This document shows, one piece after another, positions 1 to 64,000 of a stretch of 64,000 bases of DNA (within the stretch, counting starts at the first letter, position 1; every line of letters begins with the position of its first letter). The stretch comes from Pomacea canaliculata. Lineage: Eukaryota; Mollusca; Gastropoda; Architaenioglossa; Ampullariidae. Under the pieces are notes generated by a model, which made no database searches, was not told where the DNA came from, and worked only from the letters and a program-made list of their open reading frames with translations. The position numbers and the translations under genes are program-made. Where the stretch lies: contig NC_037590.1 in assembly GCF_003073045.1 (NCBI RefSeq), forward strand, positions 27,740,449 through 27,804,448. Reading direction: 5' to 3'.

Positions 1-289
1 TCTTTGCCAGATGTCTAAATCGGGTATGTCAGCGAAATTGTTAGCATAAATACACAAAGGTGAATGTTTCTAGAGGGCAGCAGGTATTCTAACACATTCC
101 AGAACCGAACATAATGTAAATGACTTTTTTTCTTCTTAGCAATTATGTCAAACATGATGCTAATAGAAACATACATCGACGTTTTTGTCAAGTGGTTCAT
201 TTCAGATAAAAGAGATGGATGGAGAGGAGGGGAAGTGGGGAGAGAGTAAACACTCGCAAAAGGCCAAACTGTAGACGTTTAACGACTCA

Positions 290-480
290 ACCCTGTCGCG
301 AGATGCCAGAGACTGAGCTCGGTGCAGATGCCGATGTCCCTGACGTCAGGACGTGCGCACGTGGTGCGAGGACCTCAGAGCATCGGGAGCGCGATGACGC
401 AGACGACGATGCAATCGATGGCGCGCCTACAGAGGAGGAGGAGGCTGCAGCTCGCAGTTAGTCTTGTGGTGAGGTGTCCT
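290..480. other. CpG-rich block, open in several frames
   Basis: GC- and CpG-rich patch in AT-rich surroundings. Plus-strand frames stay open: one ends in an acidic stretch (about 400-460), another runs into a hydrophobic stretch followed by a GTGAGG donor-like site near 470. This could be a first coding exon, a terminal exon or a promoter-type CpG island. I cannot choose between them and recognise no protein. Confidence 0.25.
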
Positions 481-1324
481 TGTCTGGCTTTTCCCAGTCG
501 CAGACACGTGACATGCTTGCTGCTGTCGCCAGGCTGATGTTCATGCCGACGACATTTGCCGAACACTTTGCTGGCGACGCCGCACTTGTTAATCGTTTCG
601 TCTGAACAGCTCTTAACATTTTGTATTTGAAATAATTATACTTATTAATAATGATTGAAATCGTAGTTGGAAGTTTTGTCCGTGACTACCTGGAGTCCTC
701 TGTCACATCCAAAATATCCACTTGCTAAATTTAGTAATTTTCTGAAGTGTTAGTAGATCGCGAAGGCACGAGTATGTAGTAATCAAGGGAGAGGAGAGGT
801 AGACACTGTCTTAGAGAAATCAGTTTGGGCAAATAGTGTCGTGTTCATGAACACACATTATAAATGTGACTTATTGTCATGAATGCTTAATGATTGTGGA
901 TGCTTAGTTGTTGTACAGATATGTTTCGTAGGTTTTGTCTTATGTTTAGGGGTTGTACATATATAAATATTAGTAGTTATGCATATGATTAATAATTGTG
1001 TGTATATGTTTAGTGACTATATATGTATTTTAGTGTTTTGTTTTTAAATTTTGGTCGTGTATATAATTTTCAGTATCTCTACATGACTGGCTTAGTCAGA
1101 AGGGAAAAAGATTCATGAGGTTGGAAAAAAAGTGTTGGCACATGCCAGAATATTTCCCAGCGGGCACTACAGAATCTTTCCCCAAGTCAAGACAGAAAAA
1201 TGACAAGAAGAAGAAAGGAATTGCTTTGTGCATGAGGTAGAACATTCCAGAAATGAGAAGACAATGGTAACAAAGGATAAACAGTCAAGACGAGAGAGAG
1301 GCGCCTAGGGAGGGACGCTGGTTG

Positions 1325-1370
1325 TTCTGAGCAGAAGACCGCACCATCTGAGCTACCGCGGCCCCCAACC
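1325..1370 (-). repeat. tRNA-derived SINE head (fragment)
   Basis: Reading the minus strand, a pol III A-box-like TAGCTCAGATGG lies at 1344-1355 in a tRNA-like context (GCGG before it, GGTCTTCTGCTCAGAA after it). No matching B box follows, so this is at best a truncated SINE or tRNA pseudogene head. Confidence 0.3.
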
Positions 1371-2917
1371 TGCTCTTAATGATGATGTCACCGTGTCCAC
1401 CTTCTGGTTCAGCGCAACAACCGTTGACGTAGTCAGAACCAGCCCCTCGGCCCACCTTGCAGTGGCAGAAAGCAAACCGGGGAAAAACAGGGAATGAGAG
1501 ATGGCGAGATTACTGTAATGCCGGGAGCAGGACGACACAAGCCGCGCGGCCGCCAAGCCCTCAGTCCACCGCCTCGCCATCTTACAGAGGCTACAGCCAC
1601 ACAGAGCGAGCGATGAGTCATGAGCAGGCACGAGTTAAAGATAAAGAGGCAGACAGATTGTTTCAGTCAGTATTTTGGTTATATGTTTTTGTATACCTAT
1701 ACTTGTGAGCGTAAATATAAGTGTAGATGCATATCTGACATGCTACGGTTGTATGAATGACGATGAGCAGGAACTTGTGAATACAAAAATGAAATTTGTG
1801 AATATAGAACATTTGTGGTGGAGGTGTTCATGTAAGCATACGTTACCTGGCAATGTGCGGGATCTGATAGTATGTCCGTGAAGGCTCTACTTCCCCATAC
1901 ACAGCAGCAGTCAGTAGGAGTCTGGGTCCCCCCGTCTGCTTGAGCCTCCTCCTCAAACCCCTCGCGCAGACGCTGTCAACCACGGCGACAATTGTGAGAA
2001 CATCCATTAACAAAACATTAGAGTTAATGAGTATTACAGTTTCGGAGTTAATTCTCTGATTTCTCTTGCAATCTGATTTTTATGAATCAAATAAGTTTTC
2101 CAAACTTGTAGGTGGACAGATATCAGACATTTCACTTGTAACCCTTGCTTGCTCATGAAATACATTGTAATTCTTGGGTAAACATTACAGAAAATTAAAA
2201 AAATGCTCTCTGAAGAAATCAACATTATTTCTAAATAACAAATATAGGGTGACAGACAACAAAGTACACATTGTGGAAGTACGAAAGTACAAGTTTGAAT
2301 CTTGTAAGATTTTTTTGAAGGAGTTGCATGAAGAAACCTAACAAGTTATAGTGAGTGCTATAGTTCATGATGTCTGAATCAGTGATCGATTTATTGTTTG
2401 AAAGAAAAGAAATTAATTATTTATAATAAGTAAGGGAGAAACGTCGGAGAAAAGAAACAGACGGGATCAACAGAAGCAAGCAAAAAAGATGTTGTGAAGT
2501 CAGAAAGGATTCATGGACGACTTGATAAATGGAGGGAGGGTGTAGGGGGACAGGGTCGGGAGGAGGAGAGAGCTCTGTTGTAAGAATGTAAAATCTGAGA
2601 CTGACTGTCTCCTATTCATCAACCATTGCAGACGACTTTTTTTTTTTTTCGCTCAGAACAAAGCAAGTGAAATCAGCTACAAGGAAGGGATGCCCTTTTC
2701 TCAAAATGGAAGTCATTCCCCCGAGAGGCTGTCGGCCTCTAATAATCTTTCAGTTTTTCATGGAAGCTAAAGAGCGCAAACTTTCGTGCGGGGAAAAGCA
2801 TTTTTTCCCACCTAATTTTACATTCAGCTCGAGGTCGCCTTGACAAGAAAATGAGTCTGCGGCAGCCTTTCTATGTAAGAAATGTTTGAAGTAGTCTGGT
2901 CACTGACACTGCCTTCT

Positions 2918-3133
2918 CTAGAGAATCCAATTACTTATTGGCGGCTTCCAGCCTTGTCTCTGCTCGTTACACATCAGCTTCCTTGTGCCGTGGGTTGGAT
3001 GCAGAGCATCTGGATGTTCTGGATCGTGCACTGAGGCTGAAGTCTCTGGAGGACGACCAGGGGCTTGGTGTTGTGGTGCACGCGAAGCCTCGTCTTCGTT
3101 GTCCAACCTCCGCTCACAATGCAGAGACTTGCC
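2918..3133 (-). CDS. Possible terminal exon, unknown product
   Basis: GC-rich minus-strand segment open from an acceptor-like TTACGTCTTAG before 3133 to a stop at 2918. It encodes about 71 residues rich in Pro, His, Glu and Arg with no recognised motif. It lies on the same strand as the chitinase, downstream of its third exon, but does not resemble any GH18 segment. It may equally be a chance open frame, since the opposite strand is also open here. Confidence 0.18.
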   Translation of the reverse strand, partial: GKSLHCERRLDNEDEASRAPQHQAPGRPPETSASVHDPEHPDALHPTHGTRKLMCNEQRQGWKPPISNWIL

Positions 3134-4488
3134 TTCTTCCTAAGACGTAAATTGTTGACAGTTTATCGTCGCCATGGCACCGACACCAGACACTGGTATC
3201 ACCAAGAAGTCCAAACAGACGAGGGAATAAGACCAACAATTACCTTAAAAAAACAAAGTGGGGCAAAGAAAACATTTGCAAACCCCCAGGGGTTCTATTC
3301 TTAGTACGGTTACAACCATCTTGCTTCGTATGAAGGATCTTGCAGCATATAATTCTTTTGTTTGTGAGTTTCTTTCTCTTCTAGTATATTATATATCAGT
3401 ATTGAATATGGGGAAACAAAATAAAGTGTAGAGTTTTCAGGCTAAGAGAAGATAAGGGATGCACAATTTTAAATGAGGGTCAAGGTGAATAAATCCTGAA
3501 CATTTATAATAGAGGGGGTTCGTAGTTTACCCACCGAGTTGTAAAAAAAGGTACGATTTCATACTGATAGCCACATTAAATCTGTTTTACAACTTGTATT
3601 AAGATGTTTAACATATATTTTTAGAGTTGGTAATATGCTGGAATATTTATTCTATGTATCAGTAAGAAGTATCACATCTTGCCTGCACCTCAAACTGACC
3701 TAGTGGTGATGACATACTGAATCTTGTTCAGTTTGGCCATTAGCGCTGTTGCTGGGGCAACCTTAGTGTGTCCATGCCATGCACTTGCCATCCTCGGAAG
3801 GGAGCGGCGGTTCCCAGAGACAAACTGTTGACCTCCAGTCGAGTACATTTTTGCTGTCTTCGTTAAGTTTGCTGTTGGCAGTGCGTGGTCTCCATTCCAT
3901 AGCTAGGTACTTACTCTTTCTATCCGTTTTTATGTCTTGCAGGTCGCTTTTGCTGTCTGCCATCAAATTAATGACACGGAATTTGTGTGTGGTTCTACCT
4001 CCGATTAGACAGGGAGGGATGATTGGTGGTTCGAACGGGCTTCTCGCAGAATGAAGATAAAGATTTTAAAGAGCAGACGCGATGGGAAGGGAGGGCATCA
4101 TTGATGGACAGCAACTGATGAAAGAAGTCTAGAAGCTGGCTGTTGAGGAGCACTACGTCTTGTAAGCATGTAAGCTCTTGTTCAGAGCATCCATGATGTC
4201 AATAAGCCTTCTTTGATAATGAGTGTTGTTTGTTAACATCCCTTCGGCAAAATGTTTCTTGAAGCATCCTGATGAAAGTGAACACTTCTGAAGAACAAGA
4301 AGCAAATATCAGAATGAAAGAACGAGCAGAAAGAGATGGGAGCCCAGAAAAGATTTCATTCTTTGATGAAACTTCTTAAGGATGGATAAGACTACCAAAA
4401 AGTACGAACAAGACAACAAATAAACAAACATAAATAAAAACAGTCTCCTGTGGTGATGTACTATGGACTTGTCATGTCATGCATGTAC

Positions 4489-7442
4489 CCGTAGAAGCCT
4501 TGTGAAGCGGAGTCTGTCCGCGGGTACACTTCCTCGCTGCCTGTCCCCCGGGAACTCCCAGTCCACGTCCACGCCATCAAAGCCAAAGCGGCGCAAGTAG
4601 TCGATGAGGTTGTTGACGAAGGCAACAATATCTTCATCGGACGACACGAGGGCCGAAAACTGCCTTCCTCCAACCAGCCATCCTCCCAGAGATAACAAGA
4701 CTTTGAGCTCCGGGTTTTTCTCCTTAACAGAAACTAGTCTTGAGTACCTAGAAGGCAAGACATAATGATGATGACGACGATAGTAAAGACAATAATGAAC
4801 CTTTTAATTGTATACTAAAGCCACCTTTAGCTGTCTATAATGATCTCTAGGTGTAGACTATAATACCTGTAGTTGTCTTTAACGAGTCTTTAAGTGTAAC
4901 CTGAAGCTATAATGAGTCTGTAATGAGCACATAGAAATAATGAACCCTCGGATGCCGAAACTTTTTAAAACTCAGAGTTCGTACTTCCCTGGTTCAAGGA
5001 AAGTAGAGCTAAGAAAGCAATGTCAGGAATTACTCCGTGAATATAAATCTCCCTTTGATGCTTGGTTTCTGTTCTTTAGCTCGCTTTCATTCACTCCAAA
5101 GTTCAGGAGGGCAGTGTGTAAAGAGGACGGGTAGTGCTGCCGAGGGCTTGGGTGGAGGACTGGTTGGGTAGGGGTGCATAATAGATGCTAGCATGAAAAG
5201 TTAAAACACACCAACAGACACGTAGATAAATACTTATATCCACATGCACACGCCCCTGAAAAGACACACACACGTCTCTATGGTGACTGATACGTACATG
5301 GATTGGTCATTGGGTTCCGTGGGAACTACTTCCGTTCCTTTGACATCAGCAAAGGCGAAGATGATGTGTGTGCACAGAAAGGGGTCCACGTCGTCAGGGT
5401 GAAGCGGCTAGGTGCTGGGCGGTACTGGACCAGTTGGTGTAGTAACACAACCGAACATAGGCCATAGACGCTGGACATCAGGACACAGAGAAACACACAA
5501 ACACACACACACACATCATTAGTCCTAGAGGACAGCATATCATCTGTTTCTTAACCGAGAATCTTACAAAGTTCATTTGACAGAAACTTATCCAGAGAGA
5601 GAAAGAGAAAGACGAGGGTTTTAGAGAAGAAATGATTTTTTGGGTAATAGCAAAAATATTACCCAGCCTTCAATAATGAGTCATCATACTCATTTCGAAA
5701 TATTCTCTGGAGGCTGCATTATCAATATAATGAAGATGGTAATTTGTAGTAGTGATTTACTTTATTTTAAAAATAAAAATATTTAGAAATTAAATTTCGT
5801 AAAAGAGTATTGACATCGTTCTGCTGACGCATGACACTGACAGTTGATTTGTGTTTGTGATTTTATTATTGAAGACATGATAAAGTATGAGGGTACGGAA
5901 GGCTCTCAAATTTCATTATTTGTTCAGTTGTATCATTCAGCTTAAGATAAAGTCTTATGCTACTATGTTACATTCTGCTGATGAAGATAGTCCTTGCAGG
6001 AAGTGTCTAAACAATAATGAATAATGACATCTGTAGACACACGCTCTGGTAAACTACCTCGAAAAAATACAGTTTATGTGAATCGATAGCGATAAACATG
6101 CTTTAACCGAATATTCTAGAAATATCTCAGACCTTCACCTGTTAAATCTCGAGACAACTTGTGTCAGCCCAGCCTTCCAGAGTCTTCATTTCTTCTCACA
6201 TTGGCAAACAAACCGTGGAAGGTTCTAGAAGGCTCTCGACAGATTCTGTACTTTTGGTATATGCACGGTATCTGAAAGCTTGCTTCTCGTCTGCCTGGTG
6301 TCGGTGGGTTTGTCTTTCTGTCTGTGAAAAACTGGAAATGTGGCTCGCCACATGTGTGTCCAGATGTATGCTTCATAGAATGGGCGTTGATTTAATTTTG
6401 CAGGAAGGCGGGTTCCAATCATTAAAACACTGTCACATAAAAGCATTTGAAGAAGAAAATATATCAGTGCTTTGTCCTTGTCTCAGTCATCTAAAGGTGC
6501 ATCGTGGAACAAAGGAGCTTACAAGAGCGCGGACATTTGTAGTCACACGTGCACGTGCACCCAGGCGCCGGGATCGATGGCCTTGTTTGTGGCTTGCTTT
6601 TCTTTAAGTTCTCTCGCGAGTCAGGCAGCTGCTTTTCTTTCGTCCTCTGGCTCTGGGGATAAAGGAGGGACTACCAAAACAAAAAATCTGGTGCATGCAG
6701 ACCCGGTGGTGGTCAATAAACGCTTTTGAGAACGGGAGAAGGACCAAGATTAGCATCTCAGCAACTGTTGATGGTCAATAGAGCGCACAAACAAACACGA
6801 ATCAGTCAGAAAGACCTTTTTCCTTCTGCTCTGCTAAAAATAATAAAAACGACAAAAATGAAGCTACTTTAGAATAAATACAACCGACGGCATCAGGCCA
6901 TTCTTTCTCTCATTGACAGTCTGGGGCGCATAACAAAGCACGTTTGACCAAGACCGTTGACTGTAGGTTCGAATCTCGCCTATGGTACACGCTATTTCTC
7001 TCTAACATATGGCACTTCTTGACGGTACTGGACTAGTTCATCGTCACATACCTCAGATGTTGAAGTACAGCGCCAACAACCAACCAATCCTTCTTCTTCT
7101 CTCACTACTTCATTTCTTCTCTTTCTCTCACTCTGAAATATGAGGACTTTGTAGCAGTAACGATACTATTAAGAAGTTTCTCGACTTTGCGATGACAAGA
7201 TTTGTAAGAGTCACAGAAGAGAACTTGGTGACATGGGGAATGGTTAAAGTTTCAGTGCAATGTATTGGGTATCGGCTCCGTCTGCTCAGAATGTCATAAG
7301 CTAGACTCCAGACAGAAGCCTCTATAATGTTATCACTGCTACACGAGCAGAACAAGGAAACGGCTACACTTTGTTCAAATATTTTTGTAGAATACAAATA
7401 TCGTTTTGGTATGTGGTGATAATGTCAATTAACTGGAGATGA

Positions 7443-7487
<45 letters not shown>

Positions 7488-10403
7488 CGTGAAACAGAGG
7501 CAGACAGTCGCCACCAGAAGACATGATGCCACTCAAAAACAGTTCAAGATATTTTTAATATGAGACATTCAAAACTTGTATTATTTTAAAAACGACGTCT
7601 GGCTGAAACACAGAAGCATAGGAGATACTTTAATAAAGTTTAGACTGGATATAACTACTTAAATGCCATCAACAGCGTCATTGCTTCAGTCAGGATGAAC
7701 TAACCCTTTTGTCCTGATGCAGCTAAAACTCAACAGCATTTTTTTCTTGTTTACCCTAAATATATAGATCTTCATAAACATTTCCTCCGCGAGATGGCAC
7801 TCGTACACACAAACACACATACAAACACACGTGCACGTGCAAGCGTGCGTTGAGTGAACAAGAGACACTGGTTAGCTACCTCGAGTGACCGAAACCTCCG
7901 TCTCCTCATGGAAGTAATACAAGTTCGTGGTATCATCGCTCAGTGTCCAAACCTCAATTAGTCTGTGGAACTACAAGAAAGGTCGGGAACTAGTCACGTG
8001 ACCTGCACTCTGCGTCCCTAGCTCGCTGGCATCGCAAAGGTTTTGTTGCTCCAGTTTGAGGGAAATTTGCTGTTGCCGTCTCCGTAATAAACTGAAGGAT
8101 TCCATGGGAGGTGGGTAGAGTGTCCTACATTGTGGCAGTGGTCGTTGAAGGGCTGCTGTGACGGGATGAATATGAACATAAAATGTGTTTATTTCAGTAG
8201 AGTACCCGGTGGCTGTGGCTGTGAGCACGAGATAATGTCGGTTACGTTCCGCTTCTCCCACAAAGCCTTGCAACGGTTAGTTTGCTCTCCCATTCTCCTC
8301 CCCTTACAACTTTGCAATTTGTCGCTCCATACCTGCTGAAATGTATTTTCGTGTCAACAAATTTCCCGGCATTCTCAGGCCAGGTCAGGTGCAGAAGCGG
8401 GTGAGATCTTGCACGAGCTCACATAAAACGGACTGGAGCATCTGGTTCTACAGTTTAGAAGTCTGCTTGCTGACTTCATGTTGGCTGCAGTTTCTAATGG
8501 CTTAGACATTCTTTCTACAGTTTGTAATGGTAGTTTATGATATGCTTATTTGAACCAGAAGAACAAATTGTGCGATTTAGTAGACTAGATTACTATCTCT
8601 TTTGAGAATTATTGTTTTAGAATGCACAAGGGAAAAACAACACACACCACTAAATATCGGAAATCTCACCCATCTCTCTCTCTGACACAAACAATTGTTG
8701 ACAAAATTATAATTTGGTTCTGATTTTTTAGCACGACAATAGCTGTCAAGAGAAATTAGCAATTTTCTCCAGTTTTCCATAAACATTTTAGTTTAGCCTT
8801 ATAGCCATTGTGTACTGGGAAAGGCATTTAGTTCTGTCTTCAGACCATACATCACGACTTGTCATATACATCACTTGTCATATACATCACGATATGTCAT
8901 ATACATCATGATATATCATATAGATCACATGTCATATATAAGAAACGGTGGTCATGTTGTATAACACAAATATTACATAAAGGAAAGGATGCTCCTGTCA
9001 TTCCACATTTGTAGGAAAAATGTATTTCACAGTTAACCTCGATGAAAGCCATAGTCACACAGTCTACTAAATGTTAAATTATCAGAAAGAGATTTGCAGC
9101 CTCAAAAGATAAATGACATTTATGACTGTACAGAGAGAAATTTTTACGATGTAAAATTGTACCAAAACCTTTGCTGCGGCACGATGCTTTCTTAAATTTA
9201 GGAATAATTCACAGATTACAAATGTGATTTTCGTATAAGTAAAAAAATACTTCAAAGTGGACTTCTAGGATTATTTTGATGGCAATTAGGTTCTTTTTAA
9301 TGTGAGCTACTATTATTCCAGTTTCAAAAAAAGGGAAGAGAATCAATATCCATTAAAATGTTTTGCCAGCCACAATGATTCCATCTAGATTATGGAAAGT
9401 GGTGCAAGCAGACCTGGCACGGATTCTAGACACGTCACTCGTTATCGGTTTTCCCAGAGGTGGGAGCTCAGCTGTCAAGGTAGACGGTTTGTTGGTAGAT
9501 GTTGGTAGACCATCTAAGGAAGCCAGTGTGTGTGTATGTATGTGTGTGCGTGTGTGTATGTGTGTGTGTGTGTGTGTGAGTTTGTATGGGAAGGTCTTTT
9601 AATTGGCAGGATATCGATGTTCATCTGAAAACACTTTGAAGTCGCACATGATTTTAAACTCCTGAGTTTGGCGGCCTCTTTCCAGGTGCGTTCACAGGGG
9701 AGGGGAAGGGAATGTTGTAGCTGCAAGAGATGTCCTTCTGTCTAGGTTGCGGGTGACGACGGGGCAGGGTGGATGGGGATATCATCGAGACAGTTGCCAA
9801 GCGGCTATGCGGGGTGGACCTGTCGGCTCGGGGTGGGTCACGTGGACAGGACAGTGGAGTAAAATCTACCCGGACTGGAGCATGCTGATCAAGACCTCAT
9901 TGCACCAGGCAGGACAATAGTGCAACATCTGCTTCATGTGCTTTTGCTACTCAAACCATGTAAAACACCTTGCCTACCTCGCAGTTGTCTAAAGTACTAG
10001 TAAGGTCTAGTAGATTGTTTCTAATGATTGGGTGAAGCTAAGTGCAAGTAAAAAATCTGGGTGAATAACCTCATTCCGTTCTCTACACACACGCCTGATA
10101 TCACAATGCACAGAAAGGTTAAACTCGTGATATAACTTCTGTACACAGATATGGCCACTTAACGTGTGATTCCAGCTCTCCTATTGACTGAAACACTTTT
10201 CTTTGTAAGGAAATTGAACTATAGAGAGAAGTTCTCAATCAATTGGATACGAGAAAAATCTTATTACAATGTTACAGAGAGGTTATTGCAGTAAGAATGT
10301 TTATAATTTAATGAAGTAAGCTTTAAGTCTGGACAAGGAATCGGCCCTTACCTGATGCAAGGAGCAAATGAATGAGTACCACACAAAGTCCTGTAGTCCT
10401 CAT
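4489..10403 (-). CDS. GH18 chitinase, first three coding exons (3' partial)
   Basis: Secreted family-18 glycoside hydrolase that would cleave beta-1,4 links in chitin (digestion, moult or shell remodelling, or defence). Exon 1 (10403-10352) encodes a 17-residue hydrophobic signal peptide ending at a TCAG/GTAAGG donor, phase 1. Exon 2 (5470-5298) carries the first barrel strand (CYYTNW) and the PDDVDPFLCTHIIFAFADVK strand. Exon 3 (4747-4489) carries SLGGW and the catalytic signature DGVDVDWE with the acid/base Glu. Splice phases agree (1, then 2), giving introns of 4,881 and 550 bp. Exon 2 has two frame breaks, near 5430 and 5398, each explained by one missing C in a C-run; adding two bases restores the expected length modulo 3. 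It is either a recent pseudogene or a sequence error. Later exons lie outside the window. The family call is firm; activity is uncertain. Confidence 0.88.
6925..7115 (+). repeat. tRNA-derived SINE remnant
   Basis: A pol III B box, GGTTCGAATCTC, is present at 6966-6977 within tRNA-like sequence (GACCAAGACCGTTGACTGTA before it). The body ends in TTGAAGTACAGCGCC followed by a CAACCAACCAA-type tail near 7060-7085, a layout typical of molluscan SINEs. The A box is degenerate, so the copy is old. Confidence 0.45.
7449..7481. repeat. Homopolymer T33
   Basis: Uninterrupted run of 33 T. It could be the reverse-complemented poly-A tail of an old retroelement, but I see no clear element body beside it. 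Confidence 0.9.
8845..8942. repeat. Degenerate ~20-bp tandem repeat
   Basis: Four to five imperfect copies of a unit like GTCATATACATCACGATAT, each containing the ATATACATCA core. Confidence 0.75.
9525..9581. repeat. GT microsatellite
   Basis: Imperfect (TG)n with TATG and CGTG interruptions. Confidence 0.85.
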
Positions 10404-13400
10404 CTTGGTTATCCAATCTGAGGATGTCATAAAGCCTGGCTAAACCTTCTGATGATGTTCACAAAACTTGTTTACAACTACACGAAGTTAAATCGGTAGT
10501 TTAACCGAAACTATACTTGAAGCGTGGAAGGACGGAACACTTTTTTTAATTATCAGAAAACAGCGCTCCTACTCCAGAAAAGCCAAGTAGCAAGAGACCA
10601 ACTTCTTTCTTAAAGATCGCGCACGATTTGTTGACGATGGTAAATACCTTTAAAATACACGGAACCGATCAGCAAACCTGGACTTACCGTTAGCCTCCCG
10701 GAGTGTTGAGGGAAAACTTCAGAGAAGAGCAGGACACGATCTGCATTGTCCATTGGCCTCCAACATTTAAAGCAGCTGGACATTTGGACCTGCTGCTGCA
10801 TCCAGACTCAACTCTTTAGTTAATTACTTAAATAAATATGTTCATATATTGGAATGCTCAAGTACATTTTTGGACATTCATATGACGACGCACGCACACC
10901 TATCGTTAATATGCGCTTTGTGTTATGCATATATAATTTTTACCTTTTGCTTACATTTATGAGTGACATGCTATGTATGTATTACGTACGTTTAGCTAAT
11001 TGTGTTGTTATTTTAGCTTTAATAATTTCACAAAAATAAGCTCAGGAACATACCCTTACAGATACGTTCCGTATGAATATATATAGACACACAATTTCCA
11101 AGCTTTGTGGAGTACGCAGGTGATAGAAAAAAAGATGCAAATGGTCATCAAGATGAGTACGTGTCTGAAGGCCGACAAGAAATGCTTAATGAATCGTTAA
11201 CGACTAATTGCGGGACTCCCACCAGCAGGCGGATTGTCTCCCTCCTGGCCGGAAATAATAACGGACCCTGCCACGTTAATCTCCCTTAAACTGTTGGAGT
11301 CTTGGGTCTTTGTCCGCTTTACTCACATGTTTAAGAATAAATAAACTGGTGATTTGGACAAACATTTTGCCATTTATGGAATGAAACTCAAACATGGTAA
11401 ACCAGCCTCACTCCTCCAGCTACCTACCCCTCCTCTACTAAACCACCACTTGTACCAACCCGTTCATCTGGTTTTTTTATCATCTTTCTTGCTTTCCAAC
11501 AATGTTTTAACTTTTTTTTACTTCTTGAGACTAATAAGTCCCTTCCTGAAAGAGAAATGTAATAATTTATCACACAGACTAAGCTGATTGTAGTCACAGG
11601 TCGTTCACACTGACATCAATAAATAGAGAATGAGATTTTTGTAGAAAGCTGTTGTTGATTGAAGAGGAATAAACATTTGGACGACAAGAATTTGCTTTAA
11701 GTCAACATTAAAATAGATTAAAAGGCTGTTTTTTTAAAGTTTCAATGAGTGTTTTACTGCGAACCCGTAACCAAAGATGTATGTATGAGAAACAGCCCCT
11801 CTATAAATAGTTGCCTCGTGCAAAGGAAAATAAACCCGCAAAGCACGTGACACCAAGAGGTCTGGCGATGTGGGACCTGCATCTTTCTTTATCAGCCTGC
11901 ATTTTGGACAACAGGACAAGGTGACACTGTGGAGGCCATAGTAAGCTGTCTGTTATCTTCTACATCACTGGGAGACCTTGGATTGAGCTGAGAGAAGCGA
12001 AATTTACATTTTCTCCCTTGATTTTATTTTTGAGACACTAAAAGATTTCATCAAGATTTTGATGGGGAGTATGTGAGGGGGTGAGACTCCCCACGTAAAG
12101 GATAAGAAACAGGGAGACGCCATATGCAGAAAGGTTAATTAACTTAGTTTACGAAGTTGAAAGATTGATTGCAAACTTACCTCCATAAATGTTTTAGAAG
12201 TGTAAACGTTTTTCTGGTTTTGTTTCTCACCTTCAATCGCAGTGTTTGGTGGCTGTGTGGCAATCCAGACAAAACCTGTCATTTAATTTCCCAGCATCGC
12301 GTTGAGCATAATTTACACAAATAGTCACGAGGTGCCAGGTGAGGCTGTATAATTAATCAAAATAATAAAGAATCATACTGGTTAAGCGTGGCAAGAAAAA
12401 ATCTCTTTCACACAGATGCGGTAGTTACGAAGCGAGGGTCATCAACCTAAGGAGCAAAGATAAGTCAATGACCAGCATCTTCATTCTTAAATTGGAAACG
12501 AGTATCCAGACCTTAAAACAGTAGTTATAAAAAGGTGGAAAAGGTTTCTGGAGTAAAGTAGCATGAAGTAGTGTTCACGCAGTCTCAACATCTCCTTTTA
12601 ACTTCGGAAACAAAACTCTTTTCTTTGAGTTCCCCATTTTGACCCGGGGCAAAGACTTACCCTTGCTCCATAACTACCGCCCCAGGAGGACAGTCAGTGC
12701 TGTTTCCACGTGACCTCTGATACTTTGAGACACTGGCTGAGAAACCTAGGTTCACATGATCAACTAACACAAAACAATATTTTTATTTGGTAATGAAAAA
12801 AATAACACATTGGTTACTCACTTCAATCTCCCATACAGCTCTGCTTCACTCGAAAACCGCGCACAGATATTTTTACAGAGAATATTTCTTTGACAGCTTT
12901 GACCTATACACAAGGCACTAACTGTCACAGACTAATGTCACTTTGACAAACTGGATTATACATGAGGCACAAACTGTGACAGACTAATATCTCGATTTCT
13001 CTTTGTCGTGATCGCTGGTCGTGGTTATTAAATCTGTGGCGGCATGACTCCCTCCCCAACAGTAAACAAGATTGCATCTGTTCTTAAACACTCACAGACG
13101 TTTTCTTAAAGACGACAACTGATGCTTTCATCCTTAAAAACCGGCGACATTTCCTTACAGAAAATAGCATTGCATGTAGTCCAAAGTCTGCTCCAGTCTA
13201 TCAAGATTGATAGTTGATGGAAAATTTCAATCAGCTTGATAATTGTGCTTCTTTGATTAGCACTCTGGACTAGCTATTGGCAAGTGTATTAGTAAAAATT
13301 AATAAACATCTCTCAGCATGTACATGTGATTATATATATATAAACAGCTGCAATTAAACCATTTTAAACAGCTATAACGATGACATATAGGAGGACAGCT

Positions 13401-14588
13401 TTAATAATTTATCGTTTCTATCAACAAAACTTGTTCTGGTCGATCTTTGAGCCTTAGGTTCATGCTTTGCACTTTAGTGTTAGTATTATTCATGATTTAA
13501 AAAAAAACAATCCTTAGAATGCAATGCAATGTGCTGTTGCTGCTTTACCAGACGGTTACCCCGGTCGTGCAAACACCGAGGGACACGTCTTGTTTATCGA
13601 GCCTTTCGCGAGTGCGTCTGCCATCATTTGAGTGTGGGAAGCAGCCACCCAGACATTATCAGTGTTTGCGTCTTCCCCTTCAAGGGTTCAAGGTTTCAAT
13701 GCGTGAGAAAGTACATCAATTCTTCTTCTGACGTCATGCTTCAAAAGATGACATCAGAGATTGCAAAGGTCGTCTATTAGATTGATTGGGGCGTTGAGTG
13801 AAGGGCAGTGTCTACATGGCGGACCATTTTCTCACTTTCTTCAAATTGTCTTCTAAACAAAGAGAGATGAAGTCGCATACCATTGTGTTTTTATGTGTGG
13901 TCTGTGCATATATATATATAAACTAGCGATTTCATTAAAGAAAAAGTACAGGACTACCTTGGTACTTTAACTCCGTACTGGAAGATTTCAAGAGAATTCT
14001 GCTCGGCACATCATACTGAAACCTGCGTGAGACATCTCGCTGACCCGTGACGCTGTGGGTGAACAAAGGGGAAAGGTCAGTTTGTGGGACCATTTCTAGC
14101 AGTAAAGACCTGTCCTTGTGCTGTCTTCATCATCTCCTGGTTTTTTTTTCTATAGGATATATATATATACACACACACACGTACCATACGGTAATTATGG
14201 CACCCGAAAAAACTTTCTGGTGTATAAAATTTATCTATACTTCTCAGTTTTTTAAAAAGTATAGATGGTATATTATTTTCCCCTTTGAATACACAAATTA
14301 ATGATTTCCTAGCAAAACGATTAAGTGTAACACTTTGTCAGTACGTGTCTTCTTGCACTCAAAATAAAATCAATTTTTGTTAAGGAAAATTAAAATGTCA
14401 TTTACAGGTCATTACCAAATATATTAGAATGTCTCGAATAAATCCACAAACATTTGAGGAAGTTAACACTTTCTGATGAAAGTGGTTAGTTGGCAAAATT
14501 CTATGACGAATCTTTAATGAAAACCAGTTTGGTTGGTGGTCTTTTGGTGTCTCACGGCATTTGTTACAAAATGCATTTTTTTCGAAAC

Positions 14589-14705
14589 ACACACACAGAG
14601 AAATACAGACTAACGGACAAACACGCAGAGTAACAGACTAATAGAAAAACATTAGGAAAAAGACAGAAATACAGACTAACGAACAGACAGAGAATACCGA
14701 CTAAC
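14589..14705. repeat. Degenerate minisatellite
   Basis: Several imperfect copies of a unit built from AGAAATACAGACTAACGRACA, interspersed with AACAGACTAATAG. Confidence 0.65.
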
Positions 14706-17191
14706 TTACAAAGGAATTCTACCCGAATATAGAGTGATCTATCTACTCACCTGTCACCTACTGTGTATCATCGATCTCACATCAGCTCCACCCACACCTG
14801 TCTCTAACTCCAACTCTCATGTGCTGCCATTCGCTTCTATGTAGGCATCGTGTTTTCTGCTATAAATATTCTGCTTCTAATCTTAGAAACTTCCTGAACC
14901 TGCCAGTGAACGGTCACACAACTGTGGTCACGGCCTTGAGAGTAACTATTTTGAAATCTTTATTTTAGGAACATTTAAAGGTGGAAAGTTATTTTAGACT
15001 TCTATGTTACTAAAGTGAACAGACCAGTAAGTCATGTGCCAACACCCCATCACGCTTTCACTTGCTAACTAAGGGTGTTCGGGTAGCCCACCCTCTCCCG
15101 CTAATTCAGTTTGAGCTCCACCCTTGTTCAGTACCCAGGTGTGACCTCACGTCTTGTATTTTCTGTCGTGTGACAGGTAGCCTCTCACCTTCTACTCCAC
15201 CTTTATACCCTTTGTAGGTCTGTCACGTATCCTTTCAACTTTTGTCTGTTTTTTAAGGTTTCCTTATTTAGAATGTTATAAAAATAACAGTTTCTCAGCT
15301 TTTTCCGTATATAACAGTTTTATTTCCGAATCAGCGTATCTACATTAATAGCCAAACTTTAAATATAGTAGTCATGTTTGGGTAGGCTTCTACTACCTAA
15401 ATATTCTAGTTGGGTATTGCAGCAATCCACTCCTGTTTCTAGAAGGATTGGCGGTAAAGACATTGTGTATCAAACACTGTAACGGTCATCCCCTATTAAT
15501 AATGCATTCTCAGAAGAATTCGGTTAATGTTACTTTTTCGAACTCATTGACTTTTTCTATTTAGCTTCACATTGAAAAAAATCTTTCTATTTAAACTTCT
15601 TTTCGCTGTGAGAGGTCTAAGAAAAGTTTTGTTTCTTTTTTTATTTTGAATATTGTTCGGCGCATGCTAGAGCAACAGATGTACCAGAAGTTTAAGTGTT
15701 TATTAGTCTTTTATGAGAAGATGTTTAAGTCTCTGAAAGTTCCAGATCGATCAGAAAGATGATGCGAAGTTTACTCGTGTAAAAATAGAAATTCTTCATG
15801 GAAAGTGTCTTGTAACGCCGAACTAAAATGTATCAAAACATTCAGCAACCCGAGAAGTCTGAAGAGGATTCAGTTGACCACCCGGTGAGCAGAAACATCC
15901 TGGCACCAGACCTTTACAAGAGAACTAGTAGGAGGCTGGGGTGACATTAAGACTGGGAGAGCAAGTCTTATTTTCTGTCTGCTGTGAGATGTTATTTTCA
16001 GAGGCTAGTTTGTAATCAGAAGATACAGGGACTACAAACTACAAGCTTGTAGCCATGATTCTTGTAGGAAATGACGGCTGGGACAAGAATCTGTGACAGA
16101 ATGTCACTGAGAAATACATTTATCCCCCGAACAGCTGAAATTCTCTCCGATTGTCTCGGGCACCGAGAATCTGATTAACTGAACAGACTGCATAAGTTAA
16201 GAAAGGACAAGAAATATAGACATTAATAAGAGGGATGAACCGAAACATACAGAAGACATGTGGGAGAAAAAAAAAGGAGGCGGAAAATAGAAAAAGGGAG
16301 GAAAAGGAAGAAAGAAGAGAAACAGAGAATGAATGAGAACTGGTTGAACCATGAACTACCGGAGGCGATGTGACACATCAGTGTACCCACACGACGTGAC
16401 ATTTCCCTGCTGGTGTAGTGCGCATGACAGCCGAGTGTGAGATCTCACTTGTCCTGCGAGTGTGGTCACGTGCTCACCAAGAGACAACCCCAGAGGTAGC
16501 TCACCTCACGATACCCGGGGTAGTGAGTGACCACCCTGCCTACAGGATCCCCGGCATTTTGTCCCTGAAGTCGGCCTCAATAAACAAACCCTCATCCCAC
16601 CTGCTGAATTCAGCTCGAGGCTAAAGATGACCTGTGCAGAAATGTCAGAGCAAAGGTCAGCCCGTGAGCTGCACTCAGCTGGGCAGCCTGTCCCAGATAC
16701 AGACCATCCAGCTGTCTTTCAGGAAATTGCTCCAAGCAAGAAATCTTTCTTCAAAAGAAAACACGACTCTCACGAGTACCGGGGACAAATGAGCTGTCAG
16801 CTGTCAGCTGTCCTTGCTTTGAAATAATTAAATGTAGCATATTGTCGATTGAATTTTCTTCTTTCTGGTTGGCCATAAAAGTCATCTTTCAACAACGAGA
16901 AGGAAGTTCAACGACTCCAAAAAGAATGTATTGGGAGCTCAGGAAAAAACACTTTTTTTTACGGAGAATAACTAACACGAATAAAGGAACAACTACAAAA
17001 CTAAGGTAAAATAACAGAAAAAGACCAGTTTATTTGTAAATTTATTCAGTTTATGTATACTGCATGACCATATGTCCAAAGCTTTACATATATCAGATGC
17101 CCTTAATGTTTGTCTTAAGTGACTTCAGTAAAGTATCTGCATTTTATTTATCAAAGGTACTAAACTATTTTAAAAATAAAAACAAACAATC

Positions 17192-17216
17192 AAAAAAAAA
17201 AAAAAAAAAAAAAAAA
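17192..17216. repeat. Homopolymer A25
   Basis: Run of 25 A following an A/T-rich lead, possibly an old retroelement tail. Confidence 0.9.
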
Positions 17217-18108
17217 GCAACAACGGCAACCTAAGAGAGACACTAATCGGAAATTGCAGAGAAATGTTTATCGCCATCGTAAGGGTTGGGGCTATACAGA
17301 GATGGAGAAAAACATCCGGACTTGCACTAAGTTTGCGGGGCTTAACTCCATTTAGCTAAATCAGCTTAACTGACTGCCATTGTCAACAGGTCCTCGGGAA
17401 AGTGCAGTGAGGCTAAAGGTCTTTTCATCTCTCTACACTCTAAAAATTAACGATGATACTAGAAAATACTTCCTTACTATTAGGGGCAGCCAGGTGACAG
17501 GGAGATGTCGCAAGAACTATGTATTCTGCTGGATTTTGTTTGTAAACACTAGACAGTGCAGGACACTATTCTGTTTGTAAACACTAGACATTACAAGAAA
17601 CCTGAAGCATGACCTATACGTCTGCTCAACTTTTATTATGTCGAGTAGTAGAAATGTTTACCAAGGGACTGGTTTGACTAAACTCGAGGGTGAGAGGAAG
17701 AGGTTAATCTGCCAGAGAATGGCCTACAAGTCTATTCGAATAGTCCATAGTCCACCTTATCTATTGTGGTTGAACTATGGCTACATACAGCACGATGTTA
17801 TTTCCGACACGAGAATTACAGAGAAATAATAGAATTCATTTCAATTCCATTCAGTTCACTTAAACTGAATTTAATTCATCTTTATTGTCTTTCAATAATT
17901 AAAGGGAGATGTGACTTTCTAGAGGTCTCCGTCGTAGGTGGTGATGATAATAATAGTAGTAGTAGGGATGAAAATAAACAAGAAACCAACCTGATAATCA
18001 AACCTACTCGATCTTACCTACAAAACTACGTTCAGCACATTCCTACGAAAACATACCCGAACTTAAAATATTAGTCTCGTGACAGATAGGTTGTGACGAT
18101 ACACAGAT

Positions 18109-18204
18109 ATTGTGACAGGATACAGACTGAGTTGTATACATTGTAACAGGATACAGACAGAGTTGTATACATTGTAACAGGATACAGACTGATAAGCTGT
18201 ATAC
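18109..18204. repeat. 31-bp tandem repeat, three copies
   Basis: The unit begins ATTGTRACAGGATACAGAC and ends GAGTTGTATAC. Two full copies are near identical; the third has an altered end (GATAAGCTGTATAC). A weaker partial copy may precede them at about 18089. Confidence 0.85.
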
Positions 18205-19609
18205 GTTGGTATTTAGAATAATAATGCTTTATTACTGCTCCAATGTGGACCACTAAGTCCAATCGGCTATTTGTTTGTTTGTTTCAGAGATCGTCTCTAT
18301 CTCTCTCTCTCTCACACAGAGTGGGGGACAGAGAGAGAGAGGAATACCAGACCAGTCGTAGACAATTACTCATCTAAGCACCTCATCGACCTCACAGCCC
18401 ACGTTTGCATGTTTGCCCACGTAGGCACGATGAGCCCGTGGGCCAGTGACATTGTTTGAGCGACATATTGACATCACTGTGAGACCCACACCTTGCCATC
18501 TCAACTGGTGACATCACCAGACTACCCACACTCACTGTACTTACAGTCATCGCCGCTGATGTTTGAAATGTGCTTTAATGTCCTCTTATCAGCTCATCTG
18601 TAGCATTCTGTTTCAGTATGATCTATACAAGTTACAACACGAACATTATTTTTGTCAAATGGGTCATTAGAACTTATTCGTGTCGTAATCCCCTCCCCCA
18701 AAGAAATGATTACCTGTGTGAAAGGCCATGTATGCAATACCTGGACAGAAAATGTTGACAGAGGAAAGGAGGGAAAGAAAGAAAGAATAAGAGTGGAAAT
18801 AACCTCTCACTGAAAAAATCTCACCTGAACTGTGTCGACATCTTACAGTTAGGGCAACAGGGAGGCTAGCACCATCCCGCACTTTCTGCGTTTGTATGTT
18901 TTTAGACATCAACTCCGATTTCAGTCACACTGATTTATTTCTAAGACACTGCACTGTAGTTTGTAGCAATATTGTATTTTAAGAAAATATTTCTTTTTAT
19001 GTTTGTACACATATCAAGCATCTACAAGATGAACAAGGAAGGGGATACTTAAATAGTTTCTATACTTGTGTGTATATACTTATGTGTGTGTGTGTCTCAG
19101 TTTTGAATTTGTCTTACTGTGAAAGTCTCCCTTTGCCCTCTCTCTTTCTTTCTCTCTCTCTGCGCTGACTGTTTCTTTCTACTGAATATATCTTATTGTG
19201 ACAATCAGAAACTTCTGGCAGTTAACTCTAGCACATCTCCAAAAATGGTAAAATGTGAACAACACAATGTCGGCGTCATCGCTGAAGCCTGTTTCTTGTG
19301 TTTTTATCTTTGTGAATTGACTTTGCTTGTAGAGTGCCATTTGTCAGGAACATTCCTCCATTCCAGTCTGTCGCGGTCGATGACCTTGATAATTAATCGT
19401 TATCCCCGGAAGCAGGCGAATGACATCCACCTCGTTGGTTTTTTTTTTTTTCTTCATCTCAATGCTTGTAATCGTCCAATCGTACTGAAGAATCGAACCA
19501 CGTGAACCAGATACTTGTTGTCAAGGCTTACGTTTGCACCTTACAGCTGAAGGTTTTTTTTTCTCTCCTTGTAAGAACTCCAACGGCGTTCTTGCCGTGA
19601 TGTCGCCAT

Positions 19610-19837
19610 CTACAACCGCTTAAACAATTCGATCCTAAATTTCTTTGGAAGGCAACCCGCTGGCATTAAGGCGTGTCCCGGTCTGTCAGCCAGTGCGACA
19701 TTCACGCCGAGCGTTGACAACGTGGTGCACGCGCCTAGCGACGTAGTCAGGTCAAGGTCCATTACGTCCACGTACTCATCTGATTCACGGCGCGTGCTCT
19801 TGTCATTCAGCGCAGCGTAGAGCGGATTGTTTATGCA
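19610..19837 (-). CDS. Probable terminal exon of a tyrosine-motif receptor tail
   Basis: Minus-strand segment of 75 codons plus TAG, much richer in GC and CpG than its surroundings, beginning after a CTCCTGTCGTCTTTCGAG acceptor-like site. It has no start codon, as expected of a last exon. The encoded tail begins with NNPLYAALND and continues with RRESDEYVDVMD. This gives an NPxY motif (PTB-domain adaptor binding) and YAAL-x11-YVDV, an ITAM-like pair. NPxY plus paired YxxL motifs is known from CED-1/Draper/MEGF10 engulfment receptors; that link is inference only. The rest is unremarkable. Upstream exons would lie at higher coordinates; the signal-peptide exon at 32164 is on the same strand, but joining them is speculation. 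The alternative is a chance open frame in a CpG-rich patch. Confidence 0.42.
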   Translation of the reverse strand, partial: CINNPLYAALNDKSTRRESDEYVDVMDLDLTTSLGACTTLSTLGVNVALADRPGHALMPAGCLPKKFRIELFKRL

Positions 19838-22800
19838 CTCGAAAGACGACAGGAGATTTCATCTTCCAGATTTTTAAAAAATTTACAATCCTTTTATGAA
19901 AATTCCTTCAATTTTCTTGCACGCGAACCCGCAATGGGGATTTGTGATCTGTCTAGAAATTCAGCTCTGGATTGTACAGGGAGTACTCAGCGGCATTTTA
20001 ATGAGGTTTGAGATTATTTGAGCTATGTTTGACCTTTCCTTCCTGGACACTTATCATTTTTTTTTTTTCCATCTGGCTTTCATAAAATTAAGCTTGAGTG
20101 AGAGCATAACCACGCGAAAACAGATCCCTTCGTCAACTAGATGGTAGAAGATGGCTTGCCCAGAGAAAAACGTTAATTATACCTCCACAAATAAAAAGAA
20201 CACGCAATCTCTCTCTCACACACATACGCACGCATGCACATGCACACGCGCGTGCACAAACCAGAACTGTACATGGATACTGTGTAGGTCTACGTTGTCG
20301 AGGGCAGAACCAATGGCAGAAAATAAAATACTCGACCGACATGTTCTTCTTTACACTGAGCAGTCCGAAGTGCAGCAAGTCAGATCGATAGTTAAGACAA
20401 CAACAATCCAAGTAAACACTTTGAAAGACAACTTACCAATAATTATTGCCCACAGCTGACAATCAGCTTACTTCGCTGACTAAATACTGACATCAGCGTG
20501 TTTAAACCTTTCGAGTGACTCTGAAAATGGCAGCTAGCATCAACGGTGAATATCCTCTCCTTTCTGAGCTTAAAGTCTCAATACAGAAATCGTGTGGACG
20601 CAGAGGCTGAGCTGCGAATAGCAGTGGTACGAACATCGCACACAGGTTCGCTTCTCTATGCAACAGCAAACAGGCTCAACCTTCTCATTAATCAAAGTGA
20701 GTGTCCAATAAATAATATTTATTAGCACCGCAGAATTTGCTTTAGTAAAATTTCATTAACAGTTATACTTCTTGCAGATACGAAATGCTAACACCGTCTC
20801 AAGCTTCATCCAGGTGTTAAAAATCCTGGGGACTGCACTTGTTTTGATGGAAGAAAAAAAAAAAAACAGATAAGAGAACTGTGGTTGGCTTGTCGCGGCA
20901 TGACATCCATTTGAAAACAATGAAGTCCAGCAGACTTGTAACTTGCCAACATCGAGCAGAGAGGGTGCTGAGAACACACACAGTTGATGATTTGGGTGAG
21001 AACTGGCAGAAAGCAGGTTGATGTTCTGATTTTGGCGATGATTTCGCTGACGCAGTTTACAATCTGATTAGCATGTCGACGCACCCGCAAAAAAGATTAT
21101 CAGTGATCAACAAGTCCAACAATGATCAACAAGCTGCTGCCGTGAATAATACTGTTCACACTCTGGTCACTGGTCTGATAGTGTGTGTGTGTGTGAGACT
21201 GTAGCCTGGTCTGATAGTGTGTGTGTGTCGGTAGTGAGAGAGTAAAGGAACGAGAGAGAGAACGAAGTAATTTCTTCTTCTCGAGAACACTTGAACAACC
21301 TTCACATAATTAGGATTCATAGTTTTGCATTGATTTGTTTTAAACGGTTGGCGTCATACCTACCCATCCTCTGTGCACACTACACACATACCTGCCCATC
21401 CTCTCTGTGCACATTACACAAGTTCCGGGTGCGTACTCGAACTCCGGAAATTGCTGACTCGCTGGCTGATGGCTGCCAGAGGAAACGATTGATCTTTCGA
21501 TTATAACCACCGAGACTAAACAGACGTTAGTGCACGGGCTGCAAGCAGACATTTCTTCCTTCTTTTGTCTGGTGTGTGTTTTTTTTTCATTCTGTGAAAT
21601 GAATCGCTAAGGAAACAGTTTTCCTTTATTGATTGCTTCGGTTAGTAAGTCAGGGTTTATCTTACAACATTCACCGACTGATCTGGGGTTAACATCAAAC
21701 TGTCGAATATGCCACCAAGGCATGGCAAATAGGTCTATGGCAATTGTCTGATAACTTGTTAAACCATTTTGACATATCTGGCAAGTTAAGAAGGTCTCTA
21801 AGGGTGTTGATATATACGAGCTACATAAACAGTGACTATAAACAAATGGATATTCCCATGTTTGATTTAACCATAATGTGCAAAATACATGCATTTTTAT
21901 ATTATATTCGACAGCTGTACAGCATTCTGTTGTTAATACTAGGTAGCCCAAGCTGATTTTTAAATCATTACAAGAAAATAACAAAAGAATTAGATTTTTT
22001 GATCCTGATTTCAAGATACCAAGAATACTTTCTCTAGCTCAATAGTTTTCAGGTTATTAATGTTTTAATATATAATTTTTATACAACTTTATGTTGGAAA
22101 TCTAAAATGAGTAAAAGGTGAGTTTGAAAGGTCAGTACAACAATGTTTAAGTACGTAACACTTATAAATCATTATCTACGTCATACAATGAACTGCTCTG
22201 ATTTCTTCATAGAGTCAGGTACTCAACATTTTTGTAATATCACTTGTAATTTGGTCTTTTAAGCAAATGTCACTGCTCTCTCTGAACTTTAACACTTATT
22301 GACACAAAACCAAAAAGTGTTTAAAGTGATGTACTCGTAACACTCATTCTAACTGGATTTACCTTGTGAAGCTCGTTATCAGAAAATATATTTATTTTGG
22401 TCCACGTTTCCCATCTCACATCCAAATTCTTTTAAGCTATCAGTAATGACTCTAACATTTAAAACCTGCGCTGTTCTGCCATTATTTTTAACTAGTAGAA
22501 TATCAAAGTTCTGTCCTATTCTGCCATCATCGGTAATTAATTAGCAGAATGTCAAAGTCCTGGCGATACATGAAACATGACTACTTTCACCTTCATCGTT
22601 TTTGCATGGCCACCAGAAGTCATTTCTCTCATGACCTTTCAAAAAAATGGACAACTGCGGAATTTGGCAATGGAATGTTTCCAGCCTGTTTCCATTGTAG
22701 TAGTTGTATTGTTGGTCGTAGTAGACGCCTGGATGCTGGGCTAACCTGCTGAAGATGAACAGGCAGGACCGAGAGGACTCTGTCTCAAGAACTTATTGGA

Positions 22801-22956
22801 CTTCAGTGGAACGGACGTGTAGGTAATCTACAGATGGACTGCAGTCCCAGGTGACCCCAAGGCTCCCTTCTGGTTCAAGATACGTTTGTAATGACGGGTC
22901 TGACCCAACAGAGCCGACAGTGGTACATGAAATGTTTTTAGAAAGAATCTTCTGAA
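19838..22956. other. No supported gene
   Basis: AT-rich with CA/GT tracts (20217-20257; duplicated GT block 21171-21228) and T-runs. Long minus-strand frames at 20756-21090 and 21607-22014 have chance-like composition and no motif. Confidence 0.45.
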
Positions 22957-23193
22957 TCAACCTTCTGCACTCAGTTCTTTTTCTCCTTTACAACTGTACA
23001 ACTGCCAGCAAGTCTTGAATTCTTCAATTGCTGTTTGCAGTTTTTCCTTCTCTCGCATCTTCATCTGCAGACATTTCTCGTGTTTCCTTGTCTGGTGTAA
23101 TTGTTTCTTAACTTCTAACCGAGATATAGTGTTTTCTGCTGACATGGTGTTAAGCAACGACATGTCACTTCTCCTGTTTCCTGTGGATTGCAT
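22957..23193 (-). CDS. Small coiled-coil-like reading frame, unknown
   Basis: A 78-codon minus-strand frame from ATG at 23193 to TGA at 22957. The middle (residues about 22-65) is strongly helical and charged, with hydrophobic residues at roughly heptad spacing (ISRLEVKKQL, MREKEKLQTAIEEF). No family is recognised. An in-frame stop lies about nine codons upstream, so it would be a first or single exon. The reverse strand is also open, so chance cannot be excluded. Confidence 0.25.
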   Translation of the reverse strand: MQSTGNRRSDMSLLNTMSAENTISRLEVKKQLHQTRKHEKCLQMKMREKEKLQTAIEEFKTCWQLYSCKGEKELSAEG

Positions 23194-26100
23194 GCAATAC
23201 CTGGATTTTTCCAGGTTTCACAACTTTTCTTAGCAAGCCATTCAGCAGTTGTAGTCGTGCGCAGCATAAGATTGAAAGACTCGTGAGGATAAGAAACATA
23301 ACTTCCATATATTAAGTATATCTACCTAATGATCTGTTCTCCTAGCTTATTGGTAAGAGGGCGGTGCTGCAGCGTGCTGCTGTCGGTTTTTTTCACATGC
23401 ATGTCACAATGTTTAAAACGCAATAACAGAAATGTATGAAGTGTTGGAAAGTGAGAGAAGTTTTCACGAAACTACTTCACAATGACAAACTACTGTTATA
23501 TTATATATATATGCGTTTATCCTCGCGCGTGTGTGTGTGAGAGAGAGCTCATACTTCTGAGTGGAATGACGAGAGAACAAATTCGTGAGTCTGAAGATGG
23601 AGACGACTATAAATACTACTTTAGTCGTGACCAAGCATGAGAAATGTTGTTTATTAAAGCAGAAGAGACGACAACGCCCATGTTTCTGTGCACCTGACCC
23701 ACTCAATACAATTAAAAAAGTAAGAATGATCGTGCAGCGTCTCCGAGCCTTCCAGACTCCTGCAAATCGTGAAGTGTTTTTGCGACAAACTCAAGATCTC
23801 TCCAAGGTGAAGACTGGTTGACAGACGTGTCTCCTATGTCTCCTGTTCCTCGACAGAAGATGTCGGGGCTGCAGAAGACTCGGCGTGCGTCAGTCTGTTG
23901 GTTCCGCGCGCCGCCATTATTGCCGTGCACTCGCCAGTGTCCTCGTGTGGTCGTGCCAGTGTCCCCAGACCTTGGTCCTCCACTCACTTCTTGTCTGGAA
24001 TGATTACATTGCCTGGGTGACCCGCAGTTTCCTCTTTTTTGTATTCAGCCAAGCTCACCAGACAGTGTTGATATTCAATCAGACACAGAGAACTGCCCAT
24101 GCGAGCCGTGCGTGCATGCGAGTGCGTGTTGGTGTGCACGCAGGCGCGTGCTTATGTCACAATGCATGTGTGAAGAAGGAGGAGGATGGAGACAGGAAAG
24201 TAGAGTCTGCGATACAGTCGATAACCCAATCAATAGTCTGTTTGAGAACTGGAAACAGTTTCGTAGATACAATCTCAGGGCAGTAATTGCTTGTTGATGA
24301 TGCGGAAAACAGAGGCAACTCACGTGTATGTGCCTAATGAACGGGTCGGAGGTAGAATCTCACGACAAAGCACTCATCACTGTTTGCGCAAACCAAAATT
24401 ACACGTGTTAGGAAAACAATAAGACGACAGTCTGCTCTATTTTTAGATCTTCTTCAATTGCTTTTAATAAAGCTGATTGTAAGACATTTCTAATGTTTGA
24501 AGAGTGCTTGATGTGAAATGACTGGCAAGGAAAGAAGGATGTTTGTGAGCCGTGCATCTCCTGATGACCGTTGCGTCACTTGTGAGGTGACAGTAAACAG
24601 GAAGTATTATTTTGGGCTGGAGCAGGAGGCAGGCAGGCAGAAAATGAATCCCGATCTCAAAGCTGTAGTGTACTTTTATTTTTTTCAAGGACGGGTCTCC
24701 ATCTGCTATGCACAGCCCGCATGGTACCCGAATGTTCCAAGCGAATGCGACAAAAACATCAATTTAACATGGCCGGGTGATGCGAACTGCCGGCCTTCTT
24801 CCTGTAGGCAACACACCGTGTTTGTAAATATATATATCTGGCTTTCCCCTCCATTCTCTCTCTTAGTGTTTTACAGAGTAAGTTATTTATTCATTTGGTT
24901 AGTAAGTCACTAGGCCAACTGCCGCCGCCCACCCGAGATTCCAAATACAGTCCAGCGAGTAAAGATGTTATGAGGGACATCCACAAGTGAAGATGCAAGA
25001 AAGACCAGGTAAGGAGGCAAAAAATGCTGTCCTTCATAAATGAACAATTGGAAAACACAACTCAGAGAAATTATACGGAACAAGAAAGAGCACGAAAGAG
25101 GTTGTACAAAGAGATAGAAACAGAAAAAAACAACAACTGATGCCTGTTTGGTATCTGGTACCAGCAGAAAAAAACCCGATGTATGTCTATCAGCAGGAAA
25201 AAGCTGTCTTTCGCAGATTTAGCAGGAAAAACTGGGTGTTGTCTTATATCAGCACAAAAAATTATGTATATTTGATATCAGCAGGATACACCTTGCTACA
25301 GACAAGCTGCGTGGAAGAAGAAAATGAAGTTGGAAGCAACAGTAACGCCGCAAAAGGTCCTCGATGAAACACGTGAGCTTAAAGCGAAGCCTTACAACAG
25401 ATGATGCGACTAAAAACATCTGTTGATCCTGAAGTACGCAGTTAGACCTGGGAGTGCCATGCTTGATATCTTTTTGTAGAAAGATGGGTGAGCAAAGTTC
25501 ACTAACAATTGACAAGGTAGAAACACTTTAGGTGTCGATCCCTCAGACAGTACTTCTGATTCTGCAAGATACTTCTTAGAGAGGCGGGATCTGAAGGCTT
25601 CGAAAGTAGACAGTCTGAAGAGAGGAAGGAAGAGGATTCAAATCAGTGGAACCAGAGAAGGAAAAGGAGCTTCTGCCACTTTCTGTCGTCTGACGCGGGA
25701 CACAGTGAGGAGGGCGACACAGCGTTGAGACCTATTCGGGTGGCAGAGCGCCAGTAGCTGATTAACACTGATTTGATATTGTTTTGTCTAGACAGCTATC
25801 GGTGTATTTTCTAGATAGTGATCAGTCTCTTAATTAGTAATCGAAGTGTTCCTCACACATTTATCAATGTATCGTCCAGACAGTTATCAAAACCTAGACG
25901 GTGTATGATTTAGACATTCATGTGTAACAATGATATAAAAACGGCACAATGTGTAATACTACAGTATCTTCACGTCCCATCACAATAATTTACAAATAAA
26001 GTTAAAATATTTTGTTTTCACCAAGTTGGTATCAGATAAGCCTTTCCCTTATCTCCCCCTCCCCCAAAAAATACCAAACCAAAACAACAACTACGACAAT

Positions 26101-27224
26101 AACACACAGAGGTCAAAGAGAGAGAGAGGTGGGAAAGAGAGAGAGACAAAGAAAAAAGAAAGAGCTAGACTGACAGATTATAACTACCTTGAACACGACA
26201 ACAACATTCACGACAAATGGCTTGCTAAAGTGCGAGGACTTGTAAGCTACACTGTAAGCTTTCCCTAATCAGATTTATTGTGGCCGACGCTACGCATTTC
26301 CGGTGAAGCGAGTGCCTTCTCTTGTTGACAAGAAGACTTCCTGAAGCAAAAGCTATTATCGTAATCGTGTTGAGACTTGCTTGTGAAAGGTGACCTGCGG
26401 AGTGAAAAATTTCAGTTTCTGTGAGAAGAATTCTCAGATGACTGTCACCTAATAGCATTAGGAACACTGTTGTCTCCTGTTGTCACCCATACCTAACAAA
26501 CTCTTTTCGTCTCTTTCTGTCATGCACCATTGAACGCAAAGTGTACGTGTCGATGAACTTCATCTGACGTCTCTGCGTGAAGCTATTATGTTGTTGTGGC
26601 GACCTTATTGTACGTAATACGAGATTAGAGGAGAGGCACAAACTGTTGGCCGAGCTTGAGGAGGTCCATGGAGTTATATGTAATATGTAATGGAGTTATA
26701 TGTAACTCTGTGAGCTATGGAATATAGGTTTCTGAAATTTTTCCTTAGGTCAGGAAGAAAAAAAATACAAACAAAAGATTGCTGTCTATCTGCGAAGACT
26801 AACGCTTAGTCTCTTGCGAAGTTCTCCGCTGTTAAAGTCTCGGCGAGCCTAAACAAAGAATGTGAATAAACCGGAAGCTTTGCCTCGTTTTAGTAGTTAA
26901 CTGAAAAAAAAAATCGTCTGCCAGCAGTCCAGTAATAGAAGTTCGTGAGTTGACAGTGGTATACAAGCTCAAGCTGTAGTGTTTCCAGTTTATTGGCATT
27001 CAGTGGAGATCGAGGTCTACTGCTGGCTTTAAGAAAACTGCTAAATGGTTTGCCGAGACCTGGCAAGCTACAAATTCGCGAAAGGCTGAACTGGCTTTGG
27101 TAAACAGCCTGCAGTCTAAAGACTTAGGTCTGTAGAATCAGCAGTGTAAGGCTAAAAACAGCAAAGCATCAGACAGCGGCAGAGCTTCTTTTTCTTTCTT
27201 ACTCTCCCTCTGTGAGACAGCCAT
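23194..27224. other. No supported gene
   Basis: Contains overlapping open frames on both strands at 23585-24300 and a 131-codon plus frame at 24518-24913, none with motifs or clear splice context. Near 26670-26710 a short GGAGTTATATGTAA duplication is visible. Confidence 0.4.
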
Positions 27225-27296
27225 TCCCAAGTGGTCTAGTGGTTAGGATTTCGCGCTCTCACCGCGACGGCCGGGGTTCGATTCCCCGCTTGGGAA
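27225..27296 (+). tRNA. tRNA-Glu (anticodon CTC)
   Basis: Intact 72-nt cloverleaf. Acceptor stem TCCCAAG/CTTGGGA pairs over 7 bp with discriminator A at 27296. The D arm is GTCTAGTGGTTAGGAT. The anticodon stem TCGCG/CGCGA encloses loop CTCTCAC with anticodon CTC at 27258-27260. The T stem CGGGG/CCCCG encloses TTCGATT. The B box (GGTTCGATTCC) and A-box region are canonical, and a short T-run (TTTTT, from 27302) follows as pol III terminator. No intron. It decodes GAG. Confidence 0.97.
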
Positions 27297-28593
27297 TATA
27301 TATTTTTCTATCTCGATTTTTGTAGTATATATCGTGTAAAATGTTATCTGGTCAAGAACGTCTTACAGCAAATGTTCCACATTCAGTAAAAGTCTTTTCA
27401 ATAGTTTGTATGTGATGATTGGTGCTCATATCTTTCTGTTTTCCCGTTTGCCTACTTGTCTTTTAGTCTGGCTATCTGTATGACTCACTGCTTACGTTCC
27501 TCGTCTGAGTCATCTTCATCTGTCATCCTGATTTGTTTCTGTCCTGTGGACCACTACCAGCACCATAATAGCGAGCTGGACTGTATATATTTCGGCGATG
27601 ATTGAAGACTAGCTTGATTTTCGGTACAGCGATGTAAACTTTGTTGTTATTGTTTTATCCTCTGGAAAGATTGCCCTTCACCGACGTGTACTGTCGGCGC
27701 TTCTTCATGTAGGGGACATTACCTGACTAGTTTGGTTATAAGCGGGGAAGTGCATATTACGTCCCTTCTTTTATGTTGCTCTAGCAAATAATTTGACAAA
27801 TGAACGAAAATTGAAATTAGATATATCTTTAGAACTGTGTGCTTTCCATGAGCAACTAGAACAACTGGTTTGCACATCTACATACATCTGCAATGTGCCA
27901 GCAGTAGCAGTAACAGCAGCAACAACAACAGCGCAATACCTCAGGTATCGAGCAGATTCTCTGAGATTAAACCCATTAGCACCCCAGGTATCTTTTAAAA
28001 ATAGTCGCAAAATAAGAAATTCAGACGCCACATAACGATGAAGTCAAGAAACATAACGAAGAAAGCTGAGTGCCATTTATGCAAAGAAGCTGATCCTGAT
28101 TATGTCCCATAAAACTTCTTCGAATAAACGAAATGGATTATGTCAGATCAAGTTAATTTAATAGCAGGATAACTCCATAAATGATTCGTATAAGTCAGAA
28201 CTCATAAAAGATTATTGAAAAAAATAAAGTTAGTTAATAAAGAGTCTGTAAAGTAGATATAACTCGGATGACGACGGAAGAAAAGTTCAAAACACAGCGA
28301 GAGCACACAGACTTGTAAAGCACGAGTTTCGTGCCTCCATCATCGCGAGAGCTCTCAGATCCTTCGTCTGCTTTTCCCACTCACATTGCAGCATGTTCAA
28401 TTGACGTGTGATACGTGTTATCAACTTATCAGACCTGACAACGATTCCGGGCTTTAGCGAAAATTGTTCTTTGCTTCAGCGATATTTCTGAATGTCAGGT
28501 TGCGTAAACCTGCATTTTTTTTTTTTATGAAACGTGGAGATCTGGTACGAGCGTCTCACGAAGTTAGCGGTCCAAGGGAGGCAACAACAATGA
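27297..28593. other. No supported gene
   Basis: AT-rich, with a GCAGTAGCAGTAACAGCAGC-type low-complexity patch near 27900 and overlapping short frames on both strands at 27771-28035. Confidence 0.45.
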
Positions 28594-28601
28594 GTTTAGA
28601 T

Positions 28602-29053
28602 CAGGGATGCACAACCTACGTCCCGCGGGCCGTCGACGCGGTGCCATCCGGCCCGCGAAACTTCTGCCCACAGTGCAGGAAATTGGCATGTTAGTAATAA
28701 AAGAAGACCTTAAAAAAAAAAAAAAAAAAAAAAAACGAAAAAAAAGGAAGAAGTATTTATCCCCACGTAGGGGCGTCTCTCAATCTTTTTTTCGATGGAC
28801 GAACATTTCGATTCAGTGCTCTGACTTGGTGTCTCTACGATGAGGCCGGACATTCAGAAGTTGGTTTCGGGAAAACAACTTCAAATATCCCACTAATTAG
28901 TATATAATTAATGGTAAGTACAACTTGTTTCTAATAAAAAATGGTATCTGCTCTATTTTTTTTTTCCTTTTTGTATTTTTGCGGTGAAGTGGCCCGCGAC
29001 ACGGCTGTCCGAAATGGATATGCCCGCAGGCCGAAAAAGGTTGGGCATCACTG
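28602..29053. mobile_element. Non-autonomous hAT-like DNA transposon (452 bp)
   Basis: Flanked by a perfect 8-bp target duplication, GTTTAGAT, at 28594-28601 and 29054-29061, the length typical of hAT. The termini are imperfect inverted repeats: CAGGGATGCACAACCT at the left, and CAGTGATGCCCAACCT reading inward from the right (14 of 16 match). Both ends continue into GGCCCGC-type sequence, as in many animal hAT MITEs. The interior has an A-run (about 28711-28733), a T-run and no transposase. Confidence 0.88.
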
Positions 29054-29436
29054 GTTTAGATTATATTAGGATTAGCTATTGTTTATGGTTTCATCTGTAA
29101 TTTTTAACTTTACTAACATATACACTGTCCTAAAGCAGAGAACAGTTAAATTTCCAGAAGGGTTTGCTTTTCTCCCGACTAGTCAACTTCATATTAAGTG
29201 TTGTCATGGAAAGATCTCTTCGCTAACCACTGCGTGTAATCTGTACACGCAACCCAATTCATTAACACATCACGCCCTAGCCTTCACAATTGTAAGTTTA
29301 TAGGTGTGAGTGTAGATTTTAGCTTTGTAAATTTTTACAGTAAGGGTTTAATTTTCCTTAAACATCATCAAATTCAAATTACAAATGTTGAAAATACTCT
29401 TTTCGCCTACTTGCTTCATTATTTTGTAAAGTACAG

Positions 29437-29455
29437 GCGCGCACGCGGTGCGCGC
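29437..29455. repeat. GC hairpin
   Basis: GCGCGCAC, loop GCG, GTGCGCGC: perfect 8-bp stem of alternating purine/pyrimidine next to a CA run. Possible Z-DNA or cruciform site; no known function. Confidence 0.7.
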
Positions 29456-29984
29456 GCACACACACACATGCACGAACTTACACAGAGAAACACGTGGACA
29501 ATCACATATTCTTGGCGCTAGAGGGATGCGGGGCTTTGAGCAAATAGAATTACGGGGCCTTTGGAAGCCGGCACAGCAAACGTTAGCACCGGGCCCCCAT
29601 CAGGCGCGGTGCCTTGGGCGCTCGCTCCTGCTCACCCCCTTCCCTTCACCTAGCACCGGCTCTGTTTTTGGGAGGATATGCACATATGAAAACATCAGAC
29701 AGACATGGCAGAAAGGACGGACAAGATGGACAAGCAGGACAGAACTCTAAACATCAGTCCACACAATGCTAGTCCTTTTTAGCTCCCTTCCCCTCTTTTC
29801 CGCTTATTGCTACTTTCTTACTCTTCCTTTGCAAAATCACGATACTCTCAGTCCTTGTTACTTATGTTTCTCTTTGAATTTTCTGTATTTGTCTTTTATT
29901 CATCATCTGTACTGTTGTTTATCCTTCGTTCATATGTTGTATAATCTTCTTTCCCTCGTATGTTGTCCAGGTTTCGTTCTTGTT

Positions 29985-30050
29985 CTTAAACCATGCTCCT
30001 AACGAGATTGAGTATGCGCTATATAAATATTTCGTTTATTATTATTAGAC
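29985..30050 (+). repeat. SINE/LINE 3' tail
   Basis: GAGTATGCGCTATATAAATA followed by TTATTATTATTA is the familiar 3' end of many animal SINE and LINE families (GCGCTATATAA plus an ATT repeat). The body upstream is pyrimidine-rich and degenerate, so the family and start are unclear. Confidence 0.45.
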
Positions 30051-30214
30051 AAGACAATAGTTAGACAGGGCAGAGTAAATAAGATAGAGCGGTAGGGCAA
30101 AATAAACAAGATAGATAGGATAAATGGATGCGATAAGTAGATAGGACAGAAAGATCGAACAGATTGCTAGGAAACACACACAGACACACACAGGTATTTA
30201 TGCAGATTTTCCAT

Positions 30215-30326
<112 letters not shown>

Positions 30327-30721
30327 ATGCATTAAAGCACTTTTATTGTGTTTACATGTAGGATGGTACTAACTTTGAAAGAGATAATAGGTCATCAGGG
30401 AACGATTCCTCTCCTACCCACCCCCACCTTCTAGTAGACAATTGTTTCTGTTCGCGCCGTAAAGGCTTTTACTGGCGATATGATCATGGTGGAGACCAGC
30501 ACTGCACATGCATGGCGTCTCCAGAGTGAACGCTTACGTAGCATTCACAGCGTGAACACTTTGTGGCCAACGGCCGTGGTGCGTGGACCGTCTGACGACA
30601 CATCCCCACGAGGGCGGTATGGACAGAATGGATTATTAAGGGTCACGTGACTTATCAACTGGCACCGCTTATATTACACTCTTCTGACACCCGAAACCAC
30701 AAGTTAAGCACTACGTGTATG

Positions 30722-30885
30722 CCACTAACAATCGCTATCGACATGCAGACTATGTCGCTAATGTTACTAACAATCGCTATCGACAAGACTATGCCACTAA
30801 TATTAATAACAATCGTTATCGACAAGCAGACTATGCCGCTAATATTACTAACAGTCGCTATTGACTATGCTGCTTATACTACTGA
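30722..30885. repeat. ~42-bp minisatellite, four copies
   Basis: Units start TACTAACAATCGCTATCGAC, continue AAGCAGACTATGCCGCTAAT and vary from about 34 to 42 bp by small deletions. The plus strand stays open across it, giving a repeated LTIAID-type peptide that I regard as an artefact. Confidence 0.8.
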
Positions 30886-32031
30886 CAAGAGAAGGGGTCG
30901 GTAGATATCGTCTGATATTTGAATAAATACAACAAGAGCTGATGTGATGTAAAAATTAATCTACAGAATAAATTCAGTGCTCGAATGTATCGCGAGAAAG
31001 TTGTAAGATGCCATTCGAAGACAGAGCTTGCCCATTAGAACGTGTCTCAAGAGGTAGGACGGTTAAGTCGGTTTCGAGAAGCGCAGAAGTTATCCACAGA
31101 ACTAGGTCGTTCTGTCCCGACCTGTAGTAACAGTTTGAAGCAGAGCTGTCGTAGCAACAGTAGTCTGACGGACGGGTCGTCTCCATCACTGGAATCTGCT
31201 GTCACGTGATAAGACCAGAAGACAAGACGACATCGGTTAATATTATATCTCAAAAGCATTATTGTTATGAATCGCAGCACTGGCTACGAATGTTATAATT
31301 ATCATTATTGTTATGAGTGATTGGACCAGAACACTGGCTATATATATTATAATTGTCATTATTGTCACGAGCTATGTACCCGAGAGTTTGACTTGGACTA
31401 GGCTGCTCGTGACTTCGTGACAAAATTTCTATGTTGGCTGCGAAGTGGACCGCGTGATGAGGTCTGATGATAGATTTGCTTGGTCTGTTAAAAGTTTTGT
31501 AAACTATGTCAGAAATAATATTTTTGAAAATTTGAAGCAATCTTTTATTGTATTATGATGACCACAAACTTTGTTAAAATTTTACCTAATTAATAACCAG
31601 CCTCGTTCTCTGAGATTATTAAGTCAAGCTTTTAGTTTCATTCATGTCAACCGTCAATTAAAAAATATGAAAAACATCGTTTATTTTCTTTGAAGAATTG
31701 AAACTCATGACAAAAGTAGCAGACAAAAGAATCCTACACAAGATAGAACATCTCTAATGGTTTTGTCTTCATTGTCACAATCGATACTGTTCAAAATTAT
31801 TAATACAATCGTCATATGTCGATGCTCAACTTAAACTTACCGTAGGTAGATTAAAAGAAGAAAGCCATTTAAAGTTCACCAAGAGCCAGGAATAAACTGA
31901 CATTTAAAGCTCGAGAAAAACTAGTAAAAAGGTTAGACTCTTATTTAAACTGTAATAAAAAAGGAAAGAAAATAACAACAGTTAACACCAAGAAAAAGAC
32001 AATGAAGTGAGAGGGAAGTGTAAAGGTTTAC

Positions 32032-32164
32032 CTCTAATCACAATTCTATGTGAATCCCGTTTGATGCGCGGGGCACCGTGACTGCCAGACCCACAGAGAC
32101 TGACAAGGAGGATCAAAGCAGCAACCTTCAGCAGCAGTGACGTGCGGATGCCAGGGGCAGACAT
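32032..32164 (-). CDS. Signal-peptide first coding exon, product unknown
   Basis: From ATG at 32164 the minus strand encodes 44 residues: a basic N-terminus, a leucine/valine/alanine core (LLLKVAALILLVSLCG), then SGSHGAPRIKRDSHR. This is a good secretory signal followed by a possible convertase site (IKR). It ends at a strong donor, ATTAGAG/GTAAAC, in phase 1, and reading on past the donor gives only a short unremarkable extension. The following exons should lie at lower coordinates but none could be joined with confidence; the receptor-like terminal exon at 19610 is on the same strand. The region just upstream is GC-rich with a TATA-like element. Confidence 0.6.
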
Positions 32165-33087
32165 GGCTGAGTGTCACGTGAGGTTAGCGATGCCGAGTGA
32201 CTACTGGCTGTGACGTGCAGCTGCTGGACCCTCGCGGGAGCTGGCGGTGGGCTGCGACTTCTGGAAACCGACTTCCATTCGGCTTTTATCAGCGAGTTTT
32301 GGCCAGTCGGCGTACTCTTGCTACACATCCCCCCCCCTTTTTTTTTTTTGGAGAATGGTCGGTGACTAATCTCTGCAACTCTTGATGCTTGCATGCATGT
32401 CTGGTCTGTCTGGCTGGCTGCCTGTATGCATGTCAGGTCTGTCGATTTGTCTGGCTGCCTGTTTGTTTACCTGTCTGTTCCTAAGCAAGCATGCATACCT
32501 TTAATTTCCACGTGTATGCTTTGTAAGACTTTAATAACGTTTTAAGCTCTCTGTACCATTTTGTCTCTTTGGGTATCTATGTTTTATTTGCACTGTTCTC
32601 CCTCTCTATGCTCCCGCTCTCTCTATTTCTCGTGTTCTCGCCATGCCATTGCCCTTCCCGTGTTCATCAATGATTGATGCTGATCCCCGGGTGGCCATTG
32701 TTTTTACATCCTTTTCCTATTCATCTGCGGTAATGCAATACTTAATGTAACAATTGTGTGGCTTTGTTTTGGTTTGTTACAAAAAAACTTTTTTGAATAT
32801 AGGTAATTTTATAACAGCGGTGACCTCGCCATCATCATACAAAAGTGGATTTGATCCTCCCACAAATAGCATCTGTATTGTATGTCTCTACATTGACTGG
32901 GCGACTGCTAGGGAGGCGGTTTGTGAAAATTAAAAAAAAAAAAAAATAGAAACGCTTAGTTTGTTCCTTGATTTTACTTGTGGACAGTTCACGTCAAAAT
33001 CATCATAAACCGTATTTTTACATCTTTACTTCTTCATCAAGACTAATTACTCCAAACTCATCATCTGATATAAATTTTCCTTCGCAG
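32165..33087. other. Presumed promoter region and spacer
   Basis: GC-rich from 32165 to about 32330, then a C8T11-type run, a CTGTCTGGCTGGCTG-rich low-complexity patch (32395-32480), pyrimidine-rich sequence and an A-run near 32930. No other gene seen. Confidence 0.4.
32283..32290 (-). promoter_or_regulatory. TATA-like element
   Basis: GATAAAAG on the minus strand about 120 bp upstream of the ATG at 32164, at the edge of a GC-rich segment. Position suits a core promoter of the signal-peptide gene; not proven. Confidence 0.3.
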
Positions 33088-33180
33088 TACGACGAGCGGC
33101 GTGTAGCCCATGCAGCTCACACATCACTGGAGAGCGACAACCCGCTTCAGAAACCAAGAGCAAAGAACTGGGGCTGGTGA
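33088..33180 (+). CDS. Possible short terminal exon, unknown
   Basis: A strong acceptor (AAATTTTCCTTCGCAG) is followed by 30 open codons and TGA, more GC-rich than the flanks. The predicted C-terminus is hydrophilic with a YDERR start and ends KNWGW. No family recognised and no upstream exon located on this strand. Confidence 0.25.
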   Translation, partial: YDERRVAHAAHTSLESDNPLQKPRAKNWGW

Positions 33181-33404
33181 CACACACAGATTGTCTCCCT
33201 TTAGTCTGGCAGTCACGTGAGGAGGTCAGTGGGCGAGGTGTCGCACTCGCACCGCGCCGTCAGGCTGTTAATCTGGGTGTTGTTTTACAATAACCCTTCA
33301 ACACATTCTCTGAATAATTGTGTGTGGATGCAGGATAAATAGTAAAATATATCAGTTTGGAATATACATGTCGGTAATGGGATATCAGTTAATCACTACC
33401 CACG

Positions 33405-33423
33405 CTCGGGTAAAAAACCCGAG
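33405..33423. repeat. Perfect hairpin
   Basis: CTCGGGT, loop AAAAA, ACCCGAG: 7-bp stem with a 5-base loop. No associated gene or repeat family seen. Confidence 0.65.
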
Positions 33424-34920
33424 GTGGCGTAAGTACTGTCATGTACACCTTTCTCAACAGAAGGACGCGAAAATTAAAAGTAGAAGGAGTGAATGACCGA
33501 GATTACAGGTACACAAACAGGTGAAAGGCAGGAGGCTGTGCGCAATCCTCGCACTGAGTAATCCGGAAAAGACCTGCCGCCCGCGGCTGCGACATGATAC
33601 TTCGTATAGAGTGATGTCCCTTTCTCCCTGCTGACGTCACTGGGGGTTAGTTTATAGATGTCTGGAGTTTTCTTTGTTTTGTAACTCTCGTATTGTGTGT
33701 CATTTGCAAGGGCACAAGCACAGTTCTAGAAGGTCGGAATGGGTTTCGTAAGGTTTTGACTCAGAGGAAGTTTAATGTTGAGTGTTGCGACAGCGGTTCA
33801 TGAATGAGAGACAAAGAACTGTCTTCTTGATCGTTCGTTCTGTGTATAACGGTCAAGCTATTGCAGTCGTGAATATAAATGTAAGAAAATGCGTTTCCCA
33901 GTTACTTTGATTACATCTCTCTTTTTGTGTGACTTTTTCACTTCGTTATTAGGAGGATAGTGAGTTTTCGTACTGAGGCAAACAAACTTGAATGACCCAC
34001 GTATTTATTTTGATAACCCCTGTCTCTACCTCAAGTAGACACACACACCCACCCACGCACGCACGCACGTACAGCTTTTTGCATGGATCATATATAATCC
34101 CGGAATCAGATGGGGATTTGCACAATACGAACTAACATTAGACATGAGCCACACGGTATGTTGTAAGTAAACTGGAATTTTCCAAGAATGTTGAGCATTG
34201 TAGGGCTTCTGAGGAAGTTTTCTGTTACAACTATGTGTGAAGATCACTGCTTTCTGTGATAGCTTATCTGAAGTAGTTAGGTTTCGATGAAACACCCAAT
34301 GAAGTAGTCTGGTTTCTATGACAACTATATCTCAGCCGTGGGGCTTTCTATCTGGAATTCGTCATCTAATGACTTATGGCATTGCACCGAGAATTATGCT
34401 TTCCCCGCACTGATTGCCATCAAGCAGTAACGGTCAAAACCCCGCGGACAACGGGACTTTTACACCATATCTCATTACGACTACGGTGTCGGCTCCATTG
34501 CATCTGTCAGGAACAGATGGGGTGAGCTGTTCTATCACTGGGACTATTATTTTAACCCCGCGTGCATGTCAAAGGCCAAAGTCTGTAGAATTTATATGTG
34601 AACAACTCTGTTTTATATTGCATTTAGGTCTTGTCTACTCTACCTCAAAGTCCAGATATTCTTCGCTGGACATCCTAATGTCAGGTATGAGGGCTGATCT
34701 TGGACTGGTTACAGAAGATGATCACCTGTACCATCAGTGAATGGCAATTAACTCGCTACAGTCGTGGCTTTGGCGAGCGTTAGACATGAGGACAGGATGA
34801 CTTTAATCAATGGAAAAAAAAGTTCGTCAACACTATTTTGAAAGACGGCAACACTCATTCCTAAAATGAAAACTTACCCATTGTAAAGTAGGACGCTTAA
34901 ATGAAGAACGATGTCCTGTC

Positions 34921-34986
34921 TGACACTCACACAAAGGTGTGACCTATGTCTGACACTCATACAAAGGTGTGACCTATGTCTGACAT
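34921..34986. repeat. 30-bp tandem repeat, two copies
   Basis: Two consecutive copies of a 30-bp unit beginning TGACACTCACACAAAGGTGT, differing at one base, followed by the start of a third. Confidence 0.85.
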
Positions 34987-36173
34987 ATTTCTACAACAGA
35001 CGAAAATGTGCCATTTCAAGCAAAGACCGATGCACATAGTAATAGCATGCAGAACTATGTACAGGTATTGAAGCAATTGAAGCAGATATTGAAATCTCAA
35101 AAAATTAAATATTTTGTGTTTCTGAATCTGATAAACTGGTTTCAGTTTTTAATAAGTAGAATAGTTCTATTTTTAACTCAAATGTTTTCATTAGGTTTAG
35201 CAGCAGAGGTTTCGTTTTCTAGTCAGTGATAAGGTTCCGGTATCCCCGGGGTTGACTAACCGCTTGGCAATCGAAAGGCGATCCAACGATTTGTCGGTAT
35301 TTGGTGAAATCACTGGTTGGGGAACAGACTGCAAGAAACACCGGGTATCGACTACCACAGCCAGGCCTCAAACATCTTTTTTTTTCCACCACCCATCGTA
35401 TGGCAGCTGTTGACACAGTTCTGACCTGACGGCAGCTTTCTTGCACAAACTCGTTCAGTTCACCGACTGTCGTGAATCCACTAATGATGAGTGGACGAAC
35501 AACCATAAAGCTCGTCGGGAAAGGATCGGCAGCCAGGCCTAGGTGTTCTTTGTCATTCAACACAAACTATTTGACCCACGTTACAAGTGGCACGTAAGAC
35601 GACGGTTAGAAAGCTTTGGGTTGGGTTTATTTACTGTCACAGTCTGTTGAAAGCTGTGTATGGATGTGTGGGTGGGTAACTTGTGCGCAGCTAAAACATA
35701 TTTTTTGAAACGGTATATCACCACTGAGTCTTTCGATCAGTCGTGAATAACAGAGGTGAATTAGTTCTTTCGAATCTTGCGGGGGAATATTTTACTGGTT
35801 ACCGTATTTACCCAGTTCTGTCTAACAGTCTGTCTTCGGTGTCAGTTCATTTGCTTTGTGCAAACTGGTGTCACAGCCGCGGTCCGCCACGCAAGAGGTC
35901 ACCTGGCTCCAGATTGACGGCTACCACGCAGCACTCAGCTAATCTGTTTGTATTTAAATAAACTACTTGGTGCTAACCATCCATGCAGCTAGCTTCTAGG
36001 GATGCATCGTGCACCTGGCCCCAAACGTTACTGATGTGTTAGTTAATTAATACCTGTTTAGCCAAGTGAGTGACGCTCTCCGTCTTATTCTTGTCCTTCC
36101 ATATTTGTCCATTTGTCATCCTTTCAGTAATTTAACAACAACAGACTGAAAAGTATTCGTCAGTCATTTTCTG

Positions 36174-36436
36174 GTGTCCGTAGTTCGTTCTGAACAGCTA
36201 CCATCGACGGTGAAACTGAAGACTAGAGACAACGTTGTGTCACGTTGTGCCAAGTCACGTGGAAGCTGCGCGGACCCTCGCGACACTATCTCAGCAACAG
36301 TTGGAGATTCAAATCGAGCGAGACGAGGACTGGTACGGGAACAGGTGGCGCCATGGAAACGTACAAGTCACCTGCCAACGTTCGCAACAATGCAACCTTT
36401 TCATTTGTACACAATAAAAATGTCTTCGTATTATGA
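36174..36436 (+). other. GC/CpG-rich open patch with AATAAA
   Basis: All three plus-strand frames are open across much of this patch, and an AATAAA lies at about 36412-36418. One frame gives an acidic, Gln-rich helix-like segment (TLSQQQLEIQIERDEDW) ending in a Cys-containing tail. It may be a terminal exon of a plus-strand gene, but I cannot fix the frame or a splice site. Confidence 0.22.
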
Positions 36437-38336
36437 CCAGCCTCGCAACTGTGTTAAAGGAAATGACTGAAGGAATGAATCAACGAACGAAAGAATGAAT
36501 CAGTGAATGACTTTCTTTATGTGCCTGCACTCTGCTTTCTTGTGAAATCTTTTCACCGCTGACGGTATGTGACTGACTCATCCCCTCGCATGACCTGGTT
36601 GTCCCCTACCTTTAATTCTCTGCACAGCAATTCATAGTCGAGGTATTTTGATTAGAGTACGTTTGTGTGTAAACCACACGCAGCGCGACATCCTCGTTTG
36701 TCAGGTGTGAACAGCTGCCAAGGCCAGGTACGTCACACACCCGGACACATACTCAGGTGCTCTAAATTGTAGGACCCCTCTGTCGACTTAAATCTTGGGT
36801 TGGGTTCCTCCCACTCAAGCCATTTTGTAAAATGAAGAGCTAACCAGTGCTTACTTTCTCAACACACCTGTGGCGAGTCCTGTGAAAAGCTTGTCACGTT
36901 TACCTGCTTAGCTCCTACAGGTAGGTTTGTGTTTGTTTACGTAATCTTCTAAACCTAGTTTGACTGAAGTTAATAACAGCATTGTTAAGTCACGAACAAA
37001 CACGAATTAAAGATAGTTTCGTGTCATCGCTGCGTGGCTGTTAATTTGAGACAAATCCCACCTGTTGAGCTGGACACAACAGGTAAACAGGACTTCCCCA
37101 ACAAATCGGTTTTTGAGTCGATCGAGCGATTGTGAAGATGGCGTCCAGGAAAGGAGGAGTCTTATCGAACTCAGCTGTGAGATGAAATTGTATTTTGCCG
37201 AGAAAAGTAGGTTGATCCTGTGTTCCGATAATAACATGTAGTAAATATCTTTCTCGAGAAAAATTATGTGAAGGTGGCAACGAAGATTCCATTGGTCGTT
37301 GCTGGACTTACAGTCTAAGACAAATTGTTCAAAAGCATCATTCAGGTGTTGTGGTGGTGGGCCAGACACTCGGTGTCACCTGCGGTGAGAAAATGATTAA
37401 AACACCACGTCGTGCTACTGTTTTTATCACATAAAACAATCCTCATAAAGTGTACATTTGTTTCAGAGAAGAAGCCAGGCAGTTATTGCAGGCTGCACAT
37501 ATTTGTAAAGTGCGGGACACAGACGGAATTGGGACACGTTTCCTGTGGACACCTTGTGTTCTGTGTCGTGCATCAGGGGACAAGCCGAGCCTTATCATCC
37601 TCACCAGGGGCTCGCGGGTGTTGGCTATCAGACGGCGGCAACATCAATGTCAGTGCATTTTCATTAATAATTATGCGTATATAAACATGCTACATTTCAA
37701 AGTATGATCATATCCATATCAAGAGTTTGCATTTACAATTCTAATTTCACTCCCAGCCGGCCTGTCGGACTACCTGCTTGCCTGTCAGTCCGTCTGTCTC
37801 TCTGTCACGAGTGTACATGCACGGGCATTTCTTTGCTCTCTCCTTTCACCTCCCTTGTCGCCCTCGTCCCTCCCTTTCTCTTATGTCTCGGTTTCCCTCT
37901 GTTTATCTCCCCACTCCACCCCAACATCTATGTTAAATAAAACCATAACAGCTCGCATATCAACATTCCCAAAGACCTATCTTGGGATGTGTCGTACAGA
38001 GAGACAATCAGTCCGATTTGCGACGCTGCATGGCGCATGCGTCACACCTGTTTGTCGTAGCGACTGCTGTACGGCACCGGATGTGCTTGAAGCACGAGAT
38101 GGATATTGCCATTCTCCCTTACCCCGCCGCTGTGCATGACATGTCTCATCATCGGGCTGAGTAAACAGCCTCAGGGCATCCCATTTGCTGTCTACTATTT
38201 ATAATCTTGTTGTCGTGTTTATACATATTTAACGAATAAAATATGTCAGAGATACCGCGACGACAATATCTGCTGCACAGGCTGGTCATAGAATGTAAAT
38301 GTGTACCTGGACAGCAGACATCAAAACTAAAATATC

Positions 38337-38386
38337 TTTGTGTCAAAGGTTATTTTCTGCTTTTGTGTCAAAGGTTATTTTCTGCC
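38337..38386. repeat. 24-bp direct duplication
   Basis: Two adjacent copies of TTTGTGTCAAAGGTTATTTT plus CTGC. Confidence 0.8.
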
Positions 38387-38924
38387 TGTGCTGTGTCACG
38401 GTAGTTGTGAAACACCTTCAGTGTGTTGCTAGTAACGGTATCAAGGTATCACGTAGTCGTCAGCCGAGCTCCAGGATGTCCCCTCCCCCCTAACGGCCAC
38501 CTGTGTTTTTACATTTTCATCAGCAATCATTTTGTCTTGTAATCTGTCGTTTCTTTATTGTGTTCTGAGCAGGACATGATGTGCTTGAAAGTAAATGATA
38601 GAATTTCCAAGCTAATGACAAATCATTGGGTAATGATTGCAGCTTTCTTGCAAGACTTAGATGAGTGTTTATACCAAACATGACAGGCCGTTCTTTCTTT
38701 AAGAATTTATAATCCAGATTACGACTGAATACATAAAAACATCTTTATATTTGATTACCACACAACTGGATACCAAAGTCGGCCTCAGGACAGAGAATGT
38801 CACACAGTTAATCAGGGATAAGGATACAGATAGTTTATACATTAATATCGTGACTGACAAACAGTCACCGAAACAAGTGAGGCTCGAGTAGGCGGCTACT
38901 CAAGGCTGTTGTTATTTATTTCAG

Positions 38925-40673
38925 AGATTAAAGCCATGGCTCACTGGTCACAATGGTTCAATTTAGACGACCCAGGCAATGGTGATGGCGACTTTGAAAC
39001 CTTGGAACGAATTCAGGTAGACAAGACATTATATGAACGCTCTCTTTATCATCTGTACTCAGTCCACTGCTTTGGTGTCCACAAACAAATAACATTCTAA
39101 ACTCCTGTAGAGAAAGAGTTGAGAGGAAACTATGCAGCGCTAGTCTTATACTAGACCCACATAAGTACACACATATAGGCTTACATACATATACATAATA
39201 CATACATGCACACATTTCTTCTTTAACCTTCCTTATCCTTTTTCTACTTCTTTTTGTCTGCCACTTTCCCCTAATAAAGGATAAGTTGCACGCTGGTTGC
39301 AGGAATATCAGAACGTGTGTCCCGTTAGCTATCACGTGACGGGGGCACAGTGCCAGTTCGTTGGTTCCAACACCACCTTCGACTCCAGTTCGGCGGCGCA
39401 GTCCGCGGTGGACGTGCTGATCCAGCCATGCACCGTGTACGGTCTCATCTGCTTGAACAGCATGCAGCCATCCAACATGTGCCACGACTACAGAGTGCGC
39501 TTCATGTGTCAGGGTCAGCAACAGACACCAGTTGATGTTACTGAGTAGCCCACGTGATGGTCACGTAGACAATTGATAGCCATTAACCATTCTTGTCAGA
39601 TCATTGTGTCTTTTTTGTGATTATGGGCTGATCGCAGCTTTGAAGTGAATACATTCGAAGTATTATTTATGTTCAAAGAATGCTCAGAGATAAGAAGGTT
39701 CTTGCTAGCGATTCAGTAAATTATCTGAATCGTAAATGACTGAACAAAAATGATCGTTTCTTCCGTTACAGAAAATGACGTTCCGGGAAACAGCGGGCGA
39801 AGAGGCCCTCAACTCCTAGTCGATTCCAGAATCTACCTGACGTTCCTGGCGGTGCCTCTCATCATCTGCTTCATTCGCATCTTCTGGGTCTTTGTGTACA
39901 AAAAATACTGCAAGCAGCCGCAGCGGCGAAACATCAATCGTCGAAGTGTCAGCACCAACAGCGATGCCAGCGAGTCTTCTGAGGCGAGTGACGATGATTC
40001 CATGACATCATCGCTGGCCCACCCGCCGCCCTCATACTCAGACCTGTTCGGAACCACCCACCCAGCCAGGGTGTTCGCAATCTCTCGCGGCAGTCTGGTC
40101 CGGCAGTGCAGCAAGTGTCAGCACTACACTGACTTCGGCGCCAGCAGCGCCATCTTCAGCACCGGTCCCAGTCCAGCCGATGAACTCGCGATGACCTCTG
40201 GGAATGATGGCTCAGGCGCTGCTGGGACCAGGGTGCCGGCAAGTGATATCACCAGTGGAGAGACGATCGTCTACTCTGGCGACCCTTCCGAACATTTTGA
40301 CCAAGGTGGCATCAGCGGTTTCAATCCGCAGCTGGCCGTTCGCGCTGACCAGGAACACCCGGGGTGGGTGCATACTGCCGCACAGTCTGGGGCTTCTGTA
40401 GCACCTCCCCCGCTCCCTCAGCTTGTAGCGACAGACACGTGTCCGTGTGCGTGTCACACCGGTGGCCACGACAACCTGGCCTTCGTCTGCAGCTCACCTG
40501 CAGATGGCGCTGGCGGGGTCCCACATCCTGGGATGCATATGCCACTGTTCTCGAGGGTCGACTCGGACACGTCCTTCAGGTCGGTGACAGACAGCCTCCC
40601 AGACTACGACCAGGCTCTGGAGATTCTAAAGAAAAGCCACGATGTCGGCCGCAGTGAAGACAGTTGTGTGTGA
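38925..40673 (+). CDS. Type I membrane protein with mucin WxxW ectodomain and PPxY tail (5' partial)
   Basis: Three exons with matching phases. Exon a, 38925-39016, follows a TTATTTATTTCAG acceptor. Exon b is 39303-39513. Exon c is 39772-40673, with TGA at the end. Exons a and b together form a Mucin2_WxxW-type module: HWSQWFNLDDPGNGDGDFE, then six cysteines ending in CTVYGLICLN and HDYRVRFMCQ. Exon c opens with a short linker, a membrane helix of about 23 residues (IYLTFLAVPLIICFIRIFWV, with one Arg inside) and a basic stop-transfer stretch. About 250 Ser/Pro/Gly-rich cytoplasmic residues follow. The tail holds PPPSYSDLF (PPxY, a WW-domain ligand as in Nedd4-family substrates) and LPDYDQALEIL near the C-terminus. 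WxxW modules are known in gel-forming mucins and many molluscan secreted proteins. The signal-peptide exon is upstream and not found. Exon b read through its donor meets TAG at 39548. Ligand and function are unknown. Confidence 0.8.
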
Positions 40674-42898
40674 TCGACACTGATATAGTCTGGAAACATG
40701 CTCGGACCACCAATGTCCCTCAGTGGATGATCATCCAGTTGCGGTATATTTTACTAGCATGGCTCTCATTCCATGAGATTACATGCCTTTGGTGCCTCAT
40801 AAACAGAAAACGCTTTTCATGTCCCACGATGGAACATGTCTTTTATGTACTAGAGAGAGAGAGAAAGTATGTGTGCGGCCATCTTGTTAGACAGACGTAG
40901 AATTTCCTTCAGTACAATCCTGTGGATTGACAGATGACTGGTTGTGACATCCCAGCTATGTTTATTAAGAAATAAGCCTAAACATCTTGCTGCAGTTTTT
41001 AAACGGTGTGACTGAACGATATCTTCAGTAGACTCTTAACAGAAATGAACTAACGTGAGGTACCTCATACTCTCATCACTGGCTGAGAAGACGGGAGGAT
41101 GAGTTAAACGTATCAAATCAAGCTTTAAACTGCGGGAGAAAACAATCCTCCAGGTCAAAGAGTGAACTGGTTGAAAGAAAGGCGTGCGATGTTTTCATGA
41201 ACATGTAACGGTTGTGGTCATCGTCCGTATCGGTCAACGCATGTCACGTGATGTTTGTCCTAATTGACCGAGTATGGCATGGTTCCCCACACTGACAAGT
41301 TGGTCACCACACTTGCAGCTGTAACAGTCTGTTTTGAAGATAATATTATCCTGTACAGGACTGAGCCTAGTAAAAATAACCGGAATGTCGTAACTGTCAT
41401 ACTACTCATCTGACCTCTGACGTCAGAGCCATTTGCCCTCTCCCCCTTTCCCTCTTCTCAATAGTCCTTTTAAATGGATGCCTTAACCTCGGAGCAGCTA
41501 ATGTTTCTGGTTGCACACATGTTATTTTCATTTTTAATGAAACTTCAAGGTCCTGTCCTGTAAGCTATAATTTATTTTTCAATTATACAGTGGTGCGAAA
41601 CCCGAGCGTTTGTGGCGCGTTGACGGCGAAGCTCCGCTGATGTTGTTGCGCGAAGTAAAGTCCCTCCACCACACCCTCGACAATAAAATCTCGCCGTCAA
41701 CACTAGGTCTGACGCAAGGTCGCAGTCTGATTGCTCTCGTCAGCCACTCGAGCAACTTTACAGCCTGTCAGCTTTTGCCAAAACGAGTTAGAGACAGCCT
41801 CGATGAAGGTGGTCACAACGAGACAACAACATTTAAGAAGGACGCGTTGTAGTCAATGAAGACGAAGAATTACCTTTGGAGATATTTTATGTATGTCTTT
41901 AAAAGATTTCATCCCTTTCACTATCTTACGGAACATTTAAAGCAAACCAAGAAAGTCATGTTCTGTTGTCCTGAAAGTGGTTATACGGTCTTGATTTGAT
42001 AGCAGCCCTTTACTAGAGTTCATCACGTTCGCAGCCTTATCATGCCGAGTTCCGACTGCAAGATGCTGAAACCTAGCCATGTGCATGGAAATGAACTTGA
42101 GGGTGAACTTTACTACAATTTGCTTTTATCTGTTATACGTTTTATCTATTGTATGGACATTCAAAACTTCCACAAGCAGAGCTGTGAGTTAAAAGAGTGA
42201 TGTGTGTGCGTGCGCGTGTGTAGTTGTGGTTAACTTCTTGAACCTTTTGAATTACATTACATACATGGATTAAAGCGCCGGTGTTTCCTGTAAACAAATC
42301 TCTTTTAAAAAGGTCCCAAAGATAAAATATATCTTCTGTAAAATCATCATAAATCAAAAGACTGTACTAAACAATGTGGATGCGCTGTGATCTGCAAGAT
42401 TGCACTATTCGGTGCTAGCATGGTTGTATTTTCAATTCTGTGTTAGTATGGTTGTATTTCCCATCCTGTGCTAACATGACTTTACTTTCCATATCGCCCC
42501 AACACACACAACGACAGACTTGTTTCCAGCAAGATGTTTCTTTCTCTTGATATGCCTCACAGAAATTCCTTGAAATGAAAAAAATGCTGCTGAGTCGAAA
42601 TGATCATAATGGCGATGACAATAGTGTTGGTTCGTGATGCTGATGAATGTAATAGCGATGCTCGTTATGGTGGAAGTGACTAATCTCTGTGTGTCTATGG
42701 ACTATGCTCGTATTGAGGGACGTGTAGGGCTCGTCTGTGGGAATGTGAGAAGGTGGGAGAGAGAAGAGAAGGAGAGAGAAGCAATTCGAATTGTTAACGG
42801 GCTATTATGTAATGCCCATATACACTATTTTGCTGCATAATTCGGTTTACTCCTATTAAAAGTACTCGCTGCAACTGATATCTGTTTTCAAACAGTAA

Positions 42899-43073
42899 CA
42901 GGGCTTCTGCTAAGGCTAAATTCTTTGGGGTCCCAGGGACCCCTTCTTCAGATTTTTAAGGGGTCCCTGTTCTTCGCCCAAATTTGAAGGGGACCCCATT
43001 GACGAAAATTGAAGGGGTCCTCCGAACTTTTAATGCGTACTGTACGCAATTTTTTGCGTAAGCAGAAGCCCTG
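42899..43073. mobile_element. 175-bp MITE with 13-bp terminal inverted repeats
   Basis: The ends read CAGGGCTTCTGCTAAGGC and, from the other side inward, CAGGGCTTCTGCTTACGC (13 perfect bases, then partial match). A 5-bp direct repeat AGTAA flanks it at 42894-42898 and 43074-43078. The interior repeats GGGGTCCC/GGGACCCC blocks several times in both orientations, so the element can fold extensively. CAG ends fit hAT; a 5-bp duplication fits the hAT5-type branch. No coding capacity. Confidence 0.72.
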
Positions 43074-44405
43074 AGTAACAAGCTTTTCAAACATTCATTG
43101 TATTCATTTATATCAGGTGAGGAAAATAGTAAACTATATTTAAAGGAACACGACAAGATGGCTTTGATGTGATATACAGCAATAAACAACTGACGTCACA
43201 GCAGCAAGTATGTAAGTGAGTGAGTTTGTGGTGTGTAGCTAGACTTTTATTGCATATATATCTTTAGGCTGAGACTGTGAATGACAACGTGCATGTATTC
43301 AGTAAGCATATGCATCTTTAAAACCAAACTGAAAAACTTAAGAACGAGTTCTTACCTGAGTGCGTGCGTGCACCTGTGTGTGTGTGTGTGCGCACGTGCA
43401 GTTTTCGTGAGTACATGAGATTAATGCGCGCTTGAACGAGCAACGACCAGACAAGGAGTATTATTATCGTTTTTCTTCATCCTGCTTCTACTTTCCTGAT
43501 TAGTCTTCGTTTTCATTGCCGTTATCACTGACATTACCATGCACTTAAAAAAGTCAAAATATGATTGTTTGCCTCAAAACGAGTAAAATAACAGAATACA
43601 TTAACAGTTTAAAAATGGTTTTAGAGTAAAATAGTGATTGGAAAAAGTCCCCACCATATATTTGGAGGTGTTCGTGAAAGTATTCGCGTTATCCATGCAA
43701 CTAACCTTTGACTTTTGGCATCTAACCCCATGATCATATTTTTTCACATCACCGCACTACCTGCCTGTCGGCCGCTGTAATGGTAGCGAGGTTAGTGCAC
43801 ACACGAATGATATTAAATCTACTGAACCATTCTAACATTTGAGTTTTCTTGTCTTTCTGATTTCCACATTTTCGAGATATTTTTGTGGTCTGACAGGATC
43901 ATGTAATAAAGGGGAGACTATGCACGACACACAGTCGTGGACTGACAGAGACACCAATGGTAGGACGGGTGAATAAATACATTGAAAGCTTGCGACAACT
44001 TAGAGACCTCATGAAATATGTCAAACAGTAAGAAAATTGAACATTTTAATTCATTAATTTCAGTATCACCATGTAATGAGGCCCTCTACTATAAAATTAA
44101 ACTACAGCTATGACAGGAAAAAAGACTAAATTAGTAGTGAATTGTGGGTAACTCTTTCTTTCTCTCTCTCCGTGGAAACGCGGCAGCCATGTTGGGCGGT
44201 TGTCAGATGTGTGTGTCAGTGATAAAGCGGAAGGAGGAAGGTGGAAGTAGAGCATCTCTAGTATAACAGCCTGACATCTGTTTACGGACATCCTACAGAT
44301 AATATGCAGTCATCCCCGCAGTTTGCCATCTGTGGGAGAGCACGTGAAGGAAGTGGTGCGAACAGATAAGAAGCACAGAGAGTGTATGAAGTGTTCATTG
44401 TTTGG

Positions 44406-44441
44406 ACAACAACAACAACAACAACAGCAGCAACAACAACA
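44406..44441. repeat. (CAA)n with CAG interruptions
   Basis: Trinucleotide repeat of about 12 units. Confidence 0.9.
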
Positions 44442-46087
44442 TTGTTCTTGGGAGCTGCCAGGATGTAGCTATACAGTAATCTCACCTGTCGTGGGGGTTA
44501 AGCAGCATTATTGTTGTTTTATTATTATATGTGTTTTAAGGCTTTATCAACACTTCCCACTCTCCTATAAACCTGTTCACGTGTACAATCTCATGTTGGC
44601 AAACTTTCGCAAGTATCGGCGTACAGTACTGCGTTTACTTTGTGCACAGTATTCATCCGATTTGAATTCACAGCTTTATATATTTTTATATTGTTTTAAT
44701 TTTTTAGACAAAAATAATTATGATGATAAATATTATATAAATACCTGCATACCGCGATAAAACTCCTCGGTAGAGAATTATATATATATAAAATCATGCG
44801 ATACAGTGATGGCGCAATATAGCGAGGGACTACTGTAAACAGATTATGAAGAGGCTTGAGGTTTCCGTGTCTCTGTAAACTGTTTTCCCTCTTTCTCTCT
44901 TTCAGTATCTCACAGTCTCTATCAATCTTCTCTAGAAAGAAAGCATGTGCACAGTCTCCACTGTAGTTGCTTTTCCGCTTTTAGACAGTAAACATTATCT
45001 ACTGCAGTTGGTGATTTCGCCATTACTATTTATTTCTCCTCCTCACTTACCGTTTTTTTAATGATTTGCTATTACAAGCAGCATCTGATGTTGTATATTT
45101 TGCATATCACAGTTTGGAACATGTTAGTCTGGAGCGCAAGACAAACAACTTTGATAGTAGAGACTGAGGTGTGGAGAGTAAGAATAACTCTGTTAATACA
45201 TAAAACACCCTGAGGCACACAATCAACAACAGCCACATTAATAGTTTTTGTAACGACCAGAACCTCCTATTTCACTGTTTGTTTGTGCCTAACTGTACTA
45301 ATACTTCCTAGATTTTCATTGTGCTTCCTGTATGTCGATGATAAGTTGGACGTTTCCTTCTTAAAACACAATTTTTGAATTCTGTCTAAACAGTCACGTG
45401 GGTATGTTGTGTCAGAGACACTGTAAGCCCCACGCACACCACTCACACTGTCCGAGTGTCCGGTTCAGAGCCTGTTTCTAGTTTTACAGCTTCTCTCTTT
45501 TTTTCTTGGATGCACTTTGGGATATGCCCATGCTTGTGATCAGCAGTGTCAAAGTTCAAACTGTATGTTTGGAAACGGTAGTAAACACAAACTGTGTTTT
45601 AAAAAGTGTCAACAAGTGTCATTGGACGTGGTTTAGACTTTGTGCAATGGCTTTGAGTTCTCACCACAAACACACTAGTCAACAACAGACGTTAGGATTG
45701 TTTGTTGTTATTTACACATTGTAGAAGCCAGAGTATAAGCCAGTAGGAAATCTGGGACCATCTGTTTATACAGTAAGTGGTCTGTTTGTTTTTTTTTTTA
45801 CGAAGGTGACACCTTAAATTTGACCTCTGTCTGGTCGTGTAGGCTCATCCCTACAATTTCCAAATTATATTGTCAGGAAGTATTTTGTATAATCGTCATA
45901 ATCATAAAAATAATATTTCTTCGCCAATTCTTTTTGTTTCTCTTGATTCCCATAGCATCTCCTTCCTACATGCATGTCTTTCTTTGTCACACTTTGTTGT
46001 TGTACGGTTGATTGTCGGTTCGGTCTGGTCGTTCATTTGCAGCGCATTGAACTCTTGTCTACATGTGAAAATGCACCTTACAAATCC

Positions 46088-46113
46088 CACAATCATCATC
46101 ATCATCATCATCA
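46088..46113. repeat. (ATC)n
   Basis: Trinucleotide repeat of about 8 units on the 3' side of unit A, not seen in B or C. Confidence 0.85.
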
Positions 46114-46320
46114 GAACGAAAATAGAGTAGAGGTGATCATTAATGATTATTAGAAATATGTTTTTTAATCTCACTAATCCCTTAGATTATTATTTGGCGA
46201 ATATTTTAAGTTTACTAACATTTCTGAAAAGCATTATTTTACTAACGTGGTAAACGTACACCAAACATACATACATCAATTTTACTCTTTTTTGTTGTTT
46301 TTAAATCATTTTGATAAGTC

Positions 46321-46326
46321 TTTATT
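46321..46326 (-). terminator. Poly(A) signal, copy A
   Basis: AATAAA on the minus strand, overlapping the TAA stop of the extended frame and aligned with the signals of copies B and C. Confidence 0.65.
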
Positions 46327-46880
46327 TATGACCAAAGAATATTCGTCGCTCTAAAGAGTGAATTTCCGTTACTACAAGTTGTGGAATCCACTAAGCCGCA
46401 GCCTTTATAGGTCAAAACAAGATCAGACGCGTGTGATGACAACACCAGTAATGCATTCAAGAGAACGGAACAGATATTCATGTCCCAGCAGAGTGTCCCT
46501 TCATCTCCCAAGGTTGATGGGTTTGTAGACTGGCAAAAGTTCGGCCAAGATGGCAAGCAACACATGTGCGCGATTAAACAGATGTTAATTCCTGTATAGC
46601 CGCCCATCATCTTCTTGTGCGCATCTGGAGAACATAGCAAGGGACACGTGCATAGGATAACAAATATCAACATAAGCAAGGTTATGACACCAACAGATTA
46701 CTGGAAAATATGTAAGTGATAAAAATACATAAAAATAAGTAGTTAAATACCCAAGATTCGGTAGAGTTCATAGTCACGAGGACCATAAAGTTGTCTCCTC
46801 CCAACCGTCATCGCTCGGGTGTCCTGGCGGGTGGCCAGCGTGAAGACCAACAACAGGGCAAGAACAGTCTTCACTTGCAT
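46326..46880 (-). CDS. Secreted Cys-rich peptide precursor, copy A
   Basis: Exon 1, 46880-46751 (130 nt, phase 1), encodes signal peptide MQVKTVLALLLVFTLATR and a pro-region with GRRQLYGPRDYELYRIL. Intron 126 bp. Exon 2, 46624-46326, follows a TGTTCTCCAG acceptor and starts DAHKK. Cleavage after the Lys-Lys would release a peptide with the framework C-x5-CC-x7-C-x14-C-x5-C. The predicted precursor is 142 residues. It is longer than B and C because the codon aligned with their stop is a sense codon here, so the frame runs about 38 residues through sequence matching their 3' UTR and stops inside the AATAAA signal. TATA box 88 bp upstream of the ATG. The product would be secreted and probably convertase-processed; its role (signalling, defence or other) is unknown. 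I do not recognise the family. Confidence 0.72.
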
Positions 46881-46967
46881 CGTGACCTTTAAACTGTCAA
46901 CCTTTCGTCAAGCAGCTGTCAGCAAGAAGTGACAATGAGTGATAAGATGTGTGGCAGACAATGGCCG

Positions 46968-46974
46968 TTTTATA
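46968..46974 (-). promoter_or_regulatory. TATA box, copy A
   Basis: TATAAAA on the minus strand, its downstream end 88 bp from the ATG, with the same spacing in copies B and C. Confidence 0.75.
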
Positions 46975-48630
46975 GTCTTCTTTTCTTTTCAGCTCAAGGT
47001 AGTGACGAGCATTTCACAACCGCGTTGTTGTGTAGTTGCACACTGCGTGCGTGCGTGTACTTATGTGTGTGTGTCTGTGTGAATATATCTGTAAGTCTGC
47101 TATAGTGCGTGTGTGCGTGAGAGCTCGACTTCACGGATCTTAGTTCAGGATTGAAGCCAAACAAGTAAATGTGTGTCTGTGAGATAGAAACGAAAAAAAT
47201 GTATCTAGGAAGACGGTACAAGCGATCAGGAAAATACCGATGTAGCATCTCAACAATCTGCTGAACCCAAACCATCCCGACACTTAATTCTTTTACGAGT
47301 TGTCAGCATTACTGAAGAGAGATCGAAACCAGCATCTCGATCAGGACACTAGTCTTACTAATGAAAGGAACAGGGACTAATTGATGTTGTGTCCTCATCG
47401 CAACATCACCAGGCTGTGAACATGAGCACTGAACACGTGTCACTCTGCAGCCTCAGCCTCAGCATCTTCTTGAACCAACAGGGACGATGTCTCTTCCTCC
47501 AAGGCCTTGCTGTCGTGAACCACAGGTTTCTAGCTGACACTAGGTCTTTCATCATAAGCATCAATTTGGCTTTGTTTTAAATCTTGTTTCGGAGCTTGGT
47601 GGTATAATAAATAGCAAGCAAGATTTTTAGACACTTTATTTAATTTAGAGATGCAGAAAAAGACTGAAAACGTGTAAGTAAACTCGCAAACTTCACTCTT
47701 ACAGCACAGACACATACATACATAAGGCCAAATACACATATTTAGTTTACACTCAGACAAATGCACACGCAGCTCTAGCACACAGACAAACAACCGTGTG
47801 TATTCATCTCTGTGCATCCATGAGTGAAGATGACAATTGTTTTTAACCGGAAAACCGCCAGAAGTGTGTCTATGAGATAAAAGTATTGCACACAGTTGTA
47901 CAGGTTCTCTTTTTTTTTTCTTGGGATATGCCCGTGAGTGTGACCAGCAGTCTCAAAGTTCAAACTGTATGTTTGGAAACTGTAGTAAACACAAACTGTA
48001 TTTTACAAAGTGTCAGAAAGTGTCATTGGACACGGTTTTGACTTCGTGCAATGGCTTTGAGTTCTCATCACAAACACACACCAGTCAACAACAGACGTTA
48101 GGATTGTTTGTTGTTATTTACACATTGTATAAGCCAGAGTATAAGCCAGTAGGAAATCTGGGACCGTCTGTTTATACAGTAAGTGTTGTTGTTGTTTTTT
48201 TGACATCACAAATTTGACCTGTGTGCTCGTGTTGATGTTTGTAGGCTCATCCTACAATTCTGGACTCAAGACTAATTTTTTTTTGTATAATCGTCATAAT
48301 CATACAATTAATATTTCTTTACCCTTTCTTTTTTGTTTCTCTTGATTCCCATAGCATCTACTTCCTATATGCAACTTTTTCTTCGTCAACTTTGTTGTTG
48401 TACGGTTGATTGTCGGTTCTTTCTAGTCGTTCATTTGCAGCGAAAATCATGGAATATTAGAAACATGTTTTTTTAATCTCTCTAGTAGCTTACATTACTA
48501 GTGTGCGAATATTTTCAGTTTTACTAATATTTCTGAGAAGCATTATTTTGCTGTGGTAAACGTACACCAACCATACATACATACATCAATTTTACTGTCT
48601 TTTATATCTTTAATATCGTTTTTATAAGTC

Positions 48631-48636
48631 TTTATT
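48631..48636 (-). terminator. Poly(A) signal, copy B
   Basis: AATAAA on the minus strand about 125 nt past the stop codon, conserved in copy C. Confidence 0.6.
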
Positions 48637-48759
48637 TATGACCCAAAAATATTCGTCACTCTAAACAGTGAATATCCGTTACTACAAGTTGTGGAGTCCA
48701 TCAAGCAGCAACATTTAAAGGTCAAAGCAAGATGAGATGTCGTGTGATGACAACACCAG

Positions 48760-49678
48760 TCATCCGTGCGAGAGAATGGCACACATCCAGCCGCCCAAGC
48801 AGTCTATATATATATCTATATAGCTCACGTTTATAGACTGGCAAGATTTCTCCCAATATTCAGGGCAACATTGGTGCGCGATCACACATTTGATTTTTGC
48901 TATTTCGTCGGGCATCATCTTCTTGTGCGCATCTGGAGAACATAACAAGGGACACGTGCATAGAATATAAAATAATCAACATAAGCAAGGTTATGACACC
49001 CACAGATAAATACTGATGGCTTTATACAAATAGTGTTACAGCAAAACTGTGTTTATAGCCTTTAACCATTATGTTCCCCAAAATTCTCTACTGTACGCAT
49101 GCAGCAAGTTCAAATCCCAGCTGGTTAACCCATTGTCTGAGTAACCCGGAATGTTTCATGTGTTATAGACAGAGTATTGTCATGAAAAGTTGAGTTTTAA
49201 CACCTTACACAGCCTTCAAAAATTTTCAAATATTTCACTGTGAACACGACTTCATTCTGTTATAAACATGACTCAGACATCTTATTGATAATGAGGCTGC
49301 TGATGATGATGATAATGAAGAAGAAGAAGAAGCAAGGGGTGGGGCAGGAGGAGACTATATTATTGCTGTACTTGCTAACTTCCAAAAAGTTGCAAACTGG
49401 GTTTGTTGTATATATTATGCAGTTTAAAATTATTTTCCGAAATAGGAAACTTGAAAATTAGTTCAGCTACATATGTTTTCTTTAACATTTTACTATTAAG
49501 AAAAATATGTAAGTGATAAAAAATACATAAAAATAAATAGTTAAATACCCATGATTTGGTAGAGTTCATAGTCACGAGGGCCATAAAGTTGTCTCCTCCC
49601 AACCGTCATCGCTCGGGTGTCCTGGCGGGTGGCCAGCGTGAAGACCAACAGCAGGGCAAGAACAGTCTTCAGTTGCAT
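48760..49678 (-). CDS. Secreted Cys-rich peptide precursor, copy B
   Basis: Exon 1, 49678-49549 (130 nt, phase 1), gives signal MQLKTVLALLLVFTLATR and the same pro-region as copy A with minor changes (YELYQI). Intron 616 bp. Exon 2, 48932-48760, starts DAHKKMM after the conserved TCTCCAG acceptor. The mature part after Lys-Lys has six cysteines, C-x5-CC-x7-C-x13-C-x5-C, and ends ILSHG before TGA. Precursor 100 residues. The TATA box (49766-49772) and AATAAA (48631-48636) are conserved with copies A and C. No frame break: this looks like a functional gene. Its upstream region is interrupted by a solo LTR about 0.8 kb away. Confidence 0.78.
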
Positions 49679-49765
49679 CGTGACCTTTAAACTGTCAACC
49701 TTTCGTCAAGCAGCTGTCACCAAGAAGTGACAATGAGTGATAAGATGTGTGCCAGACAACAGCGG

Positions 49766-49772
49766 TTTTATA
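49766..49772 (-). promoter_or_regulatory. TATA box, copy B
   Basis: TATAAAA, its downstream end 88 bp upstream of the ATG, as in copies A and C. Confidence 0.75.
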
Positions 49773-50473
49773 GTTTTCTTTTCAGCTCAAGGTAGTGACG
49801 AGCATTTCACAACCGCGTTGTGTGTAGCTGAACACGTGGTATGTGCGTGCGTGCGTGTACTTACTTGTGTACGTCTGTGTGAATATATCTGTATGTCTGC
49901 TACAGTGCGTGTATTTATGTATGTGTGTCTGTGTGAATATATCTGTATGTCTGCTACAGTGCGTGTGTGCGTGAGAGCTAGACTTCCCAGATCTTAGTTC
50001 AGGATTGAAGCCCAGCAAGTAAATGTGTGTCTGTGAGATAGAAATGAAAAAAAGTATCTAGGAAGACGATACAAGCGATCAGGAAAATACCGATGTAGCA
50101 GCTCAACAATCTGCTGAACCCAAACCATCCTGGCACTTTATTTTTTTAGAGTTGTCAGCATTAGTGAAGAGAGATCGAATCCAGCATCTCGGTCAAGACA
50201 TACTAGTCTTACTAATGACAGGAACAGGCACTAATTGATGTTGTGTCCTCATAGCAACATCACCAGGCTGTGAACATGAGCACTGAACACGTGTCACCAT
50301 GAAGCCCCAGCATCAGCCTCAGCATCTTCTCGCACACAGGAAGCAGCAGGGACGATGTTTCTTCCTCCAAGGCCTTGCTGTCGTCATCCACAGGTTTCTA
50401 GCTGACACTAGGTCTTTCATCATAAGCATCAATTTGGCTTTGTTTTAAATCTTGTTTCTGAGCTTGGTGGCAT

Positions 50474-51669
50474 TGTCGCGTAAACGCGGTCGGGCGCCGC
50501 AAGACTCGCTCTCTCACAGACGCACTCACAATCGCACAGACAAACAATCCAACGCCCGTCGCGAGCAACAAAGCCAATCACTCCTCAGTGAACATAAAAC
50601 ACGTGCACGAAGTTACACTACAAGACTAAAGTTTATTGGCGGCCGCAGAATGCAACCACCAACCCAACAAAGAAAGAAAAATACACATATATAAAACGAA
50701 AAACAACAACAAAGGAAAAGAAAAAGAGAACCCCACAGGTAGATCGCGGCGTCACGCCCTCGTCTACTGTCAAGCACACAGTCCTCGCGGCTTGAATCTC
50801 TGGGTTTCACCAACAGTCCGCTGACACCTCGGCGCAGGTCTGTTCGCACGCAGGTACACGTAGTTGGCTGGCCGACGGCAGTCCGTTAGTCCTCCGTCTG
50901 TCTGTTTGCTGCTTCATCCCACTAGGTTTAGTGAGCGGGTGTTTGAGCCTGCATAAAGTGGTGTGCATGAACAAAGTACTCTACGGACATGCATATAACA
51001 TCACAAGGCTGGCCTCTCAAGCGTCCTTTGTGCCAAAACCAACAACAGCTTCGTCTGCTGTGACAGACGCAATTGCAACTTTACCTACACAAAGAGAATG
51101 CCCTGATAAAGACTACCCAAATAAAGATCCCACAAAAATATAGATACACCACATAAGTCTATACAACAATCTCTCAGCCTCAGTCGCTCACGCACTTCTC
51201 ACACTTGCGCACCGGCCGGCCAGCCATTAGCCTGAAACACCCAATCGGCTCGTGACGCGTTGATTCTGCCGCACGCAGAAAACGCAGGAGAGAACGAAAC
51301 TTCTGCCCAGACCCGTACCACACACCACTCCGGCGAAATGCATCAACAGCAGAGCCCCGAGCACACTCGTGTCTTCCGGCACCGAATTCTTCCTCGTTCT
51401 GCCCACCCGACCCTGGGCTTTCCAAAACCAGAGTTCAGGTCTAACCAGGGGGAGAGGAAAACAATCACCATTCCCCCGCTAATAGGGTCTCCGCCCCCTG
51501 TCCCGTCAGGACCCGCAAAGAAAAAACCCCACCAGGTATCATCCTGAGTTCTGGTGTACCCCAATGCGGACCCATTACCTCCTGACCCGATCAAGTGACC
51601 AGCCACACCGACCCCCTCCTCCCCGGGCACACACCTCTCAAACAACGCTGCGGCAGGCAACACGCGACA
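50474..51669 (+). mobile_element. Solo LTR of a retrotransposon
   Basis: A 1,196-bp block present in unit B but absent from the aligned site in unit A (GCTTGGTGGTATAATAAATA). It begins TG and ends CA as part of inverted termini TGTCGCGT and ACGCGACA. It is flanked by a perfect 5-bp duplication GGCAT (50469-50473, 51670-51674). TG...CA ends plus a 5-bp duplication are diagnostic of LTR-element insertion. A TATA-like TATATAAAA (50688-50696) and AATAAA (51120-51125) in the same direction suggest plus orientation. No internal region or second LTR is present, so it is a solo LTR, a fossil of Gypsy-like or related type. Perfect duplications suggest a fairly young insertion, after the unit duplication. 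Confidence 0.8.
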
Positions 51670-52706
51670 GGCATAATGAATAGCAAGCAAGACTTTTAGA
51701 CATTTTAGCGAATTTAGAGATGCAGAAAAAAGGGTGTTTGAAAGGTGTAAGTTCGCAAACTTCACTTATACACAGACACATACACATACTCACATACATA
51801 AGGCCAAATACACATATTTAGTTTACACTCAGACAAATGCACACGCAGCTCTAGCACACAGACAAACAACCGTGTGTATTCATCTCTGTGCATCCATGAG
51901 TGAAGATGACAGCAATTGATTTTAACCGGAAAACCGCCAGAAGTGTGTCTATGAGATAAAAGTATTGCACACAGTTGTACAGGTTCTTTTTTTTTTCTTG
52001 GGATATGTCCGTGCGTGTGATCAGCAGTGTCAAAGTTCAAACTGTATGTTTGGAAAAGATAGTAAACACAAACTGTATTTTACAAAGTGTCAGAAAGTGT
52101 CATTGGACGCGGTTTAGACTTTTATGCAATGGCTTTGAGTTCTCCTCACAAACACACACAGGTCAACAACAGACGTTAGGATTGTTTGTTGTTATTTACA
52201 CGTTGTATAAGCCAGAGTATAAGCCAGTAGGAAATCTGGGACCGTCTGTTTATACAGTAAGTGTTGTTGTTGTTTTTTGACACCACAAATTTGACCTGTC
52301 TGATCGTTGATATTTGTAGGCTCATCCCTACAATTTGGACTCAAGACTTATATTTTTTGGTATAATCGTCATAATCATAAAATTAATATTTCTTCACCCT
52401 TTCTTTCTGTTTCCCTTGATTCCCATAGCATCTCCTTCCTATATGCAACTTTTTCTTCGTCAACTTTGTTGTTGTACGGTTGATTGTCGGTTCTTTCTAG
52501 TCGTTCACTTGCAGCAAAAATCATGGAATATTAGAAACATGTTTTTTAATCTCTCTAGTACCTTACATTATTAGTGTGCTAATATTTTCAGTTTTACTAA
52601 TATTTCTGAGAAGCATTATTTTGCTAATGTGGTAAACGTACACCAACCATACATACATACATCAATTTTACTGTCTTTTATATCTTTAATATCGTTTTTA
52701 TAAGTC

Positions 52707-52712
52707 TTTATT
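52707..52712 (-). terminator. Poly(A) signal, copy C
   Basis: AATAAA on the minus strand about 120 nt past the stop codon. Confidence 0.6.
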
Positions 52713-52832
52713 TATGACCCAAGAATATTCGTCACTATAAACAGTGAAAATCCGTTAGTACAAGTTGTGGAGTCCACCAAGCATCATTTAAAGGTCAAAG
52801 CAAGATGAGATGTCGTGTGATGACAACACCAG

Positions 52833-53740
52833 TCATTCGTGCGAGAGAAAGTCACAGATCGTGCTGCAGTCTATATCTGCAGGTATATCGCGCACGTTTG
52901 TAGACAGGCAAAATTTCTCCCGTAATTCAGGGCAACATTCGAGCACGATCTCACACAAGTATGTTGGTGTACCGACGCCCATCTTCTTCTTGTGCGCATC
53001 TGGAGAACATAACAAGGGACACGTGCATAGAATATAAAATAATCAACATAAGCAAGGTTATGACACCCACAGATAAATACTGATGGCTTTATCTACAAAT
53101 GATCCCACCCCACCCGTTTACAAATAGTGTTACAGCAAAACTGTGTTTATAGCCCTTAACCATTATGTTCCCCGAAATTCTCGGCTGAACGCATGCAGCA
53201 AGTTCAAATCCCAGCTGGTTAACCTATTAGAGTATTGTCATAAAAAGTTGAGTTTTAACACATTATAAAGCCCTCGACTGCTTAAGACAAATAGAAATCT
53301 TCAGATATTTCATTGTACACATGACTTTCTGTCCTGAACATGACTCTTATGAATAATGCTGCTGCGGCTGCTGTGCTAGTGATAATGAAGAAGCAAGGGA
53401 TGGGGGCAGGAGGAGACTATACTATTGTTATGCTTGCTAACTTCCAAGAAGTTGCAAACTGGGTTTGATGGCTTTAGTATGCAGTTTTCAATAATTTTCC
53501 GAAATAAGGCAGTTGGAAATTAGTTCAGCTACGTATGTTTTCCTTAAAAATTTTACTATTAAGAAAAATATGTAAGTGATAAAAATATATAAAAATAAAT
53601 AGTTAAATACCCAAGATTTGGTAGACTTCAAAGTCAAGAGGGGCATAAAGTTGTCTCCTCCCAACCGTCATCGCTCGGGTGTCCTGGCGGGTGGCCAGCG
53701 TGAAGACCAACAACAGGGCAAGAACAGTCTTCAGTTGCAT
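52833..53740 (-). CDS. Secreted Cys-rich peptide precursor, copy C
   Basis: Exon 1, 53740-53611 (130 nt, phase 1), has signal MQLKTVLALLLVFTLATR and a pro-region ending QLYAPLDFEVYQIL. Intron 611 bp, close in sequence to that of B. Exon 2, 52999-52833, starts DAHKKKM. Six cysteines, C-x5-CC-x7-C-x13-C-x3-C, and it ends FLSHE before the stop. Precursor 98 residues. Compared with B, the mature residues between the cysteines differ at most positions (VIAHQ/EIVLE, PEYWEKS/PELREKF), whereas the acceptor side of the intron and the 3' UTR are essentially identical. TATA box at 53828-53834; AATAAA at 52707-52712. It looks intact. Function unknown. Confidence 0.78.
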
Positions 53741-53827
53741 CGTGACCTTTAAACTCTCAACCTTTCGTCAAGCAGCTGTCAGCAAGAAGTGACAATGAGT
53801 GATAAGATGTGTGGCAGACAATGGCCG

Positions 53828-53834
53828 TTTTATA
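53828..53834 (-). promoter_or_regulatory. TATA box, copy C
   Basis: TATAAAA, its downstream end 88 bp upstream of the ATG, as in copies A and B. Confidence 0.75.
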
Positions 53835-54752
53835 GTCTTCTTTTCTTTTCAGCTCAAGGTAGTGACGAGCATTTCACAACCGCGATGTTGTGTAGTTGCA
53901 CACTTGGTATGTGCGTGCGTGTACCTATGTGTATATGTCTGTGTGAATATATCTGTATGTCTGCTACAGTGCGTGTGTGCGTGAGAGCTAGACTTCCCAG
54001 ATCTTAGTTCAGGATTGAAGCGAAGCAAGTAACTGTGTGTCTGTGAGATAGAAATGAAAAAAAGTATCTAGGAAGACGGTACAAGCGATCAGGGAAATCT
54101 GCTGAACCCAAACCATCCTGACATTTATTTTTTTACGAGTTGTCAGCATCAGTGAAGAGAGATCGAATCCTGCATCTCGGTAAGGACACGCTAGTCTTAC
54201 TAACGACAGGAACAGGCACTAACTGATGTTGTGTCCTCATAGCAACATCACCAGCCTGTGCACTTGAACACTGAACACGTGTCACCATGCAGCATCAGCC
54301 TCAGCATCTTCTCGCACACAGGAAGCAGCAAGGACGATGTCTCTTCCTCCAAGGCCTTGCTGTCGTCATCCACAGGTTTCTAGATGACTCTAGGAATCTT
54401 TGACTCCGGCTATAAGAACTTATCATAAGTATCAATTCGGCTTTTTTTAAATAATAATATCAAACAAGGTTTTTAGACACTTTATTCAATTTAGATATAC
54501 AGAAAAGAGTGTGTAAAACGTGTAAGCTCGCAAACTTCACACTTACAGCACACAGATACATATTCATACAGATACTCAAATACATATGGACACATATATA
54601 TCTGTGGTTCACACTCAGACCTGTAAATGAAAACAAATGCACACGCAGCTCTAGCAGACAAACATCCGTGTGTATTCATTTCTATGCGTTCATGAGTGAA
54701 GATGACAATTTTTTTAAACCGGAAAACCGCCAGAAGTGTGTCTATGAGATAA

Positions 54753-56295
54753 AAGTTCAAGAAACCGAACTGAAGATGGCCAAGGACAAAGGGATGGACT
54801 GTCATTGTTCACCTCCTCATCGCCCTGACATTTTTTCTGCTCTTGGTCGTCTAAACTGCACCACGGGACAGGAAATGATGTTATCTTCATATCTTCGAAG
54901 TTACAGTAACTGAATGATCTATAGTGTGCTGAATTCAAAGAGTTTTTTTTATAAAAAAAACAAGGGCAATGAATATTCTGCAAAAGTGAGATTGTAAATC
55001 TTTGTCTAAACTCCGGTAATATGTTGGATGTCCTGCATGTGGCGCCACAATGTCAATGCCAATCAGCTTGCAGCAACAGATTTATTTATCTTTGTATTCA
55101 CATGACAATAACAGGAAATGCGGCATCATTTTCTGGACACCTCCAGCATCCAACTAGTGACTTAGAAAGTAGAAACAATTGTTTCTGACTTGCTTTAATT
55201 TGTTAATTAAGGAATAAAGGAATTTCCTGCACAATCATGACATACAAGACCATTCCACTGAAGTCCAAAACTTGACTAAGTGACACAGCCATGATGTTTA
55301 TCTTTACCAGAGGAGGAGGCCAGTAGCTGGCCATATTCCACGACCAATACACGGGGCAGGTTTTCAATCAATTTTGCAGTTGTCCAGTTTCTTGGCAGAA
55401 AGGAAAAAAGGATTTTATCTGGTGGCCTATAGAAAAGGTGTCAAAGTATAGTCATGCTTGACTTTAAGTCAGGACTGACATTGTGTCAAATTATCAATGA
55501 TAGTGGAATATGGCAGATTTCAGATGTTGCAGCCATTGCTACAAAATAAAATTGGGATACATGTATCTACTTAATATTTTTAATACAAGAATTCAGCTTG
55601 GTCCTGGTCATCCTTGTCTGACTTTGGGAGCCACTGTTTCAGAAAGGATATTTGTGTTTGTTAATAGATGCCACAGATTATTACACAATGTATCGTGGCT
55701 TTAGAAAAGGCATAAACCTACCTACTGTTGGCATGGCCTTCAGAAATCTGTATTTATAAATGAAATTTTTGCTATAAGAATAAGGAAGTTCAAGGCTTTG
55801 TCAACTCTCGGTTCTACTAATAGCAAATGTAACCACTTCTTTTCACAACCTAATTTCCTGTAAATGGTTGTGGTTATTTAACACATCACATAGTTTTACC
55901 CAAAAGTTTTTACTTAATGGACAATGCCATATGTTCAAGCATTGAAATAATATTCTTGGAAATCTTGTTTCAGTACTGTGTTAAAGCACAGAAAGCACTA
56001 AGCAAAGAAATAAAAGAAATTCTATTCACTCCTCTTTTCCTCCCCCTAAACATGGACATAAACAAAATCATCAACCACATGAAACTGTGAATCGTTCCTT
56101 AACATTTATGTTGAGCCAAATGACAGACAAGTCGAAGAATAAGTTTATTTATCATTTTGGTTAGAGATGTTTGTTATTACTTTAATGGTTACTAAACCTT
56201 TGCAAGAAAAAGTTCACACAGTCAGGGAAACAAAGTCAACTGAGAACATTTCCGATTTTCTTTGATGAAGCAGCATTCATCAGCACTTCTCAGGT
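54753..56295. other. 3' side of unit D, no supported gene
   Basis: Sequence beyond the end of unit C homology. AT-rich, with no recognisable exon; short frames at 54714-54983 and 55510-55704 lack motifs. Confidence 0.45.
56144..56149 (-). terminator. Putative poly(A) signal, copy D
   Basis: AATAAA on the minus strand about 150 nt past the stop codon of copy D. Confidence 0.4.
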
Positions 56296-56884
56296 CTAGA
56301 TGTCCAGGCAAAAATCCCTGCCATCAATAACCAGTTGCCCAAACATGTCACACAAATGTTTCAGCATTCCTTGTCGCATTGTCTTTTTGGACACATCTGG
56401 AAAACAAAAAAAAATAATTAAAAAAACAACAACACTGGTATAGACAGATGGTAATGACACACGGCATACTGACAGTTCAAGCAAGGACACACTTTACTAA
56501 CTGGTGTCTATGGTTTAATTGAGTGAGTTTAGCTTAATACTAAATAAATGTCTCTTACAGAATTTAGTTGGTCTAAACGGATGTAGCATGAATACAAAAA
56601 TAATTCGAAATTCAAACTTCAGACTTTAACTATTGATTTTAATGGTGTATTGATATATTTTAAGAAGAAAGAAGATTGTATTACTCAATGGAAAATATAA
56701 ACAAATACATAATACACAAATAAAAAATAAATACAAACAAAAGTTAGAAATAAATACCCAAGAGTTGGTAGGGATCAAAGTCACGCGGAGCATAAAGCTG
56801 TCCGTCAACAGCCATCTCTCGGGTGTCCAGGCGGGTGGCCAGCGTGAAGACCAACAACAGGGCAAGAACAGTTTTCAGTTGCAT
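56296..56884 (-). CDS. Divergent member of the peptide family, copy D
   Basis: Exon 1, 56884-56758 (127 nt, phase 1, one codon shorter than the others), encodes the same signal peptide MQLKTVLALLLVFTLATR and a diverged pro-region (DGQLYAPRDFDPYQLL). Intron 361 bp. Exon 2, 56396-56296, follows a TTTTTGTTTTCCAG acceptor and starts DVSKK. The mature part is only 28 residues with two cysteines spaced C-x13-C (HLCDMFGQL to DFCLDI). Precursor 75 residues. Homology upstream of the ATG stops just short of where the other copies carry TATAAAA. A putative AATAAA lies at 56144-56149. It could be a sub-functionalised peptide gene with its own promoter, or one decaying after loss of the shared promoter. 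Confidence 0.62.
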
Positions 56885-56968
56885 CGTGACCTTTAAACTC
56901 TCAACCTCTCGTTAAGCAGCTGTCACCAAGAAGTGACAATGAGTGATAAGATGTGTGCCAGACAATAG

Positions 56969-58297
56969 TTCAGGACTTGTCCTCTGAATAGTGTCTCACC
57001 CTCTGAAATCCAAGCAGCTCGAGCTAAAACATGACAGCGAGAGCTGCGGTCTGCACCAGCTATATCCGTTAGTCGGCCTTCGCCACATCCGTTTCGGAAT
57101 CCAAAATCAATTTCTTTGAAAGAGTTGATGAGCAGTAACAAATTTACAGACATTAAATTCCATGACGCAGCATAGTGATCTTGTGTCCGTGTATGTGTGT
57201 CAGTGCGTGCGTACGTGTGAGCGAGCGAGAGCAGAAAATGTTTCGTTGTTGCCAGACGATGAGAGTATTTCCATGATTACAATGCAAGTGTCCTGTCTCG
57301 AGTCGCTGGACAGCTCGTTGTATTATGGGACAGGAAGTGACACAAAACCAAAGTCAGGGCCATGCAAAATTTTAATTCTTCCGATTACTTAAGTTGTAAT
57401 CATACATCTATATCAAAAAAAAAAAAAAAAATCCCTGTCCCAGAGTCAGTTTATCACAGCCTGATGACATTCAATCCGTGGTCAGGACTGCTAACAAGAT
57501 TGCAGGCCTTTCACAAAGACCATTAGGGTATCTATACAACAGGGGTGTGGGGACAGGTGACAGTATTATCACAGGCCCCTCTCACCCGCTACACCACTAC
57601 CCTTGGCCGCGGATGGAAACATAAGGTCTCCAAGAAGAATACTTTTTTTTACCAAGGGATAAAGGATTGGCAAATAAACCTCATTTCTTATCCATGGCAT
57701 GTAACATTAATTACCCAAATATGAGACATAGAGACTAATTATGATATTGAGATAATGTGATATACAGCTTCTTTTTTTTTTTTTTTTTTTTGAGGCGCTT
57801 TCAGCCTACCTTTGATAGGGGGACAAGTACTCTCTTCATCAACTTTATTTAATAACTATCTTAGAAGGCACCGGAAAACGTGGCGACACGATGATAGGCC
57901 TAATTATTCTTTCCATTGTTCTGTGTATCTGCTGTTTGAGATAATTAAAACATATAAACAACAGTGGGAGCAGCAGCGTCTGCAAGTATAGGTATGACTA
58001 TCAGTATTTATTAAGTGGCACCCATCACCATGTAGAATTCCTAGTGCAATGTCACTTGGCTGATAAATAACTTCTTCTCTTGTATACTGACCTCAAAGAG
58101 TAGCTAGAATTTGTTTTTTAAACAATTTGAAAATATTTAATTGAACATTTAAATACTACCGTGCTTTTAGACTAATAGTAAGCATTAAAATAAAATGTTT
58201 ATTGCATTTTAATCATTTTTAATAGAAAAGACATGACAAACAAGCTGGTTTCTGAAGATAACATTTAAAGTTTGAGCTGCGATGACACGCATCCTTC
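56969..58297. other. Intergenic between the peptide array and the LINE
   Basis: Unique upstream sequence of copy D, then a region with an A-run (about 57414-57430) and a T-run (about 57773-57791). The sequence between the two homopolymers may be an old retroelement fragment, but I cannot name it. No gene is supported. Confidence 0.4.
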
Positions 58298-58312
58298 CTT
58301 GTTTGCTTATCT
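58298..58312. repeat. LINE target-site duplication, 3' side
   Basis: CTTGTTTGCTTATCT, identical to 61539-61553. The last bases overlap the LINE's TATC-type tail, so the true duplication may be 13-15 bp. Confidence 0.85.
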
Positions 58313-58331
58313 ATCTATTCCTCTTTGTGCA

Positions 58332-60508
58332 TCAGGTTGCACATAAGGCCTCAACCAGAGTCCGCCACCGATGTCGATCGGCTGAAACACGCTCTAGGTG
58401 ACCCCATGTCCAGCCCTTTCCTTTCATCTCCCTTTCCACTGTTCTTCTCCAAGTTTCCTTTGGGCGGCCTCGTTTTCTTCGGCCGTCTGGAGTCCATCGT
58501 AGGGCGACTCTGGAAAGGTCTGCTGTCTGCTGGCGGAGCACATGTCCAATCCATCGCCAACGCCTTCGTTGAACCTGCGTGGTGATGGACTCGGTTTCAC
58601 TTCTTCGGTGGAGTTCTTCGTTGGTGATGGTGTTTGGCCAAAAGATGTTAAGTATGCGCCTGAGCATCTGTTTTGGAAGACGTCAAGCTTGTTACTGATG
58701 GTTTTGGTCATCTTCCAAGATTCTGATCCGTAAAGGAGGGTGCTGATCACATTTGACTTGAAGATTCTCAGCTTGATCTTCTGGCTGATGTTTTTTGCCT
58801 TCCATGTGCTCCTGAGTGAGGCAAAGGCCTGACTGGCTTTCGCCAGTCGGGCTCGAATCTCCACCTCCGCATCCCCAGTGTTTGACATTTTGGACCCAAG
58901 ATAGGTGAAACTGTCAACTTCCTCAATCTCTTCTCCATTTAGTTTGATGCTGTCTTGGACTCTGGCGTTCACTCTCATACTGTTAGTCTTTTTTGTGCTG
59001 ACCTTCAAGCCAAGGTTTCCAGCTGTTTCTGAGAAGGCCTTTGTTTTTTCCTGCATGTCTTGGTGGCGGTGTGACAGCAGGGCAATGTCATCAGCAAAGT
59101 CCAAGTCTTCCAGTGCTGTTGTTGCTGTCATAGTCATGGTCCATCTGAGCCCTCTCCTCTCGCTGTCGGTGGAAGTCTTCATGATCCAGTCCATGGCCAG
59201 GATGAAGAGGAACGGCGACAGAATGCAGCCCTGCTTCACCCCGGTACTGACGTTGAAGGGGTCTGTGAGCTCCGTGTCACAGACAACCTGGGATTTGAAA
59301 TCGCTGTACAGCATTGCAATGACCTGAACAAGTTTTGCAGGGACTCCGTAATGCCTCAGGATCTTCCATAAGGACTCGCGGTGGATGCTGTCAAAAGCCT
59401 TCTCCAGGTCGATGAAATTGATGTACAGCGGTGTGTTCCATTCGTTGCTCTGCTCCAGAATCTGTCGCAGAATGAAGATGTGTTCGGAGCAGGATCGCCC
59501 AGGGCGAAATCCTGCTTGCTGTGGTCGGAGGTCTTTCTCAAGAGTTGCCGTCAGTCTTGACAAAACAATCTTGCTGAAGACCTTGCTGGTGAGGGAAAGA
59601 AGTGTTATGCCCCTCCAATTATTGCAGTCTCCAAGATCTCCTTTCTTGGGTAACTTGAAGATGAGCCCTGTCTTCCACGCAACAGGGACCTGCCCTGATT
59701 CCCAAATTTGCCTGAAGATTTCAGTCAGCTTGGGAGCTGTCACATTTATATCTGCTTTCAACATCTCTGCTGTTATTCCATCTGCCCCTGGTGCTTTGCC
59801 ACTCTTCATTGTCTTGACTGCTGCTGTCACTTCTTCCAGGCTTGGTGGGTCTGTGCAGATGTCAAGGTCTATAGCTGCTGGCTGGATGTCTGCAAGCTGA
59901 GGGGGATCTGGTCTGTTCAGAACTGACTCAAAATGTTCCCTCCAGCGCTGTAGTTTTCCTGCCTCTCCCTCGACGACATTACCGTTCACGTCTTTCACTG
60001 GCACATCACTGTTCTTAAACCCGTTGTTTAGCTGTTTGTTTATCTTGTACAGTGTCTTCAGGTCATTTTTACTTGCTGCATTTTCTGCTTCATCTGCCAG
60101 TTTCTCTATGTGATATCTTTTGTCGGTTCTTGTCATCCTCTTTACCTCTTTGTTCAGTTTTGCATATCTTTGTCTGTGTTGTTCCTTCAGGCGTTCAGAT
60201 CTGGTGCTGTTGATTCTTTGTTTGGCTGACTTTCTCTCTTCTATCTTCTTCCATGTCTCTTCTCTGATCCACTGTTCTTTCTTTTTCCGTTGGAAGCCCA
60301 GTATTTTCTCTCCTGATTCCTGTAAGACTCGATTGAAGTCGTCTAAGGTCATCTCTTGTTGGTCTCCTAGTGCCTGGAACCTGTTCTTTACTTCAATAGC
60401 AAAGGCCCTTTCGGTGGCTGGATTTTTTAGTTTGCCGGAGTCCACTCTCTGCTGACGTGCCTGTTTTCCTCGTGATCGACGCAGCTTCAGAGAAACTGTG
60501 GCTATCAC
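58332..60508 (-). CDS. LINE reverse transcriptase region
   Basis: Continues the LINE protein. RT motifs in order: SGKAPGADGITAEML, a KTGLIFKLPKKGD strand, FRPGRSCSEHI, INFIDLEKAFDSIHRE (catalytic Asp), KQGCILSPFLF and FADDIALLSHR (the FADD form of the YxDD box, about 59080-59100). Then comes thumb-like sequence (FTYLGSKMSN, LLYGSESWKM). Near 58665 the frame shifts; the C-terminal part (ILNIFWPNTITNEEL, RRWRWIGHVLRQ, KRGRPKETWRRTVE) runs in the next frame to a stop at 58332. One missing C explains the shift (TGCTCAGG for TGCCTCAGG). All catalytic residues are present. Confidence 0.88.
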
Positions 60509-61230
60509 AAGAGTGTGGTCACTGGCAATGTCTGCTCCTCTGTAGGCTCTAACATCTTGAAGTGAGCTCCTCCATTTTCGGTTGATGATGACATGGTCTA
60601 TCTGGTTCTTTGTGATCCCATCTGGTGATGTCCATGTTGCCTTGTGGATGTCTTTGTGTGGAAGAGTGTGCCTCCAATCAGTAGGTTGTTTTCTTCACAA
60701 AAGTCTGCCAGTCTCTCTCCGTTGTCATTGATGGTTCCGATTCCATGTTTGCCCATGACATGCTCCCTGCAGGTGTTGTCACTTCCCACCTTGGCATTGA
60801 GATCGCCGATGATGAGCAACATGTCGTGGGCTGGAACGCTTTCTGAGGCTGCCTGGAGCTGATCGTAAAAAGCATCCTTGTCTTCTGCCTCAGAGTCATT
60901 TGTTGGTGCATAGCAGGCTAGCACTGTCAGCTTGGTGTACTTGGAATGGAATCTTGCTCTCAAAAGCCTGGGTCCATAAGGCTTCCATTCCAGCAGTGCC
61001 TTTTCCGTTTTCTTGTTGAGGAGTAGAGCTACTCCTTCAGAGTGCTGAGCGTCTGATCTTCCTGAGAACAAGATGGTATGTCCTGACGCTAGTCTCCTCT
61101 TTCCCGTGCCGGTCCATCTGACCTCACTGACTCCCAGGATGTCCAAGTTGTAGTTGTCAAACTCCTTGACTAATTGGAGCATCCTGCCAGTCTGGTACAA
61201 GGTCTGGACGTTCCAGCACCCCACCCTCAA
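60509..61230 (-). CDS. LINE APE endonuclease region
   Basis: N-terminal part of the LINE polyprotein. Visible motifs in order: VGCWNVQTLYQTGRM (the conserved Asn strand), SEVRWTGTG (catalytic Glu), CYAPTNDSEAED, IIGDLNAKVGSD (the GDxN motif) and, past a single-base frame break near 60645, ADIASDHTLV (the SDH motif at about 60520-60540). It nicks target DNA to prime reverse transcription. The break looks like loss of one C (CTCTTCC where CTCTTCCC is expected). The true start codon is not certain; a 5' leader is open in another frame. Confidence 0.82.
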
Positions 61231-61499
61231 CTTCTGCCTCGGCCTTCAGTAAATCCGCTGTCGGGGCGCCAGCTCCCTTTCGGGTTTGGCTGTCGTCCGT
61301 CATTAGTCCAGTCTCCTGGTGTGCTTCATTACCTTCGCCATCTGTGACGAGTTCTCTGGTTTTAGTTTCTGTAACAGGATTTTTTTTACATGGTGGGGTT
61401 GTTAGCCCTACCACAACCTATTTTACCTCTAGGTGAGGTGTCCACCTTAGTCGCCTCTTACGACATGCCTGGCTGGATGGCAGGGACCCTATTCTTGCA

Positions 61500-61518
61500 A
61501 TGCTTGCTAGGCAAGCAT
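61500..61518 (-). repeat. Hairpin in LINE 5' region
   Basis: ATGCTTGC, loop TAG, GCAAGCAT: perfect 8-bp stem close to the LINE 5' end. Confidence 0.8.
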
Positions 61519-61538
61519 ACCCCGGGGTCCCACAGGGG

Positions 61539-61553
61539 CTTGTTTGCTTATCT
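61539..61553. repeat. LINE target-site duplication, 5' side
   Basis: CTTGTTTGCTTATCT, identical to 58298-58312. Confidence 0.85.
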
Positions 61554-62463
61554 CACTCACAATGTTTTGAGTACTTAGGGTCCGCGTGAGTTTTACTCGC
61601 ACACTTGAAACCATGACCATGAGGGCAAAGTGCAAGTGCCATCAACTATTTATGTCATATATTTATCTCACACAAGACGAGAGCATTTAAATAATCGTCT
61701 CAAAACATCATTTTAAATAAACTCTTAGAACTGTGTAAATGGGAATTAACGTGTTTTTCAACTTTTTGCTGATTTGCCTTTGTTAGTGTACTTGTCCAAT
61801 CTCTCTCTGTACTACTAGTAATAATAATGTAGTGTTTATTTGTAGTTTATATGCGGGTTGTCTGTTTTTCTCGTTCTCCTTACAAGGTTCGTCCTTGAAC
61901 ATGTTGTTTCCGTCATACGGTTTCCTGAACTTCCTTTAACCTCGTTTTAATCTTGAAAACAGATGGTTGGTCTTGTCTGTGTCATCAAGTGCACACTGCC
62001 CCCCGCAGGGTGTTCCAGCAGTTTGTTTTATGTACAAGTGTTAAGAAGTGTGTACAAGTGTCACAAGCCACTTCCTGAGAACAAAACACCATGGGCCCTG
62101 CCTTCTACTTTTTATTTCTTGCTGTCTTTGCCCACGAATTCTGGATTTGCGCTTGTAATTCTCTGTCACCACTGTCTCGGTGGTTTATTTGTGTTTGAAA
62201 TCTTAATAATTAATTTAAAATGTAACCGAAAAAGGTCTGAAAAATAAATCTCTACTCGTTTGATGTAACAAAGTTTAAAGAAAAGAAAGTGATTCCCTCA
62301 GTCACTCTTGCTTCGATGCCTATTACCCCCTCTTCTGTCCTTGCCATAATTATGTTGTAAAATAACGAATTAGTTAGTAGTCATCGCATCTACTAGGCCA
62401 TTATTTATTATGTCATTCGTTTGAAACTGAGACCATAAGACTAAGGTTAATGTTCGCACTTAT

Positions 62464-62658
62464 TTGTCAATATTTTGCATCATAATCGACATCGTCGTAG
62501 TCACCGTCGTAGTTTTCATCAGTTTCTTGTCTTTTCACCTGAAGCACACACTCATCAGTGTCAAAAAACAAGAAAACGCCGAGAGCAACATGAACCATGT
62601 TTATTTGAGCTCCGACATCCAGACAAAAAGAATGTCAGAGACGGCCTCAGCCAAATGA
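62464..62658 (+). CDS. Possible membrane-segment and tail exon
   Basis: Plus-strand frame with about 24 hydrophobic residues (IIIDIVVVTVVVFISFLSF) followed by a polar tail with KKQENAE, NHVYLSSD and a stop at 62658. The layout is that of a terminal exon of a single-pass receptor, but the hydrophobic part comes from an ATC/GTC-rich stretch that can give such peptides by chance. A TCGTCGTAG acceptor-like site lies inside it. Confidence 0.2.
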   Translation: MSIFCIIIDIVVVTVVVFISFLSFHLKHTLISVKKQENAESNMNHVYLSSDIQTKRMSETASAK

Positions 62659-63468
62659 ACGGGGAAGGGGCTCGATCAAAAACATTGAACCAATAACGAA
62701 CAAGAAGAGAGCAGTCCACTCAGCCTGATCGTCTCATTCTATCCACATACAGCAAGAAGATAAGAGTAGAAGTGAACCAATCAAAAGCCACAGTTCATCG
62801 TTTGTCCTTGGACTTGAAGCAAGTTAGTGAAGGTCCAGAAGACTTGCGGTGGTTGGGTGCCGCCATGGACTGTATTAAAACATTAGTACACAAACTTGCA
62901 ATGGCGTTAGCAACGTGTCCACTCATGATCCATGCTCTGCTTGTTTTCAGTACCTTCAGGCAAAGTGATGGTTTCATTAGTCACCGCTAACATTTATTTG
63001 TTATTTCGACAGGAATTAGCTGTTCTAGATATGTCGACAGGAATTCAAGCGCTACCTTTTAGTAACTTTGCTAAGATGTGATTCTGGATGTTTGTACTTA
63101 GCTGACAGTGGTGTGAAGTGTTAACATTAGGACTTGCAGACCGTCAGTCTAAAAGCTTTACAAGATTGTATTAGACAGCACCTGAATCCTACTCCAAAGG
63201 TACTCAGTGAGGTGACAGAGCGTGCTCTGCTATGTTTTCAAGTGAATGCAGGAGACTAAATGAAAACAAAACGCTTTTGGTCAACAAAAATGTCAGTCTT
63301 TGGTGATTATGAAGAACTGGCTTTTAGAAAATAAAGACAAAAAAGCTCAAACCAATCAAATGGACTGGAAAGGCATGACGATAAATTATATGTACACTTG
63401 TTATTGGGTCTCCCCTGAAACCGTCAACATACACATGAATCAGATAACATCGTCAAGTATGCACGTTG

Positions 63469-63516
63469 GGGAGAGGGTGGGGTCGGGGTGGGGTCGGGGT
63501 GGGATGGGATGGGGTG
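63469..63516 (+). repeat. G-run block, G-quadruplex candidate
   Basis: Repeated GGGGTCGGGGTGGGG-type runs: at least six tracts of three or more G within about 48 bases. Confidence 0.7.
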
Positions 63517-64000
63517 TGTCGAGGAATTATGAAGTCATATTGTGAGCAGTCATATACAGGCGGCTAAAGGTCACCGCATGAAACGACAGAGAGGTTACAA
63601 GAATGTGAGGAGAACAGTTACAAGCTTGGCGAGCCTTTAACAGCCAAAATACTCAGAAGCCTGTAGTGGGCATTTAAGACCACAAAGTACATTCTAGAAC
63701 AAAGTGTTTTACAAACTCATGTCAGCTTTATTTGTAATGATGTGTTAAACAATGATATTGCGGTTTGTTTTTGTTTGTTTATTTTAGGGGTACTACGATT
63801 TAGATTTTCATCTGAAGCATCAGCGTCAAATTTTTCATTAATGTCTTTGATGGCATACATGGCATGCACATGGCGACATAGTGAACTGCCGGGACAGGTC
63901 TGTCACATGGGGCATGGCATGGCCTTAATGAAGGCTGGCGGATGTGTGGAGCGGAAGTAGAAAAACAAAAAAAATGTTATAATGGAGCTGGTTGGCCATG

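What the first reader, a model, noticed from the sequence alone, without database searches (positions are those of the whole stretch)
45480..56968. Unrecognised tandem family of secreted Cys-rich peptide precursors
Four head-to-tail genes share a two-exon structure, an almost invariant signal/pro exon, a Lys-Lys site at the start of exon 2 and, in three of them, the framework C-x5-CC-x7-C-x13/14-C-x3/5-C. This precursor layout is that of processed peptides, yet I can name no family. It is the best candidate here for an undescribed system (pheromone, hormone, defence or other secreted peptide).
Basis: partly seen in the sequence, partly recalled or inferred. Interest (0 to 1): 0.88.

Follow-up and report, generated by a model that had tools for sequence, protein, structure and literature searches.

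The report
Fast-evolving secreted snail peptide genes
Four neighbouring apple-snail genes appear to make small secreted peptides, and in three of them the peptide itself changes far faster than the DNA around it, a pattern best known from cone-snail venom genes although this snail is not known as venomous.

Summary
[quoted passage not shown] Four minus-strand genes share two exons, a phase-1 intron, a signal/pro exon and a KK site; g1-g3 have exactly C-x5-CC-x7-C-x13/14-C-x3/5-C with identical Cys codons. Exon 2 identity is 63-77%, against 83-99% for exon 1, UTRs, intron and flanks; in g2-g3 the fast segment starts at the second base after the KK codons. dN exceeds dS (g2-g3 0.40 vs 0.04; three-gene omega 5.5, p=7e-4), which points to a translated, KK-released peptide under diversifying selection. 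Exon 1 is not visibly constrained in g1-g3. g4 shares only 5'UTR, exon 1 and the intron start; g1 has lost its stop codon. No other exon 1 copy was found in the assembly, and no Pfam, PDB or literature match. Best reading: an undescribed family of exocrine, target-binding disulfide peptides, built like conotoxins but not shown to be conotoxins. Tissue and target are unknown; defence/offence is preferred over reproduction, and hormone is disfavoured.

The parts
56758..56884 (-). g4 exon 1 coding part (signal + pro)
   Evidence: tblastn; splice junction; 5'UTR + exon 1 + 35-38 nt of intron are 87-88% identical to g3 and g2 (247 and 252 columns); beyond that only short weak matches
56296..56396 (-). 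g4 exon 2 (D-V-S-K-K then 28 aa with C-x13-C; stop TAG)
   Evidence: no significant similarity of the mature part to g1-g3 (413 of 5000 shuffles reach the g3 score)
53828..53834 (-). g3 TATA box (TATAAAA), 94 nt upstream of ATG; same in g1 (46968-46974) and g2 (49766-49772); absent at that place in g4
   Evidence: read from the upstream sequence
53611..53740 (-). g3 exon 1 coding part (signal + pro, ends in the phase-1 G)
52833..52999 (-). g3 exon 2; predicted mature peptide 52985-52836 (50 aa, 6 Cys), stop TGA 52835-52833
   Evidence: best hypervariable segment against g2 is 52984-52850; AATAAA begins at 52712
49549..49678 (-). g2 exon 1 coding part
48760..48932 (-). g2 exon 2; predicted mature peptide 48918-48763 (52 aa, 6 Cys)
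   Evidence: AATAAA begins at 48636
46751..46880 (-). g1 exon 1 coding part
46326..46624 (-). g1 exon 2; six-Cys part homologous to g2/g3, then a read-through tail where g2/g3 have TGA, ending at a TAA whose last base begins the AATAAA
   Evidence: the tail region is 88% identical to the 3'UTRs of g2 and g3

Best explanation
A small tandem family of exocrine, target-binding disulfide peptides. Each gene makes a precursor with a signal peptide and a short pro-region (exon 1). A proprotein convertase cuts after Lys-Lys at the start of exon 2 and frees an acidic peptide of about 50 residues with three disulfides (g1-g3; g1 with an added tail). Six cysteines fix the scaffold while the loops are changed by diversifying selection between duplicate copies, so that copies bind different or fast-changing targets. 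I think the likeliest use is defence or offence at an external surface or gland (mucus, saliva, egg or gut secretion), next a reproductive-tract peptide. SHOWN from sequence: gene structure, cysteine scaffold, hypervariability centred on the mature part, omega > 1, no other copy of exon 1 found in the assembly. INFERRED: transcription and splicing, secretion, cleavage at KK, three disulfides. GUESSED: tissue and target.
For: Exon 2 CDS identity is 0.653, 0.628 and 0.768 in the three pairs, against 0.828-0.991 for the other eight segments of the unit. The most divergent 140-column window in 3 of 3 pairs is the mature exon: 0.264, 0.429 and 0.393, against medians of 0.064, 0.107 and 0.079. The fast segment starts at the 2nd (g2-g3), 7th (g1-g2) and 11th (g1-g3) base after KK. 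g2-g3 mature dN 0.402, dS 0.038, one-sided Fisher p = 5e-4. Non-synonymous sites diverge more than intron sites in 3 of 3 pairs, p = 4e-8 to 2e-11. Codon model omega 5.46 (p = 7e-4), 12.25 without Cys columns (p = 5e-5); exon 1 omega 1.29, p = 0.75. All six shared Cys codons are identical in g1-g3. Exon 2 indels are 3 and 6 nt only, while outside only 4 of 29, 3 of 26 and 8 of 25 are multiples of 3. TATA and AATAAA present in g1-g3.
Against: No RNA or peptide evidence was available. Only three sequences carry the selection test; Fisher alone is not significant for g1-g2 and g1-g3 (p = 0.09 each). In g1 comparisons dS of exon 2 is also high (0.32-0.37 against 0.03-0.06 in exon 1), so part of that divergence may be an older exon 2 beside gene-converted flanks. 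One intron segment of g2-g3 reaches 0.21 divergence, and windows outside the exon reach 0.18 and 0.24 in the other pairs. For g1-g2 the best segment runs on far downstream (48912-48186). Exon 1 shows little purifying selection (g4 against g1-g3: dN 0.12-0.15, dS 0.15-0.22), which a working signal/pro-region would be expected to show. g1's lost stop and g4's missing TATA suggest that some copies are decaying. The peptides are acidic (net -3.4 to -5.2), which argues against cationic antimicrobial action.
Confidence: 0.55

Rival explanations
1. Reproductive-tract peptides (seminal, egg or capsule gland) whose mature part evolves under sexual conflict or gamete recognition.
For: Omega far above 1 in the mature part is also typical of reproductive proteins (established knowledge). 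A 2026 apple-snail paper reports positive selection in one Pomacea clade of the egg protein PV1 (passages of PMC13336756; the same paper reports a lack of it at the PV2 locus of P. diffusa).
Against: Diversification here is between tandem paralogues on one scaffold, which suits a repertoire against several targets better than one mating partner. No tissue data.
Confidence: 0.25
2. Signalling peptides: water-borne pheromones or hormones/neuropeptides. The stretch between the RR and KK sites (Q-L-Y-...-D-A-H) could be an additional product with a cyclised N-terminal Gln.
For: Dibasic sites flank a similar stretch of 17 residues in g1-g3; peptides are acidic, like some protein pheromones (recalled).
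Against: Hormones are normally under purifying selection; omega of the mature part is 5-12. The RR site is lost in g4 and exon 1 omega is about 1.3 in g1-g3.
Confidence: 0.12
3. Decaying duplicates: a repeated block with chance ORFs or pseudogenes.
For: g1 stop loss; g4 without TATA and with another second exon; exon 1 omega not below 1 in g1-g3.
Against: Pseudogenes would diverge in exon 2 as in introns. Instead non-synonymous divergence is several times higher, indels keep the frame and 6 of 6 Cys stay with the same codons.
Confidence: 0.07
4. Older exon 2 lineages (balanced or exon-shuffled) kept apart while the flanks are homogenised by gene conversion; exon 2 itself need not evolve fast. 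This concerns the process and does not exclude the functions above.
For: g1 exon 2 dS 0.32-0.37 against 0.03-0.06 in exon 1; the closest pair changes along the unit (upstream g1-g2 0.939, 5'UTR g1-g3 0.991, downstream g2-g3 0.945); g4 shares only an exon 1 cassette.
Against: g2-g3 exon 2 dS is as low as the flanks (0.038) while dN is 0.402. Precise escape of the mature part from conversion would itself need selection.
Confidence: 0.2

Closest known systems
Conotoxin gene superfamilies (A superfamily for gene structure)
   Same: A-superfamily genes have two exons with one intron in the pro-region; across the superfamilies studied the mature exon is far more variable than the other exons (PMC3862624, abstract and passages) and about three times more diverged than flanking non-coding DNA (PMC10561478, passage).
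   Different: Different organism; introns of 126-616 nt against about 1 kb for A and over 3 kb for the three-exon superfamilies of that paper; signal sequence and scaffold could not be compared with a conotoxin database.
Framework XXXII conotoxins (C-CC-C-C-C; Lv32.1, Mo3964)
   Same: Same order of cysteines (table in PMC11677113); a 7-residue loop after CC, and a last loop of 5 as in g1 and g2 (three rows of the members table seen in PMC9741281).
   Different: First loop 5 instead of 6, third loop 13-14 instead of 5; mature peptides of 50-53 residues (g1 without tail) against 32; the M superfamily, which lists framework XXXII, has three exons.
Endogenous P. canaliculata protein related to two-finger conotoxins (PMC12236594, passages seen)
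   Same: A secreted Cys-rich apple-snail protein related to cone-snail toxins: a precedent for such links.
   Different: Related conotoxin superfamilies have 12 Cys (about 124 residues in Tx33.1) and three or four coding exons; a different scaffold from the six-Cys peptides here. Its sequence was not compared.
Attractin-type water-borne pheromones of Aplysia (recalled)
   Same: Small acidic secreted six-Cys peptide of a gastropod.
   Different: No adjacent Cys pair in attractin (recalled); no comparison was made here.

Membership tests
Conotoxins, framework XXXII | Cysteine order C-CC-C-C-C | tested here: met
   g1, g2, g3 (3 of 4 genes; g1 has two more Cys in its tail); framework table
Conotoxins, framework XXXII | Loop lengths like printed members (6, 0, 7, 5, 5) | tested here: not met
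   5, 0, 7, 13/14, 3/5 here; three member rows seen, of ten members the paper mentions
Conotoxins, framework XXXII | M-superfamily gene structure (three exons, two introns) | tested here: not met
   Two coding exons, one phase-1 intron; paper
Conotoxins, any superfamily | Signal sequence of a named superfamily | not tested
   No conotoxin database here; signal and pro strings gave 0 papers
Conotoxins, any superfamily | Mature exon evolving much faster than flanks and introns | tested here: met
   g1-g3
Conotoxins, any superfamily | Expression in a venom gland of Conoidea | not testable with these tools
   Organism is an apple snail by assembly size; no RNA data
Any Pfam peptide family (insulin, ShK, defensins, Kunitz, Kazal and so on) | Profile match | tested here: not met
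   0 families for 4 of 4 precursors at E <= 10 (HMMER's filters drop most matches above about 0.1)
Families with a solved structure | Sequence or profile match in PDB | tested here: not met
   Best E 0.54 (g3 precursor), 0.81 (g1 mature), none for g2 mature or the g1-g3 profile; g4 not searched; fold comparison not possible

The most novel reading that the evidence does not exclude
A non-venomous apple snail carries its own conotoxin-style diversification locus: a signal/pro cassette, which in g4 stands before another second exon, feeding a six-Cys mature exon whose loops change several times faster than neighbouring non-coding DNA. The gene design that cone snails use for venom would then exist, or have arisen separately, in a lineage without a venom apparatus.
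Probability: 0.3. Interest if true: 0.8.

Novelty: new member of a known kind. Interest (0 to 1): 0.6.

Why it matters
If the peptides are made, this is a compact four-gene system for asking what drives venom-like gene evolution without venom: where the peptides are expressed, what they bind and whether the pattern exists in other Pomacea, Pila and Marisa. It would also give an undescribed secreted peptide family in a major invasive pest snail, open to direct tests by RNA-seq, mass spectrometry and RNAi.

Tried and rejected
Known family by profile: Pfam on 4 precursors, nothing at E <= 10; PDB by sequence, best E 0.54 to an epsin-type domain, chance; g1-g3 profile, none; g2 mature, none; g1 mature, best E 0.81 to a chemokine, chance. 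Literature: signal string, 0 papers; six further precursor strings, 0 papers; topic searches showed no paper describing these genes, going by the rows listed (12 of 186, 8 of 115, 15 of 27, 30 of 47) and the passages opened. The library is open-access PMC only, so absence there is weak.

g4 as a relative of the mature family: not supported at this sensitivity (413 of 5000 shuffles reach the g3 score, 724 of 5000 the summed score). An insulin-like reading of g4 was considered and dropped by eye: the C-x13-C spacing does not fit and the rest of the pattern lies in other frames.

A second, plus-strand Cys-rich ORF in the repeated flank (45480-45640 and copies near 47921 and 51998): cysteines and stop are not kept between the three copies, so it is probably chance. 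Its genome search did not complete.

More members in the window: a g1-g3 profile over six-frame pieces finds only g1-g3 well (next best E 0.024, chance; g4's frame E 3.4). Pfam for neighbouring genes covered one plus-strand frame of 1-29994, six frames of 30001-44999 and four ORFs, not the whole window.
Full report
Where it is. The window lies at C1:27740449-27804448 of a genome of 440,159,624 bases in 24 contigs; C1 is 45,418,568 long. [quoted passage not shown] The species name is therefore an inference from size.

Gene anatomy. Four genes lie on the minus strand. tblastn of exon 1 finds four places, 46880-46749, 49678-49547, 53740-53609 and 56884-56756, plus three chance-level hits. In 4 of 4 the exon ends ...G|GTATTT and the next begins ...CCAG|AT, giving a phase-1 split GAT codon, followed by two codons and then Lys-Lys. 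Predicted introns are 126 (g1), 616 (g2), 611 (g3) and 361 (g4) bases (from these coordinates). Precursors have 142, 100, 98 and 75 residues. Residues 5-16 are strongly hydrophobic (GRAVY 2.7), as in a signal peptide; no signal-peptide program was run. g1-g3 have a TATAAAA 94 nt before the ATG and an AATAAA after exon 2; g4 has no TATA box at that place.

The cysteine pattern. Spacings are 5-0-7-14-5, 5-0-7-13-5 and 5-0-7-13-3 in g1-g3, and a single pair 13 apart in g4. The codons of the six shared cysteines are the same in all three genes (TGT TGT TGC TGC TGC TGT). Of 50 aligned mature columns 11 are invariant, and these include all six Cys (P = 2.9e-5).

The main finding: hypervariability centred on the mature part. 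In the MAFFT alignment of the g1-g3 units (g4 not included), exon 2 coding identity is 0.653 (g1-g2), 0.628 (g1-g3) and 0.768 (g2-g3). The other eight segments, from the upstream flank to the downstream flank, lie between 0.828 and 0.991. A two-rate likelihood scan puts the fast segment at 52984-52850 for g2-g3 (37 of 135 differ inside, 164 of 2266 outside; g3 coordinates). That starts at the second base after the KK codons and stops 14 bases before the end of the last sense codon. For g1-g3 it is 52975-52834 (61 of 142 against 185 of 1812), starting at the 11th base after KK. For g1-g2 the best segment starts at the 7th base after KK (48912, g2 coordinates) but runs on to 48186, because the downstream flank of g1 is also more diverged (148 of 709 against 79 of 1274). 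In 3 of 3 pairs the most divergent 140-column window is the mature exon; the best windows wholly outside reach 0.207, 0.179 and 0.243.

Selection. Nei-Gojobori on the mature part gives dN/dS 0.634/0.348 (g1-g2), 0.663/0.367 (g1-g3) and 0.402/0.038 (g2-g3); one-sided Fisher p = 0.095, 0.092 and 5e-4. Non-synonymous sites against intron sites give p = 1.6e-11, 3.6e-11 and 3.5e-8. A one-ratio codon model on three sequences (own script) gives omega 5.46, 2dlnL 11.4, p = 7e-4; without the Cys columns 12.25, p = 5e-5; exon 1 gives 1.29, p = 0.75. So exon 1 of g1-g3 is alike because the duplication (or conversion) is recent, not because it is visibly constrained; against g4 its dN is 0.12-0.15 and dS 0.15-0.22. 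The high dS of g1's exon 2 suggests that its flanks were homogenised with those of g2 and g3; the closest pair also changes along the unit.

Copies in trouble. g1 has TTA where g2 and g3 have TGA and reads on through DNA homologous to their 3'UTR to a TAA that touches the AATAAA. g4 shares 56966-56723 with g3 (87.9% over 247 columns; 5'UTR 78 of 82 bases), ending about 35 bases into the intron, and has only a short weak match at the start of exon 2. Its mature part is not detectably related. g4 may be an exon 1 cassette before another second exon, or an old copy with a converted exon 1.

Family size. The 242-base exon 1 region finds four places in the assembly, all in this window. The g3 precursor finds 7 exon matches and the g4 precursor 5, all in the window. 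The tool calls its counts lower bounds for repeats and large families. A search with g2's exon 2 did not complete, so distant relatives of the mature exon elsewhere in the genome are not excluded.

What it works like and what it is. No Pfam, PDB or literature string match. The design, one exon for signal and pro-region and a hypervariable mature exon with kept cysteines, is that of conotoxin genes (PMC3862624 abstract and passages; PMC10561478 passages). The order C-CC-C-C-C is conotoxin framework XXXII (table in PMC11677113), but loops, length and gene structure differ from the members seen. I do not file it as a conotoxin. A preprint reports another, larger apple-snail protein related to conotoxins with a two-finger fold (PMC12236594, passages); its sequence was not compared. 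The mature peptides of g1-g3 are acidic (net -3.4 to -5.2), unlike typical cationic antimicrobial peptides.

Confidence. High that g2 and g3, and probably g1, encode or until recently encoded translated peptides under diversifying selection, released at or near KK. Moderate that they are exocrine and bind non-self or fast-changing targets. Low on tissue and target. All selection results rest on three sequences of about 50 codons.

Noticed in passing
38945-39016 and 39303-39509 (+), followed by ORF 39744-40673 (+): Two pieces match Pfam Mucin2_WxxW (E 0.021, below cut-off, and 2.3e-6) just before an open frame with one likely membrane span and a PPPSY motif (by eye); perhaps one multi-exon membrane gene beside the array. 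The Vpu match of that frame (E 0.00037) is below its cut-off and looks like chance.
   Followed up: partly
58424-61245 (-): Non-LTR retrotransposon: endonuclease (PF03372, E 1.3e-9) and reverse transcriptase (PF00078, E 1.6e-35) in two overlapping frames.
   Followed up: partly
45480-45640 (+), copies near 47921 and 51998: Plus-strand open frame in the repeated flank with a hydrophobic start and C-x3-C...C-x3-C in the first copy; cysteines and stop are not kept in the other two.
   Followed up: partly
50473-51670: About 1.2 kb between two repeat pieces (D9 and D18) that are contiguous in the g1 unit; looks like an insertion upstream of g2, G+C-richer by eye.
   Followed up: no
27224-27297 (+): tRNA-Glu (CTC) gene.
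   Followed up: no
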